Source: Formosa sp.
GTDB taxonomy: Bacteria > Bacteroidota > Bacteroidia > Flavobacteriales > Flavobacteriaceae
Length of the DNA: 38,591 nt
Direction: 5' to 3'
NCBI GenBank assembly: GCA_018673215.1
Contig: JABHDE010000011.1
Span: 1-38,591, forward strand
Part shown: positions 1 through 38,591 of the stretch, in pieces
How positions within the stretch are numbered: the first letter of the stretch is position 1
How the letters are laid out: every line of letters begins with the position of its first letter
Program-made: the position numbers and the translations under genes
Notes under the pieces: generated by a model
Databases searched by the model: none
Seen by the model: only the letters and a program-made list of their open reading frames with translations
Told to the model about the DNA's origin: nothing

Positions 1-21
1 GGATTCTTCTCTGTATGACAT
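1..21 (-). CDS. possible 5' end of a further gene of the glucan locus (cut by window edge)
   Basis: An ATG at 21..19 on the minus strand opens a frame reading MSYREES to the window edge. It lies about 20 bases after the stop of the MFS-GH17 gene, the spacing seen between other genes of this operon. Only seven codons are visible, so no product can be named. It may be the next gene of the operon or a chance ATG. Confidence 0.25.
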
Positions 22-41
22 CTCAAGTATATTATTTTCAG

Positions 42-2381
42 TTAATTATATTTTAATTTTTCGTTTTTATCCCAAATTCCCCAACGCGCTCCTACATCTC
101 CTTCGTGATGCACTTTCCAAGACTCATCAAATGATGAAAAATAGAAAAATGGTATTTTATTTTTATTGGCCCAATTGGACGTTTCTATAAAATACCTCAT
201 TGCATTTATTTCGGTTGGGATTGCTGACTCTAAACTATCGCCTTGATTTGGCCAGCCTGTTTCTGTAATAATGACTGGTTTTCCATTGGAAACTAGCTGT
301 GTAACAGCATACATTTGTTTTAAATAAGTTGTTGATTGATCAATATTACAACCTTCCCAAAACGGGTAGCAATTTACTAAAATAACGTCACATGCGTCTA
401 TAAGTTCTGATCTTTTTACAAACTGATAATAGGCATCAACATAGCCTACAGGAATGCCTGGTAATGCTTCTTTTACTCTGTTGATATAAGCAATCAATTC
501 TTCTTCAGTAAGTTCTTCACGCATTAAGGCTTCATTTCCTACGACTGCGATATCAACAAAACCAGATTTACCTAGCTTTATGAGTGCATTTATTTCTGTT
601 TCGTTTTGAGTTTTATCATCTCCAATCCAAGCACCAACCATGGTCTTAAGCTCTTTTTGTTGAGCCACTTTTGGAATGAGTTCATTTCCATCAGTACAAG
701 AGAAAGAACGCACCCATTGAGTATAAGGCGCTATGACTTCCATACGTTTAGTAATTTGAGATTCAGATAATTGATCTCCAATGTTTTGACCCTCTAAATA
801 CGGACTAAAACACAAACCGTGCAAACCATTATTTAATGTTTTGGAAAATAAGGCTATAATTTCTGAATCGGTTTTTGATGAAAAATCAGTATGAGAAGAG
901 TTATCTATTTTTAAATCAGAGCTTAGCAACGACGCTAGTTTATCTGTTTGGTAAAACGATGTTGGTTTCTGTTCAGACTTGATTCGTTTGTCCAATTCCG
1001 CACGTACTTCTCCAGCACTTTCTTCAGTGACGCTATATCCTCGCATTACAAACATAGCAATTACGGTTCCTAAGATAGGAATTCCAGAAAACGATAATCG
1101 TAATCCATCAACGGCTCCTTCGGGTTGGACAGAAACTCCTGAATCGAAACCAACCGAACTCATAATTACGCCACTTAGTCCACCTGCAATTGCAAAACCA
1201 AATTTGACCATCAACCAATAGATAGCTCCAAAAGTACCTTCTCTTCTCAGCCCTGTATTGAGTTCATCTAAATCAATCACATCGGCTGTCATAGACATCA
1301 TTAATAAAAATAAACTTCCAATACCAAAGGAGAAAAAAGGAAGTGCAAAAATAAACATATAGGGTTTTCCTGGTATAAAGAGAAACCAAAGCATCAAATA
1401 CCCTAAAACAGATATTCCTTGTGAAATCAAAAAGGCCTTCTTTTTTCCCATCAATTTAGACATTTTAGCCACGATAGGAATCACTAAAAAGGTGGTACCG
1501 AGAGCTCCTAAGCAGCCAAAAAGTGTCGGCCAAATTCCAGCTGCTCCAGCATCACCTTCAAAGAGGTGATAAACAATAATAAAGAATGAAAATGAGGCAA
1601 TCGTCATAAATGCGTTGTACACTAAAAAAGTAGCGATACATAGTTTTCTAAATGGTTTGATTTTAAAAGCACTTACAAAACCTGATCCTATTTCTTTCAA
1701 ACTATTTCCTATATTTTTTAAATTTAGAGGAGAATAGTCTTCGTCTAAAGTTGATTTACTTTTAATAAATATTCCTGGAATCATCGCACAAATAGCGGAA
1801 ATAACTCCAACCCAAATGGCAAGTGTTCGCGTCGCAACTTCTGCAGATTCAAACCACTCAGGGTCATACATAATCACCCAAAACCAAGGCGCAATTACCC
1901 AGGCCCATTGCCCTATAAATTGAGCAGTTGCCATGATGCTAGTACGTTCGTGAAAATCATTGCTCATCTCATACCCCATTGCAACATAAGGAACGCTAAA
2001 GATGGTAATTCCCAAATAAAATAGAAATGACCAAATCATAAAATAAACGAAGTTATAATCAATTCCAGCATCTTTATAAAGTTGCCACATAGCAATAAAT
2101 GAGATACACAAAATAATAGCACCAATTATCACATATGGTCGTCGTCGTCCCCATCGTGATTTTGTGTTATCTGAGATATATCCCATAATAGGGTCTGTAA
2201 AGCTATCGAAGAGTCTTGGGAAAAAATAAATAACACCCCACATCCAACCCGGAAAACCTAAATCTTGAACCAAAACAACCATAAATATACCTAAAGCAGC
2301 TGGAAACATTTGATTAGCAAGCATACCTATACCAAAGGCTACTTTTTGGCCGAATGGTACTTTTTCTAAATTTATAGACAT
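42..2381 (-). CDS. GPH/MFS sugar symporter fused to a C-terminal GH17 beta-glucanase domain
   Basis: A 779-residue protein in two parts. Residues 1 to about 460 are a polytopic membrane transporter with roughly 12 hydrophobic segments. It shows hallmarks of the glycoside-pentoside-hexuronide:cation symporter (MelB-like) family, including RLFDSFTDPIMGYISD near residue 56 and the basic loop RWGRRRP at about 76-82. Residues about 480-779 form a GH17 domain with the acid/base motif VVGNEAL (E617) and nucleophile motif ITETGWP (E707). There is no signal peptide between the parts. GPH carriers have both termini in the cytoplasm, so the GH17 domain should face the cytoplasm and could act on beta-1,3-gluco-oligosaccharides as they enter (inference). 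It is the last complete gene visible in the glucan operon, after the GH30 gene. The single uninterrupted frame and intact catalytic pair argue against a sequencing fusion. Confidence 0.88.
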   Translation of the reverse strand: MSINLEKVPFGQKVAFGIGMLANQMFPAALGIFMVVLVQDLGFPGWMWGVIYFFPRLFDSFTDPIMGYISDNTKSRWGRRRPYVIIGAIILCISFIAMWQLYKDAGIDYNFVYFMIWSFLFYLGITIFSVPYVAMGYEMSNDFHERTSIMATAQFIGQWAWVIAPWFWVIMYDPEWFESAEVATRTLAIWVGVISAICAMIPGIFIKSKSTLDEDYSPLNLKNIGNSLKEIGSGFVSAFKIKPFRKLCIATFLVYNAFMTIASFSFFIIVYHLFEGDAGAAGIWPTLFGCLGALGTTFLVIPIVAKMSKLMGKKKAFLISQGISVLGYLMLWFLFIPGKPYMFIFALPFFSFGIGSLFLLMMSMTADVIDLDELNTGLRREGTFGAIYWLMVKFGFAIAGGLSGVIMSSVGFDSGVSVQPEGAVDGLRLSFSGIPILGTVIAMFVMRGYSVTEESAGEVRAELDKRIKSEQKPTSFYQTDKLASLLSSDLKIDNSSHTDFSSKTDSEIIALFSKTLNNGLHGLCFSPYLEGQNIGDQLSESQITKRMEVIAPYTQWVRSFSCTDGNELIPKVAQQKELKTMVGAWIGDDKTQNETEINALIKLGKSGFVDIAVVGNEALMREELTEEELIAYINRVKEALPGIPVGYVDAYYQFVKRSELIDACDVILVNCYPFWEGCNIDQSTTYLKQMYAVTQLVSNGKPVIITETGWPNQGDSLESAIPTEINAMRYFIETSNWANKNKIPFFYFSSFDESWKVHHEGDVGARWGIWDKNEKLKYN

Positions 2382-2420
2382 AGAGAATTGGTTTTTAGTT
2401 TGTGTGTGTTAGTTTGTGTA

Positions 2421-3908
2421 TTATTTTGGTACTACTATAGTTTGAATTGCTTGGGGTTGTATGGTTATTAATTTTGAAGTTTTTCCTAAAGAAAGTTCAA
2501 AGGATTTTAGTTCTTTTCCTTCGTTAAAAACGACTATAGCAATAGACCCATCTGGGTTTTGTGCAGCTGTAACTTGTAAGTCTGCATCCGTTTTATCTAA
2601 ACCAATCACTTTTGCTCCTGGTCGGATGTATTTACTAAAATGTGCCATCGTGTAGTAGAGTGGCGTAAAGTATACTTCATCGTTGTCTGGATCGACAATT
2701 ACTGGGGCTACACACCAGTTTTTAAACCAGTTTGGGCCCCCTTGTCTGTCTAAGACCATATTCCAATCTACCCAACCATCGACCCAATTGTTTAGGCATC
2801 CAATAATGTCTCGTGCATACCTGTTGACTGGAGCATATTTTGGGTGTAAATATTTTTTAGCGGGTTCTCTCCAGTCGTAACCCCAATCTGTGGCCTCTTT
2901 TGACCAGTACCATTTGTCATCTTGCCATTTTGGTATTTCAGAGTCTATACAACCTTCGGTTTCGATTAAATATTTGTTGGGTGCCTTTTCATGTGCATAC
3001 TGTAAAGCTTTTGGGAAAAAGTCGTAAGTACTTTCATACCAATGGATTGCAGTTCCTGAATAATACTTGGAAGTAGCCTCATTTTCATACATTACATCTA
3101 CCCACTCTTTTAAACCATCTCTATTTTGATCGTATCCTAAAATTTTAATCTCTGATTTACCTAGTTCTTCAAGTTTTGGACCTAAATGGTTTTGCACAAA
3201 ATCTGTTTCTTCTTCTGGTGAAAAATGCATACTCTCCCAGTTATTGCCATTTCCATGAGGTTCATTTACGGGTGTTAATCCCCAAATATCAATGCCTTCA
3301 GATTTATAGGCCTCCAAATACTTAGAAAAAAACAAGGCAAAGGAATCATAGTATTCTGGAAGTAATTTTCCACCAACATATTGTTTATTATCTTTCATCC
3401 ATGGCGGTGCAGTCCAAGGGGATGCTATGATATTGAAGCCCTCTTTTGAGATTGCCAAAGCATCTTTTATCATTGGAATTAAATCATCTTTATCTTCTTT
3501 GATACTAAAATGTTCTAGCGTCATATCGTCTGCAATAGGTGCATATGTATAGTTATTTAATGAAAAATCGCAGGAACTTATATGGGTTCGCGTCAATGAA
3601 TAGTTAGCGCCATCTTCACTAAAATAAGCTTCAAGTATTTTAGTTCTGTTTTTTTCACTCAAACGATTTAGTAAGTAGGCTGAAGATTCGGTGAATGAGC
3701 CTCCGAAACCAGTAATAGTTTGAAATGTTTTTTCAGGATTCAATTGGATTTTAGAAGGGTGTTCAGAAAATTCAAATTCTGACACTTGAGTTAACTTATT
3801 CCCCTGTTCAGAAGTTTCATAAACTGTAACTTCTAGAGATTGATTGGAGGTGCAGGCTGTGAGCATTGCGAATATAATTAAAAAATGATATATTTTTAAA
3901 TGTTTCAT
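2421..3908 (-). CDS. GH30 family beta-glucosidase/beta-1,6-glucanase lipoprotein
   Basis: A 495-residue exported lipoprotein. The N-terminal hydrophobic segment ends in a lipobox, with C19 as the lipidated residue. The catalytic barrel carries the GH30 acid/base motif LTPVNEP (E216) and a nucleophile candidate in IETEGC (E318). Other family landmarks are TGFGGSFTESSA at about 66-77 and SPWTAPPWMK at about 163-172. The C-terminal beta domain runs from about 430 to the end. GH30 enzymes in marine laminarin loci remove beta-1,6-linked glucose branches, which fits the neighbouring GH16, GH17 and GH149-like genes. It follows the GH17 lipoprotein gene by one base and is probably co-translated with it. 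Subfamily and exo or endo mode are not resolved. Cellular side (periplasm-facing or surface) cannot be read from the sequence. Confidence 0.9.
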   Translation of the reverse strand: MKHLKIYHFLIIFAMLTACTSNQSLEVTVYETSEQGNKLTQVSEFEFSEHPSKIQLNPEKTFQTITGFGGSFTESSAYLLNRLSEKNRTKILEAYFSEDGANYSLTRTHISSCDFSLNNYTYAPIADDMTLEHFSIKEDKDDLIPMIKDALAISKEGFNIIASPWTAPPWMKDNKQYVGGKLLPEYYDSFALFFSKYLEAYKSEGIDIWGLTPVNEPHGNGNNWESMHFSPEEETDFVQNHLGPKLEELGKSEIKILGYDQNRDGLKEWVDVMYENEATSKYYSGTAIHWYESTYDFFPKALQYAHEKAPNKYLIETEGCIDSEIPKWQDDKWYWSKEATDWGYDWREPAKKYLHPKYAPVNRYARDIIGCLNNWVDGWVDWNMVLDRQGGPNWFKNWCVAPVIVDPDNDEVYFTPLYYTMAHFSKYIRPGAKVIGLDKTDADLQVTAAQNPDGSIAIVVFNEGKELKSFELSLGKTSKLITIQPQAIQTIVVPK

Positions 3909-3909
3909 A

Positions 3910-5202
3910 TTAATGAGTCTTTATAAGTTCTTTTTTGACTGGGGGTAATTCTACTTCAAGAAATAAGGCTTCTTTGTTACCATTATAGGTTTTAGTAATA
4001 GGTTTTCCGCCACGAGTTAATCCATTAAAAACCCCTTGATCTACTAAATCCCAAAGAGCATATTTTGCTTTTCCATCTACAGTGAATAAACCAAAATGGT
4101 TTTCCGACCCACCTGGATTGTGAGCATCTTTCCATGGTTCGTCAAAGGCTTCAAAGTAGAAACATGACATTTGAGCGTCATTCGTCCATTCACGAATATA
4201 GTTGTAAAAAATAGCCTCCTTGTATTCATCGGTTGCTTTGGAGCCTTTGGAGCCATAGTAGCCATTTGAATAACTTGCCCAACCTGTTTCACCAATATGA
4301 ATTGGTTTGTCAACTCCTAAACTTTTAACATAGCTTGCTACACTATCGACTTGAGAAACGGCGTATGATTTTGCGCGTTTCATGGCTGTGTCGATACGTT
4401 TTAAACTTGACAGTTGAGTTTCATCACCAAAAATGCCCCAAAAAATAGGATTGTAATGTGTATCATGCATTGGATAGGTATGAATAGATAAGTAATCCAC
4501 AGCTTTAATCAATTTTGTAAGATCTTCTACATGGTATTGAGAATCTCCTCCACCCCATGATGCAAAATTATCTGAACTAGTTATCCAAATATCCTTAGAT
4601 AATTTCCCTGTTTGTTTTAAGGATTGTAAATGAGAAACCCATTTTAGGATTACGTTGGGTTGTACATAATAGGAGGTTGCCCATTTTACCATGGCCTCGT
4701 TTCCAACAGCAATAACTTTCACAATATCTGGGTATTCGTTTGATAGGGCTACAGCACGATCAATTTCTTCAGCGTTCTGAGCACTTTCGACATTATGGTT
4801 AACTGGCCTATCAGTCCAAGCATTTAAACAATCGATCCAAGCACCTAGCATCAAATACATTTCAAAGTTTGGATCTTCATTTTTTAGTTCGCGTATGGCT
4901 TTTAAAATATTTGATGCATGAGCTAATTGAACATTATAAGTTCGTAATATTCGAATATTCATCGCATGAAGAATTTTAATATCTTCTTTTAGCTCTCCAA
5001 TAGTTGGCTGAAAATCTCTTGATAATTTTCTATACCCTCCATAAGAGATGGCTAAGTAGTTTGAATTTCCTAATATATCTTTAGCAGTCACTTTTTTTTG
5101 TATTTGATCGTTTGGTATAATTTTTTTTGGTTGACTTTCATTGCAGGACATTATAATAAAAACAAGCAGTATTAAATTTAATATGTGTATTGTTTTTTTC
5201 AT
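3910..5202 (-). CDS. GH17 family endo-beta-1,3-glucanase-like lipoprotein
   Basis: A 430-residue lipoprotein with signal peptide and lipobox at FIIMSC (C20). The GH17 fold is marked by the acid/base motif AVGNEAM (E169) and the nucleophile motif IGETGWAS (E305), with HTYPMHD and the late aromatic motif FEAFDEPWK in expected positions. GH17 enzymes cleave or transglycosylate beta-1,3-glucan. In a laminarin locus it would shorten linear stretches after debranching (inference). It is a separate gene from the GH17 domain fused to the symporter, and the two are clearly diverged around the catalytic motifs. It lies 15 bases after the phosphorylase gene and 1 base before the GH30 gene, inside the downstream half of the operon. 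Confidence 0.88.
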   Translation of the reverse strand: MKKTIHILNLILLVFIIMSCNESQPKKIIPNDQIQKKVTAKDILGNSNYLAISYGGYRKLSRDFQPTIGELKEDIKILHAMNIRILRTYNVQLAHASNILKAIRELKNEDPNFEMYLMLGAWIDCLNAWTDRPVNHNVESAQNAEEIDRAVALSNEYPDIVKVIAVGNEAMVKWATSYYVQPNVILKWVSHLQSLKQTGKLSKDIWITSSDNFASWGGGDSQYHVEDLTKLIKAVDYLSIHTYPMHDTHYNPIFWGIFGDETQLSSLKRIDTAMKRAKSYAVSQVDSVASYVKSLGVDKPIHIGETGWASYSNGYYGSKGSKATDEYKEAIFYNYIREWTNDAQMSCFYFEAFDEPWKDAHNPGGSENHFGLFTVDGKAKYALWDLVDQGVFNGLTRGGKPITKTYNGNKEALFLEVELPPVKKELIKTH

Positions 5203-5217
5203 AACATCTCTTAGATA

Positions 5218-8200
5218 TTATTTTAATCTACCTTTTTCCAAGTTTACATTTAATTGGATGACTTCTCCATTTCGATTAAATACTTGGGTGCTTATTTCTG
5301 TATCTAAGCTTAAGTGGTTAAATGTTTTTGAAGTTCCATCACTGAAATCAACTGTTATACTATCTTCTTCTGAAATAGTATAAATAACAGGAACTTGGCA
5401 GTAGGTAAAACAAAGCGAACCTTCTGAAACAAGAATGCTATCTTTTTTGTTAGGAATAGCGATGTAATGAAAGATATTGCTTTCTTGTAAAAACTCATCC
5501 TTTCTCAACAAACGTGGACTAAATCCTAGTTTTCCATCAGATACTACCACGCCTAGTTCGCCAAAACGCGACAATACATCTTCTTTTACCTGTCCAGTCA
5601 TACCGGGTTGTTGTGCTCCTTTTCCTGCTGGCGTATGCGAATAGGCATCTGTTGGGAATGCGCCATAGAGTTGAGGAGATTTATGCACACCAATTCCTGC
5701 ATTAATTTCGTAGTAATGTTCTAGTAATTTTCCAACGGATGTTTCGTCCGATTTAGCATCCATAGCTGAATTACAAGTTTCTAGCACAGCCAACTGTAAT
5801 TTAGAAACCATGTGCCAATAAATAGAGCCTAATCCTTCATAGCCATAAAAAGTACCTGAACGACCTGTAAAAGCCTTGTGATTAAAGACTTCTTCAAAAA
5901 TTTGAAGTATTTTTGGAGTTTCTGACTTTGCAATGGCTTCATAAGAAGTTCGTGAAAGTTCTAATAAAGCCGCTTTTAGATCGTTGGAATTTTTAAAGTT
6001 TCCATTAAAATGGTGGTCACCATTAACATCTTTCTCTAAAATCTGTATGTTTCCATCAGAAACCAGCTGAACTAACAGCTCAGAGGATGTAACAGCAGCT
6101 GGCGATATTGTATTTCGCTCAATAAATCCTTTTAGTTCTTTGTATGGATACAGTAAGTAACTGTATTGATCTGGACGGAAAAGTTTACTAGCTTTCATTG
6201 CATCCAAAACAGACAAGGACTGTTTAGTTGATAAATATTTTGAACTTAAAACTGCAACTTGCCCTTCAAGCATTTCATCCAAATATGTAATTGAAATACT
6301 ATTGTTGTCGTTTATTGTCATTAAATTATACGCGTGGTATAAATTGTCTTCACGTTTATTTACTTCAATAGAGTGTTCTAAGTATTGAAGACTTACTTCA
6401 ATAAACGATTTTATATCTTGAACAGATATTTTATTTTTCCTTCCTGAGAAAGCAGCTTTATAAATCTGATCTCTATAATTACTACCTGCATTTCCTAAGG
6501 CGTCTAAAATAACTTTCCTATCTGTGTCGCTGATACGTCCAGAAAGCAAGTGTTGATTGTTTTTAAAGGTTTTAGAAATTGCATCAAAGAAAGTGACAAG
6601 CTCTTTAGAGACTTCTACGGAATCTAAATCAGATTGAACAATAACAGTATCAAAGAATTTTAAGAAACGTCTTAAATAATACAAGGTAACCATAGAAACA
6701 CCACTTCCTACTAAGGCATTGTTCGCGTCGTTCCATTCAGGACGTTGCGTATTCATCCAAATTCCTCCTTCAGGAATAAAGTTTGAAAGTTTAGCTAAAG
6801 TAGTGGCTAATATTTTTTCGATGAAATTGACTTTAACAATAAATCTATTTTCATCACGTAACAAGGCACCATCGGCTCCTAGCTCTATGCGTTGTTCTCT
6901 AATTTTATGATCTAATGCTTCATCAAATTCAATCGTATCTTTTGGGTTTTCAAGCAATGCATCGTAGCTCTTGATTTTATAAGGTACGTTGGCATACACA
7001 AACAAATCTTTATCAAAAAGAGTTGCTAATTTTCCAGGTTGATGGTTTTCAATAAACTCTAAAAATTTGAGTAAATAAATCACTTGGTGATCTCCCCAAT
7101 AACCAATATACGACCACGGGTCGTCTGGCTCTATCGTTTCCCAGTCAAATCCATCCTTAGTAACACGGTAAGGATTGTAACCGTCGAAAGTGGTTGCATT
7201 CAAAAACTTATGAATCATACTTTCTATAAAGTCAGGATACGAATGCGCTAGCGCTTCCCAATTTTGAAAAATATCACGCCAATTTCCTTCGTAATCTAAT
7301 ATTTTTGATCCATCAATTTCACTTTTGGTATTGATAGAGAATTTATTCCAAGGACGACTAGGATCCCCGTGTCGACGGCTAAATTTTAATGGCATATACT
7401 CAAAACACAAACGTCTGAAATTAGAGTCATCTACATCGTGAGCAAGTTCTTGTAAAACAGAAAGTGTGAATTTTTCTGGAAGATTCTTTATGCGATCTTC
7501 TGTCGTTCTGGCTACTTTTTTATTGGCTTTAGAAAGGTAATTTTTAAAATCCCATCTTTCAATCTGGTAATTATCATCAAAAATCCCACCTCTCATAATG
7601 TTGAATAAGGTATTAGAGAAATGACGAGTGTCTCTAAATTTGTCTGCCGATAGTTGTAAACCATCAGAAGCGGCATTTAAAGCAATTAATCTTGTAGTTC
7701 CTTTCTCAATTTTTTGGTTGATTAGATCCCATAAACCATCGTTGGCTTTAATAGTGTTGATGAGCTTTGCAATCGCAGAATGATTTTTATTGACTTCAGC
7801 GACAAGCAACCACTCTTTGTTAGCTTGTGGAGATAAAACAATTTGAGAGTTCACAAAATACGCCCCTTTCTCGGCTTTAATATCTGTTTCTTCTAAAATT
7901 TCATGTTGTTTTCTAAAGCTATCTAGTTGTAAGGAAGATAATAGATGTTTAGAATTCTCTAAACCTAAAGACCAAACAATGTTGGCTTTCAAAGCTTCAC
8001 TAGGTTCTGCTTTATCAACAATGATTGCACTTAAAGCATAAATCCCTAAACCAGAACTTTTTTCTAACTCACTTCGTTTGTATGCATCTACTAAATTACT
8101 ACTCGAGTTTTGTAGGTCGCTCCCAACACCATAAGGTAAAATATTCTGAATACCATCCAATACATTAATTTCTACTTTAGAATTCGCAGTATTGATGAGT

Positions 8201-8691
8201 TTCGATTTTTTAATAAACCCAAAAGTATTTGTAGAATTCCATTGGTACTGAAAGGTCAGTTCTAAATCATGATTAATCTCTTCAAATAAAACTTTATTTC
8301 CGTACTCATTTTTATATAAATTTCGAGTGGTATTGTACTTACCTGCAAAACGATTCGAAAACGGTTCCCATAAATGAATTTCATCATTTTTAAGGACTTG
8401 AAAGATAGATTTACTTCCTGTAATTTCTGCGGCTTCCGTAATTTTATCATCAGTGTAATAAGGAAATAACGCAAATTCTGAATTTTTTCTTCCAGCGGTT
8501 AAACTTCCATTACTCGAAATAAACATCCAGTGATTTGAATCACTAACGATACTCATAAAAAATGGCCGCATTTTGTCACTGTTAGAAATCTTGTAATAGA
8601 CTTCATTATCTATATTAACCAAGGATCCATCAATGCTTTTATCCTGATTTGCGTCTTTGCTTTTTGCTGAAAAAATAGTTTTTTTTGTCAT
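5218..8691 (-). CDS. large cytoplasmic beta-1,3-glucan phosphorylase-like protein (GH149/GH161 type)
   Basis: A 1157-residue protein with no signal peptide, so cytoplasmic. Length and layout match the GH94-related phosphorylases: an N-terminal beta-sandwich (about 25-310), then a helical (alpha/alpha)6 barrel. Visible motifs include RHGDPSRPWNKF (about 440-451), EPDDPWSYIGYWGDHQ (about 521-536) and RPEWNDANN (about 650-658). D655 in the last resembles the general-acid Asp of the WND motif in GH94 enzymes. Such enzymes use phosphate to release glucose-1-phosphate from beta-1,3-gluco-oligosaccharides, saving ATP. The laminarin-type neighbours favour beta-1,3 specificity, and GH149 is my first choice over GH161, from memory of family length and context. 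It opens the second half of the locus, just after a terminator. Product assignment is inference from motifs and context. Confidence 0.72.
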   Translation of the reverse strand: MTKKTIFSAKSKDANQDKSIDGSLVNIDNEVYYKISNSDKMRPFFMSIVSDSNHWMFISSNGSLTAGRKNSEFALFPYYTDDKITEAAEITGSKSIFQVLKNDEIHLWEPFSNRFAGKYNTTRNLYKNEYGNKVLFEEINHDLELTFQYQWNSTNTFGFIKKSKLINTANSKVEINVLDGIQNILPYGVGSDLQNSSSNLVDAYKRSELEKSSGLGIYALSAIIVDKAEPSEALKANIVWSLGLENSKHLLSSLQLDSFRKQHEILEETDIKAEKGAYFVNSQIVLSPQANKEWLLVAEVNKNHSAIAKLINTIKANDGLWDLINQKIEKGTTRLIALNAASDGLQLSADKFRDTRHFSNTLFNIMRGGIFDDNYQIERWDFKNYLSKANKKVARTTEDRIKNLPEKFTLSVLQELAHDVDDSNFRRLCFEYMPLKFSRRHGDPSRPWNKFSINTKSEIDGSKILDYEGNWRDIFQNWEALAHSYPDFIESMIHKFLNATTFDGYNPYRVTKDGFDWETIEPDDPWSYIGYWGDHQVIYLLKFLEFIENHQPGKLATLFDKDLFVYANVPYKIKSYDALLENPKDTIEFDEALDHKIREQRIELGADGALLRDENRFIVKVNFIEKILATTLAKLSNFIPEGGIWMNTQRPEWNDANNALVGSGVSMVTLYYLRRFLKFFDTVIVQSDLDSVEVSKELVTFFDAISKTFKNNQHLLSGRISDTDRKVILDALGNAGSNYRDQIYKAAFSGRKNKISVQDIKSFIEVSLQYLEHSIEVNKREDNLYHAYNLMTINDNNSISITYLDEMLEGQVAVLSSKYLSTKQSLSVLDAMKASKLFRPDQYSYLLYPYKELKGFIERNTISPAAVTSSELLVQLVSDGNIQILEKDVNGDHHFNGNFKNSNDLKAALLELSRTSYEAIAKSETPKILQIFEEVFNHKAFTGRSGTFYGYEGLGSIYWHMVSKLQLAVLETCNSAMDAKSDETSVGKLLEHYYEINAGIGVHKSPQLYGAFPTDAYSHTPAGKGAQQPGMTGQVKEDVLSRFGELGVVVSDGKLGFSPRLLRKDEFLQESNIFHYIAIPNKKDSILVSEGSLCFTYCQVPVIYTISEEDSITVDFSDGTSKTFNHLSLDTEISTQVFNRNGEVIQLNVNLEKGRLK

Positions 8692-8801
8692 TTAATTTAT
8701 TGTCAATAAACTTCTTTTAATAATTGTTTGAAGCTGTATAGTTCTTTAATATCTTTTAACTACTAGAGTTGATTGTGTTTAAAATTTTCAATTTAGGATT
8801 T

Positions 8802-8809
8802 CAAAAATA
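8802..8809 (-). promoter_or_regulatory. weak candidate -7 box for the phosphorylase transcription unit
   Basis: On the minus strand this reads TATTTTTG, matching the Bacteroidota -7 consensus TAnnTTTG. A one-mismatch -33 element (GTTG) lies at 8833-8836, but the 23-base spacing is longer than usual. It sits between the upstream terminator and the phosphorylase gene, where a promoter would be expected. The region is AT-rich, so chance is a real alternative. Confidence 0.28.
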
Positions 8810-8948
8810 AAAAAGGAAGGATAAAATCATCTCAACTTTTACCTTTTTATTGATATTTTATTTCAATTTTTTGGATAAAATAAAAATATTGGGGTTCTTT
8901 TAAGAATATGTAATTTACATCGAATATAGATGCAGTATTCACGATTTT

Positions 8949-8982
8949 AAAAAAAAGGCTAGAGAATATTTTCCCTAGCCTT
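8949..8982 (-). terminator. intrinsic terminator after the PKD/glycan-binding lipoprotein gene
   Basis: An 8-bp perfect stem (AAGGCTAG at 8955-8962, CTAGCCTT at 8975-8982) with a 12-base loop is followed, in the minus direction, by a run of T (A run at 8949-8956 on plus). It lies 8 bases after the stop codon. It divides the locus into a surface-capture unit upstream and a phosphorylase/GH17/GH30/transporter unit downstream. The rest of the 299-base gap (8692-8990) is AT-rich with no gene. Confidence 0.8.
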
Positions 8983-8990
8983 CTAAAAAT

Positions 8991-10880
8991 TTATTCAAAA
9001 GTTATGTTGTCGAAATAGATGATATTATCTGATGTTCTTCCATCTAAGTCAAAATCAGGGAATACAACAATCTGATCAATATTTGTAGAACCGTCTAGTC
9101 CGTTTCCAATACGACTGCTAAAATCAAACGTCAACTCTTCCCATGCATTAACTACAGTGTTAGCCACTTTAATTTCAACTTGTGCTCCTCCTGCAGGATT
9201 AACTAATTTAATACCTACATCACTGATGACAGTTTTGTATACCATAATTTTTATGATATCATTTGAAGCAGAAAGATCCCATGTAATCCCCATTTCTCCG
9301 TGAGCAGTTTCAGTACCAGCCCAAGGTTGTCCAGATTGAAGTGTGGTATATTTAGCTACAGTAGCAGAGGTATTTGCTCCTGAAGCATCTGGATTTGGAA
9401 CAAACTCTAATGGTGGATTGGTATCATTTTCAAAAGCATTCCAAGTCCAGTTAGCTCCATGTCCATTTTCTTCAAAATCAATTGGAAGCGTAAGGTTATA
9501 AGAACCGCCGCCACCGCCACCGCCGCCGCCAGAACCGTCGCCGTATAGTTTTAGATCATCAAAATAATACGTATCGGTGCTGTTTGTGTTTAAGTCAAAG
9601 AATATAACAACCTTGTTAAATTTGTCTGAATTTGCAGGAGCAAACGGAAATGTCAATTCTTCCCATCCATTTGTTATTGATGTTGTTAAAAATAATTCGG
9701 AATTGTTACTAGCATTTCCAATTTCTTCTAACTTTAATCTAACTTCTGTACTTGGTCTTGAAGACCATACTTTTATTTTTAAACCACTGTTTGAATTGAA
9801 ATCTAATTTCGCATCTAAATCATATTGATTATTGTCCCAAGGATTGTTATTTCCTCTAACAACTTGACCAACTTTACAAGATGAATTTACAGCATTGTCA
9901 AAATCTGGGTTGTCTACCCATGAAAAACCTGCACCATCAGAGATGAAATCTGCAGATGGATCTGTTTGAAAAGTCATGTTAAGGTTTGAAGCACTGTAAG
10001 ATTCAGTTGTTTCAGCAGTACAACCTCCGCCGCCGCCGTTGCCTTCACCATAAAGCATTAGATCGTCGATATAATACGTTTGTTCAGTCGCTGAATTTAA
10101 TTCAAAAAACAGTACAATTTTATCAAATTTATTAGAATCGGCACTTTCAAAGTCAAAGCTAAGTTCTTCCCATGCTCCTGCACTATCGGCTGAAGTGGTT
10201 GCTGAAACTTCTTTAAAAACCCCTGCATTGGTTTGATCCTCTAATTTTAATAATACATTTGTGCCTGCCGTTGGTGACCACACTTTCAATTTAAATCCTG
10301 TATTTGAATTAAAATCTAATTTTGCATCTAAAGTAAATTGATTGTTAGCATACTGAGCTGAACTGGTTCTGTCGATTTGCCCCACTTTACAAGAAGTGTT
10401 TACAGCATTTTCAAAATCAGGATTATTTATCCAAGAAAAACCTGCTCCGTCTGAAACAATACTATTGGATAGATCAGACATAAATGTCATATTTAAATCT
10501 GAAGCAGAAAGTGATTCAGCTGTTTCTGAATCACAAGTGCCTACTACTTCACTCACATTAATAGTGATTTCATCCGAGAAGGTGTCGTATGCTCCGGCTA
10601 CATTGTAAGCTTTTAAAACAACTAAGTACGTTCCGTTTTCATAAACGTTTACTGGGTTGATAAGTCTTGAAGTGTTTACTTCATCACCAAAATCCCAATC
10701 GTAAGTTGAGGCATTTGTAGAAGTATTAATAAATGTTACTGTCCCTGTATTTGCATTAATTGTATGCGTAAAGCCAGCTGTTAGTTGTGGTAAAAATGCT
10801 TCGTCATCATCACAGCCAATAAAGCTAATTGCCAATATCAGTAGTGAAACTTTTTTTAATGTTCTTAATAAATTTTTCAT
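8991..10880 (-). CDS. surface glycan-binding lipoprotein: PKD domain plus three beta-sandwich modules
   Basis: A 629-residue lipoprotein (lipobox ISFIGC, C23) with no catalytic motif. A PKD domain spans about 33-108 (YDWDFGDE at about 60-67). Module A (about 116-278) and module B (about 288-447) are close internal repeats: both contain a FSW-NPDF-NAVN block, LDAKLDFNSN, WEEL and a C-terminal YYxDDLxLYG. Glycine-rich linkers (five Gly at 282-286, nine at 451-459) separate the modules. Module C (about 462-629) is more distant but keeps WEELTFDF and IYFDNITF. This is the pattern of multimodular surface glycan-binding proteins in Bacteroidota. CBM102, described from such a protein of Christiangramia forsetii, is a candidate family. 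Lying next to GH16, it most likely holds laminarin at the cell surface. Ligand is inferred from context. Confidence 0.8.
   Translation of the reverse strand: MKNLLRTLKKVSLLILAISFIGCDDDEAFLPQLTAGFTHTINANTGTVTFINTSTNASTYDWDFGDEVNTSRLINPVNVYENGTYLVVLKAYNVAGAYDTFSDEITINVSEVVGTCDSETAESLSASDLNMTFMSDLSNSIVSDGAGFSWINNPDFENAVNTSCKVGQIDRTSSAQYANNQFTLDAKLDFNSNTGFKLKVWSPTAGTNVLLKLEDQTNAGVFKEVSATTSADSAGAWEELSFDFESADSNKFDKIVLFFELNSATEQTYYIDDLMLYGEGNGGGGGCTAETTESYSASNLNMTFQTDPSADFISDGAGFSWVDNPDFDNAVNSSCKVGQVVRGNNNPWDNNQYDLDAKLDFNSNSGLKIKVWSSRPSTEVRLKLEEIGNASNNSELFLTTSITNGWEELTFPFAPANSDKFNKVVIFFDLNTNSTDTYYFDDLKLYGDGSGGGGGGGGGSYNLTLPIDFEENGHGANWTWNAFENDTNPPLEFVPNPDASGANTSATVAKYTTLQSGQPWAGTETAHGEMGITWDLSASNDIIKIMVYKTVISDVGIKLVNPAGGAQVEIKVANTVVNAWEELTFDFSSRIGNGLDGSTNIDQIVVFPDFDLDGRTSDNIIYFDNITFE
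9504..9530 (-). repeat. in-frame glycine-codon repeat (nine GGN codons) in the glycan-binding protein
   Basis: Nine consecutive glycine codons (GGC/GGT) form a GC-rich tract that stands out in an AT-rich genome. They encode the linker between modules B and C. A shorter tract of five glycine codons at 10023-10037 joins modules A and B. Gains or losses of whole codons would only change linker length. Confidence 0.85.
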
Positions 10881-10904
10881 TGTCTTTTTTATTAGTTAAT
10901 TCTA

Positions 10905-11837
10905 TTAATTATATACTCTTACGTAATCTACAAGCATGTTTTGTGGAAATAACTCTCCATTATCAGGACTCCCTGGGAAATTACCTCCAACTGCTAAATT
11001 GATGATGATGAAAAAAGGTTTGTTAAATACCCAATCACCTGTCACATTTGTTGGTTCAATAGCTTCTGCTTCATCAGTCGCAGCAACACCATCATTAAGT
11101 GTGTAAACAGCATCTGCTGGGGTTACCACAATATCAGAAGGTCTGATTTGATTGTATAGAACATCATCTATGTAATAGTTAATGTAATCTGGACCCCATT
11201 CGATTCCAAAAACATGGAATCCTGCATCATAACGGTCGTTTCCTAAGTCATAACTTTTAGTAAGATGTCCTTGTGGGTTTGATTCTCCTGAGTATCCAGG
11301 TCCGTGAATAGAACCGCTTACCATTGTAGGTTCTTGTCTACGATACTCCATAATGTCAATCTCTCCACATTGTGGCCATCCATCGACATCATAATTTTCA
11401 CCTAAGAGCCAAAACGCAGGCCAAAGACCAGATCCGCCAGGGACTTTAATACGAGCTTCAAAACGTCCATAAGCTTGAGAAAATTTCCCTTTTGTCAGGA
11501 GTCTTGCTGATGTATAGGAAGATCCGTTGTAATCTTCTTGAATTGCAGAAATTACTAACAACCCATTTTGTACCGTTACATTCTCTGAGCGGTCTGTGTA
11601 ATATTGTAATTCATTATTACCCCATCCATTAAAACCAGTCCCTGTATCAAAGTTCCATATCTCTGAGTTCGGAGCGCCTTCTACATCAAACTCGTCAGAC
11701 ATAACTAAATTTGTAAACGTCGCAACTGTTTGGGTTTCATCGTTAGAACAATTTGAAAGCATGAGCATCGATGCAAAAACAAAGGACTTCAATACTAGGG
11801 TTTGAATCCTTATCTTATATTTATTTATTTTATTCAT
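10905..11837 (-). CDS. GH16 endo-beta-1,3-glucanase (laminarinase) lipoprotein
   Basis: A 310-residue lipoprotein (lipobox LMLSNC, C30). It is almost entirely one GH16 jelly-roll domain. The catalytic motif GEIDIMEY gives E159 (nucleophile), D161 and E164 (acid/base), the E-[ILV]-D-[IVAF]-[VILMF]-E pattern with the extra Met typical of laminarinases. WPAFWLLG (about 139-146) and FFIIINLAVGG (about 275-285) are further GH16_3 landmarks. It cleaves internal beta-1,3 links of laminarin, most likely at the cell surface. It sits between two non-catalytic binding lipoproteins, with gaps of 24 and 27 bases, so the three probably form one surface complex from one transcript. Confidence 0.93.
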   Translation of the reverse strand: MNKINKYKIRIQTLVLKSFVFASMLMLSNCSNDETQTVATFTNLVMSDEFDVEGAPNSEIWNFDTGTGFNGWGNNELQYYTDRSENVTVQNGLLVISAIQEDYNGSSYTSARLLTKGKFSQAYGRFEARIKVPGGSGLWPAFWLLGENYDVDGWPQCGEIDIMEYRRQEPTMVSGSIHGPGYSGESNPQGHLTKSYDLGNDRYDAGFHVFGIEWGPDYINYYIDDVLYNQIRPSDIVVTPADAVYTLNDGVAATDEAEAIEPTNVTGDWVFNKPFFIIINLAVGGNFPGSPDNGELFPQNMLVDYVRVYN

Positions 11838-11864
11838 GTTTTGATTTTTTTTATTTATAATAAT

Positions 11865-13277
11865 CTAGTTGCCTCTGTAGAAATAAATATTATCTAGAAA
11901 AAACTCTGTTAATGAAGATCCATTAACATTTTCATAAATAATTTGTCCTATGTTAGTTCTGTTGGCTAAGGAGATAGAAAACTCTAGAGTACTCCATTCC
12001 CCTGCTTCAAAATCCGAAACATCAAAAAATACTTGTTGAATTGTATCATCTCCACCACCATCAGCTTGGTCTGCACCAAAATCTTTAACAGTTATTAAAA
12101 GATCAAGATTAGAAGGCACTTCAGGTATATTTATGTTAAAGTGAAGTTTAGAAAATTCTGTCGCATCAACAGTTGGATTTGAAAATTGGTTTCCAACAAA
12201 GTTAAAATTGGTGTAATTAATCATAGTATTACCATTCACTACAAAATCACTTGACAATGTTGTTTGCCATGGTTCCCAATAGCCATTAAAAAAGTCTACT
12301 GGAACGTTTGTGTAGCTATCACTATATAAGGAAATAACATTGTTAGCAGCTCTTGTAGGTGTGGGTGCAACTTCAAAACTACCTACCGCATTTACGGTCA
12401 TTGAGCCCTGTGCTTCTACACCTCCTAAACTAGCTGTGATGACAGCGGTACCACTATTGACCGTTATCACACCAAATTGATCAACAAATGCCAAACTTGG
12501 ATCTGAAGAAGTGAAATCAAAATAACTTGGAGCTACGTTGAGAGTTTTGTTTAGACCTGATCCTAAATTGAATGTTTGTGTGAGACCTGTGAGTTCTAAA
12601 TCAATTCCAGAAAAGGCATCTTGTACTAGATCTTGACCATTTGCAATCGCGGGTCTTGGTTGACCGATGGTTCCTAGTTTTTCAAACTTTAATTCGTCTA
12701 TCCAAAACGTGTAACCATTTCCGCCGGTATTTTGAGTTCCAGCCGAATACCAAAACATTCCTCTTTCGTCAAATAGTTTTGAAGGATCTGGAATTGGAAT
12801 AACATATTTTACCCAGTTTGTACTCAAACTTATATTTGTTTCGTTGACTTGATATTGGTTCAATCCAAAGTCTTGTCCAAATCCAATTTCTCCAATCACA
12901 ACACCTTGAGAGGCTTTTGCCCAAAAGGTAAGTGCATCGAACTCTGTAAGATCACGACCAGATCCATCGACTCTTAGTATACCACCTGCATAGTTCCCTT
13001 CTGGGTCGTTTGCATTGGGAACGTCAAATCGCATGGAAGCATAACTCTCATACCCTTCGCTTTCGTCAACCGACCAAGCAGTGGCTTTCGAGCCCAAGTA
13101 AGGAAAGTAAAAATCACTTCCTAACCCAATTGGTGTATCTGTGAAAATCTCACCAGTTTTAGAGAGGGTTGCAAATTCTGTTTGATCAGAAGTCTCTCTT
13201 TCGCAACTCATTAAAATTACAAGGAGTAGCCCTGTAAGGAGTGTAATTTTGGAATGTATAAATTTTAAATTTTTCAT
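11865..13277 (-). CDS. surface lipoprotein with two beta-sandwich modules around a Big-like domain
   Basis: A 470-residue lipoprotein (lipobox VILMSC, C25). Residues about 46-200 look like a carbohydrate-binding jelly roll (FDALTFWAKAS, then WVKYVIPI and YTFWIDELKFEK). Residues about 215-297 resemble a bacterial Ig-like (Big) domain (GVITVNSGTAVITASLGG). Residues about 305-470 form a second jelly roll ending FFLDNIYFYRGN. No glycosidase motif is seen. It lies between the barrel-fused glycosidase (13 bases) and the GH16 gene (27 bases), as expected for a SusE-like or other surface glycan-binding protein. I do not recognise a named family. Laminarin binding is inferred from context only. Confidence 0.7.
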   Translation of the reverse strand: MKNLKFIHSKITLLTGLLLVILMSCERETSDQTEFATLSKTGEIFTDTPIGLGSDFYFPYLGSKATAWSVDESEGYESYASMRFDVPNANDPEGNYAGGILRVDGSGRDLTEFDALTFWAKASQGVVIGEIGFGQDFGLNQYQVNETNISLSTNWVKYVIPIPDPSKLFDERGMFWYSAGTQNTGGNGYTFWIDELKFEKLGTIGQPRPAIANGQDLVQDAFSGIDLELTGLTQTFNLGSGLNKTLNVAPSYFDFTSSDPSLAFVDQFGVITVNSGTAVITASLGGVEAQGSMTVNAVGSFEVAPTPTRAANNVISLYSDSYTNVPVDFFNGYWEPWQTTLSSDFVVNGNTMINYTNFNFVGNQFSNPTVDATEFSKLHFNINIPEVPSNLDLLITVKDFGADQADGGGDDTIQQVFFDVSDFEAGEWSTLEFSISLANRTNIGQIIYENVNGSSLTEFFLDNIYFYRGN

Positions 13278-13290
13278 TTTTTACAGTGTT

Positions 13291-16200
13291 TTATTTTCCG
13301 ATGTTAATATGAATGTATGTTCTTATTTCCCATTCACTTCCATTAGGAAACCCTATTGAACTGATTGGTGGGACTGCTGGATAGGTATTAGGTGGTACAA
13401 AATTAGGCGAAAACCTAGGCGAATATTCATTTAAAGAACGCCATGTTCCACGAACCCCTACCTGTGTGTTTGGAAGGATGAACCAATCTGGTTTTCCTAA
13501 GGTAGTCGATAAATCTAACATTAATTGTACTGGGTACGTTAAGTTAAAATCTCGGTGGTAATCAAAAGGACCCCAATCGTTAATTTTAAAAGTATGAGTA
13601 AGCTTCAATTTGTTATAAATCAATCTGATGTCTCCACCAAATCTTTCTATTAAACGATCGTCGCTACCATTTGCTTGTGCATTACCAGCGTATAAGTTAG
13701 CAATAAACCCAAAATCTGGACTTAGCTTAGACACAATACGGGAATGAGCTTCCCATAAATCTTGTGCTGGAGCGGCATTTGGAAACGCAAAAGAAGTACG
13801 ATTTGCTAAAAATCCAACTGCTGCATCTTGAGCTGTTGGATGGTGACGGAATACAAAACCAAGGTTGAAAGCGAACTTTGCATCTTCAACTCTGTCATTG
13901 TTCCATTCGTACATCCATGTACCTGGAGTAGGGTCATAAGTTAACAAGAATTCTCCTGCAGTGGTTTCTCTATTGGCTCTAACTGCAAACGGATCATCTT
14001 GAACATTTCTAAGTCGTCCTGTTCCACCGTTCAAATCATTTGGCATGGCCGCAACAATTGGCTTTTGCCATAAAAAGTTAGGTGCAATTTGGAAATCTCC
14101 AAATGTATAAGTGAATCCAGAAAGAAAGTTGTTTTGATTTCCACTTCCGGTATCTTTTAATTTCCAACCTGTAAAGGTTTGTGTTTGATCAGACCCTCCA
14201 TTGGCAACTAAGCCCATGCTAGCTCCTTGTGCATACCACTTAATAGGTCCTTTTTCATAAGTCAGCTTGGCTTTAGCACCCCAGTTGTCTTTTTCATTGA
14301 TTTCGTCTGTATAAATAACATAGTTATCAGTCGTTCCTTCTGCTATTTGAAATTTACGACCGTTTAGAGGTTGTCCACCCCATAAACCACCTATTTCAAA
14401 TTTAAAGGCTCCAAATTGTCTTTCGGCTGCCAAAGACACTCTGCGTGTTTTTGGAAGTGGGATTGCAATAGAGGTTACTGCGCTCCCTACATCATCAATA
14501 TCTTCGTGATACACAGCAGATACGCCCCAATTCCCAAGCTTTCTTCCGTATTTTAAGAGAACGGCTGGATTCGCTCCCCACCAAAGTTGGGGTCCAAAAG
14601 CAGCTTTCAAACCTTCTAAAGCACCTTTAGCATCTAACTCTATTCCTGAAATTTCTCCATTATATAAGTCTAAGTTAGGCCCGTAATTTGCTTCTCTGTA
14701 TAAGTTAAAGAAATCACCTTCATAAGCCCAGTGGTAATGGCCTGTTCTGTAAAAACCTCTAAGATTAAATTCTTTAGCATTCCAGTCAAATTCAGCGTTG
14801 TAAATTCTTACTCTGTTAGGGTCTGTAATGTTAACGTTTCCGTCATCTGTGTTTACAGAAAATGGAAGTCCAGGATTTTCATAAAAGATTTCATCAATTG
14901 GATTTTCAGCGACATTACCAAGAATATTAAAATTTACATTGGCTCGCATATTTGAAGTAGGGTTTCCCTCTACTCCAATAAAATAGGATTGCATATGATC
15001 AAATCCTAGTTCATTTGGATATGCATTAGAATTAGGATCTTCATTGTCAGGAGTTGTAATAAGGGTCCCTCCCGTATTGAAGGATGTAAATTCAGCTCTT
15101 AAATTACTTAGTTTAATTTTCTCATTACCACCTAAAGCTGCTTTATCTCCTCTAGCACGAAGAACGGCATCCATTAATTCTATATTATCAAAATGAGTTT
15201 TAATAAAATCAGCTGTCACACCTTCGTCATAAGGATTTAATTGATGTGCAATTTTTAAGGCGTAATAAGAGGCACGCGGATATAGCGTGTAAAGTCCTCT
15301 AGCGTTGGTAGGGCCTTTTGCACAAACTCCAAACCATTCTTCGTTCATGTTATTTTCACCAGGAGCATAATCAAGTTGGTACCCCCCATTTGACCAAGAA
15401 GCATTGTTGTCATGAACCTCTAAATTTTCAGTTTGTCCAAATTTCCACCAGCCATCACTGAATTGAAATGTGAATCCACCAATTGCATTTTCTGATTTTC
15501 CTAAACCAGCAGCATTCTCGTATATATCTTTCCAATTTGAAACCATATAATAAGCCTGCATTTTCTGATCTTCAGCATTATCTAAGGCATTAAAAGAATC
15601 AGCACCAAATTCGGTTAACATGATCGGCATATCTAATTTTTCTTTAACAGTAGAAAATGCATCAGTAAAAGATGAACCACGATACATATTAGTACCAAAA
15701 ACATCAATATCCTTACATTCTTCAGCAATGATATCTATAAATAAAACATCACCATTACAAATTGCTATTGGATGTGAAGAGTCTATGCTTTTCATTTTAA
15801 TTGAAGCATCGTTCATAAGTTTGTACATTGGTCTTCCTCGCTCTTCACCAACAAAATCTCTTTTTTCTTCTTCGTCTGGAAAATCTTCTGTTTCAGCACC
15901 AGCCCAAAATAATCCATAGTTATTTTCGTTTCCTAGCAAGAACATTAAGAGTCCTGGAGTATCTTTATAATCTTCGGCTAATGTAGTCACTTCAGATAAC
16001 AACAACTCTTGTGTTGCTGGATCTCTATAGTCGGTAACAGGGACCCAAGCACCGTTTATGGTTAGACCATAACGTCCAAAGGAATGATTTAATAAAGTGT
16101 AAATACCATAATTCTCGTATATATACTGAATCCATTTTGGTTGCACTCCTGTATATTGCCTTATGACATTAACTCCCATATTTTTTAGCAAGGCCATTTC

Positions 16201-16428
16201 GGCATCTAATGCTGCTTTAATCACATCATCAGATTGCTTCCACAAACTATAAGAATAATTGGTTCCAATCGGGAAATAATCCCAGTTCATTCCATTGATC
16301 ATGAAGTCTTTTCCATTCACAACTAATTTCATCCCATTTTCATTGTTAACAACTTTCACTTTATCTGCCTGAGCAAATATTGTAGTTGTAAATAAAAAAA
16401 GAACTAATCTTAAAAAGGTGTTTTTCAT
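13291..16428 (-). CDS. exported clan GH-A glycosidase fused to a C-terminal outer-membrane beta-barrel
   Basis: A 1045-residue protein with a cleavable signal peptide (about 1-20, ending IFAQ) and no lipobox. Residues about 25-400 form a (beta/alpha)8 glycosidase domain: INGMNWDYFP near 44-53, the acid/base motif LLGNENN (N167-E168) and a nucleophile motif MLTEFGADSF (E273), as in clan GH-A families GH2, GH5 or GH158; the family is not resolved. Residues about 430-1045 have alternating polar/aromatic beta-strand segments with turns (for example RIYNAEFDWNAKEFNLRGFY), as in large porin-like barrels, and end in the strand EIRTYIHINIGK. It is the first gene of the operon. With N-terminal domains of such barrels normally periplasmic, the enzyme may trim oligosaccharides at the pore exit (inference). 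It has no TonB box or plug that I can see. Confidence 0.75.
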   Translation of the reverse strand: MKNTFLRLVLFLFTTTIFAQADKVKVVNNENGMKLVVNGKDFMINGMNWDYFPIGTNYSYSLWKQSDDVIKAALDAEMALLKNMGVNVIRQYTGVQPKWIQYIYENYGIYTLLNHSFGRYGLTINGAWVPVTDYRDPATQELLLSEVTTLAEDYKDTPGLLMFLLGNENNYGLFWAGAETEDFPDEEEKRDFVGEERGRPMYKLMNDASIKMKSIDSSHPIAICNGDVLFIDIIAEECKDIDVFGTNMYRGSSFTDAFSTVKEKLDMPIMLTEFGADSFNALDNAEDQKMQAYYMVSNWKDIYENAAGLGKSENAIGGFTFQFSDGWWKFGQTENLEVHDNNASWSNGGYQLDYAPGENNMNEEWFGVCAKGPTNARGLYTLYPRASYYALKIAHQLNPYDEGVTADFIKTHFDNIELMDAVLRARGDKAALGGNEKIKLSNLRAEFTSFNTGGTLITTPDNEDPNSNAYPNELGFDHMQSYFIGVEGNPTSNMRANVNFNILGNVAENPIDEIFYENPGLPFSVNTDDGNVNITDPNRVRIYNAEFDWNAKEFNLRGFYRTGHYHWAYEGDFFNLYREANYGPNLDLYNGEISGIELDAKGALEGLKAAFGPQLWWGANPAVLLKYGRKLGNWGVSAVYHEDIDDVGSAVTSIAIPLPKTRRVSLAAERQFGAFKFEIGGLWGGQPLNGRKFQIAEGTTDNYVIYTDEINEKDNWGAKAKLTYEKGPIKWYAQGASMGLVANGGSDQTQTFTGWKLKDTGSGNQNNFLSGFTYTFGDFQIAPNFLWQKPIVAAMPNDLNGGTGRLRNVQDDPFAVRANRETTAGEFLLTYDPTPGTWMYEWNNDRVEDAKFAFNLGFVFRHHPTAQDAAVGFLANRTSFAFPNAAPAQDLWEAHSRIVSKLSPDFGFIANLYAGNAQANGSDDRLIERFGGDIRLIYNKLKLTHTFKINDWGPFDYHRDFNLTYPVQLMLDLSTTLGKPDWFILPNTQVGVRGTWRSLNEYSPRFSPNFVPPNTYPAVPPISSIGFPNGSEWEIRTYIHINIGK

Positions 16429-16569
16429 AATTTGTTTTTGTTTAAAAAATAGTGTTAAATTAAATTTGTGTTTAATCCATTATTATACTGATGTTAAATA
16501 TAGTTACTAATAAATGTAAAATTTCTTAAAAAAGCACTACAAAAAACATACAAAATAAAAAACCTTATT

Positions 16570-16598
16570 AATTTTATTTTATAATACAAAATAAAGTT
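16570..16598. promoter_or_regulatory. imperfect inverted repeat upstream of the glucan operon, possible operator
   Basis: Two 11-base arms (AATTTTATTTT at 16570-16580 and AAAATAAAGTT at 16588-16598) match as an inverted repeat at 10 of 11 positions around a 7-base centre. The right arm overlaps one of two copies of TACAAAATAAA (16549-16559 and 16585-16595). It lies about 150 bases upstream of the first gene of the glucan operon. In sequence this AT-rich, such repeats also arise by chance. Confidence 0.25.
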
Positions 16599-16929
16599 AA
16601 AAAACTGATGAAATTAAGGATTTACAAATACCATTAAGTATTTCATACTGTATTCAATTTTACTTGATGTATTGGTAATGTATGGCTAAAAAGCAAGTTT
16701 GTACATGTTTTAAAGTCTATTGTATTGTTAGAGAAATGGATATTTAAAGAGAAGTTTAATTTATTCGTATTTTATATTTTTCAAAAGCGGTTAGTTAATA
16801 TTGCGAAACTGAAAAAAAATAAATGCATAATTTATGAAAATATTAATTCAGGCTTTGATGAAATAGAGACATTAATATTTATTAACATTTTAGTGAGTTT
16901 TATAAATAAGTATATAAAAAATTACATTG

Positions 16930-16937
16930 TATCTTTG
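16930..16937 (+). promoter_or_regulatory. candidate -7 box (TATCTTTG) for the aquaporin gene
   Basis: TATCTTTG matches the Bacteroidota -7 consensus exactly and ends 11 bases before the aquaporin ATG, which would give a very short leader. No TTTG is found at the expected distance upstream, so the call is tentative. Confidence 0.35.
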
Positions 16938-16948
16938 AAAAAAAAAGA

Positions 16949-17608
16949 ATGAAAAAGTACATTGCTGAAACCATTGGAACCTTTAGCATGATTTTTTGTG
17001 GTTGTGGCGCCATGGTGATCAATGATTTCACTGGAGGCACCATTACTCACCCAGGAGTTGCCATTACTTGGGGGCTTATAGTCATGGCCATGATTTATGC
17101 CTTTGGAGATATTTCTGGAGCGCATTTTAATCCCGCGGTAACCGTAGGTTTTGCTGTGGCTAAAAAATTTAGTTGGCTTGAAGTTCCAAAATATGTAGCA
17201 TCACAGTTTACAGGAGCTATTGTTGCTTGTTTGGTATTATTCTATTTATTCCCAATGAGTGATTTAGGAGCCACAATTCCTAGTATTGAACCAATGAAAG
17301 TCTTTGTTATTGAATTACTTTTAAGCTTTTTCTTGATGGTGGTAATCATTAATGTGTCCACTGGAAGCAAAGAAATTGGCCCAATTGCTGGGATTGCCGT
17401 TGGAAGCGTCATCCTATTGGAAGCCATGTTTGCTGGACCCTTGACAAAAGCGTCCATGAATCCGATTCGTTCCCTAGCTCCTGCCCTTGTTTCAGGAAAT
17501 TATACACACTTGTGGGTGTATCTAACCGCACCTTTTATTGGAATGTTTCTTGCTGTATTCAGTTGTAAGCTGGTGAAAAGTGACAATTGCTGCGATGAGA
17601 AATGTTAA
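16949..17608 (+). CDS. aquaporin / MIP family channel
   Basis: A 219-residue, six-helix membrane channel of the major intrinsic protein family. The first half-helix carries the canonical NPA (HFNPAVTVGF, 61-63). The second has NPI (MNPIRSLAPAL, 171-173) in place of NPA. Pore helices include the GTFSMIFCGCGA and GPIAGIAVGSVIL stretches. It probably passes water or small neutral solutes across the inner membrane. The C-terminus is Cys-rich (SDNCCDEKC). It stands alone between the divergent intergenic region and the TetR gene 67 bases downstream. Water or glycerol selectivity cannot be decided by eye. Confidence 0.9.
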   Translation: MKKYIAETIGTFSMIFCGCGAMVINDFTGGTITHPGVAITWGLIVMAMIYAFGDISGAHFNPAVTVGFAVAKKFSWLEVPKYVASQFTGAIVACLVLFYLFPMSDLGATIPSIEPMKVFVIELLLSFFLMVVIINVSTGSKEIGPIAGIAVGSVILLEAMFAGPLTKASMNPIRSLAPALVSGNYTHLWVYLTAPFIGMFLAVFSCKLVKSDNCCDEKC

Positions 17609-17621
17609 TATTTGTTTAATT
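17601..17621 (+). repeat. 21-bp element, copy 1, upstream of the TetR-ABC1 genes (candidate operator)
   Basis: Identical over 21 bases to 22017-22037. It contains GTTAAT and GTTTAAT spaced about one helical turn apart, like the tandem half-sites bound by MerR-type light regulators of the CarH/LitR class (analogy only). It overlaps the last codons of the aquaporin gene. A promoter-like box starts 47 bases after the start of the element, the same distance as at copy 2. Confidence 0.55.
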
Positions 17622-17647
17622 TTATATTTGATTTATTAAACAAGATG

Positions 17648-17655
17648 TATTTTTA
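17648..17655 (+). promoter_or_regulatory. promoter-like box of copy 1 (TATTTTTA)
   Basis: It occupies the same offset from the 21-bp element as the TATGTTTG box at copy 2 and shares the flanking TGTAT. It matches TAnnTTTG except for the last base. It ends 20 bases before the TetR-like gene's ATG. Confidence 0.35.
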
Positions 17656-17675
17656 CGACATAATATATAACTGTT

Positions 17676-18332
17676 ATGTCAAAAAAAAACACACCCACAC
17701 AAAACTCTCTCATAAAACTTTATATGGAGTATGTTTTAGAGCACAACCACGCTCCGAAATCCATATACACTTTTTCAAAATCTAATGGCTTTGAAGAAGC
17801 TGACTTTTATAAATTTTTTGCAAATTTTGACACCTTAGAAAGCAAGCTATTTTGTCTATTTTTTACAAATACCAAAGAAGCTTTAGAATCAAGTAAAGAC
17901 TACCCTACATACGATTCAAGAAATCAATTATTGAGTTTCTACTTTACTTTTTTTGAAAACTTAACAGCCAACAGAAGTTATGTGGTTTATGCACTCAATG
18001 AGAGTAGCAATAAACTTGAAAACTTAAAAAAACTAAAGAGATTACGTTCTAAATTTTTAGACTATATCGATGAATTAGACATTGAAGTACTTCAAATAAA
18101 AAATAAACAATTAGAACAATTAAAAGACAGTGTTATTCAAGAAACCTATTGGATTCAACTGATGCTAACGCTTAAGTTTTGGCTAGATGACACCTCAACA
18201 TCATTTGAGAAAACAGATATTTTCATTGAAAAATCAATCAATGCAAGTTTTGATTTGATCAATATCTCCCCGCTTAGGAGTGTTGTTGATTTAGGAAAGT
18301 TTTTAATAAAAGAAAAAATTAGTATGAACTAA
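17676..18332 (+). CDS. TetR-family-like transcriptional regulator
   Basis: A 218-residue protein. The first 60 or so residues resemble a TetR helix-turn-helix (SIYTFSKSNGFEEADFYKFFANFDTLE). The remainder is an all-helical domain of the type found in Bacteroidota TetR-like proteins next to ABC1 kinases. It starts the plus-strand cluster, 1 base before the kinase gene, and lies directly behind the 21-bp element, so it may regulate itself and the cluster (inference). The HTH is degenerate compared with classical TetR proteins, so DNA binding is not certain. Confidence 0.65.
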   Translation: MSKKNTPTQNSLIKLYMEYVLEHNHAPKSIYTFSKSNGFEEADFYKFFANFDTLESKLFCLFFTNTKEALESSKDYPTYDSRNQLLSFYFTFFENLTANRSYVVYALNESSNKLENLKKLKRLRSKFLDYIDELDIEVLQIKNKQLEQLKDSVIQETYWIQLMLTLKFWLDDTSTSFEKTDIFIEKSINASFDLINISPLRSVVDLGKFLIKEKISMN

Positions 18333-18333
18333 T

Positions 18334-19644
18334 ATGAAGTCAATCGACAAGATCCCAACTTCAAAAATACAACGCGCTGGTAAACTCGTTTCAACGGGTG
18401 CAAAGGTGGGTGTGAATTTTCTAAAATATTACGGTGAAAAAATCACTAAAACAGAAGAAGAAGCCAAAGAAAACCTTAATAAAAATAATGCTGAAGATAT
18501 TTACACAGGATTAAAACAACTCAAAGGAAGTGCCTTGAAAGTGGCACAAATGCTTAGCATGGAAAAAAGTATTTTACCTCAAGCCTATGTTGATAAATTT
18601 TCTTTAGCACAATTTTCTGTTCCCCCATTATCCTCTCCTTTAGTTATCAAAACATTTAAAAAATATTTTGGGCAACATCCCAATCAATTATTTGACGAAT
18701 TTGATTCAGAATCTGTGAATGCAGCAAGCATAGGACAGGTTCATAAAGCTGAAAAGGACGGAAAGCAATTGGCTGTAAAAATTCAATATCCTGGTGTGGC
18801 GGACAGTATCAAATCTGATTTAGCGATGGTGAAACCCATTGCTATTAAAATGTTTAATATTAAAGGAAAAGATTCGGACAAATATTTTCAAGAAGTAGAA
18901 GATAAATTGGTAGAAGAAACTAATTACAAGCTTGAGATTTCTCAAAGTAAAAAAATCGCAAACGACTGCGTCCACATACCCAATTTATTGTTTCCTGAAT
19001 ATTACGAGGACTATTCTTCTGATCGTATCATTACCATGGATTTCATGAAAGGTGAACACCTTTCTGAATTTGCGAAATACAATACCGATAAAGATAAGGC
19101 AAACCAATTAGGTCAGGCACTGTGGGATTTTTATATGTTTCAAATACATAAGCTGAGAAAAGTACATGCAGATCCTCACCCTGGGAATTTTTTAATTAAT
19201 GAAGATGCACAACTTATTGCGTTAGATTTTGGATGTATGAAATCCATCCCAGATGAGTTTTATATTCCTTACTTTGAGTTGTCGGATAAAAAAATTATTG
19301 ACAACCCAGAGATATTTAAAGAAAAACTATACGAACTAGAAATTTTAACTCCTACGGACACTGCTGATGAATTGGTGTTTTTTACAGAAATGTTTCATGA
19401 ACTACTGAGTGTCTTTACACTGCCTTTTCATGAACCAATATTTGATTTTTCAAATCCTGAATTTTTTGATAAAATAGGAGACCTAGCTCAACGGTATAGC
19501 AAAAATACCGAACTCCGGAAATTTAATGGCAACCGTGGATCAAAACATTTTATATACATTAATCGTACCTTTTTTGGTTTGTTTAACTTAATGTTTGACT
19601 TAAAAGCATCGGCTGTAAAAATTAACCAATTTAACAATTACTAG
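18334..19644 (+). CDS. ABC1/AarF/UbiB-family atypical kinase
   Basis: A 436-residue ABC1 kinase-like protein. Family motifs are present in order: LKGSALKVAQMLS (about 63-75, the KxxQ motif), the Ala-rich loop AASIGQVHKA (about 130-139), the lysine motif LAVKIQYPG (K149), HADPHPGNFL (about 288-297) and the metal-binding LDFGC (D298). UbiB-type proteins assist quinone biosynthesis or lipid handling at the membrane, often through ATPase rather than protein-kinase activity. No transmembrane tail is obvious. It abuts the flavin reductase gene with no gap. Confidence 0.88.
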   Translation: MKSIDKIPTSKIQRAGKLVSTGAKVGVNFLKYYGEKITKTEEEAKENLNKNNAEDIYTGLKQLKGSALKVAQMLSMEKSILPQAYVDKFSLAQFSVPPLSSPLVIKTFKKYFGQHPNQLFDEFDSESVNAASIGQVHKAEKDGKQLAVKIQYPGVADSIKSDLAMVKPIAIKMFNIKGKDSDKYFQEVEDKLVEETNYKLEISQSKKIANDCVHIPNLLFPEYYEDYSSDRIITMDFMKGEHLSEFAKYNTDKDKANQLGQALWDFYMFQIHKLRKVHADPHPGNFLINEDAQLIALDFGCMKSIPDEFYIPYFELSDKKIIDNPEIFKEKLYELEILTPTDTADELVFFTEMFHELLSVFTLPFHEPIFDFSNPEFFDKIGDLAQRYSKNTELRKFNGNRGSKHFIYINRTFFGLFNLMFDLKASAVKINQFNNY

Positions 19645-20265
19645 ATGTTACACTTAAGACGGCAAGATTTTGATGATTTAGACCATGTTTACAGAATAAA
19701 TATGATTAACAGTTGTTCCGGTTTTAAATCGGCAAATCTTATTGGGACCAAATCAAATGATGGAACTCCTAATGTTGCTGTATTTAGTTCTGTAACTCAT
19801 TTGGGATCTAACCCTCCATTACTGGGAATTGTTTTTAGACCCGTTTCAGACGTTCCAAGAAATACGTACGAAAACATTAAAGAAACAGGGCAGTTTACTG
19901 TAAATCATATCCATCTTGATATCATTGAGCAAGCACATCATACTTCTGCAAAATATGATAAAAATATCTCGGAGTTTGACATTACAAAGCTTAAAGAAGA
20001 ATACAAAAACGATTGGCATGCACCTTTTGTTAAAGGAGCCCCAATTCAGATGGCGCTCACTTACTGCGAGGAGTATTTAATCAAAGCCAATAACACCATC
20101 CAACTAATTGCTGAAATTAAAGATTTATACATTCAGGATGATATCGTAGAACCCGATGGATTCGTCAATTTGGCCAAGGCTAATGTAGTAGCTATTAATG
20201 GTTTGGACGGCTATGTATTACCTTCATTAAAGCAGCGTATCGAGTACCAACGTCCAAAGAAATAA
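19645..20265 (+). CDS. flavin reductase-like (FMN-binding split-barrel) protein
   Basis: A 206-residue protein with the flavin reductase-like split-barrel fold. Diagnostic stretches are NLIGTKSNDGTPNVAVFSS (about 31-49), PPLLGIVFRP (about 56-65) and NIKETGQFTVNHI (about 75-87). The ATG directly follows the stop of the ABC1 kinase, so translation is probably coupled. It may bind FMN and serve photolyase or redox chemistry of the cluster. The substrate cannot be told from sequence. Confidence 0.8.
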   Translation: MLHLRRQDFDDLDHVYRINMINSCSGFKSANLIGTKSNDGTPNVAVFSSVTHLGSNPPLLGIVFRPVSDVPRNTYENIKETGQFTVNHIHLDIIEQAHHTSAKYDKNISEFDITKLKEEYKNDWHAPFVKGAPIQMALTYCEEYLIKANNTIQLIAEIKDLYIQDDIVEPDGFVNLAKANVVAINGLDGYVLPSLKQRIEYQRPKK

Positions 20266-20278
20266 ACCAACACCTACA

Positions 20279-20413
20279 TTGAAAAAAACGTTTCTACCAT
20301 CCAAAGTTTGTGTACAATGTCAGCGGCCGTTTACATGGCGTAAGAAATGGGAGAAAAATTGGGAGTTTGTTAAGTATTGTAGTAAAAAATGCAGCAGTCT
20401 ACGAAAAAAATAG
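20279..20413 (+). CDS. DUF2256 zinc-ribbon mini-protein (44 aa, TTG start)
   Basis: A short frame begins at TTG (20279) and encodes 44 residues. It has the DUF2256 signature: CVQC, then RPFTWRKKW, then KYCSKKC, giving two CxxC/CxxxC knuckles likely to bind zinc. No ATG lies in frame upstream before a stop, and TTG is also seen at 22089 and 30478. It lies 13 bases after the flavin reductase gene and 58 bases before the iron-sulfur photolyase gene. DUF2256 proteins are commonly encoded beside this class of photolyase. The function is unknown. Confidence 0.85.
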   Translation: MKKTFLPSKVCVQCQRPFTWRKKWEKNWEFVKYCSKKCSSLRKK

Positions 20414-20471
20414 CTTAGCTTAATTTGGTTGGAAAAAAATAATGACAACCTCAAAATAAATTTTATTTTAC

Positions 20472-22004
20472 ATGAAAACACTTCGTCTCATTCTTGGAGA
20501 TCAACTAAACATACGACATTCGTGGTTTGAAACTGTTTCGGAATCAAACCTCTATTGTATGTTTGAGATGAGACAAGAGACAGATTATGTCAAACATCAC
20601 ATTCAAAAAGTGGTTGGTTTTTTCACTGCCATGCGCGAATTCTCAAAACAATTGGAAGCTCAAGGTCATAAAGTGGTTTATTTAACTTTAGATGATAATA
20701 CCAACTTTCAAAATCTAAAAAGCAACCTCAATCACATTATTGAGTCACAAGGGATCGAAATGTTTGAGTACCAATCACCAGATGAATATCGTTTAGATGC
20801 CCAACTCCAAACGTTTTGCAACACACTCACCGTTCCATTTAGAGAATTTGATACGGAACATTTCTATACCAAACGTGACGAACTATCCGTGTTCTTTAAA
20901 GGAAAAAAACAGTTTTTAATGGAACGGTTTTACAGGTATATGCGTCAAAAACATCACATTTTGATGGACGGAGAACAACCCGAAGGTGGCGAATGGAATT
21001 ATGACAAAAGCAATCGTAACAAATGGAAGGGCTCTCCGGGGATACCGTCTTTTTTAGACTTTAAAAACCCTGTGAGTGATGTATTGAATACAATAAGTTC
21101 TAGTGACATTGATACTATAGGTCGATTTGTTTCCACTACTTTTTCATACCCTATAAATTTACAGCAAGCCTTACAACAACTGGACTATTTTAATCAAAAC
21201 TTACTAGTTCATTTTGGGGATTATCAAGATGCCTTACACAACGAGGAAGTATATTTGTTCCACTCTCGTCTATCCTTTGCGATGAACTTAAAATTGATCA
21301 GTCCTAAAGAAATTGTAGAGTCCGTTCTGATGCATTATCGTGCGAATTCGGAAAAAATTTCAATATCTCAAGTAGAAGGATTTATCAGACAAGTGATCGG
21401 ATGGCGTGAATATATGAGAGGTATGTATTGGGCACAAATGCCCAAATATAAAACACTTAACACCCTTGATAATCAGCACAGAATTCCGAAGTTTTTTTGG
21501 ACGGGAGACACCAAAATGAATTGCTTAAGTAAAACTATAAACAATTCCTTGGATAATGCCTATGCACATCACATTCAACGACTAATGATTACGGGTAATT
21601 ATTTATTGTTAACCCAAACACACCCTGATGAAGTGGACGATTGGTATTTAGGAATTTATATTGATGCTTTAGAGTGGGTGCAACTTCCCAACACTCGCGG
21701 AATGAGTCAATTTGCAGATGGTGGATTGATCGCAACAAAACCTTATGTTTCATCTGGTAGTTACATTAATAAAATGAGTAATTATTGCAGTGAATGTAAA
21801 TACAATGTCAAAGAGCGCTTGGGAGATAACGCCTGTCCTTTTAATAGTTTGTACTGGAATTTTTTAGATGATAAACGCCCACAATTGGCCTCAAATTTCC
21901 GAATGAAAATGATGTATTCTGTGTTAAATAAGTTCTCTACTGAAGAACTAGTAGCTATGAAAATGAGAGCATCACAAGTCATTGAAACTCCTGAAAATTT
22001 TTAA
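20472..22004 (+). CDS. iron-sulfur (6-4)-type photolyase/cryptochrome (FeS-BCP, PhrB-like)
   Basis: A 510-residue protein of the bacterial iron-sulfur photolyase/cryptochrome class. It begins with LRLILGDQLN, the usual start of the family's antenna domain. The FAD-binding helical domain includes VEGFIRQVIGWREYMRGMYW (301-320) and LMITGNYLLL. Four cysteines, C351, C439, C442 and C455, match the spacing of the [4Fe-4S] ligands in Agrobacterium PhrB. Characterised members repair (6-4) photoproducts and use a lumazine antenna. A TetR-ABC1-flavin reductase-DUF2256 set lies just upstream, and a second 21-bp promoter element follows. Repair versus signalling role cannot be separated by eye. Confidence 0.92.
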   Translation: MKTLRLILGDQLNIRHSWFETVSESNLYCMFEMRQETDYVKHHIQKVVGFFTAMREFSKQLEAQGHKVVYLTLDDNTNFQNLKSNLNHIIESQGIEMFEYQSPDEYRLDAQLQTFCNTLTVPFREFDTEHFYTKRDELSVFFKGKKQFLMERFYRYMRQKHHILMDGEQPEGGEWNYDKSNRNKWKGSPGIPSFLDFKNPVSDVLNTISSSDIDTIGRFVSTTFSYPINLQQALQQLDYFNQNLLVHFGDYQDALHNEEVYLFHSRLSFAMNLKLISPKEIVESVLMHYRANSEKISISQVEGFIRQVIGWREYMRGMYWAQMPKYKTLNTLDNQHRIPKFFWTGDTKMNCLSKTINNSLDNAYAHHIQRLMITGNYLLLTQTHPDEVDDWYLGIYIDALEWVQLPNTRGMSQFADGGLIATKPYVSSGSYINKMSNYCSECKYNVKERLGDNACPFNSLYWNFLDDKRPQLASNFRMKMMYSVLNKFSTEELVAMKMRASQVIETPENF

Positions 22005-22016
22005 TCTCCTATAAAA

Positions 22017-22037
22017 AATGTTAATATTTGTTTAATT
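22017..22037 (+). repeat. 21-bp element, copy 2, upstream of the 142-aa protein/folE genes (candidate operator)
   Basis: Exact 21-base match to 17601-17621. It begins 13 bases after the photolyase stop codon. After the identical block the two copies keep weaker similarity (an AACA and a TGTAT block aligned in both), ending in the promoter-like box at the same distance. This supports a shared control site rather than a random match. Confidence 0.6.
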
Positions 22038-22063
22038 GTTATTTTAAATAATTGAACATTGTG

Positions 22064-22071
22064 TATGTTTG
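22064..22071 (+). promoter_or_regulatory. promoter -7-like box of copy 2 (TATGTTTG)
   Basis: TATGTTTG matches TAnnTTTG exactly and ends 17 bases before the TTG start of the next gene. A TTTT, not TTTG, occurs 18 bases upstream, so the promoter may need an activator or another sigma factor. Confidence 0.45.
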
Positions 22072-22088
22072 GTTCATAAAAATAACTA

Positions 22089-22517
22089 TTGGTTCTAGAT
22101 ACAACATACTACAACAAGGAACACAAACAATTATTTGATAATTTTGTTGGTAAACCTTACACCTTTTTTGAAGCGATAAAGCGACGTGGAATCGGATCAA
22201 AACGGATGATTGTCGATAAAGTTAGTCCAAACTTGAATCCCATTTTAAATACTGTCTCAGATATAAATTATGCCAATATTGAAATGCGCAAAAAAGGCAT
22301 TTTAATTCACATAACAAAGGGTCTTAAAAATTTTACTTGGGCAATTCCTTTTTACCATTTAGTACTTTATAAAACGGACGGGATGAGCATACACGCCCAA
22401 GGTAGGTTCATACATTTCAAAAAATCGAAGAATTTTTATGAAAATAAAAATTTTTTAAGATCTTTATTAGAAGAAAAGGTATTGTTTGACGAACAGTTTA
22501 AAATTCCTGTATCATGA
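22089..22517 (+). CDS. unknown conserved protein of the photolyase cluster (142 aa, TTG start)
   Basis: A 142-residue soluble protein that I do not recognise as a named family. It is basic, with blocks such as KPYTFFEAIKRRGIGSKRM (about 22-40) and a later GRFIHFKKSKNF. It has no signal peptide or membrane segment. The TTG start is chosen because it follows the promoter-like box and the next in-frame ATG, at codon 40, would remove a conserved-looking N-terminus. It overlaps the DUF2805 gene by 4 bases (ATGA), so the two are translationally coupled. Confidence 0.7.
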   Translation: MVLDTTYYNKEHKQLFDNFVGKPYTFFEAIKRRGIGSKRMIVDKVSPNLNPILNTVSDINYANIEMRKKGILIHITKGLKNFTWAIPFYHLVLYKTDGMSIHAQGRFIHFKKSKNFYENKNFLRSLLEEKVLFDEQFKIPVS

Positions 22518-22786
22518 ATTTAGGGGTGATAGAAATTGATCGAATTATTGAAATGGCATGGGAAGATCGAACCACTTTTGAAGCTATTGAACATCAATTC
22601 AAATTGAGCGAGCAAGAAGTTATTAAACTGATGCGGACTCACATGAAACCAAAAAGCTTTCGATTGTGGAGAGCACGGGTTCAAGGAAGAAAAACAAAAC
22701 ATCAAAAATTGCGGTCTTTTGAATCTGGTAGATTCAAATGTTCCAGACAGCGACAAATAACACATAACAAAATATCTAAGCGATAA
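22514..22786 (+). CDS. DUF2805 / TIGR03643 family protein
   Basis: A 90-residue protein with the family core IDRIIEMAWEDRTTFEAIE (about 8-26) followed by FKLSEQEVIKLMR and KPKSFRLWRARVQGRKTKH. The helix-turn-helix-like core and strongly basic tail suggest nucleic-acid binding (inference). DUF2805 genes often sit near iron-sulfur photolyases in marine bacteria. The function is not established. Confidence 0.8.
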   Translation: MNLGVIEIDRIIEMAWEDRTTFEAIEHQFKLSEQEVIKLMRTHMKPKSFRLWRARVQGRKTKHQKLRSFESGRFKCSRQRQITHNKISKR

Positions 22787-22794
22787 AATATCAT

Positions 22795-23484
22795 ATGAAT
22801 ACTAAAATTACTACAGCAAATGTAAAACCTTTAAATGGTTTTAACACTCATGAAATTGGTGATGATCATCTTTTTACAGGCTTAGAAACCCCTATGAAAA
22901 AGGACGCCTTTAAGCTTTCTGACGTTGAAAAGAAAGATAAAATAGCAATTTTATTTCATGAAATAATGGATGTTTTAGGGTTAGATCTTACAGATGACTC
23001 TCTTAAAGGTACGCCAGAACGTGTCGCAAAAATGTATATTGATGAAATATTTTCTGGATTAAATCCAAAAAACAAACCAAAAGTAGCTTTATTTGATAAT
23101 AAGTATCAATATAACCAGATGTTGGTAGAAAAAGACATTACGTTCTATTCAAATTGCGAGCACCATTTTGTGCCAATTATCGGAAAAGCTCATGTATCTT
23201 ATATATCTGCAGGGAAAGTCATTGGATTGTCAAAACTAAATCGGATAGTACAATACTATGCCCAAAGACCACAGGTTCAAGAACGCCTTACCAATCAAAT
23301 TGCAGAAGAATTAAAGGGTATTTTGGGAACAGAGGATGTAGCAGTTATTATCGATGCAAAGCATCTTTGTGTCTCTTCTAGAGGAATCAAAGATGACACC
23401 TCTGCAACTGTGACCACTTTTTATGGTGGCGCTTTTAATACCACAGCAAAAATTGCTGAATTACAAAATTATTTAAAACTATAA
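22795..23484 (+). CDS. folE: GTP cyclohydrolase I
   Basis: A 229-residue FolE-type enzyme. Zinc ligands C121 and H124 (in NCEHHFVPIIGKAH) and C192 (in LCVSSRGIKD) are present, with GKVIGLSKLNRIVQYYAQRP (140-159) in between. It converts GTP to dihydroneopterin triphosphate, the first step to folate and pterins. Its place between the two photolyase genes suggests a role in supplying pterin or folate antenna cofactor (inference), besides general folate synthesis. It is 9 bases after DUF2805 and 3 bases before the next gene. Confidence 0.95.
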   Translation: MNTKITTANVKPLNGFNTHEIGDDHLFTGLETPMKKDAFKLSDVEKKDKIAILFHEIMDVLGLDLTDDSLKGTPERVAKMYIDEIFSGLNPKNKPKVALFDNKYQYNQMLVEKDITFYSNCEHHFVPIIGKAHVSYISAGKVIGLSKLNRIVQYYAQRPQVQERLTNQIAEELKGILGTEDVAVIIDAKHLCVSSRGIKDDTSATVTTFYGGAFNTTAKIAELQNYLKL

Positions 23485-23486
23485 CT

Positions 23487-23711
23487 ATGGATGTTGTAAA
23501 ACAAGCAGAAGCGTTCGAACAAAAACCACTCACATTCAAAACAACGAGTGAACGAATCGAAGCATCAAGAGAAGTAAAATCATTAATATTGGGGGTAAAT
23601 GAAATATATAAGACTTCCAAGGATCCTCAACTTATGGATTTAATGAAGCGCTTAACTACAATCAAACAAAAAATTGAAAAACGTTTAAAAGGACGTCCGT
23701 TACAAGCATGA
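23487..23711 (+). CDS. small helical protein of unknown function (74 aa)
   Basis: A 74-residue, all-helical, charged protein (middle part REVKSLILGVNEIYKTSKD, then LMDLMKRLTTIKQKIEKRL). No domain is recognised. It begins 3 bases after folE and overlaps the SDR gene by 4 bases (ATGA), so it is a firm operon member and very likely translated. Confidence 0.7.
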   Translation: MDVVKQAEAFEQKPLTFKTTSERIEASREVKSLILGVNEIYKTSKDPQLMDLMKRLTTIKQKIEKRLKGRPLQA

Positions 23712-24391
23712 AAAAAATTATTATTATTGGAGGTAGTAAAGGAATTGGGAAAGCCATTACAGAAAACCTTCTCAGCGAACATCAAGTTATCAATATTAGC
23801 AGAACATCTCCGGATTTTCAACACGCCAACTTGTCCCATTTTACATGTGATGTATTAACGGATGACTTGCCCGAAATTGAAGCAGCTGATGGATTGATTT
23901 ACTGCCCTGGAAGTATCAACCTAAAACCTTTTAACAGGCTAAGTGTTGATGATTTTAAAACCGATTTTGAAATTAACGTTATTGGTGCGGTCAAATGTAT
24001 TCAAGCTTATACAAAAGCTCTAGCTACAAGCGAGTCTGCCTCCATTGTTTTGTTCAGTACCGTTGCTACAAAATTAGGAATGCCTTTTCATGCCAGTATC
24101 GCAACAGCAAAATCAGCTGTTGAAGGATTAACAAAATCTGTTGCTGCCGATTTAGCTCCTAAAATTAGAGTAAATGCAATTGCACCAACTATTACAGACA
24201 CCGAATTAGCTGCTAAGTTTTTGAGAAACGAACGCATGATTGAAAGCACAATTCAAAGACATCCATTGAAAAAATACCTTGAACCTACTGAAGTTGCAGC
24301 AATGGCCACCTATCTTTTATCAGATGTATCAAAATCAATTTCAGGACAGATTTTCAATCTAGACTGTGGTATTGTTTCCTTAAAATTATAA
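23708..24391 (+). CDS. short-chain dehydrogenase/reductase-like protein lacking the catalytic Tyr
   Basis: A 227-residue Rossmann-fold SDR. The cofactor motif GGSKGIG (8-14) and late motif RVNAIAPT (154-161) are typical. The active-site lysine is K135, but the position of the catalytic tyrosine (YxxxK) is I131, within FHASIATAKSAVEG. A histidine (H128) lies three residues earlier. The NNAG motif is replaced by YCPG. It may be an altered reductase or a non-catalytic NAD(P)-binding protein. A pterin-reductase role next to folE is possible but unproven. Confidence 0.85.
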   Translation: MKKIIIIGGSKGIGKAITENLLSEHQVINISRTSPDFQHANLSHFTCDVLTDDLPEIEAADGLIYCPGSINLKPFNRLSVDDFKTDFEINVIGAVKCIQAYTKALATSESASIVLFSTVATKLGMPFHASIATAKSAVEGLTKSVAADLAPKIRVNAIAPTITDTELAAKFLRNERMIESTIQRHPLKKYLEPTEVAAMATYLLSDVSKSISGQIFNLDCGIVSLKL

Positions 24392-24394
24392 CAA

Positions 24395-24949
24395 ATGAAT
24401 CTACTTAGGTTAATAGTTTTATTAATCGTTTTTCTAATTTCAATTACTGCAAATTCACAAATAAAAAAAGAACAAAACATGTCATTATATTCTATAGAAA
24501 TTAATAATCTAGATGGTACTCCCATCAACCTAAACGATTACAAAGGAAAACACATTTTGTTTGTAAATGTAGCTTCTGAATGTGGATTTACGGGTCAATA
24601 TGCTGATATGCAAAAACTGTATGATATGTATCAAGATAAATTGATGGTCATTGGAGTTCCCTGCAACCAGTTTGGAAGCCAAGAACCTGGTTCTGCAGAT
24701 CAAATACAATCGTTCTGTTCAAAAAATTATGGGGTCACCTTTTTAATGACCGAAAAAATCGATGTCAAAGGAGACCACCAACACCCACTTTATAAATGGT
24801 TAACAGATAAAGATTTGAATGGAATTAAGAGTACTTCTGTGAAATGGAATTTTCAAAAGTATTTGGTTGATGGAAACGGAGCTTTTGTTGATTATTTCTA
24901 CTCGATTACAAAACCTTTAAGTAGTAAAATAACCCGTCAAATAATATAA
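24395..24949 (+). CDS. glutathione peroxidase-family thiol peroxidase (Cys type)
   Basis: A 184-residue protein. The peroxidatic motif ASECGFTGQY has cysteine C63 in place of selenocysteine. The rest of the family set is present: CNQFGSQEPG with Q92, and VKWNFQKYLV with the Trp and Asn. A possible resolving cysteine is C108 in the QSFCSK segment, as in thioredoxin-dependent members. Residues 1-20 form a hydrophobic leader (ending TANSQ), suggesting export. An internal Met at position 29 would give a cytoplasmic form. It removes peroxides, consistent with a light-stress cluster. Confidence 0.92.
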   Translation: MNLLRLIVLLIVFLISITANSQIKKEQNMSLYSIEINNLDGTPINLNDYKGKHILFVNVASECGFTGQYADMQKLYDMYQDKLMVIGVPCNQFGSQEPGSADQIQSFCSKNYGVTFLMTEKIDVKGDHQHPLYKWLTDKDLNGIKSTSVKWNFQKYLVDGNGAFVDYFYSITKPLSSKITRQII

Positions 24950-24952
24950 GTT

Positions 24953-25120
24953 ATGTTTGGAATTTTTAAAACAAAAACCCCAGTAGAAAAACTTCAAGAC
25001 CGTTATAAGAAGTTAATGTCTGAATGGCACGAACTTTCAACTACAAACCGTTCAGCGAGTGATGCGAAGTATGCAGAAGCTCAAGGACTGCTAGATGAAA
25101 TTGACAAACTAAACAGCTAA
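24953..25120 (+). CDS. Lacal_2735 family small protein (55 aa)
   Basis: A 55-residue frame from ATG 24953 to TAA 25118-25120. It starts MFGIFKTK and continues with a charged helical hairpin (VEKLQDRYKKLMSEWHELS, then KYAEAQGLLDEIDKL), which I recognise as the Lacal_2735 family found in Flavobacteriaceae. The function is unknown. The stop shares a base with the TspO start (TAATG), showing it is part of the operon. Confidence 0.82.
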   Translation: MFGIFKTKTPVEKLQDRYKKLMSEWHELSTTNRSASDAKYAEAQGLLDEIDKLNS

Positions 25121-25581
25121 TGAAATTTTATAAAGGATTTCTCCTTTTTCTTTTCATTAATTTTAGTGCCCTTGCCATTGGGAGTTGGCTCATGAACGGC
25201 GGACCAAGAACTGAATGGTACATCAACTTAAATCAAGCACCTTGGTCACCTCCAGGTTGGGTTTTTGGAGTTGCTTGGAGCAGCATCATGATTCTTTTTT
25301 CTGTGTATATGACTTTTTTAATTCAGGTAGATCGGTCAAAAAAAGTTATTATATTATTTAGCTTACAATTTATATTAAATGTTATTTGGAATTATTTCTT
25401 TTTCAATCAACACATGATTATTTTAGGGCTTCTCAACATCATCGTTCTTACTCTGTTAATGTTTTATTTTTTAATCGCTTACAACCACAACCTAAAGCAT
25501 AAGCGTTTTTACGTCCTTCCCTATTGTTTGTGGTTGTTGATTGCTACATCTTTAAACTTATACATCGCATTATATAATTAA
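25120..25581 (+). CDS. tspO: TspO/MBR family tryptophan-rich membrane protein
   Basis: A 153-residue protein with five hydrophobic helices. TspO landmarks are the loop WYINLNQAPWSPPGWVFG (34-51), then AWSSIMILFSVYM, and WNYFFFNQH (about 91-99). Family members bind porphyrins and affect tetrapyrrole handling and oxidative-stress responses, and occur near carotenoid and photolyase genes in many light-exposed bacteria. It is translationally coupled to the Lacal_2735 gene upstream. Confidence 0.9.
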   Translation: MKFYKGFLLFLFINFSALAIGSWLMNGGPRTEWYINLNQAPWSPPGWVFGVAWSSIMILFSVYMTFLIQVDRSKKVIILFSLQFILNVIWNYFFFNQHMIILGLLNIIVLTLLMFYFLIAYNHNLKHKRFYVLPYCLWLLIATSLNLYIALYN

Positions 25582-25583
25582 AT

Positions 25584-26045
25584 ATGAGAATTTATACCCT
25601 ACATAAAAAGCAAAATCTACCCATTAGTTTAGAAGAAGCTTGGGCATTTTTATCAAATCCTACGAACCTAAAGACCATTACTCCAGAGTATATGAGTTTT
25701 GATATAATATCTGGAGCTGATCGCCCCATGTACCCAGGTCAAATCATACAATATATAGTCACCCCAATTTTAGGGATTAAAACAAAATGGGTCACAGAAA
25801 TCACACAGGTAAAAGACCAACATTATTTTGTAGATGAGCAACGGTTTGGACCCTATGCGCTTTGGCATCACAAACATTTTATCAAGGAAATTGATGGAGG
25901 GGTAGAAATGGAAGATATTATTGACTATAAAGTTCCAATGGGGTGGCTAGGACAGCTTGTTCATCCGTTTATTGTGAAACCTAAATTGGAGGAAATTTTT
26001 GCTCACAGACAAAAGAAATTAACCGAATTATTTGGAACTTATTAA
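25584..26045 (+). CDS. SRPBCC (START-like) ligand-binding family protein
   Basis: A 153-residue SRPBCC-fold protein. Typical features are the opening strand IYTLHKKQNLPISLEEAWAF (3-22), then FLSNPTNLKTITPEYM, and the late KPKLEEIFAHRQKKL. Such proteins bind hydrophobic ligands, and this type often neighbours photolyase and TspO genes. It begins 2 bases after tspO and shares one base with the photolyase start (TAATG). Confidence 0.8.
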   Translation: MRIYTLHKKQNLPISLEEAWAFLSNPTNLKTITPEYMSFDIISGADRPMYPGQIIQYIVTPILGIKTKWVTEITQVKDQHYFVDEQRFGPYALWHHKHFIKEIDGGVEMEDIIDYKVPMGWLGQLVHPFIVKPKLEEIFAHRQKKLTELFGTY

Positions 26046-27352
26046 TGAAAAAAACTGTATCAATATTCTGGTTTAGAAGAGATTTAAGATTGCACGATAA
26101 TCATGGATTATATGAAGCTTTAAACAACAAAGAGGCTGTACTTCCTATTTTTATTTTTGATCCTTCTATATTAGATTCCTTGCCTAAAAATGATGCTAGA
26201 GTTGCGTTTATTCATGAACAGCTTAAATCAATTCATACGAGCTTAGAACATCATGGTAGTGGACTTTCTGTTTATCACGGAACACCTAAAAAAATATTTG
26301 AACAACTTGTAAATCAATACGATGTAAAAACGGTGTATTGCAATCGCGATTATGAACCCTATGCCCTATCACGAGATCAAAGCATCTCAGATTTATTAAA
26401 TTCAAAGTTCATCAAACTAAAATCAAAAAAAGATCAAGTGATTTTTGAACAAGATGAAATAACTAAAGATGATGGTCTCCCTTATAAGGTCTATACCCCT
26501 TTTTCAAAAAAATGGTTAGCCGCTTTCAATACCGATCATTGCAACACATTTAACTCAAAAAAATCACTGAGTAATACTTACAAATCAAATTCATTTCCTT
26601 GGATAGATTTGAATTCTATGGGGTTTGAACCAAACCCTATTAAAATCGCACCTTACAACATAAAAAGCGATATCATTGAAAATTATGAATCAACACGAAA
26701 TTTTCCTGCGATTGATGGAACCTCAAAATTAGGTCCTCACTTACGTTTTGGAACAGTAAGCGTTAGAGAAGTTGTATCAAAAGCCATTCAACATACCAAC
26801 ATCACCTTTTTAAAGGAGTTGATTTGGCGTGAATTTTTTATGCAAATTCTATGGCATTTCCCTCATACCGTCACCAAGAGTTTCAAGCCTCAATACGATG
26901 CAATTCAATGGCGTAATGACCCTAAAGAATATAAAAAATGGTGTGATGGAAACACAGGGTATCCTCTTGTAGACGCGGGAATGAGAGAACTAAATCAAAC
27001 AGGGTTTATGCACAACCGAGTACGTATGCTGGTAGGTAGTTTTTTGTGTAAACATCTTTTGATAGATTGGCGTTTAGGAGAAGCCTATTTTGCCGAAAAA
27101 CTTCATGATTTTGAACTTTCGAGCAACGTGAGTAATTGGCAATGGGTAGCGGGTTGTGGCGTGGATGCAGCTCCGTATTTTAGAATTTTTAATCCTACAA
27201 CCCAGGTTACTAATTTTGATAAAGAGCATGAATACATTAAAAAATGGGTTCCTGAATATCAGGAATTAACCTATCCAAAGCCTATGGTAGATCATAAATT
27301 TGCTAGAGAGCGTTGTCTTTCGACTTATAAGAAGGCCTTAGGAAAAAACTAA
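26045..27352 (+). CDS. phr: class I-type deoxyribodipyrimidine photolyase/cryptochrome
   Basis: A 435-residue flavoprotein. The N-terminal antenna domain begins with IFWFRRDLRLHDNHGL (7-22). The C-terminal FAD domain holds MHNRVRMLVGSFLCKHL and FELSSNVSNWQWVAGCG, the region of the class I CPD photolyase signatures. It uses blue light to split cyclobutane pyrimidine dimers. It is the last gene of the cluster. Its stop codon overlaps the stop of the convergent PhnA-like gene by 4 bases, leaving no room for a spacer terminator. Confidence 0.93.
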   Translation: MKKTVSIFWFRRDLRLHDNHGLYEALNNKEAVLPIFIFDPSILDSLPKNDARVAFIHEQLKSIHTSLEHHGSGLSVYHGTPKKIFEQLVNQYDVKTVYCNRDYEPYALSRDQSISDLLNSKFIKLKSKKDQVIFEQDEITKDDGLPYKVYTPFSKKWLAAFNTDHCNTFNSKKSLSNTYKSNSFPWIDLNSMGFEPNPIKIAPYNIKSDIIENYESTRNFPAIDGTSKLGPHLRFGTVSVREVVSKAIQHTNITFLKELIWREFFMQILWHFPHTVTKSFKPQYDAIQWRNDPKEYKKWCDGNTGYPLVDAGMRELNQTGFMHNRVRMLVGSFLCKHLLIDWRLGEAYFAEKLHDFELSSNVSNWQWVAGCGVDAAPYFRIFNPTTQVTNFDKEHEYIKKWVPEYQELTYPKPMVDHKFARERCLSTYKKALGKN

Positions 27353-27927
27353 AGTTTCTTTACAAATTGGGTGATAATTACAATCTGCTTACCATCGATT
27401 TTCCCTTCAATATAAGTTTCATTCTCATGGTCCAAAGAGATCCTTCGGACAGCTGTACCTTGCTTAGCAATCATACTAGATCCTTTGACTTTTAAATCTT
27501 TAATTAAAACTACATTATCGCCAGCTTGTAAAACAACCCCATTAACATCTCTGTGAACTACTTTATTTGCCTCTTCCACACCATCTCCAAGAGCTTTAGC
27601 CCATTCTAATGGTTCTTCATCTAGATACATCATATCTAATAAACCCTGAGACCAACCCGCCGATAATACACGATTAAGCATGCGCCACGCCATGACTTGA
27701 ACCGGAAGATGCTCACTCCACATACTGTCATTTAGACAACGCCAATAGTTTGGATTTAATAAGTCGGAATTTTCGATCTGTGAAATACAAGTTTCACACG
27801 CATAGATACTGTCGGAAATATTTACTTTTACTGAAGGTTGAACTGTGTAGATGGTTAGATTTACGGTAGATTTACAAAGTTCACAACTGTGTTGACTACG
27901 CTCTTGGAGAACCTTTTCTAAATTCAT
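27349..27927 (-). CDS. PhnA/YjdM-like zinc-ribbon protein
   Basis: A 192-residue protein. The N-terminus has a zinc ribbon formed by C15/C18 and C44/C47. The C-terminal third carries the PhnA domain (RDVNGVVLQAGDNVVLIKDL, then VKGSSMIAKQGTAVRRI). Despite the old name it has no shown role in phosphonate use. It is convergent with phr and lies 50 bases downstream of murA, so it may be read from murA transcripts. Confidence 0.85.
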   Translation of the reverse strand: MNLEKVLQERSQHSCELCKSTVNLTIYTVQPSVKVNISDSIYACETCISQIENSDLLNPNYWRCLNDSMWSEHLPVQVMAWRMLNRVLSAGWSQGLLDMMYLDEEPLEWAKALGDGVEEANKVVHRDVNGVVLQAGDNVVLIKDLKVKGSSMIAKQGTAVRRISLDHENETYIEGKIDGKQIVIITQFVKKL

Positions 27928-27977
27928 AGTATTTAATTCCTTAATTATTTGGAAAAATCTAGTTTAAGATGTCTACT

Positions 27978-29291
27978 TTACAATTCGACTCGTTCAATTT
28001 TTGCACCAATTGCGCGTAAACGGTCGTCTATGTTTTCATACCCTCGATCAATTTGTTCAATATTATGAATCGTAGAAGTTCCTTTGGCAGAAAGTGCTGC
28101 GATTAATAAGGAAACCCCTGCTCTAATATCTGGAGAAGTCATGGTTGTAGCTTTTAGACTTGATGTAAAATCATGTCCAATTACTGAGGCACGGTGGGGA
28201 TCACAAAGAATGATTTTTGCACCCATATCAATTAATTTATCGACAAAGAATAAACGGCTTTCAAACATTTTTTGATGGATCAACACACTCCCTCTCGCTT
28301 GAGTCGCAACAACAAGGATAATACTTAATAAATCGGGGGTAAACCCAGGCCATGGCGCATCTGAAATAGTCAATATTGAGCCATCTATATAATTTTGAAT
28401 TTCATAACCATTTATATGCGCAGGAATAAAAATATCGTCCCCTTTTCTTTCAATGGTAATTCCTAGTTTTCGAAATACATTTGGAATCACTCCCAAATCA
28501 TCCCAACTTACATTTTTTATAGTTAGTTCACTTTTTGTCATAGCCGCCAATCCAATCCAACTGCCAATTTCAATCATGTCTGGTAACATAGTATGCTCGG
28601 TTCCTCCTAGGGCTTTAACACCATCAATAGTTAACATATTTGAACCTATTCCGGAAATCTTTGCGCCCATTCTATTGAGCATTTTACAGAGTTGCTGCAA
28701 ATAAGGCTCACACGCAGCATTATATATGGTTGTTGTCCCTGTGGCTAAGACTGCTGCCATTACAATATTAGCAGTACCTGTTACCGATGCTTCATCCAAT
28801 AACATATATGTTCCTTTTAACTCTTTTGCCTCTACACCATAAAAATGATCTTCGCGATTGTATCTGAAATTAGCTCCTAACTTAATAAAACCTTCGAAAT
28901 GAGTATCTAAACGTCTGCGACCAATTTTATCGCCCCCTGGCTTAGGAATATATCCTTTTCCAAATCGAGCAAGAAGTGGTCCTACAATCATGATTGAACC
29001 TCTTAATCCACGACCGTCTTTCTTAAATGCTTCTGTTTCTAAATACTCTAAATTGATTTCATCAGCCTGAAAAGAATAACTGCCTTTGGCTAACTTAATA
29101 ACTTTTACTCCAAGCTTACCCAATAAAATAATAAGTTTATTGACATCAATTATATCCGGAATATTGTGTATGGTAATTTTTTCTGGGGATAATATAACAG
29201 CACACAAAATTTGAAGTGCTTCGTTTTTGGCGCCTTGTGGTTGAATCGCTCCTTTCAATTGGTGTCCACCTTCAATTTTAAAAGTTTTCAA
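27978..29291 (-). CDS. murA: UDP-N-acetylglucosamine 1-carboxyvinyltransferase (MurA)
   Basis: A 437-residue EPSP-synthase-fold enzyme for the first committed step of peptidoglycan precursor synthesis. Substrate residues K22 and N23 lie in QGAKNEAL. The active-site loop reads KPGGDKIGRRRLD (117-129), so the usual catalytic cysteine is replaced by aspartate (D121). The same Cys-to-Asp change is known to make MurA of Mycobacterium, Chlamydia and Borrelia insensitive to fosfomycin. It follows DUF4290 by 55 bases on the same strand, a pairing frequent in Bacteroidota. Confidence 0.95.
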   Translation of the reverse strand: MKTFKIEGGHQLKGAIQPQGAKNEALQILCAVILSPEKITIHNIPDIIDVNKLIILLGKLGVKVIKLAKGSYSFQADEINLEYLETEAFKKDGRGLRGSIMIVGPLLARFGKGYIPKPGGDKIGRRRLDTHFEGFIKLGANFRYNREDHFYGVEAKELKGTYMLLDEASVTGTANIVMAAVLATGTTTIYNAACEPYLQQLCKMLNRMGAKISGIGSNMLTIDGVKALGGTEHTMLPDMIEIGSWIGLAAMTKSELTIKNVSWDDLGVIPNVFRKLGITIERKGDDIFIPAHINGYEIQNYIDGSILTISDAPWPGFTPDLLSIILVVATQARGSVLIHQKMFESRLFFVDKLIDMGAKIILCDPHRASVIGHDFTSSLKATTMTSPDIRAGVSLLIAALSAKGTSTIHNIEQIDRGYENIDDRLRAIGAKIERVEL

Positions 29292-29346
29292 TATGTGGTA
29301 ATTTAAATGAGTAGTGTGTTTTGTAAAGTTCTATTTGATCTTAATA

Positions 29347-29997
29347 CTAATACCGTTTTCTATTTCTTTGGTGATGGTTCTTTTTTGATGGCTTCTTTTG
29401 ACTAGCAAATTTGCGTTGAACTTTTAATAAACTTGAAACTTCACTTAAGGCTTCTGTACTGTTACGCAAATCAATTTTCCCTACTGAAAGTTCAAAAAGA
29501 TGACCATAAATAACAGCGTCTTCAACCGTATCTTTATTCCAATTTAGAAATGATTTTTTCATGTGATTAGCGATGGTGTATTCCAATCCATCTTTCATCT
29601 CTCCTGGTTCCCATGTATTGGCTACGTCAATCATTGTTTTTATATTGTTTCCATAAAAACGGTATTTAGGAAAATTCTGAGGATATTTTAACGGTTCTGG
29701 ACGGATGCTCAACATTTCTTCAGTGGGCTTATCAAAAGGAGAATCAGCATCCAGTTTTAAATCAGACATGATAAATAATTGGTCCCAAAGTTTATGTTGA
29801 AAATCAGGAACATCACGTAAATGAGGTTGCATATTTCCCATCACAGAAATAATAGCTTTAGCTAAGCGATTGCGTTCTTCTTTTGAATCTTGAGCCACAG
29901 CATAGTTGATCATTTTTTGTAAATGTCTTCCATATTCAGGGATGATTAAGTGTTCTCGTTCAGTATTATATTCTAGTTGATCTGTTAACGCTGTCAT
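29347..29997 (-). CDS. DUF4290 family protein
   Basis: A 216-residue soluble protein of the DUF4290 family. It opens with LEYNTEREHLIIPEYGRHLQ (8-27) and has YPQNFPKYRFYGNNIKTMI at mid-length. The extreme C-terminus is a basic, low-complexity tail (KKPSKKNHHQRNRKRY), possibly for nucleic-acid or ribosome contact. It precedes murA. The function is unknown. Confidence 0.85.
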   Translation of the reverse strand: MTALTDQLEYNTEREHLIIPEYGRHLQKMINYAVAQDSKEERNRLAKAIISVMGNMQPHLRDVPDFQHKLWDQLFIMSDLKLDADSPFDKPTEEMLSIRPEPLKYPQNFPKYRFYGNNIKTMIDVANTWEPGEMKDGLEYTIANHMKKSFLNWNKDTVEDAVIYGHLFELSVGKIDLRNSTEALSEVSSLLKVQRKFASQKKPSKKNHHQRNRKRY

Positions 29998-30093
29998 GTA
30001 TGCGATCTTTTATTTTAAATTAAAGTGTTTGCAAAATACAAAAAAATAATGTGAGTCTAATGGTATTTTATAAGATGCTTAAAAGTCCTGTTT

Positions 30094-30387
30094 TTAGAGT
30101 GAGATAACACCTTCCACTTGAACTCCAACTTCTTTATATTTCTGTATAACCACTTCAGAACTGTTCATTACAACATTAATAGAAATACTTGTATAATTTC
30201 CATTTTTTGAAGTATTAGTTTTTATAACTGCACCCATATTATCAAATATCCCTTCAATAGTATTAATTTTGATAGGATCCGATTTAATAATAAACTTATA
30301 TAAATACTCGGAAGGCCAAACAGAAGTGTCCTGTAGCTTCTCTTTTAAATTATTATAAAATTCTTCTGGGTTTATAGATTTATCCAT
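30094..30387 (-). CDS. DUF493 family protein
   Basis: A 97-residue alpha/beta protein with the DUF493 pattern: FYNNLKEKLQDTSVWPSEYL (11-30), then FIIKSD and the central GNYTSISINVVMNSSEVVI strand region. It is a probable small ligand-binding or regulatory fold (ACT-like), of unknown role. It is divergent from the NTPase gene across a 90-base gap. Confidence 0.85.
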   Translation of the reverse strand: MDKSINPEEFYNNLKEKLQDTSVWPSEYLYKFIIKSDPIKINTIEGIFDNMGAVIKTNTSKNGNYTSISINVVMNSSEVVIQKYKEVGVQVEGVISL

Positions 30388-30405
30388 TGTTTAATGCTAA
30401 GTGTA

Positions 30406-30413
30406 CAAATATA
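30406..30413 (-). promoter_or_regulatory. candidate -7 box for the DUF493 gene (TATATTTG on minus)
   Basis: The minus strand reads TATATTTG, an exact TAnnTTTG match, 18 bases before the DUF493 start codon. No clear TTTG is found at the -33 distance. Confidence 0.45.
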
Positions 30414-30477
30414 CATTATATCTGATTTTTTATTTCCCTTTTAAATCACGAATTTTACAAGAAATATAGAAAACAAC

Positions 30478-31023
30478 TTGAAAACTCAAAAGATTGTACT
30501 TATTGGAGGGCCAGGTACTGGTAAAACAACCTTAATCAATGCTCTAAAAATAAAAGGTTATAATTGTATGGAAGAAATTTCAAGACAAGTTACCCTAAAA
30601 GCGCAAGAAAAAGGAATCGAACAATTATTTTTGGAAGATCCTTTATTGTTTAGCGAGCATCTTTTACTTGGACGTCAAAAACAATTTTTAGAAGCAAATG
30701 CACTTGAAGGTGGATTCGTATTTTTTGATCGTGGGATTCCTGATGTAGTTGCCTATTTAGATTATTTAAAAACCAGTTACCCAAACACATTTAAAACCAT
30801 TTGCAGTCAACATATCTACGATAAAATCTTTATTTTAAAACCTTGGAAAGCTATTTACAAGCAAGACAACGAACGTTACGAAACGTTTGAACAAGCGTTG
30901 ATCCTTCACGATTTTCTGGTTAAAACCTACACAGACTACGGATATACTATAATCGACACTCCTTTTGGGACAGTTGAAGAACGCCTCGATTTTATTTTAA
31001 ATCATTTAAACAAAAGTGAATGA
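30478..31023 (+). CDS. P-loop NTPase (AAA_28/NadR-kinase-like), TTG start
   Basis: A 181-residue nucleotide-binding protein. Walker A is GGPGTGKTT (10-18). A DRGIPDVVAYL segment (about 84-94) resembles the acid motif of small-molecule kinases such as the NadR C-terminal domain. TTG is taken as the start because the P-loop begins only nine residues later and no ATG lies between. It overlaps recQ by 4 bases, so it heads the recQ-fmt unit. The substrate is unknown. Confidence 0.85.
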   Translation: MKTQKIVLIGGPGTGKTTLINALKIKGYNCMEEISRQVTLKAQEKGIEQLFLEDPLLFSEHLLLGRQKQFLEANALEGGFVFFDRGIPDVVAYLDYLKTSYPNTFKTICSQHIYDKIFILKPWKAIYKQDNERYETFEQALILHDFLVKTYTDYGYTIIDTPFGTVEERLDFILNHLNKSE

Positions 31024-32918
31024 AGTATCCAATTGAAATATTGGAACACTATTGGAAATTTTCTGAGTTTAAATCACAGCAAGAAGAAATTATTGAAGCG
31101 GTTTTAGCTAATGAAGACTGCATAGCACTTTTACCAACAGGTGGCGGGAAGTCGATTTGTTTTCAAATACCAGCACTTATAAAAGAAGGTATTTGCATTG
31201 TGGTTTCTCCCCTCATAGCATTGATGCAAGATCAGGTGAATACTTTGAAATCAAAAGGCATTAAAGCAATGGCTCTTAGCAGTGGATTTAGTTACGAAGA
31301 TATCGATCGGATGTTGGATAATTGTATTTACGGAAACTATAAATTCCTCTATCTTTCACCCGAACGTTTGCAACAAGATTTAGTACAAGAACGTATCAAA
31401 CAAATGAAAGTCAATCTAATTGCAGTCGACGAAGCCCATTGCATCAGTCAATGGGGACATGATTTTAGACCAGCATACAGAGACATAAAAGTGTTGAGAA
31501 CCCTCCACCCTACTGTAAATGTGATTGGATTAACTGCTTCAGCAACTGCCATGGTTGTAAATGACATAAGCAATCAATTAGATTGTATCGACCCTAAAAT
31601 TTTCAAAACCTCTTTTCATCGCCCCAATCTGGCCTATTTATCCTTAGATTGTGAAGATAAATATTTCAAAACTGTTCAGATTCTAAAAAAATATACTGGC
31701 AGCTCCATCATCTACGTAAGAAACAGAAAAGCAACACTCGAAATTTCAGGGTACTTAAACAACATAGGAATTACAAGTGGGTACTATCATGGGGGATTAA
31801 GTGTCAAGGAAAAAGATACTCAATTTGAGACTTGGATTTCAAATCAAAATCAAGTGATGGTAGCAACAAACGCCTTCGGGATGGGAATTGACAAAGCCAA
31901 CGTACAAACCGTTATTCATCACAATTTACCAGAGAGTTTAGAAAGCTATTATCAAGAAGCAGGACGAGCAGGAAGAAATAACGATAACGCTTATGCAGTA
32001 ATTCTGCAAAACACCGCTGATGAACAGAGCTCTAAAAATCAATTCCTCAACAGCCAACCCGACACTACATACTTAAAAAAAATCTATAAACGGTTGTGTA
32101 ATTATTTTCAAATTTCTTACGGAGAAGGAGTTGATACGGTTCGCAACTTTAATTTTAAATTATTTTGCAATACCTATAATTTGCCTTCAATCTTAACGTA
32201 TAATGGTCTTAAAATCTTAGACAGAACTAGTATCATTTCAATGGAAGAACAGTTTAAGAACACCGCCTTTTTACAAATCGTTATTGGAAACACAGCCTTG
32301 TTTAATTACCTTGAAAAACATCCAAAACAAGCTCTTATAATTAAGGTAATATTAAGAAGTCACGAAGGGGTGTTTGATCATTCTACTGAAATTTTTACAC
32401 AGACCATCGCAAAAAAAACAAACCTTTCTGAAGACGAAGTCATATTGCATTTAAACGCTTTAGATAAAGCACAAATAATTCAATTTGAATCATCAAAAAC
32501 TGATGCCCAAATCACTTTTATTGAACCAAGAGAAGACGACAAAACAATTCATAGAATATCAAAAATCGTTTCACAACAACAGGAATTAAAAAAAGTTCAA
32601 CTCCAGTCGGTATTTAATTATATTAAAAACGATGGTGTTTGTAAAAGCCAGAAATTACTAACTTACTTTGAAGAAACAGATTCTAAACCCTGTGGAATTT
32701 GTTCGAGTTGTTTGAAGCAAACCAAACATAGTTCATTTTCTGAAGACGATTTGAAAACAATCTTAACTTTACTAGAAAAAGGGGCTCTCACTTCCAGAAA
32801 ACTGGAAGCACTTTCTCACTTTAACCAAAAAAAAATAACTACTGTAATTACCAACCTTTTAGAAAGAGAATTGATAGAATTAACAAAAAGAAACACATAC
32901 ATACTCAAAACGTCATGA
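31020..32918 (+). CDS. recQ: RecQ-family ATP-dependent DNA helicase
   Basis: A 632-residue superfamily 2 helicase. Walker A PTGGGKS (39-45), VDEAHCISQWGHDFR (136-150), SATA and QEAGRAGRN (312-320) mark the core. The zinc module has the E. coli RecQ spacing (C541, then C558, C561, C564). However, it lies about 160 residues later than in E. coli RecQ, with an extra helical stretch from about 340 to 510. No HRDC domain is evident at the C-terminus. The start overlaps the preceding NTPase gene, and the end overlaps fmt by 4 bases. Confidence 0.92.
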   Translation: MKYPIEILEHYWKFSEFKSQQEEIIEAVLANEDCIALLPTGGGKSICFQIPALIKEGICIVVSPLIALMQDQVNTLKSKGIKAMALSSGFSYEDIDRMLDNCIYGNYKFLYLSPERLQQDLVQERIKQMKVNLIAVDEAHCISQWGHDFRPAYRDIKVLRTLHPTVNVIGLTASATAMVVNDISNQLDCIDPKIFKTSFHRPNLAYLSLDCEDKYFKTVQILKKYTGSSIIYVRNRKATLEISGYLNNIGITSGYYHGGLSVKEKDTQFETWISNQNQVMVATNAFGMGIDKANVQTVIHHNLPESLESYYQEAGRAGRNNDNAYAVILQNTADEQSSKNQFLNSQPDTTYLKKIYKRLCNYFQISYGEGVDTVRNFNFKLFCNTYNLPSILTYNGLKILDRTSIISMEEQFKNTAFLQIVIGNTALFNYLEKHPKQALIIKVILRSHEGVFDHSTEIFTQTIAKKTNLSEDEVILHLNALDKAQIIQFESSKTDAQITFIEPREDDKTIHRISKIVSQQQELKKVQLQSVFNYIKNDGVCKSQKLLTYFEETDSKPCGICSSCLKQTKHSSFSEDDLKTILTLLEKGALTSRKLEALSHFNQKKITTVITNLLERELIELTKRNTYILKTS

Positions 32919-33865
32919 CACAAGAAAATATTCGTATTGTATTTATGGGCACTCCTGAATTTGCGGTGACTGTATTAGATGGGCTTTTAAAACACAATTA
33001 TACGATTGCTGGGGTTATTACTGCACCTGATCGTCCAGCAGGTCGTGGCCAAAAAATTCATGAATCTGCGGTAAAAGCATACTCAAAATCTAAAGGATTA
33101 ACTTTTTTGCAACCAAACAACTTAAAAGACGAAACTTTTTTAACAGATTTAAAAGCCTTAAATGCCAACCTTCAAATTGTAGTCGCTTTTAGGATGCTAC
33201 CAAAAGTTGTGTGGCAAATGCCCGTATTAGGAACTTTTAATTTACACGCTTCTTTACTCCCGGACTATCGAGGAGCAGCCCCTATTAATTGGGCAATTAT
33301 AAACGGCGAAAAAGAAACGGGTGTCACTACCTTTTTTATCGATGATAAAATAGATACTGGGGCGGTAATCATGCAATCTAAAATTGAGATCAGTGCGACC
33401 GAAAATGCAGGTGAATTACATGACAAATTAATGCATTTAGGGAGTGATCTAGTCATAAAAACCATTCAAATTATAGAAAGTGGAAACATAAAAACAACGA
33501 TTCAGCCAATTAAAGAAACTAAAACCGCATACAAATTAAATAAGGACAATTGTAAAATTGATTGGAGTTCTTCCTTAAAGACTATTTACAATATGGTTCG
33601 AGGACTTTACCCTTATCCATCGGCATGGGGCCTTTTATCTAATGGGGATGAGCTTTTAAATATCAAATTGTATGAAGTTTTGGAACATCCGGAATCTCAC
33701 GAACACAAGAATGGGCACCTCATTGTATCAAATAAAGCTATTAAAGTTGCCGTAAATGGGGGCTACATAGAACTGGTCAGCTTCAAATTCCCCGGAAAAA
33801 GACAAATGGATGCAGTATCCTTTTTAAATGGATTTACCTTTCACGAAAATGCACGAATGCTATAA
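32915..33865 (+). CDS. fmt: methionyl-tRNA formyltransferase
   Basis: A 316-residue enzyme that formylates initiator Met-tRNA. The N-terminal domain has FMGTPEFAV (10-18) and ITAPDRPAGRG (35-45). Catalytic residues are N109 and H111 (NLHASLLPDYRGAAPI) and D147 (KIDTG). The C-terminal OB domain begins near residue 205. Its 4-base overlap with recQ indicates coupling, and the HU gene follows after 15 bases. Confidence 0.95.
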   Translation: MTQENIRIVFMGTPEFAVTVLDGLLKHNYTIAGVITAPDRPAGRGQKIHESAVKAYSKSKGLTFLQPNNLKDETFLTDLKALNANLQIVVAFRMLPKVVWQMPVLGTFNLHASLLPDYRGAAPINWAIINGEKETGVTTFFIDDKIDTGAVIMQSKIEISATENAGELHDKLMHLGSDLVIKTIQIIESGNIKTTIQPIKETKTAYKLNKDNCKIDWSSSLKTIYNMVRGLYPYPSAWGLLSNGDELLNIKLYEVLEHPESHEHKNGHLIVSNKAIKVAVNGGYIELVSFKFPGKRQMDAVSFLNGFTFHENARML

Positions 33866-33880
33866 AACTAAGCCAAAAGA

Positions 33881-34156
33881 ATGAAAAAAAACAACCTAGT
33901 AGAGCACATGGCAATCTGTGCTGGAATTTCAAAAGTATCGGCTCAAATAGCCTTGGAAGCGTTCTTAGAGGCTACCTCTAAGTCGCTTCAAAACGGAAAC
34001 AAAGTTTCACTGACAGGATTTGGGACTTGGTCTGTATATGAGCGCTCAGCACGCATAGGAAGAAATCCTAAAACAAATGAACCATTAGCAATTACAGCAA
34101 AAAATACTGTAAAATTTAAGGCAAGTTCCCAATTATTAGACAAACTTCAGTCTTAA
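33881..34156 (+). CDS. HU-family DNA-binding protein
   Basis: A 91-residue HU/IHF-type nucleoid protein. The signature arm region reads GTWSVYERSARIGRNPKTNE (about 48-67), including the proline that bends DNA (RNP). Full length for the family. It is the last gene of the NTPase-recQ-fmt run. Confidence 0.93.
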   Translation: MKKNNLVEHMAICAGISKVSAQIALEAFLEATSKSLQNGNKVSLTGFGTWSVYERSARIGRNPKTNEPLAITAKNTVKFKASSQLLDKLQS

Positions 34157-34223
34157 CAATCTAGATAGAATTTTTAAGTGTAAAATATATTACCTATATT
34201 TAGTAGATAATTTAGAACTAGAG

Positions 34224-34784
34224 ATGTCAAATATCTATTTAAAAAAAGGCCACTTACTAATTGCAGAACCCTCTATTATTGGCGATATGTCGTTCAATAG
34301 ATCAATTATTATTATTGCCGATCATAACAACGATGGTTCTATTGGTTTTATTTTAAACAAGCCACTAGATTTTACACTTCAAGATTTGATTCCTGAAATT
34401 GAAATTCCGTTCAAAGTATATAATGGAGGACCTGTTGAGCAAGATAATCTTTATTATATCCATAAAATACCAACTCTAATTCCCGATAGCATTGAAATTT
34501 CTCAGGGATTGTATTGGGGTGGGAATTTTGAAAAAGTTACTAAACTGATTCAACAAAATAAATTAGATTCTAATGACATTCGGTTTTTTCTAGGTTATTC
34601 TGGATGGGAAACCAATCAATTAACCTCAGAATTATTAGCCCATACATGGATTCTATCTGAAAACAATCATCACAAAACGATTATTGAAAAAGTGAATACG
34701 AGTTTTTGGAAAGAAAAAATGTTGGAACTTGGTGGCGATTATAGCATCTGGTCTAACGCCCCTGAAAATCCTGCATACAATTAA
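34224..34784 (+). CDS. YqgE/AlgH family protein
   Basis: A 186-residue protein of the UPF0301 (YqgE/AlgH) family. It starts KKGHLLIAEPSIIGDMSFNR (7-26), contains GSIGFILNKP (about 36-45) and FFLGYSGWETNQL. Its function is poorly defined. The stop codon overlaps that of the convergent aminotransferase gene by 4 bases (TTAA). Confidence 0.9.
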   Translation: MSNIYLKKGHLLIAEPSIIGDMSFNRSIIIIADHNNDGSIGFILNKPLDFTLQDLIPEIEIPFKVYNGGPVEQDNLYYIHKIPTLIPDSIEISQGLYWGGNFEKVTKLIQQNKLDSNDIRFFLGYSGWETNQLTSELLAHTWILSENNHHKTIIEKVNTSFWKEKMLELGGDYSIWSNAPENPAYN

Positions 34785-35626
34785 GAAAGTCTTACAGTCA
34801 TGTTTAACTTCGCTAAAATACTTTGACTCACATCGGTAGTGAAATTCTTTTTTCTATATACTTTTATTGGCTGAATTCCTTGGATCACATTGGTCACAAA
34901 CAACTCGTCCGCTTTTTGTAATTCAAATGGAGATATGGAGGCTTCAATGCATTCAAAATCAGGAATCTTTTTAATAATTTCTAAAACTTGCTTGCGCATG
35001 ATGCCATTTAAACAACCGTCTTCCAAAGGGGGGGTCTTTATCACATTGTCTTTGACTAAAAACAAATTCCCATTAAGTGCTTCCACTATACTTTTATTGG
35101 TGTTTAGTAATAAACAGTTCTCATATTGATTCTCTTTAGCATAAACACTTCCTAAGACATTGAGCACCTTGTTATTTGTTTTTAAGGTTGATAAGAGTCC
35201 TGGAGTGACATAAAAATCTTTAAACAACTCCACTCTATAATCAGAATTATCAAATAAATATAAATCTACCTCTAAGGGTTCTGCTGTTATAAAATAAGAT
35301 ACATCATTGGTAAGTGGGGTATAAAACCCACCTTGGTTCCTAAAAACCATTAATTTAACTCTAAAAGAGTTTGAATTGGAATTATGATGCATTAATAATT
35401 CTAGAATTTGAGATTCTAAAAACTCAGGAGTGAAGGACATTGGAATTTCCATTCTTAAAATTCGCATAGATGCCATCAATCTAAAATAGTGATCTTCCCA
35501 AAAAAGAATTTTTCCGTTTAAGGTTTTGAGGGTTTCAAAAAGTGCATCTCCATACGCAATTCCTCGATTGAAAATCGATAGTTTTGCTTGTTGTTCTGTA
35601 AGTAATTCGCCGTTACTATTTATCAT
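34781..35626 (-). CDS. class IV aminotransferase (PLP fold type IV)
   Basis: A 281-residue PLP enzyme of the branched-chain aminotransferase/4-amino-4-deoxychorismate lyase group. The opening FNRGIAYGDALFETLKTLNG (19-38) and LKTNNKVLNVLGSVYA (about 158-173) are typical, as is the late ADELFVTNVIQGIQPI. It could act in folate (PabC-like), branched-chain or D-amino acid metabolism; sequence alone does not decide. Its start codon lies directly behind a terminator hairpin and T run (see terminator entry). Confidence 0.85.
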   Translation of the reverse strand: MINSNGELLTEQQAKLSIFNRGIAYGDALFETLKTLNGKILFWEDHYFRLMASMRILRMEIPMSFTPEFLESQILELLMHHNSNSNSFRVKLMVFRNQGGFYTPLTNDVSYFITAEPLEVDLYLFDNSDYRVELFKDFYVTPGLLSTLKTNNKVLNVLGSVYAKENQYENCLLLNTNKSIVEALNGNLFLVKDNVIKTPPLEDGCLNGIMRKQVLEIIKKIPDFECIEASISPFELQKADELFVTNVIQGIQPIKVYRKKNFTTDVSQSILAKLNMTVRLS

Positions 35627-35652
35627 AAAAAAAGTCCTGAATAAATCAGGAC
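35627..35652 (-). terminator. terminator of the START-like gene, abutting the aminotransferase start codon
   Basis: A perfect 7-bp stem (GTCCTGA at 35634-35640, TCAGGAC at 35646-35652) with a 5-base loop, followed in the minus direction by seven T (35627-35633). The next bases are the ATG of the aminotransferase gene. Confidence 0.85.
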
Positions 35653-35659
35653 AAATATA
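35652..35659 (-). promoter_or_regulatory. -7-like box overlapping the terminator stem (TATATTTG on minus)
   Basis: An exact TAnnTTTG match whose last base is the first base of the terminator stem. A transcript begun here would start within the 5' arm, about 20 bases before the aminotransferase ATG. A clear TTTG at -33 is not seen. Confidence 0.5.
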
Positions 35660-35678
35660 GTTTAAAAATAAAAAATGT

Positions 35679-36065
35679 CTAGGAAGAACCTAATATTTGC
35701 TTAAGATCTGATATTTGATTATCCCAAAGCATCTTTGTCTCTTCTACTTCATCATCTTCTGCAAAATCTGTAATCATTAACGATACATCTTTTGTGATTC
35801 CATCAACTTGAATTCGGATTTCAAAATAGGATGGATCCTCATCACTTTCTAGCCATTTGAATTTGACACGTTCTCCATTTTTTTTAGTTAATAATTTAGC
35901 TTGCTCTTCTGAATCATCCCATATAAAAGTAAATAATTCACCTCTTGAATTCACATTATCTGCAAACCATTCCGACAATCCAGAAGGCGTTGAAACGTAT
36001 TGATACAATAATTGAGGTGATGCTTGTATGGGGAATTCTAACTCAAATTTAATTTTATCGCTCAT
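35679..36065 (-). CDS. START-like (AHSA1/SRPBCC) domain protein
   Basis: A 128-residue protein with a START-like fold common in Bacteroidota: FELEFPIQASPQLLYQYVST (7-26), then SGLSEWFADNVN and FKWLESDEDPSYFEIRIQ. The C-terminus is acidic (AEDDEVEETKMLWDNQ). The role is unknown. It is monocistronic by position, with its own terminator 27 bases downstream. Confidence 0.85.
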   Translation of the reverse strand: MSDKIKFELEFPIQASPQLLYQYVSTPSGLSEWFADNVNSRGELFTFIWDDSEEQAKLLTKKNGERVKFKWLESDEDPSYFEIRIQVDGITKDVSLMITDFAEDDEVEETKMLWDNQISDLKQILGSS

Positions 36066-36152
36066 TGGGAATTTTAAAGATTTAAAAATCCAATATATAC
36101 AATAATTACTTAGTTCTGTAAAGAAATTTAATTTTTTTTAAATAGGGATTTA

Positions 36153-36183
36153 TTTGTGAGGCGATATATTGTTTTTATATTTG
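36153..36183 (+). promoter_or_regulatory. Bacteroidota-type promoter of tRNA-Met
   Basis: TTTG at 36153-36156 and TATATTTG at 36176-36183 are separated by 19 bases, an exact match to the TTTG / TAnnTTTG consensus and spacing. The tRNA begins 16 bases after the -7 box. This is the best promoter in the window. Confidence 0.85.
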
Positions 36184-36198
36184 CAGCCATCTAATTAT

Positions 36199-36272
36199 GG
36201 CGAGGTAGCTCAGCTGGTTAGAGCGTCGGATTCATAACCCGGAGGTCGCGGGATCGTGCCCCGCTCTCGCTA
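36199..36272 (+). tRNA. tRNA-Met (CAT anticodon), elongator type
   Basis: A 74-base cloverleaf. The acceptor stem is GGCGAGG paired with TCTCGCT (G-T at both ends), the D arm is GCTC/GAGC, the anticodon loop TTCATAA has CAT at 36233-36235, and the T stem is GCGGG/CCCGC. The T loop reads ATCGTGC, slightly off the usual TTCRANN. CCA is not encoded. The G1-T72 pair argues against the initiator tRNA, which has a mismatch there. Confidence 0.92.
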
Positions 36273-36285
36273 CAAGATTTTAAAA

Positions 36286-36317
36286 GGACTTTCAAGAAAT
36301 TGGAAGTCTTTTTTTTT
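36286..36317 (+). terminator. intrinsic terminator after tRNA-Met
   Basis: An 8-bp stem with two G-T pairs (GGACTTTC at 36286-36293, GGAAGTCT at 36302-36309), an 8-base loop and a run of nine T ending at 36317. It begins 14 bases after the tRNA. The remaining bases to 36444 hold nothing recognisable. Confidence 0.8.
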
Positions 36318-36444
36318 ACCCATTCATTTAGCAGTCTAATGTTTTAAACTGTTTGATAAAGAGGTAATTAATTTTATATGTTGAAATTTAATTATTGAGA
36401 ACCCTTTGAGTTTCTACAGGTCTTTATTGAAATAAACTAAATAA

Positions 36445-37815
36445 TTAAGAAACAAATTTTATCAGTTCCTCTAGGGATAATAATTGTTGATCTCCAGAAC
36501 TCATGTTTTTTAGCAAGTACTTATTCTGTTCCATTTCTGCTTCTCCAACCATAACAACAAAAGGAATTTCGCGCTTGTTGCAGTACATCATTTGCTTTTT
36601 TAGCTTCACAGCATCTGGATATAACTCAGTTGCAATAGATTTTGAACGTAAAGCTGTAATCGCTTTAAGGCTGTACAAACTTTCTGAAGCTCCAAAATTG
36701 ATAAAAAGCACTTTTGTTGATTGTGTTTGATCCGTTGGAAATAAGTTTAATTCTTCTAAGACCAAATAGATACGGTCCAAACCAAAGCTTATTCCCACTC
36801 CACTCACATCTTTTAAACCAAAAATTCCGGTCAAGTCATCGTAACGACCACCACCACCAATAGAGCCCATTTGTACGGAATCTGGTGCAGCAACTTCAAA
36901 GATTGCGCCTGTATAATAATTAAGTCCTCGTGCTAAGGTGACATCCATTTGTAACTTAGCGGTTTTAAGTCCTAATGAAGCCACAGAATACGCAATAAAC
37001 TCTAATTCTTCTACACCATTTATGCCTTCCGTAGAAGTGCTTAAAATAGATTTTAAAGATTGTAATTGTTCTGAGAAATTGCCTGTCAAATTAAAAAGAG
37101 GTTCGAGTTTAGAAATGCCGTTGGCAGTGATGCCTTTATTGAGCATTTCTTCTTTAACTTTTTCTGCTCCAATTTTATCAAGCTTATCCAAAGCTACTGT
37201 AAAATCGATAAGCTTATCTTGAGCGCCTATCAATTCGGCGATGCCAGCTAATATTTTTCTGTTGTTTATTTTAATAGTAACACCCTCTAGCTTTAAATCA
37301 GAAAATACAGCGTCATACAATTGAATGAATTCAATTTCTTGCCATAGAGATTTTGAACCAACCACATCGGCATCACACTGGTAAAATTCTTGAAAGCGTC
37401 CTTTTTGAGGACGATCGGCACGCCAAACAGGTTGAATTTGAAATCGTTTGAATGGAAATACAATGTCATTTTGATATTGTGCCACATAGCGCGCAAAGGG
37501 AACCGTTAAATCATAGCGCAATGCTTTCTCTGTAAGCGAGTTTGAAAAGCGTGCAAGATTGCCTTCTTCAAGCGCTTGTAAATCGGCTTTTTTGACTTTA
37601 TCTCCTGAATTTAAAATCTTAAAAATAAGGCGATCCCCTTCTTCTCCGTATTTACCCAATAAGGTTTCCGCCAATTCAAAGCTCGGCGTTTCAATGGGTT
37701 GAAATCCAAATTTTTTGAAATTTGACTTTATGGTACTAAAAATGTAGTCGCGATTTGCTAACTGCTTTGGAGAAAAATCTCGTGTTCCTTTAGATATACG
37801 TGGTTTAGATACCAT
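36445..37815 (-). CDS. hisS: histidyl-tRNA synthetase
   Basis: A 456-residue class II aminoacyl-tRNA synthetase. It begins KGTRDFSPKQLANRDYIF (9-26). Motif 2 contains FQIQPVWRADRPQKGRFQEF, and the histidine-specific and motif 3 regions are ARGLNYYTGAIFE and GSIGGGGRYDDLTG. The C-terminal anticodon-binding domain runs from about 365. It lies 39 bases downstream of the DUF6495 gene on the same strand, and both are probably one transcript. Confidence 0.96.
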   Translation of the reverse strand: MVSKPRISKGTRDFSPKQLANRDYIFSTIKSNFKKFGFQPIETPSFELAETLLGKYGEEGDRLIFKILNSGDKVKKADLQALEEGNLARFSNSLTEKALRYDLTVPFARYVAQYQNDIVFPFKRFQIQPVWRADRPQKGRFQEFYQCDADVVGSKSLWQEIEFIQLYDAVFSDLKLEGVTIKINNRKILAGIAELIGAQDKLIDFTVALDKLDKIGAEKVKEEMLNKGITANGISKLEPLFNLTGNFSEQLQSLKSILSTSTEGINGVEELEFIAYSVASLGLKTAKLQMDVTLARGLNYYTGAIFEVAAPDSVQMGSIGGGGRYDDLTGIFGLKDVSGVGISFGLDRIYLVLEELNLFPTDQTQSTKVLFINFGASESLYSLKAITALRSKSIATELYPDAVKLKKQMMYCNKREIPFVVMVGEAEMEQNKYLLKNMSSGDQQLLSLEELIKFVS

Positions 37816-37854
37816 GGTTGTATTTAATTAACAAATATCTTTCTTTTTACGAAC

Positions 37855-38325
37855 CTATCCAATTAGATCGTCTAAATACTTAAAAAGTTCCCCTTTAGTG
37901 ATGGAGGATCCTTGAACAATTAGTTTAAATAATTTTGCGTTTTTATCGGCTTCAAGTGTTTTATCCGCGTTAAATAATTCAACTTGGTCTGACATTAAAT
38001 TAGTTCTTAACCATCCAAATCCTTCTTTGGTGGTCAAATCGATATCGTCTTTTTTTATTTTAAGCCCAATCAACCGCATCATTGATCCCTCAACCTTGAA
38101 TAAATACATATGTTGCGGAGCTATATTTTCTAAAAACTCTACTTTAGACAAGACCCCTTCCCAAACCAAGTCGCTAAAAATATCCAATTCTTCTTCGGCT
38201 ACCTGTGGCTTTTGTTCTTTAATTTCTTTCCATTCATCTGCAGTGATGGATTGGGTTGCTAAGAAATTGATAAACTCTTGATTTAATTCTTCAAACTGTT
38301 CTTTTGTTAATCTTGTGTATTTCAT
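37855..38325 (-). CDS. DUF6495 family protein
   Basis: A 156-residue soluble, acidic protein that I recognise as the DUF6495 family, usually found beside hisS in Flavobacteriaceae. It opens MKYTRLTKEQFEELNQEFIN and has IAPQHMYLFKVEGSMMRLIG at mid-length. No signal or catalytic motif is visible. The function is unknown. Confidence 0.75.
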   Translation of the reverse strand: MKYTRLTKEQFEELNQEFINFLATQSITADEWKEIKEQKPQVAEEELDIFSDLVWEGVLSKVEFLENIAPQHMYLFKVEGSMMRLIGLKIKKDDIDLTTKEGFGWLRTNLMSDQVELFNADKTLEADKNAKLFKLIVQGSSITKGELFKYLDDLIG

Positions 38326-38332
38326 GCTGTAT

Positions 38333-38362
38333 AAAAAAAATGCGCCCTAATAATAGGGCGCA
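38333..38362 (-). terminator. terminator of the outer-membrane receptor gene, 7 bases before the DUF6495 start codon
   Basis: A perfect, GC-rich 8-bp stem (TGCGCCCT at 38341-38348, AGGGCGCA at 38355-38362) with a 6-base loop is followed in the minus direction by eight T (38333-38340). The DUF6495 ATG begins seven bases after the T run. Confidence 0.88.
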
Positions 38363-38368
38363 AATTTA
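38361..38368 (-). promoter_or_regulatory. -7-like box overlapping the terminator stem (TAAATTTG on minus)
   Basis: An exact TAnnTTTG match whose last two bases lie in the terminator stem, the same geometry as at 35652-35659. It would drive DUF6495-hisS. No clear -33 TTTG is present. Confidence 0.45.
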
Positions 38369-38389
38369 TAAAATAAGATTGAATTAATA

Positions 38390-38591
38390 CTAGAAGATGT
38401 AGCGTAATCCAAATTGCATTTGCCATCTAGAGGCTAAACTTGAATCGTATCCAAAGGTTTCAGTTTGGTTTGGATTAAATGAATAGGTAGGTTCCAATGT
38501 GGCCGGATCAACACTGACTCCAATTGGAGAGGTGTTATTTGGCTGTTGTACTAAGCCCCATTCAGATCTAATTAAGTTTCCAACATTTAAC
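38390..38591 (-). CDS. C-terminal end of a TonB-dependent receptor-like outer-membrane protein (partial)
   Basis: A frame open to the window edge ends at TAG (38390-38392) and gives the last 66 residues of a larger protein. It finishes with SRWQMQFGLRYIF, the final beta-strand and C-terminal Phe typical of outer-membrane barrels and of Bacteroidota TonB-dependent receptors. The preceding part (for example SEWGLVQQPN) is a loop and strand of the same barrel. The N-terminal part, and so the substrate class, lies outside the window. It has its own strong terminator and is unlinked to the glucan locus. Confidence 0.8.
   Translation of the reverse strand, partial: LNVGNLIRSEWGLVQQPNNTSPIGVSVDPATLEPTYSFNPNQTETFGYDSSLASRWQMQFGLRYIF

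Follow-up and report, generated by a model that had tools for sequence, protein, structure and literature searches.

SusCD is commonly treated as the core uptake step, and the SusC barrel has 22 strands. In SusC/SusD importers and utilisomes, as outlined in PMC7618045, a barrel is combined with an adjacent surface-type lipoprotein and a glycosidase in a catabolic locus, and clusters without SusCD are named CAZyme clusters in the account of PMC10108472. For Formosa, a transporter of a laminarin locus that has a glucan enzyme covalently attached has been published: the MFS–GH17 fusion FbGH17b, presented in PMC6246565 as an alpha-helical inner-membrane transporter with a C-terminal enzyme. The export porins PgaA and PelB, in the published descriptions available, have a soluble periplasmic N-terminal domain followed by a C-terminal outer-membrane barrel; this N-terminal domain is a helical TPR domain, new polymer is exported, and the hydrolase is a separate protein. 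BcsC is an export porin of the same layout. Searches of the text of open-licence PMC papers turned up no protein in which a glycosidase and an outer-membrane pore are fused.

The laminarin locus of the window

In the window, the whole 38,591-nt stretch of Formosa DNA analysed here, a single frame, for which the original prediction had given exact coordinates, holds a signal peptide and an intact clan GH-A domain, followed by a predicted barrel (Table 1). The gene heads an eight-gene cluster on one strand, with gaps of 39, 1, 15, 299, 24, 27, and 13 bp in order of increasing position. Its GH149, GH17, GH30, GH16, and MFS(-GH17) genes are those by which variant 1 / variant B laminarin loci are defined in the descriptions of PMC10108472 and PMC6298971. 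The GH149 protein scored above the cut-off of its model and the GH17 protein had nearly the same extent as the solved 6fcg; the cluster is thus a laminarin locus, and the beta-glucan locus of the original claim was borne out. We take 6fcg to be the structure of FbGH17A of Formosa. An MFS–GH17 fusion of the FbGH17b type is also present in the window. Promoter-like sites were fewer than in shuffled sequences when promoters and terminators were scanned for.

Table 1. Features of the fusion gene and its neighbours in the window
Feature	Position	Strand	Basis
Fusion gene, GH and predicted barrel, 1045 aa	13291..16428	(-)	Open reading frame, ATG start
Signal peptide, type I, residues 1-20	16369..16428	(-)	N-terminus judged by eye
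Clan GH-A catalytic domain, residues 21-420	15169..16368	(-)	PF02836, GH158 profile matches, invariant residues
Acid/base E168	15925-15927	(-)	Invariance and alignment
Nucleophile E273	15610-15612	(-)	Invariance and alignment
Predicted outer-membrane beta-barrel, ~24 strands, residues 438-1043	13300..15117	(-)	AlphaFold2, Foldseek, loop/turn and amphipathicity tests
Partner lipoprotein, 470 aa, CBM-like/Big-like/CBM-like	11865..13277	(-)	Locus adjacency, model, Foldseek
GH16 lipoprotein, probable surface endo-laminarinase	10905..11837	(-)	PF00722, E 2.7e-22; CSNDET N-terminus
PKD-domain lipoprotein, probably surface glycan binding	8991..10880	(-)	PF18911; CDDDEA N-terminus
GH149 beta-1,3-glucan phosphorylase	5218..8691	(-)	NF058639, 1804 bits (cut-off 1150)
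GH17 lipoprotein, probably periplasmic	3910..5202	(-)	6fcg, E 2e-251, residues 1-430
GH30 lipoprotein, beta-1,6-glucanase type	2421..3908	(-)	PF02055, E 7.7e-79
MFS sugar transporter fused to GH17, FbGH17b type	42..2381	(-)	PF13347 and PF00332

The same gene set (GH149-GH0-GH30_1-GH17, with GH16_3) is described for variant 1 / variant B loci (PMC10108472, PMC6298971) and a Muricauda locus (PMC13188888). In published laminarin loci the fusion gene appears under the name GH2, and GH0 there is, by inference, probably the same gene. The passages on these loci in the three papers make no mention of a membrane barrel in the GH2/GH0 protein. The literature searches likewise gave no report of the barrel predicted in the product of this gene.

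Of 110 loci, 106 have the partner gene directly next to the fusion gene, with a median of 11 bp between the two. Its product has an N-terminus that is acidic after the cysteine (CERETS), and the partner model (pLDDT 91.1) gave Foldseek matches to tandem CBM22, SGBP-B (7kwb), and CBM30/11, among other beta-sandwich proteins; PF22359 matched below its cut-off and, unlike SusD, the partner had no SusD Pfam match. The partner alignment comprised the window plus 50 of 84 references, the window's own copy being among the 84.

The window locus has no adjacent susC/susD pair of the kind found in a canonical polysaccharide utilisation locus. In this genome (90.9% complete, 78 contigs), the window's contig (C52) carries none of the 15 SusC-model matches nor the one SusD match; the only SusC over the cut-off and the only PF07980 match are on contig C6. 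The genome has one SusCD pair, on a separate contig, in a locus with GH5-CBM6, GH16, and GH30; another beta-glucan entry route therefore exists, and the window locus was ruled out as the sole one. A blastp tally at E up to 1e-4, with three pieces each of SusC and SusD and a single SusE-like one as queries, covered the 64 of 80 fused loci having more than 8 kb upstream, and found SusC/SusD nearby in only 12 and none in the examined stretch of 52.

Catalytic half and predicted barrel

The enzyme half matched PF02836, the GH2 TIM barrel family (E 9.3e-6; score 25.4 bits, cut-off 21), at residues 33–285 in full numbering, the query being the protein without its first Met. GH2 enzymes carry N-terminal sugar-binding and Ig-like domains; the scan returned neither of these, and only the TIM-barrel model, weakly. 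Profile searches matched solved GH158 structures over part of the domain (6pal, E 4.7e-9; 9oro, E 5.5e-9), with beta-galactosidases scoring nearly as high, and family-library scans returned no GH158-named family. When Foldseek was run with the whole fusion model, where the aligned portion is not specified per match, GH158 and GH157 ranked first (best, 1.4e-13) and GH2-type enzymes next. The TIM barrel, catalytic residues, and beta-1,3-glucan context are shared with GH158 (BuGH158, 6PAL; GH158(Pro), 9ORO) and GH157 (LaGH157, 9G5G), whereas structural identity in the Foldseek alignments was 12–15% and the model has a membrane barrel, not the C-terminal Ig-like domain of BuGH158.

E168 and E273 were unchanged in all 76 aligned full-length sequences, that is, the window's own and 75 retained from a further 108 full-length ORFs, near-copies being excluded; one frameshifted copy lay outside these 109, and a second alignment comprised the window plus 20 sequences. 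N167/E168/E273 aligned with N136/E137/E220 of BuGH158 (E168/E273 were placed opposite E137/E220 by hand counting), and mutation of E137 and E220 abolished activity in the experiments described in PMC7157763. The domain has a TIM barrel with an N-E acid/base after beta-4 and an E nucleophile after beta-7, the residue definition of clan GH-A given in that paper. The enzyme half belongs to clan GH-A but is not demonstrably a member of GH2, GH5, or GH158, the three families originally proposed for a search. In the model it most resembles the GH158/GH157 beta-1,3-glucanases; laminarin is probably the substrate that it cuts.

The AlphaFold2 model of the fusion protein was of moderate confidence (pLDDT 76.7, pTM 0.55). 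Residues 438–1043 were predicted to form approximately 24 membrane-type strands (counted by hand), with a helix at 418–432 directly before strand 1, and the outer-membrane barrels PfeA, MOMP, OpdQ, and BtuB appeared in Foldseek from 7.2e-8, below the glucanases. The large C-terminal barrel originally proposed was thus supported by strand number and structural matches, as a predicted barrel, and, as far as these show, neither of the outcomes originally named as refuting was encountered. The signal peptide is joined in the model by an even number of antiparallel amphipathic strands and short turns on one side, as in outer-membrane beta-barrels. Amphipathicity over all strands gave a z of 4.4, with only 4 of the 24 individually significant and 5 under their own shuffled mean, two of these near zero. 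Loops after odd strands had a median of 27 residues and turns after even strands a median of 2 (permutation p 0.0007); the alternation was mostly, not strictly, kept, with two long turns (21 and 12 residues) on the supposed periplasmic side and three short loops (6, 7, and 11 residues) on the supposed outer side. Short turns mark the periplasmic side of outer-membrane barrels, and the short-turn side holds the N-terminus; these loop lengths argue for an enzyme placed on the inner (periplasmic) face of the pore, not on the cell surface.

Predicted lumen-facing residues were more conserved than lipid-facing residues (0.828 vs 0.720, a difference reached by at least 1 of 2000 random assignments), the assignment resting on hydrophobicity, a property that could on its own be correlated with conservation. 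The loops L5 (0.93), L7 (1.00), L13 (0.88), and L21 (0.96) exceeded the catalytic mean (0.78), which is more than a mere anchor needs. The protein ends in HINIGK, without the terminal aromatic that outer-membrane barrels usually have. No outer-membrane Pfam family was matched by 21 barrel halves at E up to 5, and a PDB sequence search with the barrel half gave no match. Unlike SusC, the fusion has approximately 24 predicted strands rather than 22, a covalently attached enzyme, and, in the Pfam scan, no plug or CarboxypepD_reg domain; the library that found no TonB plug in it does find PF07715 in the genome's own SusC.

Distribution of fused and enzyme-only forms

One scan gave at least 584 relatives, and the fusion occurs in 33 of 395 Bacteroidota genomes (own genome counted; one of the copies truncated where its contig ends); with the overall strand amphipathicity, these counts place the fusion beyond chance. 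Among the 395 genomes, no barrel was seen apart from the enzyme (33 copies lay in open frames of more than 1000 aa, one was broken, and one was a remnant), and a loose first look, which remote homologues could escape, found barrel-only homologues as fragments alone. A homologue is present in Bacteroides finegoldii under the RefSeq name GH2 TIM barrel-domain protein, with no SusC/SusD among the 18 features listed around it in an incomplete gene table. A search of plasmid records for homologues gave two, of which the Bacteroides record is probably a chromosomal contig because it carries valine--tRNA ligase and rpsA. Rather than a rarity, the fusion is a family conserved across Bacteroidota, and one Bacteroides record from the human gut contains a copy.

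Nine genomes had the enzyme only; one of these loci, cut at a contig end, was excluded, leaving eight for later counts. In a tree of 40 of the 76 fused and 12 enzyme-only sequences (8 close, 4 remote), the enzyme-only relatives fell in several places among the fused ones. A lipobox was present in five of the eight, no partner gene was in view at their loci, and one keeps a barrel remnant of about 55 residues past the stop. SusC/SusD was in view at 2 of the 8 loci, compared with 12 of 64 fused loci, and replacement of the barrel by SusCD was therefore unsupported. The enzyme-only lipoproteins (8 close and 4 remote relatives mixed; four of the nine rows remote) had a mean of 0.89 acidic residues after the cysteine, with two or more in 1 of 9, similar to GH17 (0.59; 4 of 46) and unlike SusD (1.75; 9 of 12), GH16 (2.09; 63 of 75), and the partner (1.86; 86 of 106). 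The tally dropped matches of less than 38% identity (window-gene groups) or less than 200 aligned residues, and used a later lipobox rule, the earlier one having missed many cysteines that looked true by eye.

Candidate roles of the fusion

The reading that we somewhat favour is a beta-glucan channel that works without TonB, carries a periplasmic glucanase by a covalent link, and is supplied by the surface lipoprotein and GH16; the return of both glucanases and outer-membrane barrels by Foldseek from one model was counted for it. Classical type V autotransporters have a passenger, a helix, and then a 12-strand translocator barrel, and the fusion, with its enzyme first, helix 418–432 before strand 1, and barrel last, could be thought to thread its enzyme out and anchor it as a surface endo-glucanase without any uptake pore. 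Among solved relatives, BuGH158 is the nearest by profile, and it is predicted to be a cell-surface enzyme in the account of PMC7157763. We nevertheless consider such display unlikely, given approximately 24 strands instead of 12, no autotransporter Pfam match in the fusion protein or the 21 barrel halves, four lumen-side loops conserved above the catalytic mean, and a surface-type lipoprotein signal in just one of nine enzyme-only relatives; moreover, five of the eight close ones retain the 418–432 stretch without a barrel, so that this helix is not clearly a pore linker.

The barrel might instead serve mainly to tie a glucanase in the periplasm to the outer membrane, with SusCD elsewhere doing the importing. 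The SusCD beta-glucan locus in the same genome fits this, and so do the scattered barrel-less relatives with a lipobox, which indicate that anchoring is at least one replaceable function. However, where a lipid suffices, anchoring by a barrel of 24 strands would be expensive, the conserved aromatic and acidic loops would have no role, and loci in which the barrel is absent also show no partner gene in view; a tether is improbable in our estimation. An ordinary soluble, multidomain GH2-type enzyme with C-terminal beta-sandwiches, the outcome named originally as refutation, matches the RefSeq name of the B. finegoldii homologue but not the strand and loop pattern, the outer-membrane Foldseek matches, or the 21 barrel halves, none of which had a sandwich-domain Pfam match; such an annotation artefact is very improbable. 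Hardly credible at all is the idea that a beta-glucan made by the cell itself is exported or trimmed, as by PgaA/PgaB or PelA/PelB for exopolysaccharides: the domain order of PgaA and PelB is similar, but no glycan synthase was found in the eight-gene cluster, the neighbouring genes serve catabolism, and laminarin is reported to induce a Formosa locus of the window's type.

As a channel, the fusion would do a SusCD-like job with a different machine. The CBM-Big-CBM lipoprotein would capture laminarin at the surface, GH16 would then cut it, and fragments would pass inward via the barrel, at whose periplasmic mouth the N-terminal half, a beta-1,3-glucan-active clan GH-A enzyme, would shorten them on arrival together with GH17 and GH30, so that the gradient would stay inward; the later steps, at the inner membrane and in the cytoplasm, would fall to the MFS–GH17 fusion and GH149. 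Computation shows the domain composition, the conservation, the pairing of the genes, the pattern of loop lengths, and the catalytic residues; we infer conduction, specificity, the periplasmic position of the enzyme, and the coupling of cutting with uptake. A bolder version, which we regard as possible but doubtful, is a new importer in which the TIM-barrel glucanase would replace the TonB plug of an approximately 24-strand glucan channel and shut its periplasmic mouth, sugar would be admitted only by cutting, hydrolysis would rectify transport, and the lipoprotein would act as a SusD-like lid; its use would extend across Bacteroidota, in ocean blooms as well as in the human gut.

Laminarin, which is among the largest marine carbon flows, corresponds to more than 10% of yearly fixed carbon dioxide according to PMC11345257, and variant-type loci were strongly expressed in a North Sea bloom as described in PMC10108472. 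The widespread, overlooked fusion suggests an unusual way of taking up a major ocean food polymer. If it serves as an uptake pore, a second route across the outer membrane has been catalogued under a glycosidase label, predictions of uptake based on SusC/SusD only would miss it, and it would offer a directly testable model for hydrolysis-driven transport; both the outer- and the inner-membrane transport proteins of the locus would then carry a fused glucan enzyme.

The enzyme–barrel fusion protein

The fusion gene has exactly the boundaries of the original prediction and lies on the minus strand. Residues 1–20 resemble, by eye, the predicted signal peptide (type I), and residues 21–420 form a clan GH-A catalytic domain, as had been proposed (Pfam PF02836 at 9.3e−6). 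In profile searches, this domain matched the GH158 structures 6pal (BuGH158, 4.7e−9) and 9oro (GH158(Pro), 5.5e−9), closely followed by GH2 beta-galactosidases (2.2e−8). E168 and E273, placed originally in family-like motifs of an intact domain, were invariant in 76 aligned fused sequences and also in 12 aligned relatives of the catalytic half without the barrel (enzyme-only). By our count in the printed alignment, they align with chain residues 115 and 198 of 6pal, which an offset of 22 converts to E137 and E220; according to PMC7157763, mutating these residues abolished BuGH158 activity.

Residues 438–1043 matched no Pfam family. In the structural model (pLDDT 76.7, pTM 0.55, built from 76 sequences), they are predicted to form 24 strands by our count in the DSSP list, which bears out the barrel-like strand pattern claimed originally. 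Foldseek of the whole model placed GH158(Pro), LaGH157 (GH157), and BuGH158 on top, then GH2-type glucuronidases and galactosidases, with the outer-membrane barrels PfeA, MOMP, BtuB, and OpdQ from rank 31; we read the latter as corresponding to the C-terminal half, the table giving no aligned region. The TM-scores against the whole query were low (0.17–0.25), which partial matches lead one to expect. Hydrophobic/polar alternation in the modeled strands exceeded that of shuffled strands (mean 2.29 vs 1.37, z 4.4); singly it was significant in only 4 of 24 strands, and 5 of 24 fell below their own shuffled mean, two of them near zero. The usual outer-membrane signature is an alternation of long and short inter-strand stretches. 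Here, the stretches after odd strands were 19, 34, 29, 6, 18, 29, 26, 31, 28, 7, 11, and 30 residues long and those after even strands 2, 3, 6, 2, 2, 2, 2, 21, 2, 2, and 12, an alternation that holds mostly, not throughout (permutation p 0.0007). In the model, this pattern would turn both barrel ends, and hence the enzyme, towards the periplasm. Conservation was higher at predicted lumen-facing than at lipid-facing residues (0.828 vs 0.720, difference 0.108); 2000 random assignments had an sd of 0.031 and a maximum of 0.110, with at least one reaching the observed value. Four W/Y/D/E-rich loops (563–591, 615–620, 739–764, and 953–963), with conservation of 0.88–1.00 against a catalytic mean of 0.78, may form a sugar-binding constriction. 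Two unusually long periplasmic-side turns (832–852 and 977–988, conservation 0.85 and 0.77), both overlapping poorly modeled stretches, might dock the enzyme domain.

Coordinates of the features discussed
Feature	Sequence	Position	Strand
Enzyme–barrel fusion gene	window	13291–16428	minus
Partner lipoprotein gene	window	11865–13277	minus
MFS transporter–GH17 fusion gene, type published as FbGH17b	window	42–2381	minus
Possible light-damage-repair cluster with photolyase-related protein (DPRP) and flavin reductase (Pfam)	window	19645–27352	
Barrel match at an enzyme-only gene	locus L118	3423–3629	
Broken fused copy	locus L120	1271–4176	
SusC/SusD locus with GH5-CBM6, GH16, GH30, and MFS	L151, G000:C6 (window's genome)	480–19535	

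Distribution and enzyme-only relatives

One GTDB genome scan gave at least 584 relatives, 80 of which were retained. Matches occurred in 47 of 395 Bacteroidota genomes. We counted 33 of them as fusions, the one in the window's own genome among them; 32 are full length and one runs off a contig end. The rest comprise 9 enzyme-only genes, 4 remote relatives of the enzyme, and a single broken copy. A barrel profile matched 35 times in the 395 genomes, in the same 33 fusions, the broken copy, and one remnant; beyond fragments, no barrel without the enzyme was found there. The broken fused copy at L120 adjoins an ORF resembling, by eye, a transposase of the IS110 type.

Eight close enzyme-only relatives (53–63% identity) were placed within the fused group, and the starred branches of this quick tree, 16 of whose 49 inner branches are open, require at least five changes between the fused and enzyme-only states. 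All four remote relatives lack the barrel. At L118, the barrel match begins 13 residues ahead of the stop that ends the enzyme and continues about 55 residues beyond it, a remnant indicating barrel loss at this locus. The partner gene was in view in none of the eight close enzyme-only loci. By a simple rule, a lipobox was present in five of these eight relatives and in all four remote ones. Acidic residues after the lipid cysteine were taken to mark surface lipoproteins; their mean was 1.75 in SusD, the positive control (n = 12), 1.86 in the partner (n = 106), 2.09 in GH16 (n = 75), 3.28 in PKD (n = 18), 0.59 in GH17 (n = 46), 1.00 in GH30 (n = 28), and 0.89 in the enzyme-only group (n = 9, counting the remote relatives). 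These averages, from small numbers, agree with a putative periplasmic enzyme and surface partner.

Partner lipoprotein and laminarin loci

The partner, a lipoprotein of 470 residues, is encoded directly downstream of the fusion gene on the same strand in 106 of 110 loci, among them the window's own (median gap, 11 bp). In the other four, the fusion gene is frameshifted (L021), the start of the partner is called early (L035), the contig ends (L079), or a partner-like gene lies upstream (L106). L021 is a flavobacterial locus (88% identity) in a MAG labeled Rhodobacteraceae, probably through binning contamination. In the partner model (pLDDT 91.1), two CBM-like sandwiches are predicted to flank an Ig-like domain. 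Similar structures include tandem CBM22, B. thetaiotaomicron SGBP-B, CBM30, and CBM11, amid reelin and other beta-sandwich proteins. GH16 was present in 75 of the 110 loci (74 at ≥38% identity), GH149 in 57, GH17 in 51, and GH30 in 38, many loci having short flanks. The window's GH149 scored above the NCBIfam cut-off, and its GH17 matched 6fcg, presumably FbGH17A of Formosa, across its whole length (2e−251).

Among the 64 loci with >8 kb upstream, SusC/SusD was seen near the fusion in just 12. In the window's genome, which is 90.9% complete in 78 contigs, a single SusC exceeds the cut-off and a single SusD match occurs, both in a separate locus (L151) resembling published variant C laminarin loci.

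In a human gut Bacteroides finegoldii record (L140, NZ_OY725931.1), the fusion, a 36% identical partner, and GH16 are ordered as in the window; genes for a fimbrillin, a hypothetical protein, and BglX come next. The homologue is annotated in RefSeq as a GH2 TIM barrel-domain protein. NZ_OY725931.1 is listed as a plasmid, and its valine--tRNA ligase gene and rpsA suggest a chromosomal contig.

PMC6246565 reports that Formosa laminarin loci are most strongly expressed on laminarin, one cluster containing GH17A, GH30, and the published MFS-GH17 fusion. In the relative L003, from a Formosa sp. Hel1_33_131 MAG, the genes run GH-barrel, partner, GH16, PKD, GH149, and GH17; by locus-tag spacing, the GH-barrel gene of this strain would be two before FORMB_24690. 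At the GH-barrel position of a Muricauda locus, a GH2 beta-glycosidase is named in PMC13188888. Highly expressed laminarin loci of a North Sea metatranscriptome are given as GH149-GH0-GH30_1-GH17, one variant 1 locus lacking susCD (PMC10108472); we infer that this GH0 is the fusion protein. Open-licence PMC papers yielded no published glycosidase–outer-membrane pore fusion. The fusion is real and conserved, belongs to a well-known laminarin locus type, and has apparently gone unrecognised so far.

Probable route for laminarin

Laminarin would be captured and cut at the surface by the partner and GH16, and the fragments would traverse the barrel, which lacks a plug domain and is thus presumably independent of TonB. 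The fused enzyme may encounter them at the inner mouth, coupling cutting to uptake; GH17 and GH30 would complete the breakdown, with MFS-GH17 and GH149 carrying on inside. Each of the two membrane components in the locus would then bear a fused glucan enzyme, and with the enzyme–barrel fusion the idea that cutting drives uptake can be clearly tested. The rival readings, rated less probable, are display of the enzyme on the surface, a barrel that serves merely as a tether, export, and an artefact. Elsewhere in the window, a second photolyase gene and one resembling GTP cyclohydrolase, both recognized by eye, lie close to the DPRP and flavin reductase genes, perhaps forming a light-damage-repair cluster.
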